Below are positions 1 to 64,000 of a stretch of 64,000 nt of DNA, piece after piece. The position numbers and the translations under genes are program-made. A model generated the notes under the pieces. The model saw only the letters and a list, made by a program, of their open reading frames with translations. It was not told the DNA's origin and ran no database searches. Location of the stretch: positions 248,001 through 312,000 of the forward strand of contig NZ_FOSR01000002.1 of NCBI RefSeq assembly GCF_900114325.1, in the 5' to 3' direction. Numbering within the stretch: the stretch's first letter is position 1; every line of letters begins with the position of its first letter. This stretch comes from Rhodanobacter glycinis. Lineage in GTDB: Bacteria > Pseudomonadota > Gammaproteobacteria > Xanthomonadales > Rhodanobacteraceae.

Positions 1-755
1 TGTTCCGGCCAGCGTGCAAGACGTTGCCGGGTGCGATCGAGTTTCGCCGTCTCTGCGGCCGTGGCCGTTTTCATGCTGGCGACCAGCGCCTTCACGCCTA
101 CATGACCGATACGCGCACTCGTCCACGCTTCGATACTGCTGCCGCCCCAGCTGCTGTTGACCAAACCTTGCGGCACATGGGTGCGCACCTGCATGTCGCG
201 TGCAAAGAACCAGCACACGGCGGAGAACTGGCCAACGGTCGACGGACTGGCCGCGACCCAGCTGCCGCCCTGCAGCCGTTTCAGCGGCGCGGTGGATGCG
301 GCGTGCGGAATCTTGAACTGGCGGATCGACGGATCGTTCGCCTTCGCTTCCTCGGCCGCGGCGTCGCGACCTTCGGAAACCATGAACTCCATGTTCGACT
401 GGCCCGAGCACAACCACACATCGCCGACCAGCACATCGCCGACCAGCACATCGCCGACGCGGCGATGCTGATACCCGTCGTCGACATCCAGTGCGTAGGG
501 GCCACCGGCCGGATGGGCCGGCAAGGTCGCATCCCAGCGTCCCTGCGCATCGGCGACCGCCACGACATGCCTGCCGTCGAAGCCCAGCTTCACCCGCGAC
601 CCCGGCGTGTCCCAGCCCCACACGCGCATCGGCTGGTCGCGCTGCAACACGGCGCCCGGCGAGAACAGTCGAGGCAATGTGAGCGTGGTGGCCTGCGTCG
701 CCAGCGGCAGCAGCGCGCCCAGGCTCAACGCGCCGGATAAAACGAGGCGCTTCAT
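1..755 (-). CDS. CE20-type sialate O-acetylesterase / xyloglucan acetylesterase, 3' part missing
   Basis: The first 251 codons are present; the C-terminus lies beyond the left window edge. The protein begins MKRLVLSGALSLGALLPLAT, a Sec signal peptide, followed by a beta-rich N-terminal domain. The SGNH/SASA signature LCSGQSNMEF lies at about residues 116-124, with catalytic Ser120 in GQSN, and SSWGGSSIEAW follows further on. Family knowledge: SASA/CE20 esterases remove acetyl groups from sugars, and a CE20 enzyme sits in the Xanthomonas xyloglucan locus. The start ATG overlaps the GH74 stop codon by four bases (ATGA), so the two are translationally coupled. A 15-base in-frame tandem repeat lies just before the catalytic motif. 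Xyloglucan specificity is inferred from context; a general sialate esterase is the alternative. Confidence 0.85.
   Translation of the reverse strand, partial: MKRLVLSGALSLGALLPLATQATTLTLPRLFSPGAVLQRDQPMRVWGWDTPGSRVKLGFDGRHVVAVADAQGRWDATLPAHPAGGPYALDVDDGYQHRRVGDVLVGDVLVGDVWLCSGQSNMEFMVSEGRDAAAEEAKANDPSIRQFKIPHAASTAPLKRLQGGSWVAASPSTVGQFSAVCWFFARDMQVRTHVPQGLVNSSWGGSSIEAWTSARIGHVGVKALVASMKTATAAETAKLDRTRQRLARWPE
417..458. repeat. 15-bp in-frame tandem repeat inside the esterase gene
   Basis: The unit CACATCGCCGACCAG occurs at 417-431 and 432-446, with a 12-base partial copy at 447-458. On the coding strand it gives GDVLV-GDVLV-GDVW directly before the GQSN motif. Related proteins usually have a single LVGDVW, so one unit is probably an extra copy. 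Confidence 0.85.
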
Positions 756-3001
756 GGTGCCGTTTCCATTGGTTCGCCATAGACAATGCCGCGCCCGCTG
801 GTGGCCAGATACACACGGCCGAACACGCGCGGGTCGCCGACAAGATGCGTAATGCGACCATAGCGATGCGCCGCATCATTGATGCGCTGCCAGTGGCCGC
901 CGTCATCGATGGAGCGGAAAATGCCCTGGTGTCCGTCAAGCCGGCCGGCCACGAACAAGGTCGACTCGTGCCGCCCTTGCGCAGGCTTGCCGAAACCGAA
1001 GGCATCCACACCGGTGAGGCCGGCAAAGCGTTGCTGCACGTTGCCGGCGTCATCGCCACGCAGCAACGGCAGATCACGCGCCGCGAGATAGAGCACGCCG
1101 GCCGCGTCCGGCACCGCCTGCAATTGCACGTGATCGTGGCCCTGCGCGGCTGCACCAAGGCGACCCCGAATCGGCCCGAATGTCACGCCGCCATCCTGGC
1201 TGGCAAACAATGCCCCGGTATGCGGATCGAACGCCGCAAGGCGCCGCGGATCGACGCGATCACCCACGACGACCACCGTGCCAGGCAGCCTCTGCACGGT
1301 CTGCCAGTGCCGGCCGAAATCGCGGGTGATATAGACGTGCCGCGCATGCCGCGGCGCCCACAGCACAGCGCTGCCATCGGCGGTGAGTGCAATGCTGCCG
1401 GCGCCGTCGCCGTCCGGCGGTTCGCTGGCGAAGGCCTGCCAGTGCCGGCCATCGTCATCGGACCAAGCCGCGCGCATGGCCGGCCCGAACGGTTCACGCA
1501 GGTAACCGCTGCGCACGATCAGTGTTGGACGCTGCCCCGCGTAGTCGATGCTTTCGCTGTTGGCATAGCGCGGCGGTGCCTGGAACTGCAACGGCGCCAC
1601 GGCAAGGTCGTCGTGCCGAAAACCGTCGAGATCGCCGATCGCGCTCAGCAAGTGCGCGCCCTGCGGCGGGCTGATCAGGCCCAGCGGCACGGTTTCCTCA
1701 AGCCCGCGATCCTGGAACCACCAGTGCACCTTGGCGCCAAGATCGAGCCGGCGCATGTCGCGCGAAGCCCAGATGCCGTAGCCGGTGACGAACATCACGT
1801 GGTCGGGATCGAATGGATCGATGGCCACGGTGGTCATCCAGTGCGGCGCATGCCCCACCGTCCATGCCGCACCGCTGTGATCGAACACCGAGTGCGCGAA
1901 GACCTCGGTCCAGTGCGCGCCGCGATCGGTACTGCGGAACAGCAGGTCGTGCGGCGTGTAGTGATGATGGGTGCTGGCGATCAACACCTTCGGATCGGAG
2001 GGGTCAACGGCCACATCGCCCCAGCCGAAGCCCGGCGGTTTGCCGTTGCCATGCAAGGGCGTGATGTCGGTCCAGTGGCCGCTGGACGACTGCCAGCGCC
2101 ACACGGCGCCGTCGTTCATGGTGTCCGGGCCTGGCTCGTCGCCATAGCTCAGGTAATAGTTGCCATCGGTGGCACGATGCATGTGGCTGGGCCGCAAGCC
2201 GACAGGCTGCCCCGGCACGGCGCTCCAGTGGCGCCCGCCGTCGACGGAACGGAACAGACTGGTCTGTCGGGTGGACACGCCGGCATAGAGCACCGGGGTC
2301 GGCGTACCGTGCCGGCCACTGGCCGGATCGAACACCACGAATACAATGCCGATGGGTTGCGTGCGCCACGTGTTACGCGCACTGGCCGACGACGAGGTTG
2401 CCACCGCCGGGAAGCTGTCGACCTTTGCCCAGTGCGCACCGTAATCATCGCTGCGCCACAGGCCGGCATCGGGTGAGCCAAGGAACAGAATGCGGCCATC
2501 GTTCGGATCGACCGCCAGGCGTTCGCCATTGCCACGCCCCAGCTCATTGCCGCCAAGCTTGAACGGCAGGTCAGTGCGCTCGAAATGACGTCCCTGGTCG
2601 TGCGAACGCAGGATCGCGGCATCGCCCGCCTGCGACGTGGTGTAGGTGCCCGCCGCCAGGTACAGGCGCTGCGGATCGGCGGGATCAAGTGCCAGGCTCT
2701 CGATACCCAGCAGATTCTCGTCCTTCGCCCCGATCCAGTCGGTCAGTGGTATCCAGCGCGCACGCGCCCGATCCCAGCGATACGCACCGCCCACGTCAGT
2801 GCGCGCATAGATCAGGCCGCGTACGGCAGGATGGAAGACCAGGCCACTGACATAGCCTCCGCCTTCGATACGCACGTTGCGCCAGCGATAGGACACACCA
2901 TGCGCCATGATTAAGGTCGTCGTGCATGCAAGCACGACGACCAGGAGAAACGTGCAACCGCCAAGCTTGGGGAGAGACCAGCGTCGCGTGAGTCGTTGCA
3001 T
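752..3001 (-). CDS. GH74 xyloglucan-specific endo-beta-1,4-glucanase
   Basis: A 749-residue secreted enzyme with an N-terminal hydrophobic signal segment (residues about 15-33). The GH74 hallmark YVSGLVFHP...LIYARTDVGGAYRWD starts near residue 50, and Asp69 corresponds to one of the two catalytic aspartates. The second region, AIGDLDGFRHDDL, places Asp457 as the likely partner. Several BNR/Asp-box style repeats (SDDYGAHW, SVDGGRHW, STDRGAHW, SDDDGRHW, SIDDGGHW) support a pair of seven-bladed propellers. GH74 enzymes cleave the beta-1,4-glucan backbone of xyloglucan outside the cell or in the periplasm. It lies 57 bases after the TBDT stop and overlaps the esterase start by four bases, so the three genes form an operon. 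No carbohydrate-binding module is visible. Confidence 0.93.
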   Translation of the reverse strand: MQRLTRRWSLPKLGGCTFLLVVVLACTTTLIMAHGVSYRWRNVRIEGGGYVSGLVFHPAVRGLIYARTDVGGAYRWDRARARWIPLTDWIGAKDENLLGIESLALDPADPQRLYLAAGTYTTSQAGDAAILRSHDQGRHFERTDLPFKLGGNELGRGNGERLAVDPNDGRILFLGSPDAGLWRSDDYGAHWAKVDSFPAVATSSSASARNTWRTQPIGIVFVVFDPASGRHGTPTPVLYAGVSTRQTSLFRSVDGGRHWSAVPGQPVGLRPSHMHRATDGNYYLSYGDEPGPDTMNDGAVWRWQSSSGHWTDITPLHGNGKPPGFGWGDVAVDPSDPKVLIASTHHHYTPHDLLFRSTDRGAHWTEVFAHSVFDHSGAAWTVGHAPHWMTTVAIDPFDPDHVMFVTGYGIWASRDMRRLDLGAKVHWWFQDRGLEETVPLGLISPPQGAHLLSAIGDLDGFRHDDLAVAPLQFQAPPRYANSESIDYAGQRPTLIVRSGYLREPFGPAMRAAWSDDDGRHWQAFASEPPDGDGAGSIALTADGSAVLWAPRHARHVYITRDFGRHWQTVQRLPGTVVVVGDRVDPRRLAAFDPHTGALFASQDGGVTFGPIRGRLGAAAQGHDHVQLQAVPDAAGVLYLAARDLPLLRGDDAGNVQQRFAGLTGVDAFGFGKPAQGRHESTLFVAGRLDGHQGIFRSIDDGGHWQRINDAAHRYGRITHLVGDPRVFGRVYLATSGRGIVYGEPMETAP

Positions 3002-3058
3002 CGTTCTTCCATTCGTTGCGTGCCGGCCTCCCCGAGGTGGCCGACACCGGACACTTCA

Positions 3059-5899
3059 TCAGAAGCTCAACTGGGCCTTCAGGCTGAGCATGCGGTCATT
3101 GATCTGCACGTCACGCGGAAGCGTGTCGAGGCCGAAGTTCGTGGCTCGCTTGGTGTTGGTCAGGTTCACCGCCGCCGCGGTCAGCGAGAAGTCGCGGGTG
3201 AAGTGATACGTCACCGACGCGTCCACCTGGCCGAAGGCCTTGTCGTAGATCGGCAGGCTACCGGTACCGTTGCCCTGGGTCGTTTCCACCCACTGGCTGC
3301 GCCAGTTGTAGGCGACGCGAGCCGAGATCGGCCCCTTCTCGTACATCAGGATCAGGTTGTAGCTGTTCTTCGACAGGCCTTCCAGCGGAACCAGCAGCGG
3401 ATTGCCCGACGTATCATAGGCGTCCGGACTTGGCGCCTTGCTGTACACGTAGGTGTAATTGGCCTGCACGCCCAATCCGTCGAAGGGCGACGGCAGGAAA
3501 TCGAAGAAGGTCTGGTAACCCGCTTCGGCACCCTTGATCACGCCGTTCTTGCCGTTCACCAGGCTGCTGATGGCGTAATTGTGGAGCACGCCGAGCTGGT
3601 CGATCTCGGGCTTTTCAAGCGTAACCGTCTGTACGAAACCGTCCACGCTCTTGTAGAACAGGCCGCCGTACAACAGTTGCGATGGCGACATGTACCATTC
3701 CAGCGAGGTGTCGTACTGTTTCGCCGTCATCGGCTTCAGATACGGGTTGCCACCCGCCGTGCCGGTGTAGGCATTGACGCCGGTGGTGGCATCCGGCGTA
3801 CTCAACTGCAACATCGGATTGAGCTGATCGAAAGTCGGCCGCGACAACGCTTTCGATGCGGCGAAGCGCCACTGCAGCTTGTCGGTCAGATGGAAAGTGA
3901 GGTTGAGGCTGGGCAGGAACGAGTTGTAGGACTGGCCCACGTTCAACGGCAAGGTTTCACCCAGCGAGTTCACCAGCGCACCGTCTGAACTGAGCTTGGT
4001 GTGGACGGCACGAATACCGATGTTGCCGTCGTACGGAATGCTGCCGATCTGGCTGCCGAACGTGATCAGGCCGTAGCCACCATAGGTGTTCTGGCCCTGG
4101 TTGTTGATGCCCGTGGCGGGATAGCTGAGCGGCGTGTTCTCGCCGAACATCGACAGCGAGTTGACGTAGTCGAACAGCAACGCGGGATTCGGCGTGATGG
4201 TGGAACCGAACGTGTCGGCATTGCCGTGGAAGAAGTCGCCGTACGTCTTGATCACCGCCGCCGACGCCGGATAATTGGAAAGCGGCTGGCCGATGTAGAC
4301 GAAGCGATAACCCGAATCCTCGGTCTCGGCGGTGCGATGGGTGGTGCGCACGCCGAACTTGATCGACTGGAAGAAATCGCCGCCCAGCGTGTACTCGCCA
4401 TCGGCCCGCCACGCGAATTCGCGCCCCGTGGCGTTGGTCTTGTCATCCAGCAGATAGCCGAACGTGTTGTTGGCCGGATTGGTTGTGTAGGCCGTGTCCA
4501 CTTTCAGCACCGGCAGGCTGCCGCTGATGTCCTGATAGAGATACGGCGTCGTGCTGCTGGTATTGAGGATGTAGCGAAAGGTGTTGGTCTTCGCCGTGAT
4601 GTACTGGAAATCGGTCTTCAGCGTGAGGTTGTTGGTCGCGTTCCACGAAGCACCCCAGGTGTAGTCCGTGGTGATCGAGTGCCGCGTGGTCAGGCTGCTG
4701 TTGGAGGCGACGGGAATCCCTGCCGTGGTCACTCCGTTCGGATCGGGATTGCCATCGGCACCCAGTGTGCCCGTGCCATCAAACGTGCCACTGAGGAAGT
4801 TGCCGCTGGGACCGAACGCGTACGGCTTGCTCGTATCCAGGACGATCGGCGTGGTGCCGGTATAGGCAAAATACGAGTAGTCGTTCCACTGGAAGTGGTA
4901 GTCCGAGCGTACCGCCTGCGCGTACAGCTGCAGGTCATTGTTGGGGCGCCACTGCAACGCGATGACGCTGCCCATGCGACGACGTTCACCCACGGTCTCA
5001 CCGACGCCGCCGCCATGCGGAACCTCGAGCGTCTGACCGGCGTAGTTCGGATAATTGGCATACGCGCCGCCGGAACCCGCCTGTATGGCATAGAAAGGTT
5101 CGGTCGAGATGACGTCCTGACGGAATGCGTGCTTCTGATAGGCCAGGTCCACCAGCAAGCCGAATTCACCGGCGCTGGTATGCCAGCGGTTGCTGTACAG
5201 CACCGAGGCGGAAGGCTTGTTTTTCTTGGCCAGGTCGGCGTAATCGTCCTCGGCACTGATCGCGAATTTCTGCCCCTTGAAATCGAATGGCATGTGCGTG
5301 CGCAGGTTGACCGTGCCACCGATGCCACCTTCGATCATCTCCGCCGAAGGGTTCTTGTACACGTCGATGCCGGCCAGCAATTCGGCGGGCACGTCCTCGA
5401 AGCTCAGTGTGTCGCCGCCGTTGGCGGTAAAGCTGTCGCCGCCATTGATTTCGGTGCGCACCTGGGTCAGGCCGCGAATGGCGATGCTGCTGCCCTCGCC
5501 GTAGTTACGATCGATCTGGACGCCGGAAATGCGTTGCAATGCCTCGGCCACGTTGTTGTCAGGCAACTTGCCGATGTCTTCGGCCACGACCGAATCCACG
5601 ATCTGGTCGGCGTTCTCCTTCCGCGATATCGCCGACTCCATACTCGCGCGTACGCCGATGACCTGCACCGCAGCCATCTCGGTGGGTTTCTGCTTGTCGT
5701 GCTTGCTCTTGCCGGTCGCCGGGGTCGCATTGGTTTGCGCGGTACCGCCAGTCGCCGCCGTCGTGTCATCTTGAGTCGTGGTGCTTTGCTGCGCATGCGC
5801 AACCGCCGGCCCATACATCAACACCAGGCCCAGTGCGATCGCGGCAGACAAGCGCGCCAGCGGCCGGCCCGCAGTCTTTTCGTGCAATCGTTCGATCAT
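3059..5899 (-). CDS. TonB-dependent receptor 1 of the xyloglucan-type locus
   Basis: The 946-residue product begins at the ATG at 5899, preceded by GGGGGAGAG; the open frame extends 39 codons further but without a better ribosome site. A signal peptide ends near AHA (residues 34-36). The plug follows (VQVIGVRASMESAISRKENADQIVDSVVAEDIGKLPDNNVAEAL in outline, then GVQIDRNYG, IRGL, GGIGGTVNLRT). The rest is an outer-membrane barrel ending in LKAQLSF with a terminal Phe. It fits the large Xanthomonas/Caulobacter class of carbohydrate TBDTs. It would import xyloglucan oligosaccharides using TonB energy. It is the first gene of the operon with GH74 and the esterase. Its signal-peptide region is nearly identical in pattern to that of the TBDT at 8110-11088, which suggests duplication. 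Confidence 0.93.
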   Translation of the reverse strand: MIERLHEKTAGRPLARLSAAIALGLVLMYGPAVAHAQQSTTTQDDTTAATGGTAQTNATPATGKSKHDKQKPTEMAAVQVIGVRASMESAISRKENADQIVDSVVAEDIGKLPDNNVAEALQRISGVQIDRNYGEGSSIAIRGLTQVRTEINGGDSFTANGGDTLSFEDVPAELLAGIDVYKNPSAEMIEGGIGGTVNLRTHMPFDFKGQKFAISAEDDYADLAKKNKPSASVLYSNRWHTSAGEFGLLVDLAYQKHAFRQDVISTEPFYAIQAGSGGAYANYPNYAGQTLEVPHGGGVGETVGERRRMGSVIALQWRPNNDLQLYAQAVRSDYHFQWNDYSYFAYTGTTPIVLDTSKPYAFGPSGNFLSGTFDGTGTLGADGNPDPNGVTTAGIPVASNSSLTTRHSITTDYTWGASWNATNNLTLKTDFQYITAKTNTFRYILNTSSTTPYLYQDISGSLPVLKVDTAYTTNPANNTFGYLLDDKTNATGREFAWRADGEYTLGGDFFQSIKFGVRTTHRTAETEDSGYRFVYIGQPLSNYPASAAVIKTYGDFFHGNADTFGSTITPNPALLFDYVNSLSMFGENTPLSYPATGINNQGQNTYGGYGLITFGSQIGSIPYDGNIGIRAVHTKLSSDGALVNSLGETLPLNVGQSYNSFLPSLNLTFHLTDKLQWRFAASKALSRPTFDQLNPMLQLSTPDATTGVNAYTGTAGGNPYLKPMTAKQYDTSLEWYMSPSQLLYGGLFYKSVDGFVQTVTLEKPEIDQLGVLHNYAISSLVNGKNGVIKGAEAGYQTFFDFLPSPFDGLGVQANYTYVYSKAPSPDAYDTSGNPLLVPLEGLSKNSYNLILMYEKGPISARVAYNWRSQWVETTQGNGTGSLPIYDKAFGQVDASVTYHFTRDFSLTAAAVNLTNTKRATNFGLDTLPRDVQINDRMLSLKAQLSF

Positions 5900-6067
5900 G
5901 GTTCTCTCCCCCACATCGTCAGTTCGCGGACCTGGGTACATTCCCGGCCCTGTTGTCAGATTGGATTCCCGGCTTCGTGGCTGCCGTGGCGGTAACCGTG
6001 CCTTCGTTCCGTTCATGCCTTCCCCACGCGGGGATCAATGCATGCTGAAGCGATGCGAGTGGAATGC

Positions 6068-6155
6068 ACAATTACGAAATCGAGTGTGGCCGGTAACGTT
6101 TATTCATATGCGTTCGCCACATCATCCCCGGAAAGATGTACGGGCCTGCTAGATT
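6068..6155. promoter_or_regulatory. divergent promoter/operator element, copy 1
   Basis: This is the core of the 310-base gap between the TBDT (leftward) and the GH29 gene (rightward). It contains ACAATTACGAAA, then after a fixed spacer GGTAACGTTTATTCATATGCG. The same pattern with no gaps occurs at 11248-11335. For the leftward gene, TTACCG (6096-6091) and TAATTG (6074-6069), 16 bases apart, could be -35/-10 boxes. GGTAACGTTTAT resembles a LacI-family half-palindrome overlapping the -35. TAGATT at 6150-6155 may be the rightward -10; copy 2 has TAGTTT at exactly the same offset. Box assignments are inference. Confidence 0.6.
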
Positions 6156-6209
6156 TTCCATGCCTCGTCGCATGCCGCGCCAGGCCGATTCCAACAGCCC
6201 GGGGGGCGA

Positions 6210-7868
6210 ATGCAAACCCAGTCCTTTCCTTGCCCACGGCTGGTTCGCCATGGCCTGTTCGCCTGCATGGCCCTGTCGCTATACGCGCCCCTCGCCCAGG
6301 CGAACAAGGCCTCCGCACCCACCGCATCGACGCTGACTCAGGAACAGGCCGACCTGCGCTGGCAACAGGCAATGCGACGTTTCGACCCGGCGCGGCACGC
6401 CATGCTCGATACGGTGGCGCAGGGTGCTGCACAGGGACCGTTCCACCCGGACTGGGCCTCGCTGCGCGCCTATCGTGCGCCGGCATGGTTTGCGAACGCC
6501 AAGTTCGGCATCTTCGTGCATTGGGGCGTCTACTCGGTACCGGCGTTTGCCAACGAATGGTATCCACGCAACATGTACGACCAGCGCACGCGCGAATATG
6601 CGCACCAGGTCGCCACGCACGGCTCGCTGGCCCATTTCGGCTACAAGGACTACATCCCGCTGTTCAAGGCCGAGCATTGGGATCCTGCCCGCTGGGCGGC
6701 GCTGTTCCGTGCGGCGGGCGCACGCTATGTGGTGGGCGTGGCCGAACACTCCGACGGCTTCGCCATGTACAACTCGAAACTGTCCGACTGGACCTCGGTG
6801 AAGATGGGGCCGCACCGCGACGTGATCGGTGAGCTGGGCAAGGCCGTGCATGCCGATGGCCTGCGCTTCGGCGTTTCCTCGCACACCGCCGAGAACGACT
6901 GGTTCTTCCACCATGGCCGGGAAATCGACTCGGACGTCAACGACCCGCGTTACGCCGGCCTCTATGGCCCGGCTGTTGCCCAGTTGCCGGGCCCGCATGA
7001 CCCGGCCGACCAGGACCTGGCCGACGACTGGACTTACGTCTCGCAAGCCTGGGTGAACGACTGGCTGGCACGCACTGCCGAACTGGAGAAGTACTACCAC
7101 CCCGACCTGATCTACCTCGACTGGTGGGTCGGCCAGCCCGCCTTCCGGCTGGCACTGCCCAAGCTGCTCGCCTACTACTACAACGACGGCGCGCGTCGCG
7201 GTGGCGTGGTGCTCACCTACAAGCTCAAGGCGCTGGCTGATGGCAGCGCCACCCTGGACGTGGAACGCGGCCAGCTCGGCGCGATCCGCGCACAACCGTG
7301 GCAGACCGATACCACGATCAGTCGCAGTTCGTGGGGCTACGTGAAACACGACAGCTACCGAGGCGCCAACGAGATCCTGCAACTGCTCGCCGACGTGGTC
7401 AGCAAGAACGGCAACCTGCTGCTGGACATCGGCCCGCGTCCGGACGGCACCATCGTGCAGCAGGAACAGGACGTGCTGCGCCAGATCGGCGCATGGCTGC
7501 ACGTGAATGGGGCGGCCATCTACGGCAGTCGGCCGTGGCGCGTTTTCGGTGATGGTCCCACCACGCAAGCTGCCGGCGCGTTTCAGGAAAAGCAGGCCAA
7601 GCCCTACACGTGGCGAGACTTCCGCTTCACGCGGAACCACGGGCATGTGTATGCGATCGAACTCGGCTGGCCGAATGGCGGCACCGTCACCATCGGCGCA
7701 ATCAAACCGGCCGATGGCGTGCGCAACGTGCGCCTGCTCGGCTCCAGCGAGCCGGTCAATTGGCAGAGCTCGCCAAAGGGTTTGGTCATCCATCCCGGCA
7801 AGCGCCCGTCCGGGCCAGCCACCTATGTCTACGAGATCGATCTCGCGAGCGCCGGCACCAACCACTGA
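6210..7868 (+). CDS. GH29 alpha-L-fucosidase
   Basis: A 552-residue secreted enzyme with a signal peptide ending near LAQA (about residue 31). GH29 motifs are clear: WFANAKFGIFVHWGVYSVPAF near residues 90-110, a strand RYVVGVAEHSDGFAMY in place of the usual KHHDGF, GVSSHTAENDWFF, and YLDWW with Asp304 as the expected nucleophile. SKNGNLLLDIGPRPDG is the typical end of the catalytic barrel, followed by a small C-terminal beta domain. The reaction is hydrolysis of terminal alpha-L-fucose, such as on fucosylated galactosyl side chains of xyloglucan. GGGGGG precedes the start by a few bases. It is divergent from the TBDT operon and shares its control region. The Xanthomonas locus uses a GH95 fucosidase, so GH29 here would be a different enzyme for the same role. 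Confidence 0.93.
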   Translation: MQTQSFPCPRLVRHGLFACMALSLYAPLAQANKASAPTASTLTQEQADLRWQQAMRRFDPARHAMLDTVAQGAAQGPFHPDWASLRAYRAPAWFANAKFGIFVHWGVYSVPAFANEWYPRNMYDQRTREYAHQVATHGSLAHFGYKDYIPLFKAEHWDPARWAALFRAAGARYVVGVAEHSDGFAMYNSKLSDWTSVKMGPHRDVIGELGKAVHADGLRFGVSSHTAENDWFFHHGREIDSDVNDPRYAGLYGPAVAQLPGPHDPADQDLADDWTYVSQAWVNDWLARTAELEKYYHPDLIYLDWWVGQPAFRLALPKLLAYYYNDGARRGGVVLTYKLKALADGSATLDVERGQLGAIRAQPWQTDTTISRSSWGYVKHDSYRGANEILQLLADVVSKNGNLLLDIGPRPDGTIVQQEQDVLRQIGAWLHVNGAAIYGSRPWRVFGDGPTTQAAGAFQEKQAKPYTWRDFRFTRNHGHVYAIELGWPNGGTVTIGAIKPADGVRNVRLLGSSEPVNWQSSPKGLVIHPGKRPSGPATYVYEIDLASAGTNH

Positions 7869-8039
7869 AATCTTGCGCCGACCCGGCGGTGCCCCGGGCG
7901 TCCGCTACAAGCGAATTCCACACACACCGTCGCCTGCATCGGGGCACGTGATCCCGTTCGTCGATGTCGCCCGGCAACCGCCTCCGTTCCGTCCGATCCG
8001 CGCGCCGAAACCGGATCGACCGTGACGAGGCTTTCGTGC

Positions 8040-8075
8040 GGAGGCAGGGCAGCCAGCGCTGGCCACCCTGCCTCC
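8040..8075. terminator. hairpin between convergent GH29 and TBDT 2
   Basis: Arms GGAGGCAGGG (8040-8049) and CCCTGCCTCC (8066-8075) are perfectly complementary and enclose the palindrome GCCAGCGCTGGC. It lies between two convergent genes and has no clear U-tract, so it may act as a bidirectional terminator or 3' stabilising structure. Confidence 0.6.
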
Positions 8076-8109
8076 TGCCAGAATCCACCCGATGCTTCAG
8101 GCGTCGCGA

Positions 8110-11088
8110 TCAGAACGTCGCGCGCAGCGTCAACGCATAACGGGTGTCGTTCACGTACCACGAAGTGATGTGCTTGCCGGCTCCATTCTGATACATGATC
8201 GTGCGCTGCTCGGCATTGTTGATGTTGTTCATCTCCAGGCCGAGCTTCAAGTGTCTGTTGAACGCGTAGAAGATCGAGCCGTCCAGTTGTCCGTAGGCAT
8301 CGGCGAACACCGGCAGCTTCCACGGAATGTTGTTGTCGGTGCCGTTGTAGCCATTCGGACCGATCGACAGCAGATACTGGCTGCGCCAGTTGTAGGCCAA
8401 CCGGATCTGCCACGGACCGTGCTCGTAGAAGCCGGCGACATTGAGAGAATCCCGCGACAAGCCATCCGCCGGGAGGCTGCCGTAACCCGAGCCATCCGTG
8501 TCCAGCGGCACCGCAGTCGTGTCGTTCGGCACATGGGTCCTGCTGCGGATGTAGGTGTAGTTCGCCGACATGCCGAAACCCTTGACTGGCAGGAAGTCGA
8601 AGAACTGGTTCCAGCCGATTTCCGCGCCATTGATCGTCGCCTTGCCGACGTTCACCGGACGGGTAATCAGATACTGGTAATTGTTGCCGTCGATGCCTGG
8701 ATACGTCACGAACTCCGACTCGTTGCGGAAATAATTGCTTAGCGACTTGCGAAACAGGTTGACCCAAGCCATGCCGCCGCGGTCCTGATCGAAGTACCAC
8801 TCCAGCGACAGATCGAACTGGTTGGCCTTCATCGGCGTCAGGTACGGGTTGCTGGTGGACGTGCCAGTCAGAGTCAGCTTGTCGATCGGCAGGACGGTGG
8901 TGCCGGCCGGCGGCGTATAGCCTGACACCACGCCGGCATTGAGAATCTGATAGGCCTGCATCTGGCTGAAGTCCGGCCGCGCGATCGCCTTGGAAAAGGC
9001 AAAGCGCGCGAGCAGGTTCGGCGCGAACTCCCACTTCACGTTGAAGCTGGGCAGGACGTCGGTGTACTCGTTGCGGGCACTGATGGGAGTAGACTGACCC
9101 GTGCCCAGATAGGGCGCCAACGCCTGGTTGGGATACACCAGGAAGCCTTGGCCGGCATTTCTGGTCTTCACCGCACGCACGCCGATGTTGCCGCTCAGAT
9201 GGGCATCGTCCACCCCGAAGTCGAGCATGGCGTACACCGCGTAGGTCTTCTCGTGCTGGATGTTGGTGTGCGCGGCATCGAGCAGCGTGGGCTGGTACGG
9301 GGCGTCGTAGCCGTTGCCGGGGATGTAATACGGAATGGCGGCGTTGTGGATGTCCGCGTAGCTGCCCGGATAGCCCAGCGCGGTCGACGGCACCGGTGCA
9401 TAGAACGCACCTGGTACGCCGGCGTCACCCTTGTAGAAATTCTTGAACGTGTCCAGGTGCACCAGGCTGCTATTGATCGTGCCGTTCAAGTCCAGCCCGG
9501 GCAAAGCGCCGCTGGGCAGTGCCCAGCCTTGCATCCAGGTCTGGAACACGGGCACCCAGTTGTAGCCGGTATCGATGTTGTCGGCATAGCGATTGGTCAG
9601 GCGCACGCCAGCCCTCACCCCTTGCACGAACCCATCGGCGAAGGTGTGATCAATGTCGGCACGCCAGGCCAGTTCTCTCGCATAGTTCTGATCCTGGTGA
9701 TCCTGGGTGAACCCCCAGTAGTAATTGGCGGGGTTCCCGGTGAAGTCGGAATCGACGCCGAGGTGTGGCGGGCTGCTGCCGTTCAGGGCGACGTCGATGT
9801 AGGGCACGTTGGTACCCAGGGCCACCGTGGAATCCAGACTGTTGGTGGTGGCCTTGACGAACTGCACCGCGCTCGTGATCTCGGTGCTCGTGCCCAGCCG
9901 CCACTTCATCCCGGTGGAGAAATCGGTGGTCTTGGAGTGGCTGTTGGAGGCGCGGATGTCGGTGCCCATCGGCATGCCGCCGCTCTGCGTGAGGCGACCG
10001 GACTGGAACACCCCGCCGTTGACGACGCTCGGCTGGCTGGCATCCACCATCACCTGCGTCGGGTCGTTGCTCACGAAGATCGCATCCTCGTTCCAGACCT
10101 CGTGGTATTTGCTCTGGAACGCGGTGGCGTGAAAATCAAGATTGTCGCTGGGACGCCACTGAAAGGCCAGGTAGGTGCCATCACGCTTGCGATCGTAAAG
10201 CAAGGTGCGCCAGTCGGCGCCGCGCGGCACCCACGTGCCACTGGCGTTCTTGAAGAACGGACGCACAAACAGGCCATCGGTGCGCGTGGACAGTTGGGAA
10301 TCGGCGACATCGACGAGGAAACCCATCTCGCCGAGACGGGTGTGCCAGCGATTGCTGTAGAGCACCGAGCCGGACGGCTTGTACTTCTTGACGAAGTTGC
10401 CGTAGTTCTCGCTGACGGAAGCGGCGATCTTCTGGCCCTGGAAGTCGAACGGCATGAAGGTGCGCAGGTTCACCGTGCCGCCCAGGCCGCCCTCGATCAT
10501 GTCGGCCGTCTGGTTCTTGTAGACATCGATGCCAGACATCAATTCCGGCGGCACGTCCTGGAAGCTTAGCGCGCGCCCACCGTTGGCGGAGAAACTGTCC
10601 CCCCCATTCAATTCGGAACGCACCTGCGTGAGGCCGCGCACCTGCACGCCATTGCCTTCGGCAGAGAAGTGTTCCGGATCCCCCTGGGAGAGGAAATGGT
10701 CGATGGTGACGCCGGGAATGCGCGCCAGGGTATCAGTGACGCTGCGATCGGGCAGCGCACCGATATCCGTGGCGGATACCGAATCGACGAAAGTATCCGC
10801 GTAGCGCTTGACGTCCTGCGCCTGCTCGACTGATGCACGAATACCGGTCACGACAACGGCCTGGAGGTTCTTGACCTCCTTGGCATCGGCTTTTGCACGC
10901 TTTTTTTTGGCAGCCTTGGCGGCTGGCTGGCCCTGGTCTTGTGCTGCCGGCGTTGACGACACCGGACCCGCATGGGCAACCAGAGGGGCATAGAGCAACA
11001 GGCCCATGGCAATCGCAGCGGACAAGCGCGCCAGCGGCAGCGCTCGACCCGCCGAACTACATCCAGCCTGAAGGGTGGTCTCAGTCAT
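8110..11088 (-). CDS. TonB-dependent receptor 2 of the xyloglucan-type locus
   Basis: A 992-residue outer-membrane receptor. The ATG at 11088 has GGGGAGAG upstream and is preferred over one 18 codons earlier. The signal peptide ends at AHA (residues 38-40). Next come a Lys/Ala-rich linker and a TonB-box-like region, LQAVVVTGIRAS. The plug follows with IGALPDRSVTDTLARIPGV, VRGL, GGDSFSANGGRALSF and GGLGGTVNLRT, then a long barrel ending ALTLRATF. It is a paralogue of the receptor at 3059-5899, sharing the plug phrases RGLTQVR, NGGDSF and DVYKN. It stands alone on its strand, divergent from the two GH43 genes. It probably imports a second class of oligosaccharide from the same polymer. Confidence 0.92.
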   Translation of the reverse strand: MTETTLQAGCSSAGRALPLARLSAAIAMGLLLYAPLVAHAGPVSSTPAAQDQGQPAAKAAKKKRAKADAKEVKNLQAVVVTGIRASVEQAQDVKRYADTFVDSVSATDIGALPDRSVTDTLARIPGVTIDHFLSQGDPEHFSAEGNGVQVRGLTQVRSELNGGDSFSANGGRALSFQDVPPELMSGIDVYKNQTADMIEGGLGGTVNLRTFMPFDFQGQKIAASVSENYGNFVKKYKPSGSVLYSNRWHTRLGEMGFLVDVADSQLSTRTDGLFVRPFFKNASGTWVPRGADWRTLLYDRKRDGTYLAFQWRPSDNLDFHATAFQSKYHEVWNEDAIFVSNDPTQVMVDASQPSVVNGGVFQSGRLTQSGGMPMGTDIRASNSHSKTTDFSTGMKWRLGTSTEITSAVQFVKATTNSLDSTVALGTNVPYIDVALNGSSPPHLGVDSDFTGNPANYYWGFTQDHQDQNYARELAWRADIDHTFADGFVQGVRAGVRLTNRYADNIDTGYNWVPVFQTWMQGWALPSGALPGLDLNGTINSSLVHLDTFKNFYKGDAGVPGAFYAPVPSTALGYPGSYADIHNAAIPYYIPGNGYDAPYQPTLLDAAHTNIQHEKTYAVYAMLDFGVDDAHLSGNIGVRAVKTRNAGQGFLVYPNQALAPYLGTGQSTPISARNEYTDVLPSFNVKWEFAPNLLARFAFSKAIARPDFSQMQAYQILNAGVVSGYTPPAGTTVLPIDKLTLTGTSTSNPYLTPMKANQFDLSLEWYFDQDRGGMAWVNLFRKSLSNYFRNESEFVTYPGIDGNNYQYLITRPVNVGKATINGAEIGWNQFFDFLPVKGFGMSANYTYIRSRTHVPNDTTAVPLDTDGSGYGSLPADGLSRDSLNVAGFYEHGPWQIRLAYNWRSQYLLSIGPNGYNGTDNNIPWKLPVFADAYGQLDGSIFYAFNRHLKLGLEMNNINNAEQRTIMYQNGAGKHITSWYVNDTRYALTLRATF

Positions 11089-11247
11089 GATCAAAGCTCT
11101 CCCCGGAAATGATGGTCGATCGCCGGCAAGGCTTGTCGGCAACCCTGGTTCTTCCGCGCCTCCCCATTCCAGGCAGCGGTGTATGGCGATTCGTGGCCAA
11201 GTGCCCTTTTCGCAGGTCTGGATGTTGGGGCGCAGCGCTACGAACTG

Positions 11248-11335
11248 ACAATTACGAAAACAAGGGCGCCGGGTAATGTTTATTCATTTGCGAACGCGTC
11301 ATGACCGCTGCACGGTGCCAACCGACTGGTAGTTT
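11248..11335. promoter_or_regulatory. divergent promoter/operator element, copy 2
   Basis: Core of the 303-base gap between TBDT 2 (leftward) and the GH43 pair (rightward). ACAATTACGAAA, a fixed spacer, and GGTAATGTTTATTCATTTGCG match copy 1 at 6068 with identical spacing. The leftward -35/-10 candidates are TTACCC and TAATTG, 16 bases apart. TAGTTT (11330-11335) sits where copy 1 has TAGATT. The same regulator probably controls both divergent pairs. Confidence 0.6.
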
Positions 11336-11391
11336 GCGCAGTGACTCATGGACGTTCGCAGGGTTCTGCCACGTCATTCCGGGAGCCCCCG

Positions 11392-13077
11392 ATGCCATCG
11401 CTGTGGAGTAAGGATGTGAAACGCTGCCTGCTCGCGCTGATCTGCCTGCTGCTGGTTCCCGTCGCGCAAGCGGGAAGCGCGCTGTTCACCCGCATCCACT
11501 ACCAGGGCGCCGACGGTGGCCCCACGCCCACGACATCGCAATACCGCAATCCGATACTGGCAGGCTTTTATCCCGATCCATCGATCATCCGTGTCGGCGA
11601 CGATTTCTACCTGGTCAATTCCAGCTTCGGTTATTTCCCCGGCCTGCCCGTATTCCACAGCCGCGACCTGGTCGACTGGACGCAGATCGGCAACGCCATC
11701 GACCGCCCCGGCCAAATCGACTACGGCCGACACGAGCTGACCCGCGGCCTGTTCGCGGCCTCGATCAGCTACCACGGTGGCACGTTTTACATCACCAACA
11801 CCTGCTTCTACTGCGACGGCGGCAACTACGTCATCACCGCGAAGAATCCGGCCGGGCCATGGTCGAATCCGGTGTGGTTCGGCATTGAGGGGATCGATCC
11901 TTCGCTGTTCTTCGACAGCGACGGCAAGGCGTGGCTGGTCAACAACGGCATGCCCGTGGGCAAACCTCGCTACGAAGGCCATCGGGCGATCTGGATCCAG
12001 CAGTTCGACCCGACGTCGATGAAGCTGGTCGGTCCGCGCAAGGTGATCGTGGATGGCGGCACCGATCCTTCCGCCGATCCGCAATACGTGGAAGGCCCGC
12101 ACCTGTTCCGGCGCGGCAGCTGGTATTACCTCATCGCAGCCCAGGGCGGCACCGGCGAGCAGCATGCGGAGATGGTCTGGCGCAGCCATCATGTGACCGG
12201 TCCTTATATGGCATGGTCAGGCAACCCGGTGCTGACCCAGCGTGATCTCGATCCGGCGCGCGCCCATCCCGTCACGTCGGCAGGCCATGCACAATTCGTC
12301 GAGTTGAAGGATGGCTCGTGGTGGTCGGTGTTCCTGGCCACGCGGCCTTACCGCGGCAACCAGTACAACCTTGGCCGCGAAACCTTCCTGCTACCGGTGC
12401 ACTGGCACGATGACTGGCCGCAAGTGCTTCCCCACGACACGCCGGTGCCGTTGGTCGCCACGCGTCCGCCGCTTCCGCGCACCGCCTCTACGCAACCGAC
12501 GACGGGCCCGTTCGGCTGGACCGAACACTTCCATGGCCCCGGCTTGCCACTGGCATGGATGACCATCAACGTGCCGCGCACGCACTGGTACGCCACCGGT
12601 TCGAAGGGACTGCGAATCACTCCTTCGGCAACCCCACTGGGTGACTATGCCAACGGCCAGCCGGCCTATGTCGCGCATCGGCTGCAACACCGTGTCGCCT
12701 CGCTGGAAGCCACACTCGACGCCGCTCTGCTGGCACCGAACGAACAGGCCGGCCTGGCACTGTTCCAGAACGAAACCCACTTCTATGCGGCGATGCGGGT
12801 GCATGACCACTCCGGCAACGCCGTGGTGCTTTACCGCCGCACCAGCAAGGACGAACCCGCTGCCGGCACGCCAATCGCACGCGTGGCACTGGGCAAAACG
12901 ACACAGCCACTTCGGCTGCGCTTCCAGCTTGACGGCGCGCGGCTGGACGCGTGGTACGCGCAAGGCTCCGGAGCGTGGCAACCGCTGGCGCGAAACCTGG
13001 ATGCCAGCGTACTCAGCACCGCCACAGCCGGCGGCTTTACCGGCGTGACCTTCGGCCCGTATGCCTACCGGAAATAG
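11392..13077 (+). CDS. GH43 glycosidase (arabinofuranosidase/xylosidase-type), secreted
   Basis: A 561-residue protein beginning at the ATG at 11392, with GGGAG a few bases upstream; an in-frame GTG 17 codons earlier lacks support. A signal peptide ends near AQA. The five-bladed propeller carries the three GH43 acidic residues: Asp62 in FYPDPSII (base), Asp169 in GIDPSLFF (pKa modulator) and Glu234 in VEGPHLF (acid). A C-terminal beta-sandwich (about residue 380 onward, FHGPGLPLAWMTIN...) is typical of the two-domain GH43 subfamilies. It would release arabinofuranose or xylose from hemicellulose side chains. It is divergent from TBDT 2 and is followed after 77 bases by a second GH43 gene. Exact substrate is not readable from sequence. 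Confidence 0.9.
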   Translation: MPSLWSKDVKRCLLALICLLLVPVAQAGSALFTRIHYQGADGGPTPTTSQYRNPILAGFYPDPSIIRVGDDFYLVNSSFGYFPGLPVFHSRDLVDWTQIGNAIDRPGQIDYGRHELTRGLFAASISYHGGTFYITNTCFYCDGGNYVITAKNPAGPWSNPVWFGIEGIDPSLFFDSDGKAWLVNNGMPVGKPRYEGHRAIWIQQFDPTSMKLVGPRKVIVDGGTDPSADPQYVEGPHLFRRGSWYYLIAAQGGTGEQHAEMVWRSHHVTGPYMAWSGNPVLTQRDLDPARAHPVTSAGHAQFVELKDGSWWSVFLATRPYRGNQYNLGRETFLLPVHWHDDWPQVLPHDTPVPLVATRPPLPRTASTQPTTGPFGWTEHFHGPGLPLAWMTINVPRTHWYATGSKGLRITPSATPLGDYANGQPAYVAHRLQHRVASLEATLDAALLAPNEQAGLALFQNETHFYAAMRVHDHSGNAVVLYRRTSKDEPAAGTPIARVALGKTTQPLRLRFQLDGARLDAWYAQGSGAWQPLARNLDASVLSTATAGGFTGVTFGPYAYRK

Positions 13078-13154
13078 CCAAACTGGCTGCGACGCCAGCC
13101 CATGCAATCCGTCAAGTACGCACGGCTTCAAAACGTTCATCGGGAAAACCAATC

Positions 13155-14786
13155 ATGCCTGACTTGGGCCGCAGAGACCTTTTCAAAGCCCTGGCAACAG
13201 GAGCCATTGCCATCCCCCTCGCCCGAACGATCCACTCCGACCCGGTCCGTCCATGTGTCGGTCCCGAGCCGCACTGGGCCAAGGGCATCGAGGATCAACG
13301 CAAGGCCGACCTTGGCGACGGCACCTACATCAATCCCGTTGTTGCCGGCGATCATCCCGACCCCACCGTGCTCAAGGACGGCGACGACTACTACATGACG
13401 TTTTCGCCATTCTTCGCCTCGCCCGGACTCGTCATCTGGCATTCGACCGACCTGGTCAACTGGGCGCCGATCGGCACCGCACTGCACAAGCCGATGGGCA
13501 CGGTATGGGCTGTCGACCTGTGCAAATACAAGAACCGCTACTACATCTACCTGCCAGCCCAGCAAGCCGGCGGGGACTGGTCGATCCACGTCATCTGGGC
13601 CGACGATATCCGCGGCCCATGGAGCGAACCGGTCGATCTCGATATCGCCGGCTGCATCGATCCGGGACACGTGGTCGGTGAAGACGGCCGACGCTACCTG
13701 TTCGTCAACGGCATTCGAATGATCCGCCTGACCGACGATGGCCTGGCTACCGACGGCCCGCTGCAACACGCCTATACGCCATGGCAATACCCGAAGGACT
13801 GGATTGTCGAGGACTTCGCCCCGGAAGGCCCCAAACTGCTGCGACGCGCTGACTGGTTCTACCTGGTCAGCGCCGTGGGCGGCACGGCGGGTCCGCCGAC
13901 GGGGCACATGGTCATCGTGGCCCGCTCGAAGTCGGTACACGGTCCGTGGGAAAACTGTCCGCACAATCCCATCGTGCGCACCCGGTCGGCCGCCGAACCG
14001 TGGTGGTCGCGTGGCCACGCCACCCTGGTCGAAGGACCAGCCGGGGACTGGTGGATGATCTATCACGGCTACGAGAACGGCTTCAGGACACTGGGCCGCC
14101 AAACCTTGCTGGAACCGATGGCGTGGACTGCAGATGGTTGGCCACGCGCCACCGGAAGCGATTTGTCCCGCCCGCTTCGCAAGCCCGCGGGCGGCTCGGC
14201 AAGTGCGGATGGCATGGCGCTTTCGGACGATTTTTCCAGCAACCGGTTCGGCACCCTGTGGTCCTTCCACCGTCCGCGACCATATGAAATGCAGCGGGCC
14301 AGATATACGGGCAAGGCACTGGAGTTCCGCGGGTTCGGCAGCTCACCAGCGGACAGTGCGCCGCTGGTATGCAGCGTGGGCGACCGCGCCTACGTGGCGG
14401 AAATCACCTTCGAACTGTCCGGCGATGCGGAAGGTGGCCTGCTGCTTTTCTACAACCACAAGGCTTTCGTGGGTGTCGGCTTCACGCCGGACACGATCAA
14501 GACCTTCGAATACGCGCAGGAACTGGACTGGGCTCGCATCGCGAAGAAAAGCCGGCATGTGCGCGTGCGGGTCACCAACGACCATAACGTGGTGACCTAT
14601 GCGTACTCGCACGACGACGGCCGCAGCTGGCAACTGCATACCATCCGCATGGAGGTATCCGGCATCCACCACAACGTGTTCGGCGATTTCCTGTGCCTCA
14701 AGCTGGGCATCTACAGCGCCGGCAGCGGAACGTTGCGACTGAGCGATTTCCGCTATCACGCCATCGCGGGCAACCCGCTGATCTGA
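13155..14786 (+). CDS. GH43 glycosidase with twin-arginine-like leader
   Basis: A 543-residue protein from the ATG at 13155. The N-terminus MPDLGRRDLFKALATGAIAIP has a twin-arginine motif followed by a hydrophobic stretch, so Tat export is likely, unlike its neighbour. GH43 acids are Asp69 (HPDPTVL), Asp169 (CIDPGHV) and Glu224 (APEGPKL). A C-terminal beta-sandwich (about residue 355 onward) contains FSSNRFGTLWSFH and ends with SGTLRLSDFRY. The sequence is quite different from the upstream GH43 gene, so the two are probably complementary activities on arabinose- or xylose-substituted side chains. It is co-transcribed with the upstream gene. The ribosome site is weak (GGGAAAA). Confidence 0.9.
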   Translation: MPDLGRRDLFKALATGAIAIPLARTIHSDPVRPCVGPEPHWAKGIEDQRKADLGDGTYINPVVAGDHPDPTVLKDGDDYYMTFSPFFASPGLVIWHSTDLVNWAPIGTALHKPMGTVWAVDLCKYKNRYYIYLPAQQAGGDWSIHVIWADDIRGPWSEPVDLDIAGCIDPGHVVGEDGRRYLFVNGIRMIRLTDDGLATDGPLQHAYTPWQYPKDWIVEDFAPEGPKLLRRADWFYLVSAVGGTAGPPTGHMVIVARSKSVHGPWENCPHNPIVRTRSAAEPWWSRGHATLVEGPAGDWWMIYHGYENGFRTLGRQTLLEPMAWTADGWPRATGSDLSRPLRKPAGGSASADGMALSDDFSSNRFGTLWSFHRPRPYEMQRARYTGKALEFRGFGSSPADSAPLVCSVGDRAYVAEITFELSGDAEGGLLLFYNHKAFVGVGFTPDTIKTFEYAQELDWARIAKKSRHVRVRVTNDHNVVTYAYSHDDGRSWQLHTIRMEVSGIHHNVFGDFLCLKLGIYSAGSGTLRLSDFRYHAIAGNPLI

Positions 14787-15061
14787 CATCGCGCACTCCC
14801 GACAAACATGCGCCCCCCTTATTGGAATCGTTGGCTGGCGGGGTGCGGATACGCACGCACCGATCAAGCCCTGCTCTCCTGTTCAACGGGCCGGGACATG
14901 CTCTGATCACTGGCATGCGTGCATGCCTGTATTGCATTGCCGCAAGATTCCGTAAAACCGCCGGTGTAGAGTCGGGGACTGCGATCAACGCGCGGATGCT
15001 GCGCGTGGCAGATGCCCGCCGTCGGCGTGGCTGTGGCATTTGCATGGAGCGTCAAACCACA

Positions 15062-15086
15062 CAGGGCTCTTGAGGCCTGTTTTTTT
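15062..15086 (+). terminator. rho-independent terminator upstream of GH92
   Basis: Stem CAGG-g-CTC with GAG-g-CCTG (one internal mismatch pair), loop TT, followed immediately by seven T residues (15080-15086). It would end transcription arriving from the GH43 genes. Confidence 0.65.
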
Positions 15087-15100
15087 GGGGCGGAATTTAG

Positions 15101-15116
15101 ATCGATTCAAATTGAG
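15101..15116. promoter_or_regulatory. operator-like inverted repeat before GH92
   Basis: ATCGATT-ca-AATTGAG, just after the terminator and about 90 bases before the GH92 start. It resembles the better inverted repeat ATCGATT-ga-AATCGAT at 32415-32430 upstream of another TBDT. A shared LacI-type regulator is possible but inferred. Confidence 0.35.
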
Positions 15117-15206
15117 GGTGACGCCCGCTTGGGCGGCCCATCCGGTCAGGACGACGAAGACGCGTGTTCCGACGTTTTCCTTATCTCCACGAGACGAGCC
15201 GATACC

Positions 15207-17600
15207 ATGTACCTACCGTCCAAGTTGCTGAAGACATCCGCCCTGGCCTGCGTGCTGGCCACGTCCACGGGCGCGGTCATGGCGCAAGCCGTTTCGTCAC
15301 CGGCCGATGCCGTCAATCCGTTGATCGGCAGTCGCAATGGTGGCAACACCTACCCGGGCGCGGTGGTTCCTTTCGGCATGCTGCAGTGGAGCCCCGAAAA
15401 CACCCGCGGCAAACACACGCGCACGGCCTCGCCCAGCGGCTATCAGTACGACACCACGCGCATCCGCGGCTTCAGCCTCACGCATCTTTCCGGAGCGGGT
15501 TGTGCCGGCGCCAGCGGCGATATCCCGCTGATGCCGATCACCATTCCCGTCACCAGCTCGCCATCGTCCGATACCACCGACCACATCTACGCCAGTGATT
15601 TCTCGCACGCCGACGAGCAGGCGAAAGTCGGCGACTATCGCGTGCGGCTGGCCAATGGTGTGAACGTCGAACTGGGCGCAGCGATGCACAGCGGCATGGC
15701 GCGTTTCAGCTTTCCCGCCGGACGACCGGCGAACCTGCTGGTGCGCGTCTCCGACTCCGAAGTGGGCAGCAGTGACGCGGCGGTGCATGTCGATGCGGCC
15801 ACGCAAACCATCACCGGTTCGGTGACCAGCGGCAACTTCTGCGGCTACCTGGCGAAGGCCGACCAGCACAGTTACTACACGCTGTATTTCGTCGCCCATT
15901 TCGATCGTCCGTTCACCCGCGTGGGCAGCTGGCACAACGGCACGGTGACGCTCGGCGCAACCTCCGGACACGGCGGCACCAGCTACGCCGACAAGGGTTT
16001 CCCGGTGCCGGGCAAGGGCTCGGGCGCGTGGGTCGGTTTCGATCCGGCCAAGGGCCCGGTACAGGTGCGGGTGGGCATTTCCTACGTGAGTTTGGCCAAT
16101 GCGCGCGCCAATCTTCGTGCCGAAATTCCGGCCGACAGCACGCTCGCCCACGTGACGTCGCAGGCGCGCGACGCATGGAACAAGGCGCTGGGACACATTG
16201 CGATCGACGGCGGCACGGCGGATCAGCGCACCACGTTCTACACCGCGCTGTACCACGTGCTGCTGCACCCGAACGTGTTCAGCGACGTCAATGGTGAATA
16301 CCGTGGTTTCGATCAGCACATTCACCATGTGAAAACCCCGCAACACGCGCAGTACGCCAACTTCTCGGGCTGGGACATCTACCGCTCGCAACTGCAGCTG
16401 CTGACCTGGCTGATGCCGAAGGTGGGCAGTGACATCGCCCAGTCGCTGTACAACCAGGCGCGCCAGAACCACGGCGAATGGGATCGCTGGACCCACAACA
16501 GCGGCGGCACCCATGTGATGAGTGGCGACCCTGCGGTGCCGGCGCTGGCAGATATCCACGCCTTCGGTGGTCATGACTTCGACCTGCGCGGCGCCTACGC
16601 CTCGCTGGCGCGTGCCGCCACGGTGCCCACCGCGCACGACGAGTCCAATGCCGGTTGCAACGTGGAATGCGTGGGTGAACGTCCGTCGCTCGACCAGTGG
16701 CTGAAGCTGCACTACATCGCCACCAAATCACATGCGTGGGGCGGTGCGGCCGAAACGCTGGAAGACGTCACCGCGGACTTCGCCTTGTCGCAACTCGCGA
16801 CCGAGGTCGGCGACAAAGCGGGCGAACGCAAATTCCTCGCGCGCGCCGGTTACTGGCGCAATCTGTACAACCCGAAAGCCGCGCCCGATGGCGGCTATAT
16901 CCAGAATCGCAACGCCGATGGCAGCTGGCCCGCCTTCACGCCAGGTACCGACGACGGTTTCGTCGAGGCGAGCGCAGCCGTCTATCTGTGGATGGTGCCG
17001 TTCGATGTGCACGGCCTGTTCCAGCAGCTCGGCGGCGACGCCACCGCGATCGCCCGGCTGGACCGCTTCTTCCACACCGCCGATGGGAAGTGGGCGTTCA
17101 CCAACGCCGGTCCGCTGCACGCCGAACTCAACAACGAACCCTCCGTCGAAACGCCGTGGCTGTACGACTTCGCCGGGCAGCCGTACAAGACCCAGGCCAC
17201 CGTTCGCGCTGTGGTCAACTCGCTGTGGAAGAACGCGCCCGACGGCATTCCCGGCAATGACGATCTGGGCGAGATGTCTTCGTGGTACGTGTGGTCGGCC
17301 TTGGGGCTGTACCCGGAAATTCCGGGGCGAACCGAACTGGTGCTCGGCAGTCCGCTGTTCACCCATGCCGTCGTGCATGGCTCCGGCGGCGACGTGACCA
17401 TCGATGCACCGAAAGCATCTACCGGCACACCGTATGTCCGCGCGCTCGAGGTCGACGGCAAGGCCTGGAACAAGCCATGGCTGCCGGCCAGCTTCGTCGC
17501 GCATGGCGGGCGTCTTGGCTTCACGCTGCAAGCGACGCCTGACCGCGCATGGGGCAGTTCGATGGCGGACGCACCGCCGTCGTTCCCGCCGCAATCCTGA
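15207..17600 (+). CDS. GH92 family exo-alpha-mannosidase-like glycosidase
   Basis: A 797-residue secreted protein; the ATG at 15207 leads into a signal peptide ending VMAQA. GH92 features are VNPLIGSRNGGNTYPGAVVPFGM at the start of the N-terminal beta-sandwich, HLSGAGC, the helical barrel with HNSGGTHVMSGDP, and GNDDLGEMSSWYVWSALGLYPEIPG near the C-terminus. Asp685-Asp686 in GNDD match the base of this inverting, calcium-dependent family. The expected acid lies in DDGFVEASAAVYLWMVPFD (Glu587). In characterised alpha-mannosidases this region usually reads EGN-x-WQY, so the acid motif is unusual and the linkage or substrate may differ. It has its own promoter region and is followed 47 bases later by a DUF1080 gene. 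Confidence 0.9.
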   Translation: MYLPSKLLKTSALACVLATSTGAVMAQAVSSPADAVNPLIGSRNGGNTYPGAVVPFGMLQWSPENTRGKHTRTASPSGYQYDTTRIRGFSLTHLSGAGCAGASGDIPLMPITIPVTSSPSSDTTDHIYASDFSHADEQAKVGDYRVRLANGVNVELGAAMHSGMARFSFPAGRPANLLVRVSDSEVGSSDAAVHVDAATQTITGSVTSGNFCGYLAKADQHSYYTLYFVAHFDRPFTRVGSWHNGTVTLGATSGHGGTSYADKGFPVPGKGSGAWVGFDPAKGPVQVRVGISYVSLANARANLRAEIPADSTLAHVTSQARDAWNKALGHIAIDGGTADQRTTFYTALYHVLLHPNVFSDVNGEYRGFDQHIHHVKTPQHAQYANFSGWDIYRSQLQLLTWLMPKVGSDIAQSLYNQARQNHGEWDRWTHNSGGTHVMSGDPAVPALADIHAFGGHDFDLRGAYASLARAATVPTAHDESNAGCNVECVGERPSLDQWLKLHYIATKSHAWGGAAETLEDVTADFALSQLATEVGDKAGERKFLARAGYWRNLYNPKAAPDGGYIQNRNADGSWPAFTPGTDDGFVEASAAVYLWMVPFDVHGLFQQLGGDATAIARLDRFFHTADGKWAFTNAGPLHAELNNEPSVETPWLYDFAGQPYKTQATVRAVVNSLWKNAPDGIPGNDDLGEMSSWYVWSALGLYPEIPGRTELVLGSPLFTHAVVHGSGGDVTIDAPKASTGTPYVRALEVDGKAWNKPWLPASFVAHGGRLGFTLQATPDRAWGSSMADAPPSFPPQS

Positions 17601-17647
17601 GTTTCCGCACTGCCGCCCCATCCACCCATCTACAGGTAGACCTCACG

Positions 17648-18400
17648 ATGAAACGGACATGGATTCTGCAATCGATGGCTGCCATCGCCCTGGGCGGTCT
17701 GCTTCCCGGCATGGCTGCGGCACAGGTCGTCAACACGCTCAGCGCGCAGGAAAAGGCGGCCGGCTGGCAGCTGCTGTTCAACGGCAGGAATCTTGACGGC
17801 TGGCATTCCTACCTCGAGAAGTCGCCCGGCAAGGATTGGACCGTCGACCACGGCGCGATCCGACTGCAGAAAACCGGCCACGACGCACCCAAGGACTTCG
17901 CCGACCTGGTCAGTAATGCCGAATACGGCAACTTCGACCTGAAGCTGGAATGGAAGATGAGCCCCTGCGCCGACAGCGGCGTGATGTTCCACGTGCACGA
18001 ATCACCGAAGTACGGCGCAACCTACGAAACCGGCCCGGAGATGCAGATCGCCGACTTGGCATGCACCAAACCCGACAGCCGGGTGCTCAACGAACGCTCC
18101 GGTGACCTGTTCGACCTGATCTCCTCGGATGTGGAAACCGTCCGCGAAGGCGGCCAGTGGAACCAGTTCGAAATCATCTCCGACCAAGGCCACCTGCAAT
18201 TCTTCCAGAACGGACGCAAGGTGATCGACACCCATCTGTGGACTCCCGATTGGAACAAGCTGGTCGCCAGCACCAAGTTCAAGGCCTGGCCCGATTTCGG
18301 CGTCTTCCACAGCGGCCATATTTCACTGCAGGGCACCGAAGACAAGGGCGCCAAGCCGATCCGCATCTGGTTCCGCAATATCAGGATCAGGAGGCTGTAA
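17648..18400 (+). CDS. DUF1080 (3-keto-disaccharide hydrolase-like) secreted protein
   Basis: A 250-residue protein from the ATG at 17648 with AGGTAG upstream; a signal peptide ends AAAQ. The PF06439-type jelly-roll is recognised from WQLLFNGRNLDGWHSY, EYGNFDLKLEWKMSPCADSGVMFHV, GPEMQIAD, WNQFEIISDQGHLQFFQNGRKV and GHISLQGTEDKGAKPIRIWFRNIRIRRL. Some relatives cleave 3-keto-glycosides; many are uncharacterised. It follows GH92 in the same operon, so it probably takes part in glycan breakdown at the cell surface. The final IWFRNIRI strand is complete, so the protein appears intact. Confidence 0.85.
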   Translation: MKRTWILQSMAAIALGGLLPGMAAAQVVNTLSAQEKAAGWQLLFNGRNLDGWHSYLEKSPGKDWTVDHGAIRLQKTGHDAPKDFADLVSNAEYGNFDLKLEWKMSPCADSGVMFHVHESPKYGATYETGPEMQIADLACTKPDSRVLNERSGDLFDLISSDVETVREGGQWNQFEIISDQGHLQFFQNGRKVIDTHLWTPDWNKLVASTKFKAWPDFGVFHSGHISLQGTEDKGAKPIRIWFRNIRIRRL

Positions 18401-18517
18401 ACGACCCGGCGCTCACATTCGATCAGCCGTCTAAATGCCTACGGCTGGCGGAGCGTTTTCCGATGCGCGGATTATCCGTGCCGGTAGATCGTGATCCGCA
18501 TGCTGTTCGTGATCACT

Positions 18518-18552
18518 GCCGATCGTTGCCGTGCATGACGGCAGCGATCGGC
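18518..18552 (+). terminator. hairpin downstream of the DUF1080 gene
   Basis: Arms GCCGATCGTTGCCGT (18518-18532) and ACGGCAGCGATCGGC (18538-18552) pair except at one position, with a 5-base loop. It lies about 120 bases after the DUF1080 stop and lacks a T-run, so it is a probable transcript end structure only. The rest of 18401-18630 shows nothing recognisable. Confidence 0.45.
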
Positions 18553-18630
18553 CAACTCCAGCCATTCGCCTGATCACATTGATTGTCATAAGGCGGACGG
18601 TCACGGACGTCGCTTGGGGTCAGCTTCGGG

Positions 18631-18983
18631 TCAGGTAGCGGAGGCCGCCGGTGCGTGCTGGCCGCACACACAATGAGCCGGGTCCAACTTGACTGGCACC
18701 TTTGCGTGGCGAAGCACCTCGGGAGCCTCCAGCGTCCCGCCATGACCCATGTGGAAACGCTTAGCACCGCTGTTGACGAGCCGCTCCGGCTCGCGGGCCA
18801 CGGTCTGCGAGCCGGGCGTGTGACCGGCGGTATGGTGCACGATGCCGTCGACGCCGAAGTCCTTGCGTTCGAGGCCTGGAATGCCGGTGTCGACGAGAAT
18901 GCAGCTGTCGTCGGTTTTGCTCAGGTGAGCGTTGACCATGTTGAACGGCAAGACGCGGATCTGGATGATTCTTGGTTATCCAT
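18631..18983 (-). pseudogene. decayed metallo-beta-lactamase-fold hydrolase
   Basis: A ribosome site (GAGGA) and ATG at 18983 read MDNQESS, then the frame must shift to continue as IQIRVLPFNMVNAHLSKTDD and CILVDTGIPGLE, a typical MBL-fold N-terminus. The reading then jumps to KDFGVDGIVHHTAGHTPGS and again to NSGAKRFHMGHGGTLEAPEVLRHA, which are later MBL segments. The HxHxDH metal-binding motif that belongs between them is missing, as is the stretch between the GHTPGS and MGHGG motifs. A frameshift plus two internal deletions therefore indicate an inactive remnant. A 106-residue open frame (ATG at 18951) survives but cannot form the full fold. Confidence 0.7.
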
Positions 18984-19060
18984 TGACGTGTCCTCGTTGA
19001 ATGAAGGGTGTTGAGATGAGCCGCTTCGGCGGCAGTTTCTTTGTGCGATGTGCGGCGCGA

Positions 19061-19951
19061 TTACGGACGTCGGGGTGCGGTCGTACTGGCCGTCAGGCGC
19101 GCCATGCCGCAATCACCGCAGCGGGTCAGAGCAACCTCTTGCTGGGCCTCGGGCAGTGCGAAGAACCCGCCCCTGGTCTGTGCCAGCACAAAGGCCTTGA
19201 TCACGTTGGCCAGATCGGTCGGCGCCTCCAGGGGCAACAGGTGCCCGACACCCGGGAGCACGACCAGCGTGGACTGGGGAATGCGCGGCAGCACTTCGCG
19301 ACGCAGTACCTCAGGCGGGTCGACCAAATCGTGCTCACCGGAAATCACGATCACCGGCACATCGATCAACGGAACCACCGCTGTAATGTCTTCCTGGCTG
19401 GTCGCCAGTGGCCACGCCGCTTTGGCTGAGCTGGCACCGGTCAGACTGTCCGCGATGACCGTGTCCAGATCACCGTCAGACAAGCCGTCGGGTGCAAGCA
19501 CTTGCTGCAAGGTGGCGACGATGCTCTCGCGCGAGTTGTAGGCATGCACCATGCCCTGACGAGCGTCGAGCGGAAGCGCCAACGGCGTCGGCGGTGCGGG
19601 CGCCACTAGCACCAGACCCCGAAGCCCGCGCGGACGCTGCGATGCCGCAAGCTGTGCAGCCTTACCGCCCATCGAATGGCCAACCAGGATGTAGCTTTCC
19701 AGCGCTAGGGAATCGACCACGGCGAGCACGTCGCCGGCCAGATCGCTCAACGCATAGCCTGCCTCCGGTGCAGCGGACTTGCCCCAGCCGCGCTGGTCGA
19801 TGGCGACGGTGCGGTAGTCGGGCGAAAGCGCGTCGACCACGTGTTGCCAAGTACGCGAAGAACCACCCCAGTAGTGCAGGAACACCAGCGCTGGTCCTCC
19901 CGCGCCACGTTGTTCGACATGCAGATCAATGCCGTTTGCTTCGATCATCAT
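19061..19951 (-). CDS. alpha/beta hydrolase
   Basis: A 296-residue cytoplasmic protein with no signal peptide. AGGAG lies upstream of ATGATG at 19951. Oxyanion and active-site motifs are FLHYWGGSSRTW, IDQRGWGKS, nucleophile Ser93 in GHSMGG, acid ISGEHDLVDP and histidine GVGHLLPLEAP, so the triad is complete. The fold is that of a haloperoxidase/ester hydrolase. After about residue 255 there is an extra tail with LTRCGDCGMARL, not usual for the family. It lies on the same strand as the next hydrolase gene and near a GlxA-type regulator. The substrate is unknown. Confidence 0.85.
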   Translation of the reverse strand: MMIEANGIDLHVEQRGAGGPALVFLHYWGGSSRTWQHVVDALSPDYRTVAIDQRGWGKSAAPEAGYALSDLAGDVLAVVDSLALESYILVGHSMGGKAAQLAASQRPRGLRGLVLVAPAPPTPLALPLDARQGMVHAYNSRESIVATLQQVLAPDGLSDGDLDTVIADSLTGASSAKAAWPLATSQEDITAVVPLIDVPVIVISGEHDLVDPPEVLRREVLPRIPQSTLVVLPGVGHLLPLEAPTDLANVIKAFVLAQTRGGFFALPEAQQEVALTRCGDCGMARLTASTTAPRRP

Positions 19952-20051
19952 GAGACATCACTCCTGCGAAGAATCACGGCGTGGCGCCGATCTGGCATCG
20001 AGCGCCACGCGATAGCTTTGACGCTGCCAACAGGCCGCGCTGGGGGCGGCC

Positions 20052-20735
20052 TCAAGCGGCGGCCGAGACGATGAAGTCAGCAACAGCCTGCGGCTGCGAC
20101 AGCATCGGCACGTGACTGCTGTCGGCGTGTGCCACGGTGGCGTTCATGCGAGCGGCCATGCGCTCCTGCTCCACACGAGGAATCGCATGATCTTGGTTTC
20201 CGATGAAGTAGTACGTCGGCCGGCTGCGCCATGCCGCTTCGGTCAGCGTGCCGCCGAGTGCGGAGGCATGCAGCGGACCTTGCGTGGCGTAGACCAAAGC
20301 TTTCTCGGTGTCGTCCAGGTCCTGCGCGAACAGCTTGAAAATACCGTCCCGGGTGAGCTTCAGATGGCCCTGTGCATCAGGGCGGATTTCGTCATTGAGC
20401 GGTGCGGTCTCGAACTTCTCGAACAACGTACCCGCCGACTCGCCCGCGTCCGGTGCGAACGCGTTGATGTAGACCATGCGGGCCACCTTCGGGTCGTTGC
20501 CCGCTTCGCCGATCACCGCGCCGGCATAGCTGTGGCCGACCAGGACCACGTCGCCTTCTGCCAGCGCGATGGCACGCTGCACGGCGGCCACGTCGGCCTC
20601 GAAGCCAGTCAACGGGAGCTGCACAGCGGTTGCGGTGAGCCCGTTGCGGGCCAGCAGCGGGATTACCTTCGACCAGGTCGAGCCATCGGCCCAGGCGCCA
20701 TGGACCAGAATCACATTTGGGATGGAAGTGTTCAT
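20052..20735 (-). CDS. alpha/beta hydrolase (AB_hydrolase_6 type)
   Basis: A 227-residue protein from the ATG at 20735, preceded by GGAGAA; an upstream in-frame ATG has no better site. Motifs are VILVHGAWADGSTW (oxyanion loop), Ser69 in VGHSYAG, INAFAPDAGES, FIGNQDHAIP (acid) and ADSSHVPMLSQP (histidine). This matches small esterase/methylesterase-like hydrolases common next to regulators. It is transcribed divergently from the GlxA-type regulator, with an inverted repeat between them. It probably acts on a small ester or xenobiotic, but no substrate can be named. Confidence 0.87.
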   Translation of the reverse strand: MNTSIPNVILVHGAWADGSTWSKVIPLLARNGLTATAVQLPLTGFEADVAAVQRAIALAEGDVVLVGHSYAGAVIGEAGNDPKVARMVYINAFAPDAGESAGTLFEKFETAPLNDEIRPDAQGHLKLTRDGIFKLFAQDLDDTEKALVYATQGPLHASALGGTLTEAAWRSRPTYYFIGNQDHAIPRVEQERMAARMNATVAHADSSHVPMLSQPQAVADFIVSAAA

Positions 20736-20804
20736 CGATTTTCTCCGTCGGTAGTCGGCCATGGCCGTGGGTTGTTTGACCGAGAAATTTTGGCTCCCGA
20801 GCGA

Positions 20805-20820
20805 ATGTCAGAAAGGACAT
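20805..20820. promoter_or_regulatory. inverted repeat in the hydrolase/regulator divergent promoter
   Basis: ATGTC-agaaag-GACAT, perfect 5-base arms, lies 37 bases before the regulator start. It is a candidate operator for autoregulation by the divergent AraC-type protein. Confidence 0.35.
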
Positions 20821-20856
20821 AATTCCCACTTATCCTGCCAACTCTGGAAATCTGGC

Positions 20857-21822
20857 ATGCCGCGTTCAAAGACATCGAAAACGCTCTGGTTTGTGGTGTT
20901 TCCGGGGTTCGAGTTGCTCGACCTCGGTGGCCCGCTCTGCGCCTTCACGCTGGCGAGGGACTTTCATCAGGCCGGCTACGACATCCGCGTCATCTCCAGC
21001 ATTGGCGGGCTGGTCAGTGGAAGCTCCGGAATCGCGATCGACACCACGGCGGCATCGCCTCGCGGGCATGTCGATACCTTGATGGTGGTGGGTGCGCCAA
21101 CGCCAGACTCATCCGATGCACAAGCCGATACGGTGGACCTCGTCCGCGCCATCTCCCCCCGTGCCCGACGCACGGCGAGTGTCTGCACCGGGGCCTTCCT
21201 GCTCGCGGCCGCCGGTCTACTGGACGGCCGTCGTGCCACCACGCATTGGCGCTGTGCACCCGAGCTGCAACGGCGCTACCCCGCCATCAAGGTCGAGTCG
21301 GACCGGATCTTCATCCGCGAAGACGATATCTGGACCTCAGCCGGCATCACCGCCGGGATCGACCTCGCGCTGGCGATGATCGAGGAGGACTGCGGCACCG
21401 AAACATCCAAGGCCATCGCGCGCGACCTGGTGGTCTATCACCGCCGCAGCGGAGGACAATCGCAGTTCTCGACCATGCTCGATCTTGAGCCGACCCCGGG
21501 GCGGATTCGCGACGCGCTGGCCCACGCTCGGCTGCACCTCAAAGACCAGCTTTCAGTCGAGCGGCTGGCCGAGGTGGCAAACATCAGCCCGCGTCAGTTC
21601 GCGCGGCAGTTCACCGCCGAGACCGGCGAAACCCCTGCGCGTGCGATTGAGCGCCTGCGCTGTGAAGCGGCCTTGCCGCGCATCGAGGAAACCGGCGAGC
21701 CACTGGAGCAGATCGCAAGACAGGTGGGACTGGATACGGAGCGCATGCGGCGCGCCTGCCTGCGTATCTACGGCCTCTCACCCCGGGCGCTGCGCCGCCG
21801 TAGCCGCGGCTTGCATGGCTAG
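20857..21822 (+). CDS. GlxA-type AraC-family transcriptional regulator
   Basis: A 321-residue protein from the ATG at 20857 (GGAAAT upstream). Residues about 8-180 form a DJ-1/PfpI-like domain (WFVVFPGFELLDLGGP, VCTGAFLLAAAGLLDGRRATTHW with the nucleophile-elbow Cys110, and WTSAGITAGIDLAL). Residues about 220-318 hold two helix-turn-helix motifs (LSVERLAEVANISPRQFARQF and PLEQIARQVGLDTERMRRACL). GlxA-type regulators typically activate an adjacent hydrolase or amidase gene; the divergent hydrolases at 19061-20735 are the likely targets. The effector is unknown. Confidence 0.9.
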   Translation: MPRSKTSKTLWFVVFPGFELLDLGGPLCAFTLARDFHQAGYDIRVISSIGGLVSGSSGIAIDTTAASPRGHVDTLMVVGAPTPDSSDAQADTVDLVRAISPRARRTASVCTGAFLLAAAGLLDGRRATTHWRCAPELQRRYPAIKVESDRIFIREDDIWTSAGITAGIDLALAMIEEDCGTETSKAIARDLVVYHRRSGGQSQFSTMLDLEPTPGRIRDALAHARLHLKDQLSVERLAEVANISPRQFARQFTAETGETPARAIERLRCEAALPRIEETGEPLEQIARQVGLDTERMRRACLRIYGLSPRALRRRSRGLHG

Positions 21823-22168
21823 CGCAGGGCGTGGGAAGCAAGTTGTCTCTATGGAGGGATAGGTACTGAGCACTTCCCTACCGTCAATAACGAACTCCAA
21901 TCGCACTAGCCTGAGGTACGCTTTTGGCCAACGATGGGTACAGACTGCTTCAAATGCTCGCCACAAAGCAGCCATTCATGACCGACACAAATGGGTCGAA
22001 AAGCGACCTTTGACCTGCATTTGTTGCTCAACCAGACAACGATTCGCGACCAACCGTCGCGGCTCGGGGTGTTTGACTGCTATTTTTCGCGGCGGCGACG
22101 CATGCGTGGGTCGTCCGCCGCCACCCTGCCACATCCGCCATTCATGGCACTCGAACTACTGAATGACG
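21823..22168. other. gene-free stretch between the regulator and the S9 peptidase terminator
   Basis: No convincing coding sequence on either strand. It has a weak hairpin GGTCG-aaaag-CGACC at 21994-22008 that may end the regulator transcript, and an imperfect GC-rich inverted repeat around 22090-22122. Nothing else is recognised. Confidence 0.5.
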
Positions 22169-22216
22169 CTGGGCAGCTGGAACGCAGAACCTCGGCTCTG
22201 CGTTCCAGCTGCCCAG
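22169..22216 (-). terminator. perfect 20-bp hairpin after the S9 peptidase gene
   Basis: Arms CTGGGCAGCTGGAACGCAGA (22169-22188) and TCTGCGTTCCAGCTGCCCAG (22197-22216) are fully complementary with an 8-base loop. It begins 22 bases after the peptidase stop codon. No T-run follows, but the strong stem makes it the probable transcript end. Confidence 0.7.
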
Positions 22217-22237
22217 TACCAACAGGCGAAATCCGGA

Positions 22238-24286
22238 TTATTTTGCCGGCGCGGCTGCGAGATATTTGCCGAACCAGTCCAGTGAACGACGCAGGATGTC
22301 GACCTGGTCGTCGTGATTGGCAATGCCGTGGCCCTGGTTGGCGTAGACGACCAGCTTGCTTGGCACGCCCAGGGTCTGCAGCGCGTGCCAGTACTCGAAC
22401 GATTGCGGCGCCGGGCATTCCTCGTCGCGTTCGCCCACGACGATCAGTGCCGGGGTGTGGTCACGGGTGATGAAGTTGATCGCGGAGCTCTTCTCGTACG
22501 CCGACGGGTTCTGGTATACGGACGCGCCGAAGAACGGGATCATCCAGCCGTCGATCTGGTTTTCGCCGTAATAGCTCTTCCAGTCGGAGATGCCGGCGCC
22601 GGCGACCACGGCCTTGAAGCGGTTGGTCTGGGTCGGTGCAAACATGCTCATGAAGCCGCCATAGCTCCAGCCGGTCATGCCGAGGCGATTGTTGTCGACC
22701 GGCGCGATCTTCTCGACGGCATCGATCCCGGCGAGGATGTCGTCGAGATCGCCGTAACCCATCTTGCCCGTGCCGATGTTCTCTCGCACGAAGGCTTCGC
22801 CTTCACCCGTGCTGCCACGCGGATTGGGCAGCAGCACGAAATAGCCGAAAGACGAATAGGCCGTGGCGTTGGTGCCCCAGTAAGGCAGGTTCGCAAACGT
22901 CGGACCACCGTGCACCGACACGATCAAGGGATAGGTCTTGTGCGGGTCGAAGTTCGCCGGATACAGCAGCCAGCCCTGGATCAACAGCTTGCCGCTATGC
23001 CATGTCACCGACCGGGCCTTGCCCCAGCTCGGTTTCAACGCGGCGTTGACGGCAGTCACCGCAGACGGTGGCTGATCACCCAGCGCGCCCGAGTACACCT
23101 CCGGCGCGTGTTCGAATGAACTGGCCGCATAGGCGATGCGATGTGGCGCGCTCGACGAGATCGATACACCGCGCACGGCGCCGGGCAGCGTGTACAACAC
23201 GCGCGACGGCTGCGCCGCCGAATCGGAAATCGTGTATTTGGCGATCTGCACGTGGCCCAGTTTTTCCTGGGTGAACACCAGCGTATCGGGCGTCAGGAAA
23301 GTGAACTGGTGCAGCGTGACCGGAATACCCGGTGTCATGTCCACCACTTGCCCAGCTTGCGGGGCCACGCGATAAAGCTCGCCGGCATCCGCGCCGCGGT
23401 CGCTCATCAGACCGCCGACGAAATAGATGGACTTGCCATCCGGCGACCACGTCGGTTGCTGCATCTGCATGCCGTGCAGCGAACCGGTGACGGTGGCCGG
23501 ATCCACCACCACTTCCGGTGTGGCGCCAGCCTGGTCCTTCTGCGTATACAACTTGGCCGACCACCAGTGGTCGTCGCCCGGAGGCGGCGCCGCGGTATAC
23601 GCGATCGTGTGGCCATCGGGCGAAAAGTCGAACTCGTATACGTACAAACTCGCGGGAGTCAGGATGTTCGGGGTGCCGCCGGAAGTCGGAACTTCAGCGA
23701 TCCGCTCCACTTGCTCGGTCTCTTGGCCGATGACGCCGACCCGGGGGTTGCCGGACGCCGTCGCGAACGGCATCCGCGTCGCGCCCGGCACATACATGAA
23801 CGCGATGCTCTGGCCACCGCGCGACCATTGCACGTCGGAGGCAAAACCGCTCAAATCCGTCACCTTTCGCGGTGCGGCCTTCCCGGCCCCGTCCACCACC
23901 CAAAGCGCGCCCTTGATGGGTTTGGTGTTGCTCGGATCGACCTTGCAGCGGGTCAAGATTGCCAGGTTGTCGGAATCAGGCGCCCAGTGGATGTCCTCTT
24001 CGTGGCAATCCCCCGGAATCTTCACTGCGTGCGCGTTTTTTCCATCCCACGACGCCAGCATCAGCTCCTTCTTGCCCTTTTTCGACTGCGTCCATGCGAG
24101 ATGGGTGCCATCGTGGGACAGCGCTACCGACCCGACCTGCACCACCTTGGCGTGCGCGGCGAGGATCTGCTCGATGCGCGCCGTTTCCGATGGCGACGCG
24201 GGCGAGTCCTTGGCGAAACCGGCTGATGAGAAAGCTAGGCCAGCCAAAGCGGCGACGGCGAACGCGGGGGTACAAGCAAGCTTCAT
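22238..24286 (-). CDS. S9 family prolyl oligopeptidase-type exported peptidase
   Basis: A 682-residue protein beginning at the ATG at 24286; a signal peptide ends at GFA. Residues about 40-410 form a beta-propeller with WD40-like/TolB-like repeats (ALSHDGTHLAWTQ, HWAPDSDNLAIL, WSPDGKSIYFVGG). The C-terminal alpha/beta hydrolase domain has Ser541 in GWSYGGFMSM, the acid in VGERDEECP and the histidine in GHGIANHDDQ, so the catalytic triad is complete. It matches acylaminoacyl/dipeptidyl peptidases of family S9. It lies 141 bases downstream of the phospholipase C gene on the same strand. It probably degrades peptides in the periplasm. The ribosome site is poor (GGGGCC). Confidence 0.9.
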   Translation of the reverse strand: MKLACTPAFAVAALAGLAFSSAGFAKDSPASPSETARIEQILAAHAKVVQVGSVALSHDGTHLAWTQSKKGKKELMLASWDGKNAHAVKIPGDCHEEDIHWAPDSDNLAILTRCKVDPSNTKPIKGALWVVDGAGKAAPRKVTDLSGFASDVQWSRGGQSIAFMYVPGATRMPFATASGNPRVGVIGQETEQVERIAEVPTSGGTPNILTPASLYVYEFDFSPDGHTIAYTAAPPPGDDHWWSAKLYTQKDQAGATPEVVVDPATVTGSLHGMQMQQPTWSPDGKSIYFVGGLMSDRGADAGELYRVAPQAGQVVDMTPGIPVTLHQFTFLTPDTLVFTQEKLGHVQIAKYTISDSAAQPSRVLYTLPGAVRGVSISSSAPHRIAYAASSFEHAPEVYSGALGDQPPSAVTAVNAALKPSWGKARSVTWHSGKLLIQGWLLYPANFDPHKTYPLIVSVHGGPTFANLPYWGTNATAYSSFGYFVLLPNPRGSTGEGEAFVRENIGTGKMGYGDLDDILAGIDAVEKIAPVDNNRLGMTGWSYGGFMSMFAPTQTNRFKAVVAGAGISDWKSYYGENQIDGWMIPFFGASVYQNPSAYEKSSAINFITRDHTPALIVVGERDEECPAPQSFEYWHALQTLGVPSKLVVYANQGHGIANHDDQVDILRRSLDWFGKYLAAAPAK

Positions 24287-24427
24287 GACGGGGCCCCAGT
24301 GGGATAACCGTCTGAACCTACTCCTGCGCACCCCATCGCCCCATGTGCCGGATGGCACATGTCATCCCCGGAACGCAGGCGCAGAGGCCCCATCGTCCCG
24401 CTCGGCCACCCGGAACCCGGGTCTTGC

Positions 24428-26593
24428 TCACCCGATACGCGTACGCAACGAAGGCGACAGCATCGGGTCGCTGGTGCCTGGACGGCCGGTTTCGAGATGG
24501 CCGGCGAAGCGGCGCAGATAGACGTCCGACGTATCCAGCGTGACCGAGATGTCATGCCAGCCATGGTTGGCGCTCAAGTCGTGGGTCAACTCCATCGTGG
24601 CGCCCGGCTTCAATGGCAGTTCGGCCAGATGCCCGACATAGGCGTCGTGGATGAAAGCCGAGCACGCCAGGCTGCCCGTGTTCGACAGGATGGCCTGGAT
24701 CTGACAGCGCTCCGGTTGGTATATCAGTCGGACTTCGACAGTCGCGGTCGTCGCAGCCGGCAGTTCACCGCGCGCATGACAGAGATAGCCATTCGGCCCA
24801 TGCACGAGGATGTCGTAAGCAACACCGTGCGGGTGCAGCGGCCAGTAATCGCTGACCATCTCGGCGGCGGCGACCGTGTAGCGACGCGGATCACTGGCCG
24901 GCGCCGTTTGGTCGTAGGCATAGAAACCCGCCCCCGCCGCGCCGGTGTTGCGGAAGTCCAGCCAGAACTTGCCCGCTGCGGCATCCAGCCGGTGCTCCAG
25001 TTGCCACTGATAGGGGATCGGTCGTGCCGGGCGCAGACCATCCTCCTGGATAGGCATGCTTGGAATCGCCGGCGCGATGATCGGCGCAAAGAGATCCGGA
25101 TGCGATTCGGGCAGGGGAATATTCGGCATGCCCAGGTCGGGCTTGAGGCCGAAATCGAAGGCGCTGGTGAGATCGCCGCAGACGGAACGTCGCCACGCAC
25201 TGATATTGGGCTCGGCGACGCCGAAGCGGGTTTCCAGGAATTGCAGTATCGACGTGTGATCGAAAGTCTGCGAGCAAACCCAGCCGCCCGTCGTCCACGG
25301 CGAGATGACGATCATCGGCACACGCATGCCCAAGCCCAGCGGCTGCCGTCCACCCGGATCAGCGCCGGGCACGAGTGGATGAATCATCGACGTGTTGACA
25401 TCCAGGTCGAGAAATTCGTCGCGAAAGCTGCCAGCCAGCGAGTGCGAAACCATGCCGCGACTGTTGCGCTCGCTACTGGAGGGCGGCATCGGCGGCACGA
25501 CGTGATCGAACAAGCCGTCGTTTTCGTCGTAGCAGAGAAACAGCACGGTCTTGCTCCACGACTCCGCATCGGCGGTCAACGCCTCAAGCACACGCTTGAT
25601 GTAATACGCGCCATCGGCGGCCGAGGCGGCCGGGTGCTCGCAATACTTGTAGGGTGCGACGATCCACGAGACCTGCGGCAAACGGTCGTGCAGCACATCG
25701 TCGCGCAGCTCCTTCAACGTATGTTGCGAGACGCCCTTGCGCACCAGCGGACCTCGCGGATCGGCGCCTTCGTCCACCTGGTAGTTGGCAAAGAACTCCA
25801 GCGAATTGTCGGTGAAGTTGTCGGTGGGCGAGCCGGGCTCGCCCGTCCCGCCCTGATACAGCTTCCAGCTGATCCCTGCCGATTCCAGCCGCTCCGGATA
25901 GGTGGTCCAGGTGTAGCCATTCACTCGCGGCCGCTCGGCCAGACCGGGGCCGTTGGGAATCCGGCCCATCACGTTGTTCGGATCACAGGTGCCCGACCAC
26001 AGGTAGATGCGATTGATCGCCGTGTCGGCGGGCACCGAACTGAAATAGCTGTCGCAGATGGTGAAGGCATCGGCCAGCGCATGATGGAAAGCCGCGTCTT
26101 CGCGACGCAAGTAGCCCATCGTCAGCACATCCTGCTTCTGGGTAATCCACTGGTCGTATCTGCCGTGGTTCCAGGACAAGTGGCCCGAGCTCCAACTGTG
26201 ATCGGTACTGTGCTGGTGATCGCCGTTCTCGCGGGTGTCGACGCGGAACGGCAGCACGTAGTCGGCGTCGGCCGGCACACCACACGCGTTGTACTTCGGC
26301 GTGGTTATCGACGCATTCGGCTGGTACCAGACCGGTCGGCCATCGGGGAACAGCAGCGGCCGGGGATCGGAGAACCCGCGCACGCCGCGCAGCGTGCCGA
26401 AATAGTGATCGAACGAACGGTTCTCCTGCATCAGGATCACCACGTGCTCGACATCGCGGATCGTACCCGTTCTCCGCTGCGCCGGTACCTGCAGTGCCTT
26501 GCGCAAACTGGCCGGAAGTACCTGGCCCGAGGCCGCGGTGCCGACGGCACCACCAAACATTTGCAGAAAACGCCGACGATCAATGGACACCAT
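24428..26593 (-). CDS. plcN: phosphocholine-specific phospholipase C (non-haemolytic type)
   Basis: A 721-residue protein, the usual length for this family. The leader MVSIDRRRFLQMFGGAVG is a classic twin-arginine signal. The catalytic domain (about residues 45-480) has the alkaline-phosphatase-superfamily motif QENRSFDHYFGTLRGVRGFSD (residues 56 on), DHSWSSGH, SYFSSVPADTAINR and VISPWTTGGWVCSQTFDHTSILQFLE. Two DUF756-type C-terminal domains follow. Such enzymes hydrolyse phosphatidylcholine or sphingomyelin outside the cell to release phosphocholine. The gene starts 18 bases after the HisN-like phosphatase stop and faces an ABC importer gene set, which suggests use of the released phosphoester. 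GGAGAG precedes the start. Confidence 0.93.
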   Translation of the reverse strand: MVSIDRRRFLQMFGGAVGTAASGQVLPASLRKALQVPAQRRTGTIRDVEHVVILMQENRSFDHYFGTLRGVRGFSDPRPLLFPDGRPVWYQPNASITTPKYNACGVPADADYVLPFRVDTRENGDHQHSTDHSWSSGHLSWNHGRYDQWITQKQDVLTMGYLRREDAAFHHALADAFTICDSYFSSVPADTAINRIYLWSGTCDPNNVMGRIPNGPGLAERPRVNGYTWTTYPERLESAGISWKLYQGGTGEPGSPTDNFTDNSLEFFANYQVDEGADPRGPLVRKGVSQHTLKELRDDVLHDRLPQVSWIVAPYKYCEHPAASAADGAYYIKRVLEALTADAESWSKTVLFLCYDENDGLFDHVVPPMPPSSSERNSRGMVSHSLAGSFRDEFLDLDVNTSMIHPLVPGADPGGRQPLGLGMRVPMIVISPWTTGGWVCSQTFDHTSILQFLETRFGVAEPNISAWRRSVCGDLTSAFDFGLKPDLGMPNIPLPESHPDLFAPIIAPAIPSMPIQEDGLRPARPIPYQWQLEHRLDAAAGKFWLDFRNTGAAGAGFYAYDQTAPASDPRRYTVAAAEMVSDYWPLHPHGVAYDILVHGPNGYLCHARGELPAATTATVEVRLIYQPERCQIQAILSNTGSLACSAFIHDAYVGHLAELPLKPGATMELTHDLSANHGWHDISVTLDTSDVYLRRFAGHLETGRPGTSDPMLSPSLRTRIG

Positions 26594-26611
26594 GAAACCG
26601 AACTCTCCGAA

Positions 26612-27445
26612 TCACGCCATGCGCGGGTGGCTGCCGGGTGAAACGGAATCGCGCAGGGCAGGCTTCCCGATCAGACCCATGATTTCGCGATGCAGTTCCG
26701 CCGAGCCTGCGGCAATGACCCGGCTGCCACTGTGCATGCCCAGCGAATGCCCTTCCCAATCCGTGATCACACCGCCCGCTGCCTCGATGACCGGCGCCAG
26801 CGCCAGATAGTCATAGGGCTTCAGGTCGGCCTCGATCACCACATCGATATGCCCGGAGGCAAGCAACGCATAGCTGTAGCAGTCACCGCCGAAACGCCGG
26901 TTCTGTGCGGCCCGGCTGATCCGTTCAAACACCGCCAACTCGGCTTGCGAAAACGCATCCGGCGAGGTGGTGTAGACCACCGCACCTGCCAGCGCCGTGC
27001 CCTGCCTGCTGCGGCACGGCCGTCCGTTGAGGGTCGTGCTTGCACCGCGCATGCCTATCCAGCGTTCGTCGAGCACCGGCATGTCGATCAAGCCAAGCAC
27101 CGGTTGGCCCTCGTGCAACAGGGCCAGTAGCGTCCCCCACAGTGGCCAGCCCGTGACGAAGCTTCGCGTCCCGTCGATGGGATCGATCGACCACACGTAT
27201 TCCGCATCGGTGTGGCTCGAGCCATGCTCTTCGCCAAGTACACCATGTTCCGGGTAGGCCTCCCGGATGCACTCGCGCACCATCGCCTCGACATTGCGGT
27301 CCACTTCCGTGACGGGACTAGCGTCACCCTTGAACTTGACATGCAAGTTGCTGCGGAAGCCCGGCAACGACATGGCCCGCGCGCGCTCGGCAACGCTTTC
27401 GGCGAATCGACGGAATTCCTCGGTGGACGACGCAGGCAAGGCCAT
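26612..27445 (-). CDS. HisN-like inositol-monophosphatase-family phosphatase
   Basis: A 277-residue cytoplasmic protein with GAGG upstream of the ATG. Metal-binding motifs are GEEHG (71-75), DPIDGTRSF (88-96) and the C-terminal EADLKPYDYLALAPVIEAAGG. The phrases TSPD-F, GGDCYSYALLASGHID and ITDWEG are those of the histidinol-phosphatase-like HisN subgroup rather than SuhB. Family members remove phosphate from histidinol phosphate or other small phosphoesters. There is no histidine gene nearby. It leads the minus-strand operon with phospholipase C and is divergent from the importer, so a role in dephosphorylating an imported or released phosphoester is likely. Confidence 0.87.
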   Translation of the reverse strand: MALPASSTEEFRRFAESVAERARAMSLPGFRSNLHVKFKGDASPVTEVDRNVEAMVRECIREAYPEHGVLGEEHGSSHTDAEYVWSIDPIDGTRSFVTGWPLWGTLLALLHEGQPVLGLIDMPVLDERWIGMRGASTTLNGRPCRSRQGTALAGAVVYTTSPDAFSQAELAVFERISRAAQNRRFGGDCYSYALLASGHIDVVIEADLKPYDYLALAPVIEAAGGVITDWEGHSLGMHSGSRVIAAGSAELHREIMGLIGKPALRDSVSPGSHPRMA

Positions 27446-27529
27446 TTGGCTACCTCACGAATGGAAACGAAGACGGAGCCGACCCTCGTCGACGCCTGCC
27501 CGGATCATGACAGGGCAGCGAGCACTTTT

Positions 27530-27572
27530 GTAGGATTTTCCTCAAATTTGCAAATGTCCACAAAATGACACA
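27530..27572. promoter_or_regulatory. AT-rich palindromic region between the phosphatase and importer operons
   Basis: The divergent gap 27446-27672 contains an AT-rich block unlike its surroundings. It holds overlapping palindromes CAAATTTG (27543-27550) and ATTTGCAAAT (27546-27555), followed by GTCCACAAAATGACA. It is a good candidate for the DeoR-type regulator's operator controlling both directions. Promoter boxes cannot be fixed with confidence. Confidence 0.4.
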
Positions 27573-27672
27573 TTCTCTGGGCAAGCTGGGGACCGGGTAT
27601 CAGGACGTCCCACGCTTCAAGGACGCCCGTTCGCGAATCGACGCCAACAGCCGTACCGCACAGGTTGCTCTC

Positions 27673-28680
27673 ATGCGCATAGCCACCAGACTCGCCGCCG
27701 CGTTTGCCGTGTATGCCCTTGCCTGTGGTTGGGCACAGGCGGGCTCGATCACGGTCTATACGGCGCTCGAGAACGACGAAGTCTCGGTGTACCTGGCCGC
27801 CGCGCGCCAGGCGATGCCTGACCTGCACGTCCACGTGCTGCGCCTTTCCACGGGAGACTTGGCCGCACGCCTGATCGCCGAATCCGCCGCGCCGCATAAC
27901 GACGTGATCTGGGGCGAGGCACTCACCGACATGCTCGATCCGCGCATCGAGGCCGAGCTGGCACCGGTCACATCGCCCAACATCGCGAAGCTGCCTTCGC
28001 GCTACCGCGCGCCGGACGACAAATGGTTCGTCGCCACCGGCTACCTCGCCGCCTTCTGCGTGAATACCGATGCGCTCGCGGCCCAGCATCTGCCCATGCC
28101 GACATCGTGGGCTGACCTGGCGAAGCCGGTCTACAAGGGCCAAGTCGTCATGCCGGACCCGCAATCTTCCGGTACCGGCTACATGATTGTGGCGGCGATC
28201 CTGCAAGGCATGGGCGCGGACAAAGGCTGGGCTCTGCTGAAGCAGATCGCCGGCAACGTCGCCCAGTTCAGTCCGTCCGGGTCCAGCCCTTGCAAGCTGG
28301 CGCGCACCGGTGAATTTCCCATTGGCGTGTCGTTCGCCTTCACCGCCATGCAATCGATCCGACAGGGCTTTCCGATCAGGATGGTGATCCCATCGAGCGA
28401 TGTCGCCTATCAGCTGGAGGCCTCCGCCATGATGAAGACCTCGGCAAACCAGGTCGATGCGAAGCGCTTCCTCGATTGGATCGCCTCACCGCAGGCCGCC
28501 GCGCTGTACCGCAAGTACAAGAGCATCGTCGCGATGCCCGGCGCCGGACCGACGCCCGAGCAGATCAAGGACGGGCTGCCGGCAGACATCGCGCACCGAC
28601 TGTATCCGATGGATTTCAAGGCATCGATGGAAAACCGCGCGGCGACCATCGCCAGATGGAAGAGCGACGTGGCGAACTGA
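27673..28680 (+). CDS. periplasmic substrate-binding protein of a 2-aminoethylphosphonate/iron-type ABC importer
   Basis: A 335-residue protein from the ATG at 27673; a signal peptide ends at WAQAGS, after which the mature protein starts ITVYTALENDE, the usual opening of this binding-protein class. Typical phrases are DVIWGEALTDML, WFVATGYLAAFCVNTD, SWADLAKPVYKGQVVMPDPQSSGTGYM, and FLDWIASPQAAALYRKYKSIVAMPG. The class includes Fe(III)-binding proteins and the putative 2-aminoethylphosphonate-binding PhnS2 type; the conserved tyrosines of iron binders are not obvious here. First gene of a four-gene operon with the ATPase, permease and DeoR regulator. No phosphonatase gene is in the window. Confidence 0.85.
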   Translation: MRIATRLAAAFAVYALACGWAQAGSITVYTALENDEVSVYLAAARQAMPDLHVHVLRLSTGDLAARLIAESAAPHNDVIWGEALTDMLDPRIEAELAPVTSPNIAKLPSRYRAPDDKWFVATGYLAAFCVNTDALAAQHLPMPTSWADLAKPVYKGQVVMPDPQSSGTGYMIVAAILQGMGADKGWALLKQIAGNVAQFSPSGSSPCKLARTGEFPIGVSFAFTAMQSIRQGFPIRMVIPSSDVAYQLEASAMMKTSANQVDAKRFLDWIASPQAAALYRKYKSIVAMPGAGPTPEQIKDGLPADIAHRLYPMDFKASMENRAATIARWKSDVAN

Positions 28681-28710
28681 TACACGGGCACAAGAACGGG
28701 GAGCTCTCTG

Positions 28711-29718
28711 GTGCATTTCACGGTAAACGACGTCAGCAAGTCCTTCGGTGGCCGCCCGGCCCTGGATCGGGTGAGCTTTGCCGTGGGCGAACGCGACTTC
28801 GTCTGCCTGCTCGGGCCGAGCGGCTGCGGCAAGACCACCTTGCTGCGAATCGTCGCGGGCCTGCTCGCGACTGACAGCGGCAGCATCATGCTCGGTGCGA
28901 GGGACATCACCCGCATGCCGGCGCGCGAACGCAATTTCGGCATCGTGTTCCAGTCGTACTCGCTGTTTCCGAACATGACCGTGGCGGAAAACATCGGTTA
29001 CGGCATGAAGCTTCGCGGCCTGCCGCCCCGCGCCGCCGCAGCACGCCGCGATGAACTGCTCCGGCTGATCCAGCTTCCGGATGAAGCAGGCAAATATCCC
29101 GCGCAGCTTTCCGGTGGGCAGCAGCAACGTGTTGCGCTGGCACGAGCGCTGGCCGTCGATCCGGCCTTGCTGCTGCTCGACGAGCCCCTTTCCGCCCTGG
29201 ACGCCCGCGTGCGCGAACAGATGCGCGGCGAGATTCACCAGGTGCAACGCCAACTCGGCATTCCCACCCTGATGGTCACGCATGACCAGCAGGAAGCGCT
29301 GACCCTGGCCGACACGATCATTTGCATGAACCGGGGCCGCATCGAGCAGATCGGCACGCCACGCCAGCTGTACATGAATCCGGCGACGCGCTTTGTGGCC
29401 CAGTTCATCGGCGCGTCCAACCTGTTGCCGACAAGCTGGGTGCGCGAAGCGCTGCCGACGCTGCTGTCCGGGCGACCTGCAGCACCCGACCACCATCTGG
29501 AAGCCTGCCTGCGTCCGGAGGACGTGCACGCAACTGCCGCCGAAGACGGCGAAGGCACGGTACGCGCCGTCACCTTCCTCGGCAGCATGATCCGGCTGGT
29601 GATCGACTGGCGGGGCCGCTCATTCACCGCGGAGCAGCATCGCGACTGCACGCTCAAGCCCGGTGACAGCGTCACCCTGGACGTGCGACCGGACCGTTCC
29701 GCATGGGTGGCCGCATGA
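28711..29718 (+). CDS. ABC transporter ATPase (PotA/FbpC/PhnT type)
   Basis: A 335-residue protein using a GTG start at 28711, supported by GGGGAG seven bases upstream. Walker A GPSGCGKTT (residues 35-43), signature LSGGQQQRVALARAL, Walker B LLLLDEPLSALD and switch VTHDQQEA are all intact. A C-terminal TOBE-type domain (about residues 240-335) follows, as in importers of the spermidine, iron and phosphonate group. It lies 30 bases after the binding-protein gene and overlaps the permease start by four bases. Confidence 0.93.
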   Translation: MHFTVNDVSKSFGGRPALDRVSFAVGERDFVCLLGPSGCGKTTLLRIVAGLLATDSGSIMLGARDITRMPARERNFGIVFQSYSLFPNMTVAENIGYGMKLRGLPPRAAAARRDELLRLIQLPDEAGKYPAQLSGGQQQRVALARALAVDPALLLLDEPLSALDARVREQMRGEIHQVQRQLGIPTLMVTHDQQEALTLADTIICMNRGRIEQIGTPRQLYMNPATRFVAQFIGASNLLPTSWVREALPTLLSGRPAAPDHHLEACLRPEDVHATAAEDGEGTVRAVTFLGSMIRLVIDWRGRSFTAEQHRDCTLKPGDSVTLDVRPDRSAWVAA

Positions 29719-31391
29719 ACCGGGCCGTGCGTACAAACCATCCTGGCGTGCCGGGCGATCGCCTGCTGGCCTGGACCTTCATCGGCCTGCCCGTGCTCGG
29801 CCTGCTGCTGTTCTTCGGCTACCCGCTGATCGTCATCGGCCTGCGCAGCTTCCTCGGTCAGGGGGATGTCCTGAGCCTGGCCCATTACCGGCGGCTGTGG
29901 ACCGACCCCGGCCTTCCGCGTGTCATGTTGCATACGCTGTGGGTCAGCGGCACCACCATGCTGCTCACCACGGTGGCGGCGCTGGCGATCGCGATGGCGC
30001 TGCACCGGTCGCGGATGAAGGGCAAGTGGCTGGTCCGTGGCGTCCTCATTCTGCCGCTGCTGGCGCCGTCGCTGGTGCAGGGGCTGGGATTGATCTTTTT
30101 GTTCGGGCGCAACGGCCTGGTGCACAGGCTCACCGGCTTGCCCACCGACATCTACGGCTTCGCCAGCCTGGTCGCCGCGGACGTCCTGTACGCGCTTCCA
30201 CAAGCCGTGCTGATCATTTCCGTCGCGCTGGTACGCACCGATCGCCGCTACTACGACGCCGCGGAATCGATGGGTGCCTCCGCCTGGCGGCAATTCATCG
30301 ACATCACCTTGCCCCAGGCCAAGCTTGGCCTGCTGTCAGCGGCCTTCGTGGTGTTCACCATCACCATCACCGATTTCGGCAATGCCATGGTCGTGGGCGG
30401 CTCGTATCGGGTTCTGGCCTCCGAGATCTACAATCAGGTTTCCGGCCAGATGGATTTCGGCATGGGCGCAACCATCGGCATGGTCCTTTTGCTGCCGGCG
30501 ATTCTGTCGCTGTATATCGAGCACGTGGCCTCGCGCCAGCACAACGGTTCGGAACACGCGCTGCCTTCCGAAGCACCGCCCGGGCGCGGGCGCGACGCGG
30601 CGTTGTCGATGACCTGCATCGGTTTGCTGTTGCCGGTGGCGGTCGTACTGGCGACCGTGTTCTACGCCAGCTTCGTAAAGCTGTGGCCCTACGACTTCAG
30701 CCTGACGCTGGCGCATTACCACACGAACCTTCCGGACGGCTATACGCCTATCCTTACTTCACTGAAGATCTCGATTGCCGTAGCCATCTTCGGCACGCTG
30801 CTACTGTTCATGCTGGCGATCGGCATGCGTCGACTGTCGCCCGCCCTGGCCCGCATCGTCGCGTTCCTCGCCATGATGCCGGCGGCCGTGCCCGGCATGA
30901 TCATCGGCATCGGCTACGTGCTGGCCTTCAACCATGGTCCGTTGTCGCACTGGCTCTACGGCAGCCTGGCCATCGTCGCGTTGTGCAATTTCTACCACTA
31001 CCACACGCAAGGTTTCCTCACGATATCGACCGGCTTGCGTACCGTGCCGGCCGCGCTGGAAGACGCTACCACCTGCCTTGGAGGCGGCCCGTTGCAATCC
31101 ACCCGGGACGCGGTGCTGCCGTTCGTCGCCCCGGCACTGGTATCGACGTTCTTCCTGCTTTTCATGCAATCGATGGTCACCCTCTCGGCGGTGACCTTTC
31201 TGGTCACGCCGGAATTGAACCTGGCTTCCGTATCCGTCATGCAGTTGAACGAGAACGGCTTCATTTCGCAGGCGGCCGCCTATTCCGCGTGCATCGTCGC
31301 CGTCGTGGCCGTCGCACTCGGCCTGATGCGCCTGAGCACGGCCCGCATCGGCATCTATCTGCAACAAAGGGGAAAACTGCATGTGGCATGA
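29715..31391 (+). CDS. fused ABC importer permease (two BPD_transp_1 domains)
   Basis: A 558-residue inner-membrane protein starting at the ATG at 29715, which overlaps the ATPase stop as ATGA; another in-frame ATG lies 12 bases upstream. It has about 12 membrane segments in two homologous halves. Each half carries an EAA-type coupling loop: AAESMGASAWRQFIDITLPQA and EDATTCLGGGPLQSTRDAVLPFVAPAL. Duplicated single-chain permeases are typical of Fe(III) FbpB and of the putative 2-aminoethylphosphonate PhnU2 group. It forms the channel for the binding protein and ATPase encoded just upstream. The end overlaps the DeoR gene by 11 bases. Confidence 0.92.
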   Translation: MNRAVRTNHPGVPGDRLLAWTFIGLPVLGLLLFFGYPLIVIGLRSFLGQGDVLSLAHYRRLWTDPGLPRVMLHTLWVSGTTMLLTTVAALAIAMALHRSRMKGKWLVRGVLILPLLAPSLVQGLGLIFLFGRNGLVHRLTGLPTDIYGFASLVAADVLYALPQAVLIISVALVRTDRRYYDAAESMGASAWRQFIDITLPQAKLGLLSAAFVVFTITITDFGNAMVVGGSYRVLASEIYNQVSGQMDFGMGATIGMVLLLPAILSLYIEHVASRQHNGSEHALPSEAPPGRGRDAALSMTCIGLLLPVAVVLATVFYASFVKLWPYDFSLTLAHYHTNLPDGYTPILTSLKISIAVAIFGTLLLFMLAIGMRRLSPALARIVAFLAMMPAAVPGMIIGIGYVLAFNHGPLSHWLYGSLAIVALCNFYHYHTQGFLTISTGLRTVPAALEDATTCLGGGPLQSTRDAVLPFVAPALVSTFFLLFMQSMVTLSAVTFLVTPELNLASVSVMQLNENGFISQAAAYSACIVAVVAVALGLMRLSTARIGIYLQQRGKLHVA

Positions 31392-32148
31392 GGAACGCCA
31401 TCAACGCATCCGCAGCCTGCTGAAGGCGTTCGGACAGGTCTCGGTCGATCGATTCACCAGCGATCTCGGCGTATCGCGCGAAACGATCCGCCGCGACCTG
31501 CTGAAGCTCGAAGCCATGGGCGAGGTCTTGCGGGTGCATGGCGGTGCCGTACTTGCCGGAAACGAACCTCCCATCGGGGTCCGTGCCACCACGCGGGTCA
31601 AGGAAAAACAGCTGATCGCAAAGAAGATTGCCGCGCTGGTCGAAAGCGGGCAAACCGTTTTCCTCGATTCGGGGAGCACCATGTCGGCGGTCGCCGAAGC
31701 GCTGGCAGGGCTGATCAACCTGACCGTCGTCACCAATTCGGTGGACGTGGCCAGGAAGATCGCTGGCCCCACGGGTGACCGCAACAACAATCACGTGCAA
31801 CTGCTGGGCGGCCGTTTCCACGGCGAACTGTCCTCGAACTACGGGCCCGGCACCATCGCCGAAATCCAGCGCTACCAGGCGCACCTGGCGATTCTCTCAC
31901 CAGTGGGCGTAGACACCGAGTACGGCGCGAGCAGCTTCTTGCTGGATGAGTCGGAAATCGCACGAGCCATGAACGCGAATGCATTGCGTACGGTGATCGC
32001 CGCCGACCATTCGAAGATTGGCGTGCGCAGCAGGATCGGCTACTGCCCGCTGAAGGACATCGATGTGCTGGTAACGGACCGGGCTGCCGTGAAGATCAAG
32101 GCGATGAAGGCGATAAGCAGACACGTCGGAAAGGTGATCTACGCATGA
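31381..32148 (+). CDS. DeoR/GlpR-family transcriptional regulator
   Basis: A 255-residue protein with an N-terminal DeoR helix-turn-helix (RHQRIRSLLKAFGQVSVDRF and LGVSRETIRRDLLKLEAMGEVLRVHGGAV). The C-terminal DeoRC sugar-phosphate sensor has VFLDSGSTMSAVAEAL, TVVTNSVDVA and VIAADHSKIG. Members of this family normally bind a phosphorylated sugar or polyol as inducer. It overlaps the permease gene by 11 bases, so it is made with the importer. It probably controls the importer operon and the divergent phosphatase/phospholipase C operon, which fits a phosphoester-type inducer. Confidence 0.92.
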   Translation: MWHEERHQRIRSLLKAFGQVSVDRFTSDLGVSRETIRRDLLKLEAMGEVLRVHGGAVLAGNEPPIGVRATTRVKEKQLIAKKIAALVESGQTVFLDSGSTMSAVAEALAGLINLTVVTNSVDVARKIAGPTGDRNNNHVQLLGGRFHGELSSNYGPGTIAEIQRYQAHLAILSPVGVDTEYGASSFLLDESEIARAMNANALRTVIAADHSKIGVRSRIGYCPLKDIDVLVTDRAAVKIKAMKAISRHVGKVIYA

Positions 32149-32479
32149 AACCGGTTATCCGACGAGGCGGGTATCGCGGACAGTCGCCACCACGACACCG
32201 CGCCTGCCGGGAAACACTTGAAGCAGACGGCCCATGAGCCCGCTCCGAATGAAGCACAAGGAATAGAAGCTGCATGTTGCGTTGGCCACCGACGATATGT
32301 CGGTCGAAAAAATTCAATACGGCGGTGCATCGGGCACCTGCCGTCATCGAACCCCCTCAGCTCCAGGGGCTCGGCGGAATACCCGGGACCCGATTTTTCA
32401 TGGATGGCTTTTGGATCGATTGAAATCGATGTATCCATTGCTTGTCAGCAACCTATCTTCTTTTCAAGGAGTCACCACC
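32149..32479. other. 331-base intergenic region before the Oar-type TBDT
   Basis: No gene is apparent. Small hairpins ACCGAC-gatat-GTCGGT (32288-32304) and CCCCT-cagctcc-AGGGG (around 32351) may end the upstream operon. The best signal is the inverted repeat at 32415-32430, listed separately. Confidence 0.5.
32415..32430. promoter_or_regulatory. operator-like inverted repeat upstream of the Oar-type TBDT
   Basis: ATCGATT-ga-AATCGAT: perfect 7-base arms with a 2-base centre, 50 bases before the receptor start. Similar to the weaker element at 15101-15116 before GH92. It suggests a LacI-like repressor for the second glycan locus. Confidence 0.5.
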
Positions 32480-35400
32480 ATGAGTCGGCAAATGAAATCC
32501 GTTTCACTCCGATCGGCGATTGCGCTGGCACTGGCAGCCGTGCTGTCAGGCACCGTCGTGCACGCCCAATCCACCACCGGCAGCATCATCGGGCAAGCCC
32601 CTGTCGTCAGCGGCGAAACCGTCCTGATCCAGGGCAGCAACGGCCTCACTCGCGAAGTGCCCGTCGACAGCCGGGGCCGCTACAGCGCGGTATCGCTGCC
32701 CCTGGCCACCTACACGGTGTCGCTGCAGCAGAACGGCAAGACCCTCGACACGCGCGACCATGTCACCTTGCGCGTCGGCATTGCCACCAATGTGTCCTTC
32801 TCCGCGACGGCCTCCGCAAACACCTCGCCGGCCGGCGTGCAACAACTCAGCACCGTCTCGGTGAGCGCCAATGCGCTGCCCCCTATAGATGTCACCTCCA
32901 CCGGCTCCAGCACCATCATCACGGCCGAACAGATGGCCAGGTTGCCGCTGGCGCGCACGGCCGAGGCGGTGGCCTTGCTGGCTCCCGGCGCACTGCCCGC
33001 CAGCACCTACTTCCATGGTGCCATGGGCAACACACTGGTCTCGTTCAGCGGTTCGGCGGCCACCGAGAACGCCTACTACATCAACGGCTTCAACACGACC
33101 GACCCGCTGAGCGGCTTTGGCGGCATCACCCTGCCCTACGGCGCGGTCGAGCAGGAAGAGATATTGAATGGCGGCTACTCGGCAGCCTATGGCCGCTCCG
33201 ACGGCGGCGTGATCAGCCAGGTCGGCAAGCGCGGCACCAACCAATGGCATTTCGGTGCACAGGTGCTGTGGCAGCCGGCCTTCGCGCAGAACGACCAGCG
33301 GAACATCTACTACGCCCGCGGCAGCAAGGCCGGCCAGATCTTCCAGCGCAAGAACCAGAACAAATCATGGGAAACCACGGTGGATGCCTACGCTGGCGGA
33401 CCGCTGATCAAGGACCGCCTGTACGTCTTCGCCGCCGTCGAGGCGAAGCAGCAGCAAGGCAACACGATCAGCGACAAATCATCGACCCCCGCCAATACCC
33501 GCTACACCTACAAGGATCCGAAGAGCTACCTGAAGCTCGACTGGAACATCAACGACTCCAACATCCTGGAACTGACCGGGGTGTCGCAGACCCATCGCTC
33601 CGACGCTTCCGACTATGCCTACGACTACGACAGCGGCAGCACTGGCGGCTTCGTCAGCAAGGACACAACCAACAAGACCAGCGCAAAAATCTATGTGGCC
33701 AAGTTCACCAGCTACATTACCGACGACCTCACGCTGAGCGCCATGTACGGCAAGTCCAGCATCGACTACTTCACCCAGGTGCCTGACTCCGGCGTGGATG
33801 GCCCCAGCATTCGCGGACTTGACCAGGAGAACCCGGCATATGTCGGGAACCAACCGCGCACCAACGGCCAGACCATTGACGTAGTCAACAATCCCAGCCA
33901 TCGCTCGACCAATCGCAACCTGCGGCTGGACCTCACCTACAAGATCGGCGACCACTCGATCACCGCGGGCATCGACAACCAGGACTCGCACGACATCGAC
34001 GACGGCGCCACCATCGGTAGCGGCTACGAGCTGTGGTACGGCAAGGGCGACCCGAATACCGACATCAGCGAATCTCCCTTCGTCGATGCGCCCGGCAAAT
34101 ACCCCGGCGGCGAGGAGGGCTACTTCGGCTACATCCGCCACTATTCCAATTCCGCCTCGGTGCGGGTGAAACAGCGGGCGCAATACGTCGAGGACCACTG
34201 GCAGGTTACCGACCGGTTGATGCTGCAACTTGGCATCCGCAACGACCAGTTCACCAACTACAACCCCGCCGGCGCCCCCTATCTTCGCCTCACCAGTCCG
34301 CAGTGGGCACCTCGGCTGGGCTTCTCCTGGGACGTGCATGGTGATTCGTCGCTGAAGGTCTACGGCAACGCCGGACGCTACTACCTCGCCATGCCGGCCA
34401 GCGTGGCGCTGCGCACGGCAGCGGGCTCGATCGCCACGAACCAGTACTTCACCTATACCGGCATCGATGCCAATGGCATGCCGACCGGCATGACCTTCCT
34501 AAAGTCGTCTACCGGCGGCGCCGTCTCGCCCAACGGCGAATACGGCCAGCCACCGGACCCGAAGACCGTCAGTGCGCAGAACATCAAGTCGGAATACCAG
34601 GATGAATTCATCCTCGGCTTCGACCAGCAGATCAATCCGAAGTGGCTATGGGGCATGAAGGGGACCGTGCGCCATCTGAGGAATGCACTGGACGACGTCT
34701 GCGACAACGGCGCGATCGGCCGCGCGGCACAGGCGCAGGGGGCGGATCTTTCCACGCTCACCATCGGCTCGTGCTACCTGTCCAACCCGGGGCGCGCCAA
34801 TACCTACGACCTGGTCAACGCCAGCGGCGGCTACACGAAGGTGACCGTCACCAACAAGGACTTCGGCTTCCCCCAACTCAAGCGCAATTACGATGGACTG
34901 GAGGTCTACCTGTCGCATCCGTTCGACGGCAAGTGGTCGGGCAAGATCGATTACGTCTGGTCGCACAGCTACGGCAACACCGAGGGCCAGGTCACCTCGT
35001 TCACAGGGCAGCAGAACGTGTCCGCCACGCGTGACTGGGATTACTACCAGCTGATGCTCTACGCCAATGGCGACCAGGGCAACGACCGGCGCCATGCGCT
35101 GAAGATCTACGGCTCGTACCAGATCGCACCGGAATGGATGGTGTCGGCGAATCTTTCGATTCTCTCCGGCCTGCCCAAGGAGTGCCTCGGATTCTTCGGG
35201 ACGCAGCAGAACGATCCGGTCGGCTATGGCAGTTACTACCATTACTGCGATGGCCAACCTTCTCCTCCGGGCAAGGTCGGCAGCAATCCGTGGCAGGAGA
35301 TCATCACCGGCAGCGTCGAATACCGCCCGCAGTGGGCCGACCACAAGCTGGCATTCAACCTGATGGTGTACAACCTGCTCAACCAGCAACGGCCCCTGCA

Positions 35401-35509
35401 GATCAGCCCTGGATACGGCTCGAGCAAATCGATCAACGACAGCTATGAGCGCGTCATCGACTACACGATGCCTCGATACGTCCGCTTCGGAATCTCCTAC
35501 GACTTCTGA
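32480..35509 (+). CDS. Oar-type TonB-dependent receptor with carboxypeptidase-like N-domain
   Basis: A 1009-residue outer-membrane protein from the ATG at 32480 with AAGGAG upstream; the signal peptide ends near VHAQ (residue 30). Residues about 31-110 form a carboxypeptidase-regulatory-like beta domain (GETVLIQGSNGLTREVPVDSRGRYS). The plug follows (TVSVSANALPPIDVTSTGSSTIIT, DPLSGFGGITLPYGAVEQEEI, GGYSAAYGRSDGGVISQV). A large barrel ends in PRYVRFGISYDF with terminal Phe. Oar-like receptors import larger or less well defined substrates. It is the first gene of the plus-strand locus with CocE-like, GH3, GH35, GH27 and GH2 genes, so its ligand is probably a galactose-containing glycan. Confidence 0.92.
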   Translation: MSRQMKSVSLRSAIALALAAVLSGTVVHAQSTTGSIIGQAPVVSGETVLIQGSNGLTREVPVDSRGRYSAVSLPLATYTVSLQQNGKTLDTRDHVTLRVGIATNVSFSATASANTSPAGVQQLSTVSVSANALPPIDVTSTGSSTIITAEQMARLPLARTAEAVALLAPGALPASTYFHGAMGNTLVSFSGSAATENAYYINGFNTTDPLSGFGGITLPYGAVEQEEILNGGYSAAYGRSDGGVISQVGKRGTNQWHFGAQVLWQPAFAQNDQRNIYYARGSKAGQIFQRKNQNKSWETTVDAYAGGPLIKDRLYVFAAVEAKQQQGNTISDKSSTPANTRYTYKDPKSYLKLDWNINDSNILELTGVSQTHRSDASDYAYDYDSGSTGGFVSKDTTNKTSAKIYVAKFTSYITDDLTLSAMYGKSSIDYFTQVPDSGVDGPSIRGLDQENPAYVGNQPRTNGQTIDVVNNPSHRSTNRNLRLDLTYKIGDHSITAGIDNQDSHDIDDGATIGSGYELWYGKGDPNTDISESPFVDAPGKYPGGEEGYFGYIRHYSNSASVRVKQRAQYVEDHWQVTDRLMLQLGIRNDQFTNYNPAGAPYLRLTSPQWAPRLGFSWDVHGDSSLKVYGNAGRYYLAMPASVALRTAAGSIATNQYFTYTGIDANGMPTGMTFLKSSTGGAVSPNGEYGQPPDPKTVSAQNIKSEYQDEFILGFDQQINPKWLWGMKGTVRHLRNALDDVCDNGAIGRAAQAQGADLSTLTIGSCYLSNPGRANTYDLVNASGGYTKVTVTNKDFGFPQLKRNYDGLEVYLSHPFDGKWSGKIDYVWSHSYGNTEGQVTSFTGQQNVSATRDWDYYQLMLYANGDQGNDRRHALKIYGSYQIAPEWMVSANLSILSGLPKECLGFFGTQQNDPVGYGSYYHYCDGQPSPPGKVGSNPWQEIITGSVEYRPQWADHKLAFNLMVYNLLNQQRPLQISPGYGSSKSINDSYERVIDYTMPRYVRFGISYDF

Positions 35510-35593
35510 CACGGCGATGCCTGCCCCGGCCAGCGCGTGGCGCGCATGGCCGGGTCCGGCATTCTGGAACAACCGGACCCAAGAGGACCGAAC

Positions 35594-37561
35594 ATGCATC
35601 GCTTCATGCGTCATGCCTTTCCCGCTTTCTTTCTGGTCGCCGCCATGGCCACCGGATCGGCCCACGGCGCCGACCAGGCCCACGTGCAGCTTCCCAGCGA
35701 GATACCGGCACACTTCAAACCGGTGACCGGCAGTTTCGACTTCACCCGCCGCGTCGTCGACATCCCGATGCGCGACGGCGTGAAGCTGCACACCGTGATC
35801 CTCATCCCGAAGGGCGCGACACACGCAGGCATCCTGCTCACCCGCACGCCCTATGGCGCGGACAGCATGACCCATCATGCCGACAGCCCGCACCTGGGCC
35901 CGACGATCGTCGGCTATGACACCCCCGACGACATCGTCGTCGAGGACGGCTATATCCGCGTGGTGCAGGACGTGCGCGGCAAGTACGGTTCCGGTGGCGC
36001 CTTCGTGATGAACCGCCCGATGCGCGGTCCGTTGAACAAGACCTCGGTCGACGATGCGACGGACACCTACGACACCATCGACTGGCTGGTGAAGAACCTG
36101 CCGCAGAGCAACGGCAAGGTCGGCATCATCGGCATTTCCTACGACGGCTTCGAGGCCCTGGTAGGTGCCTTCCATCCACATCCCGCCCTGAAGGTGGTGG
36201 TGCCGATCAATCCGATGGTGGATGGCTGGATGGGCGACGACTGGTTCCACAACGGCGCCTTCCGCGAGCAGATGATTCCCTATATCTACGGCCAGGATGC
36301 CGGCCGCTCCAGCCAGTATCCGTGGTGGTCCGGCGAGCGCGACGACTACAACCTTTACCTCAAGGCCGGTTCCGCCGGCGCGCTGGCACAGTCGCGTGGC
36401 ATGGACCAGCTCGGTTTCTGGCGCAAGCTGCTCGCGCATCCGGCCTATGATGCGTTCTGGCAAGACCAGGCCATGGACAAGTTGCTGGCGAAGCAACCGC
36501 TGAGCGTCCCGATGATGCTGGTCCACAGCCTGTGGGACGAGGAAGACATCTACGGCGACATGGCCGTCTATCGCGCGCTGGCCGACAAGCCCTCGGCGCG
36601 CGGCAAACTGTTCCTGGTCATCGGACCCTGGCGTCATGCCAAGACCTGGGAGCGGGCGCCGGACATCGGCAAGATCGACCTGGGCATGAACACCGGCGAC
36701 TGGTTTCGCAACCACGTGCTGCGACCGTTCCTGGCGCAATACCTGAAAGACGGCGCGCCGAAGGCATCCATCGCACCCGTCACGGCCTTCATCACCGGCG
36801 CCAATCGCTGGGAACGACTCGCGCATTGGCCCGAAGGTTGTGATGGTCATTGCACGCCCACCATGAAACCGCTCTACCTGCACGCCGACGATGGTCTGGG
36901 TTTCACAGCGCCAAAGGCCGGTGGCAGCGGCTACGACGAATATGTGTCCGACCCGGCCAAGCCAGTGCCCTATCGCATCCGCCCGATCCAGCCGTGGAGC
37001 CACGGCATGCCCGACCAGGTCGATACGTGGCCCGAATGGCTGGTCGACGATCAGCGTCAGTTCGCTACCCGCACCGACGTGGTGACCTATGTCTCCAAAC
37101 CGCTCGAGCAGCCGCTGATGATCGCCGGCTCACCCGCCGTGCATCTGGTGGCCTCGACCAGTGGCAGCGACAGCGACTGGGTGGTCAAGCTGATCGATGT
37201 GTATCCCGATGAGATGGCGGAGCAGCCTTCGATGGGTGGTTACGAGCTTCCGATCGCCATGGATATTTTCCGCGGCCGCTATCGCAAGAGCTTCGCCGAT
37301 CCCGAGCCGATTCCATCGAACCGGCCATTGCCGTACCGATTCGACCTGCCGACCGTCAACCATGTCTTCAAGAAGGGGCATCGACTGATGGTGCAGATCC
37401 AGTCGAGCTGGTTTCCGCTTTACGACCGCAATCCGCAGGCCTTCGTGCCAAACATTTTCCTGGCCAAACCGGGCGACTACCAAAAGGCGACGCAGCGTAT
37501 CTATCACAGCCCGCAACAGGCGACATACATCGACCTTCCCGTCGTGAAGGCCGTGCAGTAA
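35594..37561 (+). CDS. CocE/NonD-family hydrolase, alpha-amino acid ester hydrolase-like
   Basis: A 655-residue exported protein; the ATG at 35594 has AGAGGA upstream, and the signal peptide ends at AHGA. The catalytic core has MRDGVKLHTVILIP, Ser182 in GISYDGF, LKVVVPINPMVDGWMGDDWFHNGAFR, the acid region LWDEEDIYG and histidine GPWRHAKTW. A C-terminal jelly-roll (DWVVKLIDVYPDE, HRLMVQIQSSWFP) completes the X-Pro dipeptidyl-peptidase/CocE fold. The PMVDGWMGDDWFH stretch is diagnostic of Xanthomonas-type alpha-amino acid ester hydrolases, which act on amino-acid esters and beta-lactam acyl chains. Its place between a TBDT and glycosidases suggests removal of an ester or acyl group from the natural substrate. 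Confidence 0.88.
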   Translation: MHRFMRHAFPAFFLVAAMATGSAHGADQAHVQLPSEIPAHFKPVTGSFDFTRRVVDIPMRDGVKLHTVILIPKGATHAGILLTRTPYGADSMTHHADSPHLGPTIVGYDTPDDIVVEDGYIRVVQDVRGKYGSGGAFVMNRPMRGPLNKTSVDDATDTYDTIDWLVKNLPQSNGKVGIIGISYDGFEALVGAFHPHPALKVVVPINPMVDGWMGDDWFHNGAFREQMIPYIYGQDAGRSSQYPWWSGERDDYNLYLKAGSAGALAQSRGMDQLGFWRKLLAHPAYDAFWQDQAMDKLLAKQPLSVPMMLVHSLWDEEDIYGDMAVYRALADKPSARGKLFLVIGPWRHAKTWERAPDIGKIDLGMNTGDWFRNHVLRPFLAQYLKDGAPKASIAPVTAFITGANRWERLAHWPEGCDGHCTPTMKPLYLHADDGLGFTAPKAGGSGYDEYVSDPAKPVPYRIRPIQPWSHGMPDQVDTWPEWLVDDQRQFATRTDVVTYVSKPLEQPLMIAGSPAVHLVASTSGSDSDWVVKLIDVYPDEMAEQPSMGGYELPIAMDIFRGRYRKSFADPEPIPSNRPLPYRFDLPTVNHVFKKGHRLMVQIQSSWFPLYDRNPQAFVPNIFLAKPGDYQKATQRIYHSPQQATYIDLPVVKAVQ

Positions 37562-37609
37562 CAGAAACACCGAATGCCCGGCTTTCCGTTTCCGCCTCAA
37601 GGAGTCCGC

Positions 37610-39820
37610 ATGTCCGCAACAGCATTGTTCCGCAGGATCCTCGCACCATCGGCCATCGCCATGTCGATTTTCGCGGCTTTCGCCAGTATGGCGGCACCGG
37701 CATCGATGCATCCGGACGTGTCGAAGATGCCATGGATGAACAAGGCACTCTCGCCGGACAGGCGTGCCGATCTGGTTATCGCGCAGATGACCCTGGACGA
37801 GAAGATCCAACTGGTCCACGGCACTCACTGGATCGTGCACCGAGACGGCCAGGACGTCCCCGCGCATTCGAACTACGGCGCCGGCTTTGTACCGGGCATT
37901 GATCGCCTTGGCATTCCCGGCATCAACATGGCGGACTCTGCCGTGGGCGTCCGTGTGTCGACCTTCCAGGGGCGCTACGCAACCCTGTTGCCCTCGACCC
38001 TGGGGGCCGCTTCGAGCTGGAATCCGCAAGCTGCTTTCCTGTACGGCTCCGTGATTGGCCGCGAACTGCGCGCAATGGGTTTCAACATGTCCATCGGCGG
38101 CGGTGTCGATATCACCCGCGAGCCGCGCAACGGACGCAATTTCGAATACGCCGGCGAGGATCCGTTGCTGGCCGGCACCATGACCGGCAACCTGATGAAG
38201 GGCGTACAGGCCCAGCACCTGATGGGTGACGTCAAGCACTACGCCTTCAACGATCAGGAAACCGGACGCACGATCTACAGTGCCGACATCAACAAGCGCG
38301 CAGCGCGCGAAAGCGACCTGCTCGCCTTCCAGATCGCCATTGGCATCGCGCACCCGTCTGGCGTGATGTGCTCGTACAACCGTGTCAACACGGTCTACGC
38401 CTGCGAGAACCACTGGCTGCTTACCGACGTGCTGAAGAAGGATTTCGGCTTCAAGGGCTGGGTGTTGTCCGACTGGGGCGGTACGCACTCCACCGTCAAG
38501 GCGGCGCTCGCCGGCCTCGACCAGGAGATGCCCAGTGACAAGTACTTTGGCGAACCGCTGAAGCAGGCCGTGCTCGCCGGCAAGGTACCCATGTCGCGGC
38601 TCGACGACATGGACCATCGCATCCTGCGCAGCATGTTCGCCGCCGGCGTCATCGATGACCCGCCGACGCCACGCACGGTGATCAACCCTTTCCGCGGCCG
38701 CGATGATGCCCAGCAGCTTGCCGAAGAAAGCATGGTGCTTCTGAAAAACGAGGCACACCTGCTGCCCTTGCAGGCTTCGTCCATCCGCTCGATCGCCCTG
38801 ATCGGCTCGCATGCCGACGTCGGCGTGCCCTCGGGCGGCGGCTCGGCCCAGGTGAACGCGCCCGGCGGCAACGCCATTGGTCCCGGCGCCCACGCAGGGG
38901 AGAGCATTTATTTCCCATCGTCGCCCCTGAAATACATCCGCGAACACGCACCCGCTGCCAAAATCGACTTCAACCCGGGCACTGACCCGGCCGCCGCTGC
39001 CGCGCTGGCGCGAACGGCCCAGGTCGCCATCGTTTTCGTCAACCAGCCCATGCAGGAAGGCATGGACCGCCCCACGCTCGCGCTGCCCCATGACCAGGAT
39101 GCGCTGGTAGCCGCCGTAGCCGCCGCCAATCCGCATACCCTCGTCGTGCTCGAAACCGGCGGCCCGGTCGCCATGCCTTGGATCGACAAGGTGCAGGGAA
39201 TCGTCGAAGCCTGGTATCCCGGGATCGGTGGTGCGCAGGCGCTTGCCGACCTGCTCTTCGGCAATGTCGACTTCTCTGCCAAGCTGCCGGTCAGCTTCCC
39301 CCGCAACGACAACCAGCTGCCTCATCCCGAGATCGCCGGAATCACCGCAACAACCGCGTCGAAGACGCCGGTCTTTTTCGACGTGGACTACAACAAGGCA
39401 GGGGCCGCGGTCGGCTACAAATGGTTCGAGATGAAGCATCTCAAGCCGCTGTTCCCGTTCGGCTTCGGCCTCTCCTACACCAGCTACGCGTATTCGGGGC
39501 TGACGGTAGACCGTGATGGCCACACGGCCACGCTTACCGTCAGGAACACCGGCCAGCGCGCCGGGGCCGAAATCGCCCAGGTCTATGCGGTACTGCCGAA
39601 GGCCTCCGGAGAGACTTACAAGCGCCTTGTCGGCTTCGACCGGGTCGAGCTCGCGCCGGGCGAATCAAAGCGCATCACGGTTCCGTTGAATTCGCTGTGC
39701 CTGTCCGTCTACGACACGGCGAAGGACACCATGCTTCGCCTGCCAGGAACCTACACGATTCTTGCAGGGCCGTCCTCCGCGGACACGCCGCTTAGGGCAA
39801 GTTTCGTCCAGGCTCATTGA
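37610..39820 (+). CDS. GH3 beta-glucosidase-type enzyme
   Basis: A 736-residue secreted protein from the ATG at 37610 with AAGGAG eight bases upstream; the signal peptide ends in the AAP region near residue 30. The first domain carries GIDRLGIPGINMADSAVGVR, MGDVKHYAFNDQE and WVLSDWGG with nucleophile Asp288. The second alpha/beta sandwich domain follows (IALIGSHADVGVPSGGGSAQV, ANPHTLVVLETGGPVAMPW) and a C-terminal fibronectin-III-like domain (YAYSGLTVDRDGHTATLTVRNTG). This three-domain build is typical of beta-glucosidases and some xylosidases. It is the third gene of the locus and lies close to CocE and GH35. Removal of terminal beta-glucose is the likely role. Confidence 0.93.
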   Translation: MSATALFRRILAPSAIAMSIFAAFASMAAPASMHPDVSKMPWMNKALSPDRRADLVIAQMTLDEKIQLVHGTHWIVHRDGQDVPAHSNYGAGFVPGIDRLGIPGINMADSAVGVRVSTFQGRYATLLPSTLGAASSWNPQAAFLYGSVIGRELRAMGFNMSIGGGVDITREPRNGRNFEYAGEDPLLAGTMTGNLMKGVQAQHLMGDVKHYAFNDQETGRTIYSADINKRAARESDLLAFQIAIGIAHPSGVMCSYNRVNTVYACENHWLLTDVLKKDFGFKGWVLSDWGGTHSTVKAALAGLDQEMPSDKYFGEPLKQAVLAGKVPMSRLDDMDHRILRSMFAAGVIDDPPTPRTVINPFRGRDDAQQLAEESMVLLKNEAHLLPLQASSIRSIALIGSHADVGVPSGGGSAQVNAPGGNAIGPGAHAGESIYFPSSPLKYIREHAPAAKIDFNPGTDPAAAAALARTAQVAIVFVNQPMQEGMDRPTLALPHDQDALVAAVAAANPHTLVVLETGGPVAMPWIDKVQGIVEAWYPGIGGAQALADLLFGNVDFSAKLPVSFPRNDNQLPHPEIAGITATTASKTPVFFDVDYNKAGAAVGYKWFEMKHLKPLFPFGFGLSYTSYAYSGLTVDRDGHTATLTVRNTGQRAGAEIAQVYAVLPKASGETYKRLVGFDRVELAPGESKRITVPLNSLCLSVYDTAKDTMLRLPGTYTILAGPSSADTPLRASFVQAH

Positions 39821-39912
39821 TCACGCCGACCGCCTGGCCGCGCCATGCGACTGCGACGGACGAGCCGCGGCTACAGCTTCGCGAAAAGTCCAGGCCATTC
39901 ACGGATACACAC

Positions 39913-42900
39913 ATGCAGATACCCACGTCGACGACACCACCCCGGGTCGATCCCGCCTCACGCAAGCGTCGCCTTGGCCTGCGCCACTGGGGTGTCTGCA
40001 TGTTGCTGGCAAGCTTGTCGGCAAGTGCCTTGGCGGGGGCTTCATCATCAGCGGCTGCACAGGACCATGAACCGGCCCGACGGCACACCATCAGCTACGA
40101 CCGCTACTCGCTGAAGATCGACGGTCGGCGCATCTATGTATGGTCGGGCTCGTTCCACTACTGGCGATTGCCCAGCCCAAGCCTGTGGACAGATGTCTTC
40201 CAGAAGATGAAGGCCGCCGGCTACAACACCGTGGAAATCTATTTCAACTGGGCCTACCACTCGCCCCGCAAAGGGCGCTACGACTTCTCGGGCATCCGCG
40301 ATGTCGATCGCGTACTCGACGACGCCCAGAAGGCCGGCCTCTACGTCATCGCGCGGCCGGGCCCATACATCAATGCGGAAACCGACGCCGGCGGTTTCCC
40401 CGATTGGTTGATCGCGGTCAAGGGCCGGGCACGCTCGCCGGCGCCGGATTACACCGCCGCCTACAAGGAATGGCTCACCCGCATCGACCGCATCCTGGCC
40501 CGCCACCAGCTCACCAACGGAACCGGTTCGGTGATCCTCTACCAGGTCGAGAACGAGTTCTACGACAACTCTCCAGCCGGGCGCCGCTACATGCGCGACA
40601 TCGAGCAAAAGGCCCGTGCCGATGGCATCACGGTGCCGCTTGTCGGCAACCACAATGGAAGCTTCGAGCACGGCGTCGGTGCAATCGATATCCCGGGCTA
40701 CGACGATTACCCGCTGGGCTTCGACTGCTCGCGTCCGCAGCAGTGGAGTGAACTTTACGATTACACCCGCGAGCGTCGTGCGCTGACCCATGCTCCGCTG
40801 TTCTTTCCCGAATACCAGGGCGGCTCGTTCGACCCCTGGGGCGGCCCGGGTTACGCAAAGTGCCGCCAACTCACCGGCCCGGCCTTCGAGCGCGTGTACT
40901 ACGAAGCCATGATGGCCAGCGGCTCGACCATGCAGAATTTCTACATGACCTACGGCGGCATCAACTGGGGCTGGCTGGCCTCGCCCGGCGTATACACCTC
41001 CTACGACTACGCCGCACCCATCGATGCGGCGCGACGACTGACCGCCAAGTACGACCAGCAGAAACTGCTCGGCTATTTCACCCGGGCGGTGCAACCGTTG
41101 ACCCAGACCGACCGGATGGCGGCCAAGTCGCCGGACAATCCCGCCTTGCGCCTGGATGCGCGGATCAATCCGGTCGACGACACGCAGTTCTACATCCTGC
41201 GCCACGCCGACGCGAGCTCCACCGCCGCCGACAGCACCCACCTCTGGCTCGACCTGGGCCGCGGTGATCGCAGCAGCGCGGCAGCACTGGACCGTTACAC
41301 GCGGATCCCGCAACAAGCGGGCACCGCGCTGCGAATCGATGGCCGTGACTCCAAGATCCTGCTGGCCGACTATCACTTCGGAGGGCAGAATCTGCTGTAT
41401 TCCACCTCCGACTGGATGACCAACCTCAGCCAGGGCAAGCGCGATATCGCGGTCATCTACGGCCGCCGTGGCGAGGATGGCGAAACCGTATTCACCTATC
41501 GGGCGAAGCCGTCGGTCCAGGTGCTTTCCGGCAAGGTGGTCACCGCATGGGATGCCACCCGCGGCCAGCTGAGGCTGAATTACACGCACGAAGGCCTGAC
41601 GCGCGTGCTGATCCAATCCGGCCAGCATTCGCTATTGCTGCTGATCGGCGACGACCAGACGGCAGAACGCTTCTGGAAACTCGACACGCAAAGCGGCGCC
41701 GTGCTGGTGCGCGGCCCCTATCTCGTGCGTACGGCATCGCTCGCCGCCGCTCCAGCAGTGCCACGCACGATCGAACTGACCGGCGATACCGACAAGGCCA
41801 CCACGGTGGAAGTATTCGCCCCCGCCGACGTCCACGAGTTCACCTGGAACGGCCATCCCGTCCATGCCGAGACGACGCCTTCCGGCAGCCTGCTCGGGCA
41901 GCTCGACGGACCGCAGCCGGTGACCCTGCCGCAACTGACCGACTGGAAATACCAGCCGGGTGCCCCGGAAATCCAACCCTCCTTCGACGACTCGCACTGG
42001 CCGGCTGCGAACCGGAAAAGTTCGAACAACCCGAACTGGAACGGCCACCTGCCCATCCTCAACAGCGACGACTACGGGTTCCACCACGGTAACGTGTGGT
42101 ATCGCGGTCATTTCACCGCCACTGGTCGCGAGCAAGGCGTCATCCTCGCCGCCTCGCCGGGAACCCACCAGGGCAACCATGGCCGCTTCACGGTCTGGCT
42201 CAATGGCCGTTACCTGGGCGACTACCCCAGCGGCGCCAGCTACTTCGGCTTCGATCCCGCCGACCTGAAAGTCGGCAAGGACAACGTGCTGTCGGTGCTG
42301 GTCGGCAACATGGGGCACAACCAGGACGGCAGCGGCGACGACCTGTTCAAGCAGCCGCGCGGACTGGAATCCGCCACTCTGCTGGGCGCGTCGCCGACGA
42401 TAAAGTGGAAGATCCAGGGCGATCGCGGCGGCGAAGTGCCCGCAGACCCGGTACGCGGCCCGATGAACAACGGCGGCCTGTACGGCGAGCGCATGGGCTG
42501 GTCGCTGCCAGGCTATCCCGACCAGGGTTGGACTGCGGCCACCATGCCGAGGACCACCAGCACGCCCGGCGTCGACTGGTACCGCATAACCTTCACGCTG
42601 GATGTGCCGGTCGGCCAGGACGTGCCGATCGGGCTGAAGATCAGTGACGATCCCTCGCGCCACTATCGTGCGCTGATCTTCATCAACGGCTGGCAGGTCG
42701 GCCGCTACATCAATGCGACCGGTCCGCAGCGCGTGTTCAACCTGCCTGCCGGGCTGTTGAATCCACATGGCCGGAACACGATTGCGATCGCTGACTGGAA
42801 TACCGGTACTCGCGGCGGACTGGGCAAGGTATCGCTGGTGACGCTGGGTAACTACCGCAGCGCGTTGCACGTTCGCCTGGTGCCCGCACCTGGCTACCGC

Positions 42901-42966
42901 GAGCTGTTCGCCTCGCCGGCAGGAGCGGCTTCCGGAAAAACCTCCGCCCATCCTCCGAAGCATTGA
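39913..42966 (+). CDS. GH35 beta-galactosidase, multidomain
   Basis: A 1017-residue protein assigned to the ATG at 39913, which precedes a long basic stretch and a hydrophobic signal segment (LRHWGVCMLLASLSASALAG). A TTG overlapping the GH3 stop is in frame but has no ribosome site. The TIM barrel has GSFHYWRLPSPSLW, Glu215 in QVENEF (acid/base) and Glu300 in FFPEYQGGSFDPWGG (nucleophile). Several beta domains fill the rest, as in fungal- and plant-like long GH35 enzymes; jelly-rolls are visible around VWYRGHFTATG and WYRITFTLDVP. It releases terminal beta-D-galactose. The gene is followed after 13 bases by GH27. Confidence 0.93.
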   Translation: MQIPTSTTPPRVDPASRKRRLGLRHWGVCMLLASLSASALAGASSSAAAQDHEPARRHTISYDRYSLKIDGRRIYVWSGSFHYWRLPSPSLWTDVFQKMKAAGYNTVEIYFNWAYHSPRKGRYDFSGIRDVDRVLDDAQKAGLYVIARPGPYINAETDAGGFPDWLIAVKGRARSPAPDYTAAYKEWLTRIDRILARHQLTNGTGSVILYQVENEFYDNSPAGRRYMRDIEQKARADGITVPLVGNHNGSFEHGVGAIDIPGYDDYPLGFDCSRPQQWSELYDYTRERRALTHAPLFFPEYQGGSFDPWGGPGYAKCRQLTGPAFERVYYEAMMASGSTMQNFYMTYGGINWGWLASPGVYTSYDYAAPIDAARRLTAKYDQQKLLGYFTRAVQPLTQTDRMAAKSPDNPALRLDARINPVDDTQFYILRHADASSTAADSTHLWLDLGRGDRSSAAALDRYTRIPQQAGTALRIDGRDSKILLADYHFGGQNLLYSTSDWMTNLSQGKRDIAVIYGRRGEDGETVFTYRAKPSVQVLSGKVVTAWDATRGQLRLNYTHEGLTRVLIQSGQHSLLLLIGDDQTAERFWKLDTQSGAVLVRGPYLVRTASLAAAPAVPRTIELTGDTDKATTVEVFAPADVHEFTWNGHPVHAETTPSGSLLGQLDGPQPVTLPQLTDWKYQPGAPEIQPSFDDSHWPAANRKSSNNPNWNGHLPILNSDDYGFHHGNVWYRGHFTATGREQGVILAASPGTHQGNHGRFTVWLNGRYLGDYPSGASYFGFDPADLKVGKDNVLSVLVGNMGHNQDGSGDDLFKQPRGLESATLLGASPTIKWKIQGDRGGEVPADPVRGPMNNGGLYGERMGWSLPGYPDQGWTAATMPRTTSTPGVDWYRITFTLDVPVGQDVPIGLKISDDPSRHYRALIFINGWQVGRYINATGPQRVFNLPAGLLNPHGRNTIAIADWNTGTRGGLGKVSLVTLGNYRSALHVRLVPAPGYRELFASPAGAASGKTSAHPPKH

Positions 42967-42979
42967 CCGAGAGCCCTCG

Positions 42980-44242
42980 ATGAAGAATGTCTCCACGCTT
43001 GCGTCGGCCGACGGAAAACGCCTCGCCCTCACCCGTCGGCACGGAATGTACTCGCTGTGCTGCCTGCTGCTGGCGATCATGCTGCTGGCATGGTCCGCCG
43101 CGGCAAGGTCCTTCGCCGTGGACACCGCCACGCCGGCGCGTACACCGCCGATGGGCTGGAACAGCTGGAACCACTTCGGCACCGCCGTCACCGCGGCGGA
43201 TATCCGCCACGCGGCCGACGCACTGGTATCCAGCGGCATGGCCGCAGCCGGCTACCGCTACGTCATCATCGACGACGGCTGGCAGGGCGAGCGCGACGCA
43301 CGCGGCGTGCTACACCCCAACGCCAAGTTTCCGGACATGAAGGCACTGGCCGCCTATGTACACGCCAAGGGGCTGGAGTTCGGCATCTACTCCTCGCCTG
43401 GCAAACGCACCTGTGGCGGCTACGCCGGCAGCGCGGGTCACGAGGCGCAAGACGCACGGACGTTCGCCAGCTGGGGCGTGGACTACCTCAAGTACGACAT
43501 GTGCAGCTTCACCCGACAACTGGAAGGCAAGCCGCCGGCGCGACAGGTGGCCATGATGAAAGCGGCCTACCTGCGCATGCACCATGCACTCGATGCCACC
43601 GGCCGACCCATCGTTTACGCCTTGTGCAATGGCGGCTGGGGTCGCATCTGGACGTGGGGTGCCGCCGTGGGTGGCAACCTGTGGCGCAGCAGCGCCGACA
43701 TCCGGTCCAACTACCAGAGCATGCTGTTCAACGCCACCTCGCAACTGGGGCTGCAGCGCTACGCCGGCCCGGGCCACTGGAACGATCCGGACATGCTGGA
43801 GATCGGCAACCCGGGCATGGACGACCCGGCGATGGAACGTACCCACATGAGCCTGTGGACGCTGCTGGCCGCGCCACTGATTGCCGGCAACGATCTGTCG
43901 GCAATGAATGCGGACACACGCGCCGTGCTGACCAACCCGGAAGTGCTGGCCATCGACCAGGATCCGCGCGGTGTGCAGGGGCGTCGGGTCGCGCAACGCG
44001 GACCGATCCAGTTGTGGGCGCGCCCGCTGGCCAACGGCACACTGGCAGTGGGATTGTTCAACACGCTCGATCATCCGCTCGGCGCCACGCTCGACTTCGA
44101 GGCACTGGGGCTGCATGGCGCGGTGCCTGCACGCGATCTGTGGCGGCATCGCGACCTGGGCGATATCGACACGCGCCGCGTATTTCAGGTACCGGCCCAT
44201 GGCGTAATTCTGCTTGAGCTGGGCGTCCCGGCAAAAAGTTAG
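42980..44242 (+). CDS. GH27 alpha-galactosidase
   Basis: A 420-residue exported enzyme; a long N-region is followed by the hydrophobic segment SLCCLLLAIMLLAWSAAA. The barrel has TPPMGWNSWNHFG, YVIIDDGWQ, nucleophile Asp173 in YLKYDMC, the acid/base Asp240 in SSADIRSNYQ, GHWNDPDMLEIGN and LLAAPLIAGNDL. A C-terminal beta-sandwich closes the protein, ending VPAHGVILLELG. It hydrolyses terminal alpha-galactosyl groups as on galactomannan or galactosylated oligosaccharides. It is tightly linked to GH35 upstream and lies 150 bases before GH2. Confidence 0.95.
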   Translation: MKNVSTLASADGKRLALTRRHGMYSLCCLLLAIMLLAWSAAARSFAVDTATPARTPPMGWNSWNHFGTAVTAADIRHAADALVSSGMAAAGYRYVIIDDGWQGERDARGVLHPNAKFPDMKALAAYVHAKGLEFGIYSSPGKRTCGGYAGSAGHEAQDARTFASWGVDYLKYDMCSFTRQLEGKPPARQVAMMKAAYLRMHHALDATGRPIVYALCNGGWGRIWTWGAAVGGNLWRSSADIRSNYQSMLFNATSQLGLQRYAGPGHWNDPDMLEIGNPGMDDPAMERTHMSLWTLLAAPLIAGNDLSAMNADTRAVLTNPEVLAIDQDPRGVQGRRVAQRGPIQLWARPLANGTLAVGLFNTLDHPLGATLDFEALGLHGAVPARDLWRHRDLGDIDTRRVFQVPAHGVILLELGVPAKS

Positions 44243-44391
44243 TCCCATCCGTTGTGCGTGATCTCCCGGGAAGATCGACGAAATGGATGTCCTTCCACGA
44301 CCGGGCAATGACACGACCCGATAGCGCAAAACCCCGTTTTCCGCCCCACCCTCGTCGGTAGCGGACCCAACAATTCGACAGGAAGGCAACC

Positions 44392-46272
44392 ATGGGAATC
44401 AGACAGCGGCGCGACAGGAAACGATGTGCGATCGCGGCACTATGGCTGGTCGTTGCGCTGGCTCCGACAACGGCGATGGCGGCAAAGGAGCAGCTGGTCG
44501 CACCACTGACGACACCATGGACCGCAGCAGCCATGAACAGTCGGATTCCTCTGCCCGATTATCCCAGACCGCAAATGACACGGCGCAACTGGCTCAACTT
44601 GAATGGTCGCTGGGACTACATGAGCGGCCCACATCGAGCGGATCCATCCCTGCGCAGCGCCACCCCACCGCAGTTTCCCGCCAGGCCTCGACAGATCCGG
44701 GTGCCTTTTCCGCCGGAATCGTACCTCTCCGGCATCATGGAAAAGCAACCAATCAACATGTGGTATCGGCGCCGGTTCGCGATTCCGAAAACCTGGGCCA
44801 GACACAGGGTGTTGCTGCACTTCGGCGCCATTTCCTACCAGTCGGTGATCTATATCAACGGGCACCGCGCCGGCACGCACCGGGGTGATTGGGAAGCCTT
44901 CACCATCGATATCACCCGATGGCTGCATCCCGGAGCGAATGAAGTGATCGTCGGCGCACGGGATACCCACGATGGCAGGCATTCCAGCGGCAAGGGCGCC
45001 ATCGACCACGGCGACTACACCTTCACCTCGGGCATCTGGCAAACCGTCTGGCTCGAACCCGTGCCCGAGACGTATATCAAACGCCTGGTGATCCATCCGA
45101 ACCTGGACCAGTCGACAGTGACCGTAAAACCGCTGGTGCAGGGTGTGGCCAGCAAGGTTCAGGTGTCCGTGATTGCCGATGGGAAGACTATCGACAAGTC
45201 GACCCAAAACGGATCGGGCCCCGTACAAATTCATGTGGCTCAGCCACACGCATGGTCACCGCACGACCCCTATCTCTATGGTCTCGCGGTACGTCTGCTT
45301 GATGGGCACGGTCGCGTGCTGGACGAAGTGCAAAGCTATTTCGGCATGCGCAGCATCTGTCTCGGAATGGTCAACGGCCAGCTGCGACCGATGCTCAACG
45401 GCAAGTTCGTGTTCCAGATGGGTCCGCTGGACCAGGGCTACTGGCCCGACGGGATCTATACCGCGCCCAGCGATGCCGCCATCAAACACGATCTGGAGAC
45501 GGTCAAGCGGCTGGGGTTCAACATGATCCGCAAGCATGCCAAGGTCGAGCCGCAGCGCTGGTATTACTGGGTAGACAAACTCGGCCTGCTGGTCTGGCAG
45601 GACATGCCCTCCATGTGGCTCCCCGATGACCACCCCCACCAGGTCCGCGACGAGTTCGAGCGTGAATGGCAGTCCATCATCAAGCAACACGCCAACTCGC
45701 CGGCCATCGTCACGTGGGTGCCCTTCAACGAGAACTGGGGCGCCTACGACGTGGCCCGGATCACGGCCTGGACCAAGCAGCTCGATCCGACACGGCTGGT
45801 CGATGGCAATACCGGCTACAACAACGCGCCCGGATATCGCAAGGCGCCGGGCGACCCCGGCAACGGCGACTTCAACGACCGTCATATCTATGTCGGTCCC
45901 GGCACACCGCCACGCCCCAGCGCCACCCGCGCCGCGGCGCTGGGCGAATATGGCGGCCTGGGCGAACGGGTGCCGGGCCACATGTGGCCCGGCAAGCACG
46001 ATTCGTACGTCATGGAGCCCGATGCCGAAGCACTGACAACCCGCTATGAGAAACTCCAGGCGGAACTGCTGCCGCTGGTCGAAAAAGACGGTCTTGGTGC
46101 AGCCGTGTATACACAACTGACCGACGTCGAACACGAAGTCAACGGCTTCCTGACCTACGACCGACGCGTGGAAAAAATGGACTTCGCACGCGTACGCGCC
46201 GCCAACCAGGCGGTGTTCAAGGCGGCGGAAAAGATCGGTGCAGGAAAGTGCGTATCACCCGGCAGGCACTGA
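44392..46272 (+). CDS. GH2 glycoside hydrolase
   Basis: A 626-residue secreted protein, signal peptide ending TAMAA. The N-terminal jelly-roll (NLNGRWDYM, PFPPESYLSGI, MWYRRRFAIP, LLHFGAISYQSVIYINGHRAGTHRGDWEAFTIDIT), immunoglobulin-like middle domain and TIM barrel are recognised. Acid/base Glu447 lies in VPFNENWG and nucleophile Glu519 in LGEYGGLG. It is much shorter than LacZ and lacks the C-terminal domains, as in many small uncharacterised GH2 enzymes. Possible activities are beta-galactosidase, beta-glucuronidase or beta-mannosidase; the sequence does not decide. Last gene of the plus-strand glycan locus; convergent with the signalling operon. Confidence 0.9.
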   Translation: MGIRQRRDRKRCAIAALWLVVALAPTTAMAAKEQLVAPLTTPWTAAAMNSRIPLPDYPRPQMTRRNWLNLNGRWDYMSGPHRADPSLRSATPPQFPARPRQIRVPFPPESYLSGIMEKQPINMWYRRRFAIPKTWARHRVLLHFGAISYQSVIYINGHRAGTHRGDWEAFTIDITRWLHPGANEVIVGARDTHDGRHSSGKGAIDHGDYTFTSGIWQTVWLEPVPETYIKRLVIHPNLDQSTVTVKPLVQGVASKVQVSVIADGKTIDKSTQNGSGPVQIHVAQPHAWSPHDPYLYGLAVRLLDGHGRVLDEVQSYFGMRSICLGMVNGQLRPMLNGKFVFQMGPLDQGYWPDGIYTAPSDAAIKHDLETVKRLGFNMIRKHAKVEPQRWYYWVDKLGLLVWQDMPSMWLPDDHPHQVRDEFEREWQSIIKQHANSPAIVTWVPFNENWGAYDVARITAWTKQLDPTRLVDGNTGYNNAPGYRKAPGDPGNGDFNDRHIYVGPGTPPRPSATRAAALGEYGGLGERVPGHMWPGKHDSYVMEPDAEALTTRYEKLQAELLPLVEKDGLGAAVYTQLTDVEHEVNGFLTYDRRVEKMDFARVRAANQAVFKAAEKIGAGKCVSPGRH

Positions 46273-46402
46273 CGGCGACTCCGGCGGTTTGCCCGGCATT
46301 CGCCGAGCCATCCTTTTGCCGCTTGCACGGTACTCCGCATGCGGGAACAGCGTGTCCGGCTGGATAGGAACGCGGTGGACCGGATTCAACCTCCGCCCAG
46401 CG

Positions 46403-47551
46403 CTAAGCTTCACTGGGCAAATCGGCGACGCCGGGCACGTGCCGCGCGAATTGCGCCTTGAACACCACGCCATCGTCCACGTTGGCCACTTCCACGCGGC
46501 CACGATGTGCCCGCACGAACTGATCGACGATGTACAGGCCAAGGCCCAGGCCGGACTTGGAGTTCTTGCCCGACCTGAAGGGGTCGAACAGGTTAGGCAG
46601 CAGGTCTTCCGGGACGGTGCCCGCGTTCTTCACCTTGAGCGCCAACTGGCCCTGGTCGGTGCCATCGAGCATCACCTCGATGGGACGGGTGGGGTCGCCG
46701 TGCTCCAGGGCGTTGCCGATCAGGTTGGAGAAAACCTGGGCCAGGCGATCGCGGTCGAAGTGGCCTTTCACGCCACCCGCAACGGATAGCGAAAACTCGC
46801 GGTCCGGATGGGCCATGCGCACTTCGTCGAGCACCGCGTCGGCGACCTCGGACAAATCCGCCTCGCATGCCTCGATCTGCAGCACTTCGGAACGGATGCG
46901 CGAAAATTCCAGCAGCTGCCCGATCATGCGTGACATGCGATGCGCACTGGTGTGCATGTGCGCGATGTTGCGCGCAAACTCGCCCTCGCCCAGCGCCGAT
47001 TTGAGCACGTCGGCACACAGCACGATCACCGACAGCGGCGTGCGCAGGTCGTGCGAGAGGATCGCGATCATGGTCTCGTTGAGCTTGAGCGACTTTTCCA
47101 ACTGCTGGTTCTTTTCGCTCAGCAATTGCCGTTGCCGATAGAGCTCGATGAAGACCTTGACCTTGCCTTCGATCACGTACGGATCGATCGGCTTGTGCAG
47201 AAAATCGACGGCGCCGGATTCGTAGCCCTTGAAGGAACGCAGCGGATCGTTGGGCGAAGCGGTCAGGAAGATGATCGGCACGTCGCGCGTCTTCTGCGAT
47301 CCGCGCATCAGTTCGGCCAGCGCGAAACCGTCCATCTCCGGCATCTGCACGTCGAGCAGGGCCAGTGCCACGTCATGCGTGAGCAGCATCTCCAGCGCCT
47401 CCGCACCCGACGAGGCGAGCAGGACGTGGCGGCCTTCGGCGCGAAGCAGCGCCTCCATCGCGATCAGGTTCTGCGCGATGTCGTCGACGATCAGGATGTT
47501 CACCGGCGCTGCATCAGCCGGTGCGTTGTTCTCGGAGTGGAATGTATTCAT
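46403..47551 (-). CDS. receiver-histidine kinase (REC-HisKA-HATPase)
   Basis: A 382-residue soluble protein. Residues about 17-130 form a receiver domain with Asp67 in LALLDVQMPEMDG and the switch lysine in LHKPID. A coiled linker leads to the dimerisation helix with phospho-acceptor His167 in ILSHDLRTPL, then a HATPase domain with NLIGNALEHGD and GLGLGLYIVDQF. It can thus both receive and donate phosphate. The start ATG overlaps the CheB stop by four bases. It is the last gene of the four-gene signalling operon and probably acts downstream of the large hybrid kinase. Confidence 0.92.
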   Translation of the reverse strand: MNTFHSENNAPADAAPVNILIVDDIAQNLIAMEALLRAEGRHVLLASSGAEALEMLLTHDVALALLDVQMPEMDGFALAELMRGSQKTRDVPIIFLTASPNDPLRSFKGYESGAVDFLHKPIDPYVIEGKVKVFIELYRQRQLLSEKNQQLEKSLKLNETMIAILSHDLRTPLSVIVLCADVLKSALGEGEFARNIAHMHTSAHRMSRMIGQLLEFSRIRSEVLQIEACEADLSEVADAVLDEVRMAHPDREFSLSVAGGVKGHFDRDRLAQVFSNLIGNALEHGDPTRPIEVMLDGTDQGQLALKVKNAGTVPEDLLPNLFDPFRSGKNSKSGLGLGLYIVDQFVRAHRGRVEVANVDDGVVFKAQFARHVPGVADLPSEA

Positions 47552-48132
47552 GCTCGATTGCGCATCCGCTGGCAGATTTCCTCAAGAGTCAGGACCGCTT
47601 CGGCCCCAGCATAAGCCAGCGCCGCCGCCGGCATCATCGATGCAGTGGCGTCTTCCGGCGCCTGTACCCACGCAGTGCCTCCCGCGCGGCGCACCGCGGC
47701 AAGGCCGTTGCTGCCATCCGTACTCGCCCCGGTCAGCAAGATCGCCAGCAGGCGATTCGAGAAAACAGCGGCAGCCGAGCTGAACAACGGATCGATCGCC
47801 GGTCGCGAAAACAGCACCGGCTCGTCGAGTGACAACGCCACGCTGGCTTCGTCCTCCACCAGCATGTGGTAATCCGGCGGAGCAAACATGACCGAGCCAC
47901 GTTCGATCCGCTGCTTGTCGCACGCCTCGTACACAGGCAATGCGCAGTATGCACCCAGAACCTCGGCAATCGTGCTCGGCCGATGCCTGGGCAGGTGCAG
48001 CACGATGAGCATCGGCGGCCGGAAATCCGCCGGCAATGCGCCCAGCAGTTCGCGCAGCGCGGTCACCCCGCCCGCCGACGCGCCCACCACGATGGCGTCG
48101 ATGTCGTGCTGCCAATCCAGCGACGGCTTCAC
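47548..48132 (-). CDS. cheB: single-domain CheB methylesterase
   Basis: A 194-residue protein that starts with a GTG at 48132, overlapping the CheR stop as GTGA; no ATG fits. It holds only the catalytic domain, with Ser19 in GASAGG, His46 in VLHLPRH and Asp139 in LTGASTDGSNG, and lacks the receiver domain of classical CheB. Without that domain its activity is unlikely to be set by direct phosphorylation. The partner methyltransferase lies immediately upstream. A continuous open frame runs far upstream of this start but there it is antisense-like to the CheR reading frame and is not coding. Confidence 0.92.
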   Translation of the reverse strand: MKPSLDWQHDIDAIVVGASAGGVTALRELLGALPADFRPPMLIVLHLPRHRPSTIAEVLGAYCALPVYEACDKQRIERGSVMFAPPDYHMLVEDEASVALSLDEPVLFSRPAIDPLFSSAAAVFSNRLLAILLTGASTDGSNGLAAVRRAGGTAWVQAPEDATASMMPAAALAYAGAEAVLTLEEICQRMRNRA

Positions 48133-48962
48133 GGCGCGATTTTCCGGTAGATGCGCTGCTCGCGCACCACCGGCTCGAAAGCATCGGCATGCGTACCGAA
48201 CTGCAGCGATTCCTTGTTGCCCAGGCCGAGGAATCCGCCGCGTACCAGCGCGTCGCGGAACAGGCCCACGGCGCGGTCCTGCAGCGCGCGGTTGAAATAG
48301 ATCAGCACGTTGCGGCACGAAACCAGCTGCACTTCCGAGAACACGCTGTCGGTGGACAGGCTGTGGTCGGCGAAGACGATGTTCTTCTTCAGGCTGCGAT
48401 CGAAGATCACGCCGTCGTAGGCGCTGGTGTAGTAATCGCCCAGCGAGGCCTTGCCGCCCGATGCCTGGTAATTCTTGCTGTAGCCGGCCACGTTGGCCAC
48501 GTCGAAGCGGCCACCGGCGGCCGCCTTGAGGGCTTCGGTGTTGATGTCGGTGGCGTAGATCAGCGAGCGCTCCAGCAAGCCCTCTTCGTGCAGCAGGATG
48601 GCGAGCGACCAGACCTCCTCGCCGCTGCTGCAGCCGGCCACCCACAGCTTGATCGACGGATAGGTGCGCAAGACCGGGATGACATGCTGGCGCAAGGCCA
48701 GGAAGTAGCCCGGGTCGCGAAACATCTCGGACACCTGCACCGTGAAATACTGCAGCATCTGCGAGAACAACGCCGGCTCGTGCAGCAGCCGATGCTGCAA
48801 ATCGCTGATCCGCGCGCAGCCGAATTTCATCATCGCCTGGGTCATGCGCCGACGCAGCGATGCCGTCGCGTAATCGCGAAAATCGTAGTGATAGCGGAGA
48901 TAGACCGCCTCCAGCAGCAGGCGGATCTCCAGATCGCGCAGCTCGGCTTCCTGGTCGCGCAT
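48129..48962 (-). CDS. cheR: CheR-type methyltransferase
   Basis: A 277-residue protein starting at the ATG at 48962, which overlaps the upstream kinase stop (TAATG). The N-terminal helical domain (LRYHYDFRDYATASLRRRM) precedes the SAM-binding domain with WVAGCSSGEEVWSLAI, IYATDINTEALKAA and LVSCRNVLIYFN. CheR proteins methylate glutamates on chemoreceptors using S-adenosylmethionine. No chemoreceptor gene is present here, so the target is probably the adjacent hybrid kinase or a distant receptor. It is co-translated with CheB downstream. Confidence 0.93.
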   Translation of the reverse strand: MRDQEAELRDLEIRLLLEAVYLRYHYDFRDYATASLRRRMTQAMMKFGCARISDLQHRLLHEPALFSQMLQYFTVQVSEMFRDPGYFLALRQHVIPVLRTYPSIKLWVAGCSSGEEVWSLAILLHEEGLLERSLIYATDINTEALKAAAGGRFDVANVAGYSKNYQASGGKASLGDYYTSAYDGVIFDRSLKKNIVFADHSLSTDSVFSEVQLVSCRNVLIYFNRALQDRAVGLFRDALVRGGFLGLGNKESLQFGTHADAFEPVVREQRIYRKIAP

Positions 48963-51900
48963 TATTTGGGACACCACACCCGGCACAACGACACCAGCTT
49001 GTCGATCTGGATCGGCTTGGCGATGTAATCGTTGGCGCCAGCAGCCAGGCATTCCTCACGGTCATCCGCCATCGCCTTGGCGGTCAACGCGATGATCGGC
49101 AGGCTCGCCAGCTGCGGCTGTTCGCGGATGCGGCGCATGGCCGTCAAGCCGTCCATTTCCGGCATCATGATGTCCATCAATACCAGGTCGACGTCATGTT
49201 GCTGGAGATGCTCCAGCGCCTCCCGGCCATTGCGCGCCACTTCCAGGTTGACGCCCAGTGGTTCGAGCACGGCGGTCAGCGCGAAGATGTTCCGGACATC
49301 GTCTTCTACCAGCAGGATCGTGCGGCCGTCGAGCATCGCGTCACGCTGGCGTGCCTGCCGCAGCAGGCGCTGCTGGCTCGCCGGCAGGCTCGCCTCGACG
49401 CTGTGCAGGAACAGCGTCACCTCGTCGAGCAGGCGTTCGGGCGAGCGCGCACCCTTGATGATGATGGTCTTCGAGTAGCGCCGCAGCCGCTGCTCCTCGT
49501 CCCGCGTGAGCGCGCGCCCGGTGTAGACGATGACCGGCGGGAACGACAGCGATTCGTTCGTTGCCATGTGCTTGAGCAGGTCGTAACCGGTACCGTCCGG
49601 AAGCGCGAGGTCGGTGATCATGCAATCGAACGTCGTCGCGGACAGTTGCTCCAGTGCATCGGCGACCGTTCCTACCGCCACGATGTTGAGATGATCCTGC
49701 GCCAGCAACAACTTGAGATTGCTGCGCAGCTGCGCGTCGTCCTCGATGATCAGCAGGTTGCGCACCTCGCGCTGCTGGCGGTCTTCCAGCTGCTGGATGG
49801 CCTCCGCCAAGCGGTCCCGGGTGGCCGGCTTGAGCACGAAACCGACCGCACCGAGTTCCAGCGCGGTATGCGTACGGTCCAGCGCCGAGACGACGTGCAC
49901 GGGGATGTGCCGGGTCGCCGGGTCGCGCTTGAGGCGTTCGAGCACGCTCAGGCCCGAGGCATCCGGCAGGCCGATGTCCAGCAGGATGCCGCTGGGCGAA
50001 AGCTCCGGTGCCAGTCGCAGCGCATCCTCCGCCGTGGAGGCCACCACGCAATCGAAATCCAGCTCGTGCGCCAGCTCGACCAGGGCTTGCGCAAAGGTCG
50101 AGTCGTCCTCCACCGCAAGAATCAGGCGGCCGGGGCGCTGCCGCGACGCGCTGTCGTCCTCGACCTCCTGCCCGGACGAAGGCGGTGCCGTGTCCGGGGT
50201 GGCATGAGGGGCCGCCGGGCTGACCGCAGGCTCCGCCGGCGCCGGCATGGGAACGGGCACGAGTGGCGGCGACACCGCTTTCGGCGCAGGCGTCGCCACC
50301 GTACCGTGCAGCGGCAATTCCAGGGTGAAACAACTGCCCCGCCCCGGCTCGCTGTCGACACTGATGTCGCCGCCCATGCGCTGGGCCAGCTCGCGCGAAA
50401 TGGAAAGCCCCAGGCCGGTGCCACCGAAGCGCCGGCTGGTGCCGCCATCGGCCTGGCGGAAAGCCTCGAAGATCACCGCCTGCTGGTCGCGCGGAATGCC
50501 GATGCCGCTGTCGCAGACGATGAAGCGCACGCGATCACGCGCGACCGTTTCCACCCGCAGCGAGATCTCGCCCGCGTTGGTGAACTTGATCGCGTTCGCC
50601 AGCAGGTTCTTGAGAATTTGCAGGATACGCTGCGTATCGCCCTGCATCGGCGCGGCCAGTTCCGGGGGACTGCCCAGCACGAAGCGCAGGCGCTTCTGGC
50701 TGATCAGCGGCTCGAACGTATCGCGCACGCGCTGGAAGATCGTTCCGAGCGAGACCGGCTCGATGTTCAACTCCACGTGTCCGGCCTCGATCTTGGACAG
50801 GTCGAGGATGTCGTTGATCAGCGCCAGCAGGTCGTTGTTGGAGGAATGGATGGCCTGCGCGTACTTGACCTGCTCGTCGGTCAGCGTGCCGGACTTGTTG
50901 TCGGCCAGCAGCTTGGCCAGGATCAGCGAGCTGTTGAGCGGCGTGCGCAACTCGTGCGACATGTTGGCCAGGAATTCGGACTTGTAGCGGCTGGTCGCTT
51001 CCAGCGACTGCGCGTTCCTGACCAGGTCCGACTGCACCTTGACCAGCGACTGCTTCTGCCGCTCCAGTTCCTGCGTGCGCTCCTCCAGCTGCACGTTGGT
51101 CTGCTCGAGCTCGGCCTGCTGCGACTCCAGCGAAGCCTGCGAGTGCTGCAATGCGCGGCTCTGCTCTTCCAGCTCTTCGTTGGCCACCCGCAATTCTTCC
51201 TGCTGGGTCTGCAGCTCTTCGCTCTGCTGCTGGGTCTCCTCCAGCAGCTCGTTCTGGCGCCTGCGGAACAGGGCCGTCTGCAGGGCGATGCCGATCAATT
51301 CGCCGGTCTGTTCCAGCAACGTCTGGTCGGCGCCGTACACATCCCGGGGCGCCAGTCGGCCCAGCTCGATCACGCCGCTGACCATGCCATCGACGGTGAT
51401 TGGCATCAACAACAGCTCCGCCGGCGCGCTGCGTCCAAGCGACGAGACCACCGGGAGATGATCGGCCGGCAACGCCCCGACCTGGCGCGTCACACCAGCT
51501 TGCAGCGCCGCGCCAAGCAGTCCGGAATGCCGATCCAGCTTGCGCGGCTGGCGCTCGCTCAACGCAAGTCCGCCCGCCAGCACCAGATGGTCCCCCTGCA
51601 GCAGATACAACGCTCCGCATTGCGCCTGCAGGCTGCGGCACAACGAGGACACCGCATTCACCGCGAGCGACTCCGGACTCTGGTCGCCCCGCAACACATC
51701 CGACAAGGTATTGCGGCAGCGCTGCAGCCAGAGCAGGCGTTCCGAATCGCGCCGGTTCCGCAGCGCCTGCCACGACACAAAGGCCACAGCCCATGCCGAG
51801 ACCATGCCTATGCCGCGGCTGACCAGGGAAATCTTGTCGTTGATCCCGTGCGGGGACAACTCAAACCCCAGATAGAGCAGCACCGTCGCCGCGATCGCCA

Positions 51901-52072
51901 CGTAAAAGGGCATGCCGGGCCGCGACTGGAACAGCGTGGCTCCCACGGCAATGAAATACAGGCACCAGATGGCGTACCCGAGAGGCATGGAGATATCCAT
52001 GCCCAGCGTGAGCAACATGAAAACGCCAATGGCGGTGGGCACGGTAACGTCGCGCAGGGATTGCTTGTTCAT
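48962..52072 (-). CDS. membrane hybrid histidine kinase with GAF and three receiver domains
   Basis: A 1036-residue protein if it starts at the ATG at 52072; other ATGs at 52117 and 52135 are in frame and no ribosome site is strong. Four membrane segments occupy about residues 10-100, followed by a GAF domain (about 130-270). Next is a long coiled coil rich in Gln and Glu (about 280-360), then HisKA with His373 in [10 protein letters not shown] and the HATPase ([19 protein letters not shown]). Three receivers follow, with Asp699, Asp821 and Asp967; the last has the canonical [13 protein letters not shown]. It is the first gene of the operon with CheR, CheB and the receiver-kinase. Its signal is unknown. 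Confidence 0.92.
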
Positions 52073-52276
52073 GGCAGGGCGTCTGATGGCCAGCGCCCAT
52101 CGTAACGGACTGGCCATGATGAGTCTGTGCTTCACGGTATCGAAGCACCGGCTTCAAACAGACCGTGCATGTGAGGCGTCTCCCGCAGGAAGGAAAAACG
52201 TCCGCGCCAGGCGCAATCCACTTCCGCCCCGAACATTCCCCGATCGGCACGATGGCAAAATGGTATAAATCAATCA

Positions 52277-52306
52277 TTGACCTTTTAACTGGTAGCATGC
52301 TACCAA
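52277..52306 (+). promoter_or_regulatory. promoter with perfect 16-bp palindromic operator
   Basis: TGGTAGCATGCTACCA (52290-52305) is a perfect palindrome. TTGACC (52277-52282) is a good -35, and 17-18 bases on the CTACCA/TACCAA box may be the -10, so a bound repressor would block polymerase. It lies 40 bases before the receptor start and is the best regulatory site in the window. The regulator could be the RpiR-type protein at the operon's end or a GntR/LacI-type protein elsewhere; this is inference. The remainder of 52073-52344 holds no gene. Confidence 0.65.
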
Positions 52307-52344
52307 TACAGGTACGGGCTATCCGTTTCTCGTGGGGGAGCGTC

Positions 52345-54660
52345 ATGGACATGTATCTATCGCCGTATGCACGTCGCTATATCTGCCTGGCCGTTGCCGT
52401 GGCCATGGCCTGTCCGCTGGGACTAATGGCCAAGGACAGCGGTCAGGAACAAACGGTTCCACCGATGGCTAGCAAGACCGACACGCAGGCACGTGGCCAT
52501 ATTCCTGCCACCGCCAAAACCGAGGCCACCCAAAGGGAAGTGACGCGGCTCAGCACCATCATCGTGACGGCCGACAAGCGCAGCGAGCCGTTGCAGTACG
52601 TCCCCATGGCCGTGTCGGTGCTGACGCAGGATCAGCTTTCCCGCCAGAGCGCCACCAGCTTTGCCGACTACGTGGCCCAGGTTCCTGGCCTGAACGCCAT
52701 CTCCTCGGGCGAGGGCTGGACCCAGCTGGTCCTTCGCGGCATCACCTCGGGAAGCCACCAGCCCAACGCGACCGTGGGCACATACATCGACGACACACCG
52801 TACGGTTCCAGCACCATTTACGCGGCCGGCAGCATGCTGACGCCGGACATCGATCCCAGCGACGTGCAGCGCATCGAAGTGCTGCACGGACCGCAAGGCA
52901 CGCTCTATGGATCAAACACGCTGGGCGGCCTGATCAAGTTCGTCACGACACCCCCGGATACGACTCAGGCCAGCGCGCATGCCGATGTCGACGTCAACAG
53001 CGTGTCCGGCGGCGGCAGCGGTTTTGGCTCGCATGCGATGGTGAACATCCCGCTGGTGGCCGACACGCTCGGTTTGCGCGTCAACACGTATGCCCGCACC
53101 GATCCGGGTTACATCGACAACGTCAGCACCGGCCAATCGGAAGTGAACAAGGCCGAGGTTCGCGGAGGGCGCGCGCAAGTGCTGTGGACTCCTAACGACA
53201 AGGTCTCGGTACGCTTCTCGGCGCTGGCGCAGAACCTGAGCAGCAATGGCGTGGCCAATGGTGGCATCGACCTCGATCCGGCCACGCTGCAGCCGGTCTA
53301 CGGCTGGAACAAGCAGGCGCGCGCCGCCGGCACCGGCCTGTTCAAGGTGAAGTACCGCCTCTACGACTTGTCGGTCAAGGCCGACTTCGGCTGGGCCAAG
53401 CTGGTTTCCACTAGCAGTTACGGCACCTTGCGACTGAATGAAAACGTCGACAACACTGCTCTTTACGGCCCGCTGCTGAACCCGATGTTTGGCCTGTCAA
53501 ACGGCGGTTATGCGGAAGTCCAGCCGATTGCGCTGAACAAGGTCACGCAGGAACTCCGCCTGCAGTCGCCCGAAGACCAGACCTGGGAATGGCGCACCGG
53601 CCTGTTCTTCACCCACGAACGCACCGTGGACCAACAGGACATGGCGACCTTCGACGCCACTACCGGGACGCCGATCGCCTTGCCGACCATCGCTCATGTC
53701 TCCGTGGGACCGGCACTGTTCACGGAATGGGCCGGCTATGGCGACCTGACCTGGCACCCCACGTCCAAGCTGAGCGTGCTGGTCGGCGCCCGTTACAGCA
53801 ACGACCGCACCACGTATTCGCAAACCAGCACGGGTCTGCTCATCGGCGACACGGACTTCACTTCGCGCAGCAGCGATCACCCGGTCACTTATCTCGTCAA
53901 TCCCAGCTACAAGTTCACCGACAACGTCATGGCTTATGTGCGCGTGGCCTCCGGCTTCCGCCCCGGCGGCGCCAACGTCGGTGTCTCGCCCGGATTGGGT
54001 GCACCACTGACCTTTGAGCCGGACAAGCTGGTCAACTACGAACTCGGCTTGAAGACGATGATGCTCGACGGGCGCATGAGCCTCGACGTTGATGCCTTCT
54101 ACATCGACTGGTCCAAGGTTCAGCTGACGTCCGTCGTCGGCGGCATCGGCTTCCTCAGCAACGGCGGCAAGGCTATCAGCCAAGGCTTCGAGGCAAGCTG
54201 GCGGCTTCATCCGCTGCGTGGCCTCACTCTGTGGTCAAACGCCTCCTACACGGACGCCAGCCTCGCCAAGGACAATCCGACAGGCAGTGTTTACGGCCTC
54301 AAGGGCAATCCCCTGCCGTACGTGCCGAAGTGGAGTGCCAACCTGGGTGCCGACTACAACTTCCCGATGGGCAGTTGGTCCGGCTTCGTGGGCGGCAACT
54401 TCAGCTACGTCGGCCGGCGCGCCGGGGAGTTCAACCAGATTCCCGCACCGCGCGTCTACCTGCCTGCCTACAACAATATCGATCTGTATGCGGGCGTGAA
54501 TCTCGGCGACTGGAGCGTCAAGGTCTACGCCAAGAACCTGGCCAACCGGCACGGCATCACCTCGGTATGGCCGGAGACGCTGAACCCCGTGGGCAGCCCG
54601 TTCAATGCCACGGTGCAAACGCCGCGCACGGTCGGTGTGACAGTCAGCGTCGATTTCTGA
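52345..54660 (+). CDS. TonB-dependent receptor of the peptide operon
   Basis: A 771-residue outer-membrane receptor. The start is at the ATG at 52345 with GGGGGAG just upstream; a second ATG two codons on is also possible. The signal peptide ends near LMA. The TonB-box region LSTIIVTADKRSEPLQYVPMAVSVLT and plug (SFADYVAQVPGLN, LRGITSG, IEVLHGPQGTLYGSNTLGGLIKFVT) are classical. The barrel ends with VGVTVSVDF and terminal Phe. It is shorter and of a different subclass from the two carbohydrate TBDTs in region 1. Downstream genes point to peptides or muropeptides as the ligand. Confidence 0.93.
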   Translation: MDMYLSPYARRYICLAVAVAMACPLGLMAKDSGQEQTVPPMASKTDTQARGHIPATAKTEATQREVTRLSTIIVTADKRSEPLQYVPMAVSVLTQDQLSRQSATSFADYVAQVPGLNAISSGEGWTQLVLRGITSGSHQPNATVGTYIDDTPYGSSTIYAAGSMLTPDIDPSDVQRIEVLHGPQGTLYGSNTLGGLIKFVTTPPDTTQASAHADVDVNSVSGGGSGFGSHAMVNIPLVADTLGLRVNTYARTDPGYIDNVSTGQSEVNKAEVRGGRAQVLWTPNDKVSVRFSALAQNLSSNGVANGGIDLDPATLQPVYGWNKQARAAGTGLFKVKYRLYDLSVKADFGWAKLVSTSSYGTLRLNENVDNTALYGPLLNPMFGLSNGGYAEVQPIALNKVTQELRLQSPEDQTWEWRTGLFFTHERTVDQQDMATFDATTGTPIALPTIAHVSVGPALFTEWAGYGDLTWHPTSKLSVLVGARYSNDRTTYSQTSTGLLIGDTDFTSRSSDHPVTYLVNPSYKFTDNVMAYVRVASGFRPGGANVGVSPGLGAPLTFEPDKLVNYELGLKTMMLDGRMSLDVDAFYIDWSKVQLTSVVGGIGFLSNGGKAISQGFEASWRLHPLRGLTLWSNASYTDASLAKDNPTGSVYGLKGNPLPYVPKWSANLGADYNFPMGSWSGFVGGNFSYVGRRAGEFNQIPAPRVYLPAYNNIDLYAGVNLGDWSVKVYAKNLANRHGITSVWPETLNPVGSPFNATVQTPRTVGVTVSVDF

Positions 54661-54692
54661 GTCGCCGCTTGCTGAAGCCGGACGCACAGCCC

Positions 54693-54774
54693 TGTAGGAG
54701 CGGCTTCAGCCGCGATGCTTTTCAGGCTTTTCGGGCGCCATGCCAAAAGCATCGTGGCTGAAGCCGCTCCTACA
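54693..54774. repeat. REPIN-type inverted repeat
   Basis: Two 30-base arms (54693-54722 and 54745-54774) are complementary at 29 of 30 positions around a 22-base loop. Each arm has the TGTAGGAGCGGCTTCAGCC core that is common as a REP in Xanthomonadales and Pseudomonas. It lies between the receptor and the serine hydrolase genes and probably forms a strong stem in the mRNA. Confidence 0.85.
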
Positions 54775-54855
54775 AGTCGCTCCTGCCACGGAAAGCTGAG
54801 AGGCATTGAACGAAATGACGAGCAAGCTCCTGCCAGGCACCAAGGGAATTCACGC

Positions 54856-56850
54856 ATGAACCGAGCATTGAGAGGCCTGGTCGCCTTGGTCGCCAGCGTC
54901 GGCCTGAGTGTGGCGATGGCACAGTCGACTGCATTGCCACCTTCACCCGCCGTCAACGCGTCCACGAATGGTCCGGCGGCAGATGCTCCGGCATTGACGC
55001 AGCAAGATCTCGGGTCCTTCTTCGATGGCCTGATGCCGTACGCACTTCGTCGCGACGACATCGCCGGTGGCGTGGTGGTCGTGGTGAAGGACGGCAAGGT
55101 GCTGTTCACCCGTGGTTACGGCTATGCCAACCTGGCCACGCGCACGCCGGTATCGTCGGACGACACGCTGTTCCGGCCCGGCTCCACCTCCAAGCTGTTC
55201 ACCTGGACGGCGGTGATGCAGCTGGTGGAACAAGGCAAGTTGAGCCTGGATCGCGACATCAATGACTATCTCGACTTCCACATCCCGGCCTGGCACGGCA
55301 AACCGATCACCTTGCGCGAGCTGATGACGCATACCGCAGGCTTCGAAGACGTTACCCGTGGCCTGATGCCGGCGTCACCCAAGGACCTGGACCTTCAGCG
55401 CTACCTGAAGGATCGGCTGCCGACACGCATCTTTCCGCCCGGCAAGATCGTGGCCTATTCCAACTATGGCTGCGGACTGGCCGGCTACATCGTGCAGCGG
55501 GCTTCTGGCGAACCCTTCGCGCAGTACATCGAACAGCACATCCTGCAGCCACTGGGAATGAGCCATTCAACCTTCGCGCAACCCCTACCGCCGGCGCTGG
55601 CGCCGCTGATGTCCAAGGGTTATCTGCGCGCCTCCGACGGCAAACCACAACCGTTCGAACTGATCGATCCCCCGCCGGCCGGCGCGATGAGCACGACGGC
55701 GACGGACATGGCGAAATTCATGATCGCCCAGCTGCAGGATGGTCGCTACGGCGACGCGCAAATCCTGCAACCTGCCACCGTCAGGCTGATGCACAGCCAG
55801 CAATACGCACCCGCGCCCGGCATGCCCGGCTTCGACCTGGGTTTCTACCAGGAAAACCGCAACGGCCTGCGCATCATCGGTCACGCCGGCGACACCATGT
55901 TGTTCCACAGCGACCTGCACCTGCTGCTGGATAAGGACGTGGGCCTGTTCCTCTCATTCAACAGTGCCGGCAATCCCACGGCCGGCGGCACCCTGACGCT
56001 GCGACGGGCGATCTTCCACGCCTTTCTTGATCGCTACTTCCCGACCCCGTTGCCCGTGCAGGCGCCGGCACCGCTGAGCGCAAGCGCCGACGCGACCAAG
56101 GTAGCCGGCTGGTACCAGACGTCACGACGCAACGACAGCGCAATGCGTCTGTTCAATCTGCTTTCGCAGTTCCATGTCGCCGCATCGTCGGATGGCACCT
56201 TGACGGTGTCGCCCATGCTCAGCAACGACGCTGGTGAACCGTTGCGCTGGCGCGAAGTCGCACCGCTGAAGTACCGCGAAATGAACGGCAGGGATCGGCT
56301 GAGCTTCGTCGCGGACGCAGACGGCCACATCCGTTACTGGACCACTACCTACATCGCCCCCGTCATGGTGTTCCAGCGTGTTTCCGCTGCACGTAGCAAG
56401 GGCACCGCAACACCGCTCGCGGGGCTGTCCCTGCTAATCCTGCTGACAACACTGGCGACGTGGGGCCTGGGCTGTTGGCAGCGTCACCATTACCGGGCCA
56501 CGCTGGAACTGCTACCGGCCCTGCGTCGCAGCCGCCTGTACTCGCGACTGGGCGCGCTGGCGCTGTTCGTCGATCTGACAGGCTGGCTCGTGCTGGCCGC
56601 AACCATCGGCACGCATCCGACGCTGCTGCTGCAAGGCACTGCTGCGCCATGGATGACGGCGCTGTACGTCTTCGGCGTGGTTGCGCTGCTCGGCGCACTT
56701 GCTGTCGTGTTGCATGCAATCAACAGCTGGCGCCTGGGATCACGCAGCCTGCATGTGCGGCTGGGCGAGACACTGCTCGCGCTCGCTGCGCTCTATCTCG
56801 GCTGGTTCATCCTGGTCTTCGGACTGGTGAGCTTCAACACGCACTTCTAA
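54856..56850 (+). CDS. membrane-anchored serine hydrolase of the beta-lactamase/PBP fold
   Basis: A 664-residue protein from the ATG at 54856 (AAGGGAA upstream) with a signal peptide ending AMAQ. Residues about 50-400 form the class C beta-lactamase/DD-peptidase fold, with SxxK at Ser110-Lys113 (GSTSK) and YSN at 201-203. The third motif is probably the GHAGD stretch (IIGHAGDTMLF). A linker domain follows, and four membrane segments lie in about the last 150 residues. Homologues hydrolyse D-amino-acid-containing peptides, esters or beta-lactams. It stands between a TBDT and a dipeptide epimerase, so a periplasmic peptidase acting on imported peptides is most likely. Confidence 0.88.
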   Translation: MNRALRGLVALVASVGLSVAMAQSTALPPSPAVNASTNGPAADAPALTQQDLGSFFDGLMPYALRRDDIAGGVVVVVKDGKVLFTRGYGYANLATRTPVSSDDTLFRPGSTSKLFTWTAVMQLVEQGKLSLDRDINDYLDFHIPAWHGKPITLRELMTHTAGFEDVTRGLMPASPKDLDLQRYLKDRLPTRIFPPGKIVAYSNYGCGLAGYIVQRASGEPFAQYIEQHILQPLGMSHSTFAQPLPPALAPLMSKGYLRASDGKPQPFELIDPPPAGAMSTTATDMAKFMIAQLQDGRYGDAQILQPATVRLMHSQQYAPAPGMPGFDLGFYQENRNGLRIIGHAGDTMLFHSDLHLLLDKDVGLFLSFNSAGNPTAGGTLTLRRAIFHAFLDRYFPTPLPVQAPAPLSASADATKVAGWYQTSRRNDSAMRLFNLLSQFHVAASSDGTLTVSPMLSNDAGEPLRWREVAPLKYREMNGRDRLSFVADADGHIRYWTTTYIAPVMVFQRVSAARSKGTATPLAGLSLLILLTTLATWGLGCWQRHHYRATLELLPALRRSRLYSRLGALALFVDLTGWLVLAATIGTHPTLLLQGTAAPWMTALYVFGVVALLGALAVVLHAINSWRLGSRSLHVRLGETLLALAALYLGWFILVFGLVSFNTHF

Positions 56851-56856
56851 CAAGGA

Positions 56857-57885
56857 ATGATGATGACAAACCGCCGTCATCCGATGATCAAGCTGAGCGC
56901 GCACATCGAAAAGCTGCCGCTCAAGCAGCCATTCCATATCACCGGCTACACCTTCACTGCCTGCGACGCGCTGGTAGTGACCTTGCGCGACGGCGAATGC
57001 AGCGGCCGCGGCGAGGGGCTTGGCGTCTATTACCGTCACGACACACCAAGCACGATGCTGCAGCAAGTCGAGCAGCTGCGCGACACCATCGAGCAAGGCA
57101 TCACGCGCGAGCAGTTGCTGGAGCTACTGCCAGCCGGTGGCGCACGCAATGCCGTGGACTGCGCATTGTGGGAACTGGAAGCCAGCCGCGCGAATACTTC
57201 CGTCTGGCAGCTTGCCGGCCTGCGCCGACCCGAATCACTGCTGACCACCTATACGCTCAGCGCCGATGAGCCCGAGGTGGTCGACGCCACTGCGCGCAGT
57301 TTCGTCAATGCTCGCGCACTCAAGCTCAAGCTCACCAATGACCCACTCAATGCCGAGCGCGTGCGCGCCGTACGCGCCGCCTGCCCCGACGCATGGTTGA
57401 TGGTTGATGCCAATCAGGGCCTAACGCGCGAGTCGTTGATGCGCATGCTGCCCACCTTTGTGGAAGCCCGCGTGGCCGTGGTCGAACAACCGTTCCCGAT
57501 CGGCAACGAGAGCTGGTTTGACGGGCTGAACTATCCCATCCCGCTGGCCGCCGACGAGAGCGTGCAGGACCGCACCGACCTGCATGGACTCGAAGGTCGC
57601 GTGCAGGTGATCAACATCAAGCTGGACAAGTGCGGCGGCCTCACCGCTGGCCTCACGCTAGCCCGCGAGGCCAGCGCGCTCGGCTTCCGGCTGATGGTCG
57701 GCAACATGGGCGGCTCGTCGCTGTCGATGGGGCCGGCCTTCGTGCTGGGATCGTTATGTTCTGTGGTCGACCTGGACGGTCCGATGTTCATCCAGGCCGA
57801 CCGTGAACCCGGGGTCAGCTACCGCGACGGGCACGTGTGGTGCCCGGACGCGGTCTGGGGCGGATCGCATACCATCGCCGCATGA
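56857..57885 (+). CDS. dipeptide epimerase (enolase superfamily, L-Ala-D/L-Glu epimerase-like)
   Basis: Up to 342 residues; three ATGs lie at 56857, 56860 and 56863 behind AAGGA, and the third has the best spacing. Numbering from the first, the enolase-superfamily residues are Lys156 and Lys158 (LKLKL), Asp184 (VDANQ), Glu210 (VEQPF), Asp233 (ADES) and Lys258 (IKLDK). These are the muconate-lactonising-enzyme/dipeptide epimerase set: KxK and KxD lysines with three metal ligands. Such enzymes interconvert L-Ala-D-Glu and L-Ala-L-Glu, or other dipeptides, in murein recycling. The stop overlaps the transporter start. Confidence 0.9.
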   Translation: MMMTNRRHPMIKLSAHIEKLPLKQPFHITGYTFTACDALVVTLRDGECSGRGEGLGVYYRHDTPSTMLQQVEQLRDTIEQGITREQLLELLPAGGARNAVDCALWELEASRANTSVWQLAGLRRPESLLTTYTLSADEPEVVDATARSFVNARALKLKLTNDPLNAERVRAVRAACPDAWLMVDANQGLTRESLMRMLPTFVEARVAVVEQPFPIGNESWFDGLNYPIPLAADESVQDRTDLHGLEGRVQVINIKLDKCGGLTAGLTLAREASALGFRLMVGNMGGSSLSMGPAFVLGSLCSVVDLDGPMFIQADREPGVSYRDGHVWCPDAVWGGSHTIAA

Positions 57886-59213
57886 AGCATTCGGACACGA
57901 CCCGACCCACGGCACGCGAGCGTCAATTCCTCGGCCATCCGCTCGGCCTGAGCGTGCTGTTCCTGACCGAGATGTGGGAGATGTTCTCCTTCTTCGGCAT
58001 GCGCGCGCTGCTGGTCTACTACATGACCATGCGGCTGGATTTCGGCCAGGAATACGCCTCGATGGTATATGGGGCCTACGCGGCCTTCGTCTATTTCACC
58101 CCGGTGTTCGGCGGCATGGCGGCGGACCGCTGGCTGGGCAAGCGACGAGCGGTGATCATCGGCGCGTCCACCATGGCGCTGGGCCATTTCATGATGGCCT
58201 CCGAGGCGCTGTTCTATCCCGCATTGGTCACCATCGCCCTGGGCAACGGCCTGTTCCTGCCCAGCCTGGCCAGCCAGATCAAGGGGCTGTACCGCGAGGG
58301 TGATCCGCGCAGCAAGAGCGCCTACAACGTCTACTACGTAGGTGTGAACCTGGGGGCGTTTCTGGCACCACTGGTGTGCGGCTTCCTGGGTGAAGCCTAT
58401 GGCTGGCACTGGGGCTTCACCGCTGCCGGTATCGGCATGCTGGCGTCGCTGGTGATCTATCTCGCCGGAAGCCGGCATCTGCCGCAGGAGTCTCCACCCA
58501 CGGCAAAGACCCAGACATCGCGCATGCCACTGGATCAATCCGCACGGCGACGACTTGTCTTTCTTGCCGGCATTGCCGCCATCGTCGTGGTGTTTCGCGG
58601 TGCATACGAGCAGGTGGGCAACACCATTGCACTGTGGGCGGAAGTGGGCGTGAACCGGCAGGTCACCGCCGGCTGGAGCATTCCGATGGCCTGGTTCCAG
58701 GCATTGGATCCGCTGGTGGTCTTCGCGGCCACGCCGTGGCTGGTGGCACGCTGGACGCGCTTGGCGAAGCATGGCGTGGACACGCCATCGCTGCACAAGA
58801 TGGCATTCGGCGCGGCCATCGTCGGCTTGTCCTATCTGCTGCTCGCCGCCGTCGCCGCGTGGAGCGAGGCACAAGGCATGCGCGCCCATTGGCCGTGGCT
58901 GGTGGGGTGGTTCGTGCTGATGACGCTGGGCGAGCTGTACATACTACCGGTGGGTCTGGGCCTGTTCGGTCGCATGGCGCCGGAAGGCTTCGGTGCAACG
59001 TGCATCGCGCTCTGGTTCTTCGCCGGCTTTTTCGGAAACCTGCTCGCCGGCGCGCTAGGCACGTTATGGAGCGTGCTGTCCCACGGTGACTTCTTCCTGG
59101 TGATCGGTTGCGTCGCCGGTTTCGCCGCGGCGTTGCTGTTCATCGTCGGTGTTCGCGTGAAGCGCAAGGAAAAGCGCGATAATCCAGATCTGACCACCAT
59201 GGTTTCGCAATGA
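57882..59213 (+). CDS. POT/PTR2-family proton-coupled peptide transporter
   Basis: A 443-residue inner-membrane protein starting at the ATG at 57882, which overlaps the epimerase stop as ATGA. Around twelve membrane segments are visible. The signature GGMAADRWLGKRRAVIIG is present, and the first helix has EMWEMFSFFGMRALLVYYM. In typical members this reads ExxERFSYYG; here Arg is replaced by Met34 after Glu30 and Glu33, which is unusual because the ExxER motif is linked to proton coupling. It would import di- or tripeptides into the cytoplasm for the epimerase. Confidence 0.9.
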   Translation: MKHSDTTRPTARERQFLGHPLGLSVLFLTEMWEMFSFFGMRALLVYYMTMRLDFGQEYASMVYGAYAAFVYFTPVFGGMAADRWLGKRRAVIIGASTMALGHFMMASEALFYPALVTIALGNGLFLPSLASQIKGLYREGDPRSKSAYNVYYVGVNLGAFLAPLVCGFLGEAYGWHWGFTAAGIGMLASLVIYLAGSRHLPQESPPTAKTQTSRMPLDQSARRRLVFLAGIAAIVVVFRGAYEQVGNTIALWAEVGVNRQVTAGWSIPMAWFQALDPLVVFAATPWLVARWTRLAKHGVDTPSLHKMAFGAAIVGLSYLLLAAVAAWSEAQGMRAHWPWLVGWFVLMTLGELYILPVGLGLFGRMAPEGFGATCIALWFFAGFFGNLLAGALGTLWSVLSHGDFFLVIGCVAGFAAALLFIVGVRVKRKEKRDNPDLTTMVSQ

Positions 59214-59223
59214 GCTGACTTCG

Positions 59224-60087
59224 ATGGCCAAGGATTTAAAGCAAAAACTCATGGATCACTGGGAGCGCTTCACCGCCTCCGAGCAGAAGGTCGCCACCTA
59301 CCTGATTCACAACATCGCCGACCTGCCTTTCGAAACGGGCGCATCACTGAGCAAGCGTGTCGGCGTGAGCCCGATGACTATCGGGCGTTTTGTGCGAACC
59401 CTGGGTTACGAAGGCCTCAACGAGCTGAAAGAGGAGTTCCGGGTCGACAGCGGCTGGAGGCATTTCTACTCGCAGCCCAAGCAGCCCAGGGACAAGGATC
59501 CGATTACCTCGCACCTGCTGGCGGAGACTCGCGCGCTGGACAGCGTGCACGAACTGGCCCGAGGCAAAGAGTGGAAAGCGATCGTCCAGCTGCTGGTGTC
59601 GGCCGACCGGGTCTCGGTGGCAAGTTTCCAGCACAGCACCTTCCTTGGCCTTGGCTTGGCGAAGTTGTTGCAACAGGTGCGCCCGCACGTGGCCTTCAAC
59701 GATGGCTCGGACGGAGCCTACGTCGACATGCTGCTGGACTCGACGAAAAGCAGCTGCGTGGTCCTGATCGACCAGCGCCGCTACTTCAAGCAGTTCCGCG
59801 ACGTGGCCGAGCATGTAGCACGGCGCGGGATTCCGCTGGTGCTGATCACCGATGTCGAATGCCACTGGGCGCGTGAGCTCACGCCCCACTCGCTGATGAT
59901 CCCGGCGAGCGAGATGTGGCACAGCTACAGCGCGATGTCGAGCCTGATCAGCCTTATCGTCGCCCTGGTCATCGATGAAAGCGATGCCGTCATGGAACGG
60001 CTGAGCGAGATCAACGAACTCCGGCAGGACCTGGTCGGCTATGTCGGCCCGCTGCCCGGCAAGACACGGAAACGTGCGAAGAAATAG
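59224..60087 (+). CDS. RpiR/MurR-family transcriptional regulator
   Basis: A 287-residue protein 10 bases after the transporter stop. The N-terminal HTH_6 domain (residues 1-75) reads LSKRVGVSPMTIGRFVRTLGYEGLNELKEEF. The SIS domain (about 105-250) has VSVASFQHSTFLGLGLAKLLQQV and VVLIDQRRYFKQFRDVAEHVARRGIPLVLITD. RpiR/MurR regulators sense phosphosugars, for example MurNAc-6-phosphate in MurR. As the last gene of a peptide-import operon it probably controls that operon through the upstream palindrome. The ribosome site is weak. Confidence 0.9.
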   Translation: MAKDLKQKLMDHWERFTASEQKVATYLIHNIADLPFETGASLSKRVGVSPMTIGRFVRTLGYEGLNELKEEFRVDSGWRHFYSQPKQPRDKDPITSHLLAETRALDSVHELARGKEWKAIVQLLVSADRVSVASFQHSTFLGLGLAKLLQQVRPHVAFNDGSDGAYVDMLLDSTKSSCVVLIDQRRYFKQFRDVAEHVARRGIPLVLITDVECHWARELTPHSLMIPASEMWHSYSAMSSLISLIVALVIDESDAVMERLSEINELRQDLVGYVGPLPGKTRKRAKK

Positions 60088-60268
60088 CTGCGGTCATGTG
60101 CAGTCTCAAGGCAACGCTGGCGAGAAGGACCTCGCCCCTCGCGACGTGGGTCAGTCGCATGCGGCGCATCCGAACCTGACGGGAGCGGATTGTCCAAGAA
60201 GGACTCGGTCACAGACGGATCACAAGCAACAAGAAACCCAAGATTTTCCGGGGGTTCTGGGCGAATCC

Positions 60269-60292
60269 TGGACAAATTGCCATAAAGTGGCA
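60269..60292 (+). repeat. left flank inverted repeat of the primase-helicase region
   Basis: TGGACAAAT-TG-CCATAAAGTG-G-CA matches the right element (63156-63179, opposite strand) at 21 of 24 positions. The shared stretch is preceded by GAATCC in both. It also forms the small inverted repeat TGCCA-taaag-TGGCA. Confidence 0.6.
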
Positions 60293-60330
60293 GAAATAAC
60301 CGTCAAATAGTGTCTGGATGACGGCCCCGT

Positions 60331-60369
60331 TGACACGATATGCCTGAAACTTTCAGGCATATCGTGTCA
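60331..60369. repeat. 39-bp perfect palindrome with 1-base centre
   Basis: Arms TGACACGATATGCCTGAAA and TTTCAGGCATATCGTGTCA are fully complementary (19 bases each) around a single C. It lies about 130 bases beyond the helicase stop and about 240 bases beyond the RpiR stop. It may be a bidirectional terminator, operator or recombination site. Confidence 0.75.
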
Positions 60370-60500
60370 CGCGTGCGAATTCACCCAGAGCTCCATGAGC
60401 TTCCAAGCCATATGGGGCATGGGTTGCATGGGATTCTTCTGCCTTGCATCGGTACGTAGCCACCCAGCAAGTTATGCCTCCCAGGGGGGGGACATCCCTG

Positions 60501-62867
60501 TCAGAGGAGTGAAGCGGTCATCCGATAACCCATTGCTCGGTACCCACGCTGACGCCTGTCCCACATGCGGAGCAAGGCCGGATGACCCGTATCCACGAAA
60601 TCGATGACGCGCACGTCGGCCTTGCTGGCGTGTTCGCGGTGTAGCCGGCCAGCGTACTGCTGCAGCGTACCTTTCCACGATATCGGCATGGCCAGTACCA
60701 GCGTGTCGAGCGGCGGATGATCGAACCCTTCGCCCACCAGCTTGCCAGTGGCGAGCAGAACACGCGGCGCATCTGCTGGTAACCCAGCGAGTTCCATGAT
60801 CGCCGTGGCGCGCTGTTTCTTCGACATCCGCCCGTGCAGAATGAAAGGCTTCGGCACCCGACCTAGCAGGGCCGTGGCAACGGCATCGAGGTGATCGGTA
60901 CGCTCGGTCAGTACGAGCACTTTGCGACCTTGAACGAATGCATTCTGGACAGCCTGCGCAATCGCTGCCGTCCTATTAACGTCGTTGGCAAGATGGCGAA
61001 ACACATCTTGTATGCCTGCCTCTTGAGGGAGGTCGATGGGCTTGTCGAGCAAACATGGAACGACTTCCAGATCGTGCGGCGCCGTTGCCGGCTGGGTGGC
61101 GACGTGACGCATCGGGCCACATTGCATGAAGACGATCGGTTGCTGACCATCCCGTCGAACGGGTGTGGCGGTCAGTCCGAGTACGTACTTAGCCTTAACC
61201 CGTTTCAGGGTCATATCGAACGACAAAGCGCCGACGTGGTGACATTCATCAACGATGACCTGTCCATAGTTTTCGACCAGCGCGTTGACCTCATCGCGCC
61301 TCGCCAGTGACTGGATCACAGCGACATCGATCTTGCCTGTGGGCTTGGGCTTTCCGCCGCCGATGGTGCCGACCACCCCCTTGCCAACACCGAGAAAGAG
61401 TTGCAGGCGTTCCTGCCATTGCTTGAGTAGCTCGGTGCGATGCACCAGCACCAACGTGTTGACACCTCGCTGGGCGATCATGGCAGCTGCGGTGACGGTT
61501 TTGCCGAAGGCCGTGGGCGCGCACAACACGCCGGTATCGTGTTGCAGCATGGCAGCGGCGGCAGCTTCCTGGTCGGCACGCAGCGTACCCGCGAAAGCCA
61601 GCTCGATCGGCTCGCCCTCAAAGCGCTCATCCTGCAGATCGCATTGGATCCCGTTGAATGCGAGCAGCTCCATGGCTGCATCCAGACAGCCACGCGGCAA
61701 CGCAATGTGATTTGGATAATTCTCCGCACAGCCAATGACACGCGGCTTGTCCCACACGGCAAACCGCATGGCCTGCGCCTTGTAGAACTCGGGGTTCTGG
61801 AAGGCTGCGAGGCGGATCAGGCGGTTGGCCAGCGATTGCGGGAGTTGCGCCTTCTCGAAGTAGACGAGGTTGGCCAAGGTGACTGTCAGCTTGGCCGCCG
61901 GCAGCGGCCCTGCCAGCTTGCCGGTCGGTATCGCCGATCGCCTCCAAGGCTCCTTGTGGTCTTCCTCGTCGATAAACGTCACATCCAGTGGATGCACGCC
62001 GCCGGTCGCGCGAAGAATGATCGGCTCGATGTCATGCGCGGGCATAGGGCTAATGGAAGCCAGGAAAGCCCACTGGTCGGGGTACGGCTGGAACGTGCGA
62101 TCAACGAAGACGCTGCAGCCACGGTCTCGCGATTCTTTCTGCAGCGGCAGGGCGATCAGGTTGCCGAAACCACCCTTGGGCATCGTGTCCTGGTTGGGAA
62201 ATAGCCGATCGTAGGAGGTAAGCCTCAGTTGCCGGGTTCGCGCACATGCATGGCTGATGATGGCCGACCCGAGCCGCCGTGCGTCGCGCGCCGGTACAGG
62301 GCCAGCGAAAAACACCCAGGCATGTGCGCCGTTGCCAGACCGCGAAACCTCCAGCGCAACAGGAACGCCCAGATCCTCGCAGGACTGTGCAAAGGCCAGG
62401 ATGTCGTCCTTCCATTCCGCCTCGTCAAAATCGGCAGCCAGGAAGTGGCATGTCTCGTTGGGCATCAAGGGGTAGACGCCGACCGTATGCTTGCCTGCAA
62501 GATGGTCATAGAGCACGTTGTCCAGCAGCGGAAGCAGTTGTCGATGACGGCAATCCGAGCACTTGATACGCGGTTTTTCGCAAACACCTGCGCGCCATTC
62601 ATTTGCGCATGCGGGTGAATACCCGGATTTCCCCGTGGATTTGCTGGCCCATCGAACGGGATAGACATCGGTGCGCCCTCGAAACAGGCGGCGGAACAAT
62701 GCCACTTTTTCCATGGTGCCAAGTGATGACGATTCGACTTCTGGCGGGATGGAGCGCACAGGCTTCGGCGGGGATGGCAATCGCCAGTCAATGCCGTTCG
62801 CCTCTAGCAGTGAGACCAGTCGGGTGATTTCAGTCTGCAGTGCCGCCATGGAATCGCTGTTCGTCAT
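60501..62867 (-). CDS. TOTE-type primase-helicase
   Basis: A 788-residue cytoplasmic protein with AAGGTGG upstream of the ATG. An N-terminal coiled region and a Cys cluster (Cys87, Cys96, Cys103, Cys106, probable zinc site) precede an archaeo-eukaryotic primase-like domain with Asp146-x-Asp148 in AADFDEAEW and SRSGNGAHAWVFF. The C-terminal half is a superfamily 2 helicase: Walker A with Lys456 (APTAFGKT), DECH at 540-543, TATPVRRDG, and QYAGRLHREH. This combination defines the TOTE conflict-system primase-helicase class. It stands alone: no other conflict-system, phage or transposase gene is visible. AT content appears higher than in neighbouring genes and it lies between inverted repeats near a tRNA gene, suggesting acquisition by transfer. 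Confidence 0.85.
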   Translation of the reverse strand: MTNSDSMAALQTEITRLVSLLEANGIDWRLPSPPKPVRSIPPEVESSSLGTMEKVALFRRLFRGRTDVYPVRWASKSTGKSGYSPACANEWRAGVCEKPRIKCSDCRHRQLLPLLDNVLYDHLAGKHTVGVYPLMPNETCHFLAADFDEAEWKDDILAFAQSCEDLGVPVALEVSRSGNGAHAWVFFAGPVPARDARRLGSAIISHACARTRQLRLTSYDRLFPNQDTMPKGGFGNLIALPLQKESRDRGCSVFVDRTFQPYPDQWAFLASISPMPAHDIEPIILRATGGVHPLDVTFIDEEDHKEPWRRSAIPTGKLAGPLPAAKLTVTLANLVYFEKAQLPQSLANRLIRLAAFQNPEFYKAQAMRFAVWDKPRVIGCAENYPNHIALPRGCLDAAMELLAFNGIQCDLQDERFEGEPIELAFAGTLRADQEAAAAAMLQHDTGVLCAPTAFGKTVTAAAMIAQRGVNTLVLVHRTELLKQWQERLQLFLGVGKGVVGTIGGGKPKPTGKIDVAVIQSLARRDEVNALVENYGQVIVDECHHVGALSFDMTLKRVKAKYVLGLTATPVRRDGQQPIVFMQCGPMRHVATQPATAPHDLEVVPCLLDKPIDLPQEAGIQDVFRHLANDVNRTAAIAQAVQNAFVQGRKVLVLTERTDHLDAVATALLGRVPKPFILHGRMSKKQRATAIMELAGLPADAPRVLLATGKLVGEGFDHPPLDTLVLAMPISWKGTLQQYAGRLHREHASKADVRVIDFVDTGHPALLRMWDRRQRGYRAMGYRMTASLL

Positions 62868-63139
62868 GGATCATCCACCTTGCTGGCTCCCAACCGTCGC
62901 AGGGCATGATACGGCGCGGGAGCACATTACAGCCTCCCTGATCGACGGAGGAAACCGCGATGTGCAGCACATTGAGTAACGATTCCCTAGTCTGAAGCCC
63001 TGTTTGGGATTCAAGCCGCGTCGACAAGGCCGGCACTTGTCTGGGGCGTGGAAAGCTATTCGCATCGTAGACAGCCGGACAGTCCTAATGGACCGAGCCA
63101 TAACGAAAAAATGGCAATTCGTGTCAGAGCCCGAGACGG

Positions 63140-63167
63140 CATAAAGTGTCAAAAGTGACACTTTATG
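63140..63167. repeat. 28-bp hairpin palindrome upstream of the primase-helicase gene
   Basis: CATAAAGTGTCA-aaag-TGACACTTTATG, perfect 12-base arms. It overlaps the right flank repeat and is 270 bases upstream of the helicase start, so it may be an operator or element end. The remaining 62868-63139 holds no recognisable gene. Confidence 0.65.
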
Positions 63168-63179
63168 GTGATTTGTCCA
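63156..63179 (-). repeat. right flank inverted repeat of the primase-helicase region
   Basis: On the minus strand it reads TGGACAAAT-CA-CCATAAAGTG-T-CA, 21 of 24 identical to the element at 60269-60292. It lies 26 bases beyond the 3' end of the tRNA-Arg gene. Confidence 0.6.
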
Positions 63180-63204
63180 ATCCGGATTCTGCCGGATTCC
63201 AAGA

Positions 63205-63281
63205 TGGTGCGCCCGGAGGGATTCGAACCCCCGACCAATGGCTTCGGAAGCCACTACTCTATCCGGCTGAGCTACGGGCGC
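63205..63281 (-). tRNA. tRNA-Arg (anticodon CCG), CCA encoded
   Basis: The 5' acceptor arm GCGCCCG (63281-63275) pairs with CGGGCGC (63215-63209), followed by A and an encoded CCA (63208-63205). The D-arm has AGCTCAG, the anticodon loop is TTCCGAA in stem GTGGC/GCCAT giving CCG, and the T-arm has GGGGGTTCGAATCCC. It reads the CGG arginine codon. It is bounded upstream by hairpins and downstream by the right flank repeat. Confidence 0.95.
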
Positions 63282-63360
63282 ATGGTGCGGCGACCGCCGT
63301 CACGATGGGTGAACCCGGGGGGTTCACGGACGGCGGAGGCGCAGTATAGCGAAGTTGAAG

Positions 63361-63384
63361 GGGATCGCCCATGTGGGCGATCCC
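63361..63384. terminator. hairpin between the M61-type peptidase gene and tRNA-Arg
   Basis: GGGATCGCCCA-tg-TGGGCGATCCC, perfect 11-base arms. On the plus strand it is followed shortly by a T-run (GTTTGATTTTTT), but no plus-strand gene lies upstream, so its role may be structural. A smaller hairpin GTGAACCC-ggg-GGGTTCAC lies at 63309-63327. Confidence 0.5.
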
Positions 63385-63436
63385 GTTTGATTTTTTGTGC
63401 GTGCGAAGCGCTGTCGCAGGCGGCCCCTCACCCCAA

Positions 63437-63458
63437 CCCTCTCCCCGAAGGGAGAGGG
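63437..63458 (-). terminator. UUCG-loop hairpin after the M61-type peptidase gene
   Basis: On the minus strand CCCTCTCCC-TTCG-GGGAGAGGG, a stable tetraloop hairpin 17 bases after the stop codon. The surrounding CCCTCACCCCAACCCTCTCCC string is a frequent intergenic hairpin in Xanthomonadales. Confidence 0.75.
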
Positions 63459-63474
63459 AGACAAGCTCGGGCGA

Positions 63475-64000
63475 TCAGAGGGCCTTGAGCAACGGGCCCA
63501 GGGTGTCGGGCTTGCGGGTGTCGCGGACCAGGTGCGGGTACTTCAGGCCATCGTGGTAGTCGATGCGGATGGTCTTGTACTCGTCGAAGTTCTTCACCAG
63601 CAGCTCGATCGGCTGGCTCTTGTCCTTCGCCGCGGCGGTGACCGCATCACGCAGGTCGTCGCTGCTGTAGTCGTGGCCGTTCACCGCCACGATGCTCATG
63701 CCCGGCGACAGGCCGGCCTTGAACGCGGGGCCGTCCCACAGCACGTCGCCGATCTGGCCGCCCTTGCCCACCGACACGCCCAGCGAGTAGGTGAGGTTGG
63801 CGGAGTGGCGACGCGCCTCGATGGCCTTGATCGCGTCGGATGGCTTGTCGGTGTAGACCAGCTTCCAGCCATGCGACTCGATGCCGCCGATCAGCGGGCC
63901 GTGGCCATCCAGGCGGCTGCGCAGGTAGGGCGCCCAGTCGAACGGGGCGATGCCGTTGAGCGTCTTGACCACGTCGTCGAAGGTGTACGGGTTGACCGTC
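63475..64000 (-). CDS. M61-type glycyl aminopeptidase-family protease, PDZ C-terminal part
   Basis: Only the last 175 codons lie in the window; the 5' part is beyond the right edge. The reading begins TVNPYTFDDVVKTLNGIAPFDWAPYLRSRLDG, the linker that follows the catalytic domain in M61 peptidases. A PDZ domain follows (SLGVSVGKGGQIGDVLWDGPAFKAGLSPGMSIVAVNGHDY) and a conserved tail ending DGLKYPHLVRDTRKPDTLGPLLKAL. Intact family members are zinc aminopeptidases of about 600 residues. The catalytic HExxH cannot be seen here. Confidence 0.8.
   Translation of the reverse strand, partial: TVNPYTFDDVVKTLNGIAPFDWAPYLRSRLDGHGPLIGGIESHGWKLVYTDKPSDAIKAIEARRHSANLTYSLGVSVGKGGQIGDVLWDGPAFKAGLSPGMSIVAVNGHDYSSDDLRDAVTAAAKDKSQPIELLVKNFDEYKTIRIDYHDGLKYPHLVRDTRKPDTLGPLLKAL

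Follow-up and report, generated by a model that had tools for sequence, protein, structure and literature searches.

The window, by which we mean the whole 64,000-nucleotide stretch of the Rhodanobacter glycinis genome analysed here, carries two genes for TonB-dependent receptors on the minus strand, TBDT1 (3059–5899) and TBDT2 (8110–11088). The order along the window is a GH74 endo-xyloglucanase homologue (752–3001, minus strand), TBDT1, a first predicted operator (site 1), a GH29 alpha-L-fucosidase (6210–7868, plus strand), TBDT2, a second predicted operator (site 2), two GH43 genes and a GH92 gene. The GH43 genes are both on the plus strand: GH43a spans 11392–13077, its start taken as the ATG at 11392, and GH43b spans 12951–14786, its true start probably lying later than that of the open reading frame. 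Upstream, in a stretch designated L008, follow in order an MFS sugar transporter, a xylose-isomerase-like protein, an FGGY kinase, a XylR-type regulator, a GDSL esterase, GH31, GH3 and GH35; an acetylesterase-like gene extends from L008 into the window. The regulator gene (C14:237314–238453, with an ATG at 237278; G000:C14:237278) begins 16.8 kb before site 1, and by Pfam its neighbours are a xylose-isomerase-like TIM barrel (xylA-like) and an FGGY kinase (xylB-like); relatives show a comparable neighbourhood. An open reading frame between xylB and xylR (L008 about 7980–9095, minus strand) resembles, by eye, an enolase-superfamily sugar-acid dehydratase.

Comparison with solved structures places these genes in a recognisable pathway. 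The best match of GH74 is 7kn8 (E 2.2e-248; other xyloglucanases also match), that of the esterase is 7kmm and that of GH31 is 7kmp, while for GH35 the structure 7kmn ranks third; all four were deposited with a paper on xyloglucan utilisation in Xanthomonas (PMC8245568). On the strength of these four matches the predicted gene products identify a xyloglucan utilisation locus of the Xanthomonas kind: GH74, GH31, GH35, an acetylesterase and a TonB-dependent receptor are all present and are linked to genes of xylose catabolism. GH29 is present, and no GH95 fucosidase was found among the 46 open reading frames scanned with Pfam (36 of the window's 122 listed frames and 10 of L008). Elsewhere in the window, a receptor, a beta-lactamase-fold protein, an enolase-type protein, a POT/MFS transporter and an RpiR-type regulator stand in a row (52165–60087) and, by gene content alone, look like a cluster for recycling murein peptides or peptides; a TOTE-type primase/helicase protein (AEP-TOTE, E 1.1e-100) lies at 60501–62867.

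The two intergenic elements share a 45-bp composite motif, at 6068–6112 and 11248–11292, which a scan of the window found ungapped at both. The joint pattern ACAATTACGAAA-N12-GGTAAyGTTTATTCATwTGCG fits both elements with no mismatch and has exactly two matches in the window, against a mean of 0.00 in 100 shuffles. A TAGATT or TAGTTT box, one per element, starts 82 bases from the start of the motif. A preliminary description had reported just such a shared motif, with a fixed spacer and a TAGwTT box at equal offset, and all of these are where it had placed them. The alignment and genome search that it had proposed gave the joint motif exactly at both sites and the right half at no third place: with up to three mismatches, this 21-bp half occurs only twice in the 3.87-Mb genome, in the two elements themselves.

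A profile (R1) was built from eight sites in four genomes of the genus. It has 56 matches in total, and an alignment was made of the 45 distinct sites that scored at least 20 and had enough flank, leaving aside weaker matches, those too near the ends of loci and those in loci that were not fetched. Judged from this alignment, the family consensus is about ACAATTrCGAAATyr-N~10-TrAyGTTTmTTCATnTGCGnTyGCCrCAt. Columns 1–55 of the profile define the predicted operators on the plus strand, site 1 at 6068–6122 between TBDT1 and GH29, and site 2 at 11248–11302 between TBDT2 and GH43a. The conserved block extends from a leftward −10-like ATGCTG (CAGCAT on the minus strand) to column 55, and many positions between and beyond the promoter-like elements are invariant across the 45 sites. 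The best match on the left-hand side is most often a TonB-dependent receptor (33 sites; GH5 2, GH74 2, xylA 2, GH29 1, none 5), and on the right-hand side GH29 (12 sites; xylR 3, xylB 2, GH43a 1, none 27). In G130 and G079 the operator stands upstream of a GH5 gene (L086:10077–11291 and L094:10060–11274) outside the xyloglucan stretch, and this gene is likely a further member of the regulon.

Which regulator reads these sites? Two genomes of the genus, G004 and G014, carry beside the motif an open reading frame that is a nearly full-length homologue of E. coli XylR (E 3e-112 to the E. coli XylR structures 4fe4/4fe7). It combines in one chain a LacI-like sugar sensor (PBP1_XylR and Peripla_BP_3) and an AraC-type DNA-binding domain (HTH_18), and the R. 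glycinis copy has the same domains. Searched as a plain pattern, the motif turned up in 4 of 15 genomes of the genus, each with XylR; profile R1 matches six of the 15, the same six that hold XylR, although its training sites came from four of these and only G001 and G007 are new finds. Among 197 genomes of the family, the motif is present in 36 of the 62 with XylR and in 2 of the 135 without it (36 have both, 2 the motif alone, 26 XylR alone and 133 neither; Fisher p = 3e-20, a value that overstates the evidence because the genomes are related). The two genomes with the motif only, G017 and G157, are drafts with no match to XylR. Fourteen of the 26 genomes with XylR and no R1 match were fetched: five have a diverged site beside a TonB-dependent receptor (scores 41–68, against a maximum of −21 on 13 reversed sequences), in eight the stretch shows neither a xyloglucan receptor nor GH74, and one (L112) has a partial receptor and no site. 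Conservation in related genomes, whose absence was to have counted against the preliminary description, is seen, the motif being present in 38 of the 197 genomes (R. glycinis included), and its proposal of a single regulator for both promoters is borne out, in that the motif is conserved in relatives and tracks one regulator.

The nature of that regulator is a different matter. The preliminary description had suggested a LacI-type regulator. A repressor of this type could bind the AACGTT core, a sequence that in site 1 does look palindromic, and a LacI-type "XylR" repressor is known in Xanthomonas (from a title in the reference list of PMC8245568). Yet in 17 of the 45 sites, site 2 included, T replaces C at column 30 and breaks the palindrome with its central CG; no LacI-type helix-turn-helix was found among the 46 frames scanned with Pfam in the window (36) and L008 (10); and the motif is linked to a XylR whose only DNA-binding domain is of AraC type (HTH_18/HTH_AraC). 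On these three grounds we rejected a LacI-type operator, which we consider very unlikely. Both elements are, with high probability on the available sequences, operators of the homologue of the E. coli XylR activator.

Since XylR and the motif occur in one locus, and the genomes are related, co-occurrence by itself is weak evidence; the argument for XylR is therefore carried by sites at xylR and xylA promoters in other genomes. Thirty-seven xylR loci were assigned to the Burkholderiales by record title, and 33 of them have an exact CAATTrCGAAAT (operator half A) within 350 bp upstream of xylR; of the four that do not, two have less than 350 bp of upstream sequence to examine. In 32 of the 37 the right half also follows at the proper distance, giving an A-N-B core. 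Of the other 43 named loci, 21 have an exact half A at that distance from xylR and 2 have the A-N-B core. Exact half A occurs 75 times in the 80 loci (1.55 Mb) and not once in the reversed-string control. Among relatives' loci that lack the full motif, AATTGCGA is kept in all ten xylA–xylR regions examined, and the eight such regions that were aligned all have the same layout; L092 and L093 have a full site between xylA and xylR. R. glycinis itself has, outside the window and upstream of its own xylR (L008:9150–9204), a third operator-like site, weaker than the other two and of the short xyl type; its score is 3.5, the highest on 13 reversed sequences being −21.1, and TGGTAGCTT lies downstream of it. 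The operator is, then, shared with xylR/xylA promoters, as its core in 32 of the 37 Burkholderiales loci and in full in L092/L093, with a weak site at the R. glycinis xylR. XylR is therefore the likely ligand of the motif.

The short and long forms of the site allow a further, tentative reading, which we regard as possible but rather doubtful: that XylR of this family reads operators of two grammars, at xyl genes a short form consisting of half A and a TTTTTC/GCGTCAT arm, and at xyloglucan receptor promoters an extended form of 55 bp, which would add a third element, TGCGnTyGCCrCAt. If so, one protein would set one sugar threshold for the breakdown of pentoses and another for the capture of polymer. 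The last ten columns of site 2 (AACGCGTCAT) deviate from the family consensus. The site ends in GCGTCAT (11296–11302), which is absent from the other 44 aligned sites and is elsewhere a feature of short xyl-type sites; site 2 may be a hybrid, with the long right half and the GCGTCAT end.

Promoter-like elements flank and overlap both operators. Across the 45 sites, the ACAATT end carries on its minus strand TTGTSN, taken as a −35 that lies 17–18 bases from the leftward −10. At site 1 the predicted leftward −35 (TTGTGC, 6066–6071, minus strand) overlaps half A of the operator and is followed after an 18-bp spacer by a predicted −10 (CAGCAT, 6042–6047, minus strand); the equivalents at site 2 are TTGTCA (11246–11251) and CAACAT (11222–11227), again on the minus strand with an 18-bp spacer. 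In the other direction, predicted extended −10 elements lie on the plus strand at 6147–6155 (TGCTAGATT, which contains the TAGwTT box of the preliminary description) and at 11327–11335 (TGGTAGTTT). When the leftward −10 was scored strictly, in fixed columns, it showed no association with a leftward gene (24 sites with the element and 14 without where a left gene is present, against 4 and 3 where there is none; p = 1.0), a failure due at least partly to a spacer that varies by one base. A looser pattern, chosen post hoc, matches 35 of the 40 sites that have a leftward gene and none of the four that lack one; these four form two pairs of close relatives, and a further site was set aside because its left gene is unknown. 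The rightward pattern TGnTAnnnT, chosen after the sites had been seen, occurs at 14 of the 18 sites that have a recognised gene to the right and at none of the 26 that lack one (one of the 45 had too little flank and was dropped); the four misses are L039 (GH29), L099 (xylR), and L047 and L090 (xylB). Because the rightward −10 tracks the presence of a rightward gene, the TAGwTT box is most likely the extended −10 of that gene and lies outside the operator.

That −35 and −10-like elements belong to the conserved block would also be expected of a strong constitutive promoter pair with no specific regulator. We consider such an arrangement extremely unlikely: the invariant positions in the 45 sites exceed the needs of a sigma-70 promoter, and XylR is present in 36 of the 38 genomes that have the motif. 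AraC-type activators commonly act from a site overlapping the −35. The two elements are best read as XylR operators set within promoters.

How did one genome come to have two such promoters? The preliminary description pointed to paralogous receptors, alike down to the signal-peptide pattern, and to duplication of a receptor-plus-promoter unit with different enzymes attached. The receptors are indeed paralogous, but TBDT1 and TBDT2 are only 37% identical, and the signal-peptide pattern is not specific to them, being found in members (not every member) of all three groups in a tree of 30 receptors beside sites and one very distant outgroup. T1, which includes TBDT1, and T3 are each one supported group; T2, which includes TBDT2, is one group in 60% of bootstrap trees, and the best starred set containing T2 also includes the outgroup. 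TBDT1 clusters with receptors from G188, G073 and G098, which belong to other genera (support 100/100). Its nearest neighbour in the tree is a receptor of G188 and that of TBDT2 a receptor of G102, both outside the genus. Five other genomes of the genus have the motif; the receptor next to or near their GH74 belongs to T2 (G004, G005 and G014) or to T3 (G001 and G007). Strong relatives of TBDT1 (E ≤ 1e-250) occur in 4 of the 197 genomes, R. glycinis included, and in all four a profile match adjoins the gene. T1 and T2 members in other genera have operator copies of their own.

Because these separate groups have their own operators, two old receptor lineages each carry the same switch, and TBDT1 may have been acquired together with its operator. 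A recent duplication within this genome, with different enzymes fitted later, would explain why the same operator adjoins both receptors and why both sites share a rare base. Column 35 (6102 and 11282) is A in both, where 41 of the 45 sites have C; the A (GTTTATTC) is found in four of the 45, the two R. glycinis sites among them, and also in the L115 site adjoining a TBDT1 relative, which is outside the 45. The shared A leaves room for local homogenisation of the operators. Duplication of the whole unit in this lineage is nevertheless disfavoured by the receptor tree, in which the two receptors fall with separate receptors of other genera that have operators of their own, and we regard a recent event of this kind as very unlikely.

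The comparisons establish that the sites are conserved and linked to XylR, that promoter-like elements are conserved with them, and which genes the locus contains. XylR binding and a xylose response at the two sites we infer, in the following course of events. The GH31 alpha-xylosidase would free xylose from xyloglucan oligosaccharides; xylose would bind XylR and turn it into an activator; and xylose-bound XylR would bind both sites and recruit RNA polymerase in both directions. Each site would lie within a bidirectional promoter, the left end of the operator overlapping the −35 of the leftward receptor promoter and the rightward extended −10 (TGnTAGnTT) driving the glycosidase gene, such that receptors and side-chain enzymes would rise along with xylose catabolism. 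For xyloglucan uptake in Rhodanobacter and related genera, the proposal supplies a testable regulator and an exact candidate operator. A classical xylose sensor of the cytoplasm would, on this view, govern polymer receptors in the outer membrane, and receptors of different lineages would have retained the same switch or come under it. Further xyloglucan genes can be sought with the operator profile, as with the GH5 gene mentioned above.

Two known systems invite comparison. In the Xanthomonas citri XyGUL (XAC1768–XAC1777), as described in the parts of PMC8245568 drawn on here, GH74, GH31, GH35, an acetylesterase and two TonB-dependent receptors stand, as they do in R. glycinis, beside genes for xylose isomerase, xylulokinase and an MFS transporter; xyloglucan oligosaccharides induce the Xanthomonas locus, and knock-outs of both its receptors are reported. 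The same account differs from the present locus in having a GH95 in place of a GH29 fucosidase, in that the receptors here have separate divergent promoters, and in naming no AraC-type XylR, for which there is a candidate here. The LacI-type XylR repressor of Xanthomonas, known to us from a title in its reference list, shares the name and the link to xylose but belongs to a different DNA-binding family; PMC10766802, in the portion available, likewise presents XylR as a repressor of the LacI family, with no mention of an AraC-type case at a xyloglucan locus. The titles and abstract openings retrieved in literature searches, among which subscription journals are thinly covered, contain no description of the 55-bp operator, and the accessible portion of PMC5952831 gives no operator. 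The second system is the E. coli XylR regulon (xylAB / xylFGHR), governed by an AraC-type activator with a LacI-like sensor; this XylR activates each of the two xyl operons, and the xylA promoter contains two sites for it (PMC8534289, in part). The regulator is homologous over nearly its full length, and the AATTGCGA-type half-sites of relatives, too, lie in xylA–xylR regions and upstream of xylR. Unlike those of E. coli, the sites described here stand at genes for outer-membrane receptors and xyloglucan glycosidases, and the conserved operator is longer (about 55 bp); the motif's highest-scoring window between E. coli xylA and xylF lies near xylA and scores −1.9, which is within the shuffle range (90th percentile −1.48). 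The kind of regulator is already known; the proposed target set is new, and the operator is an extended one.
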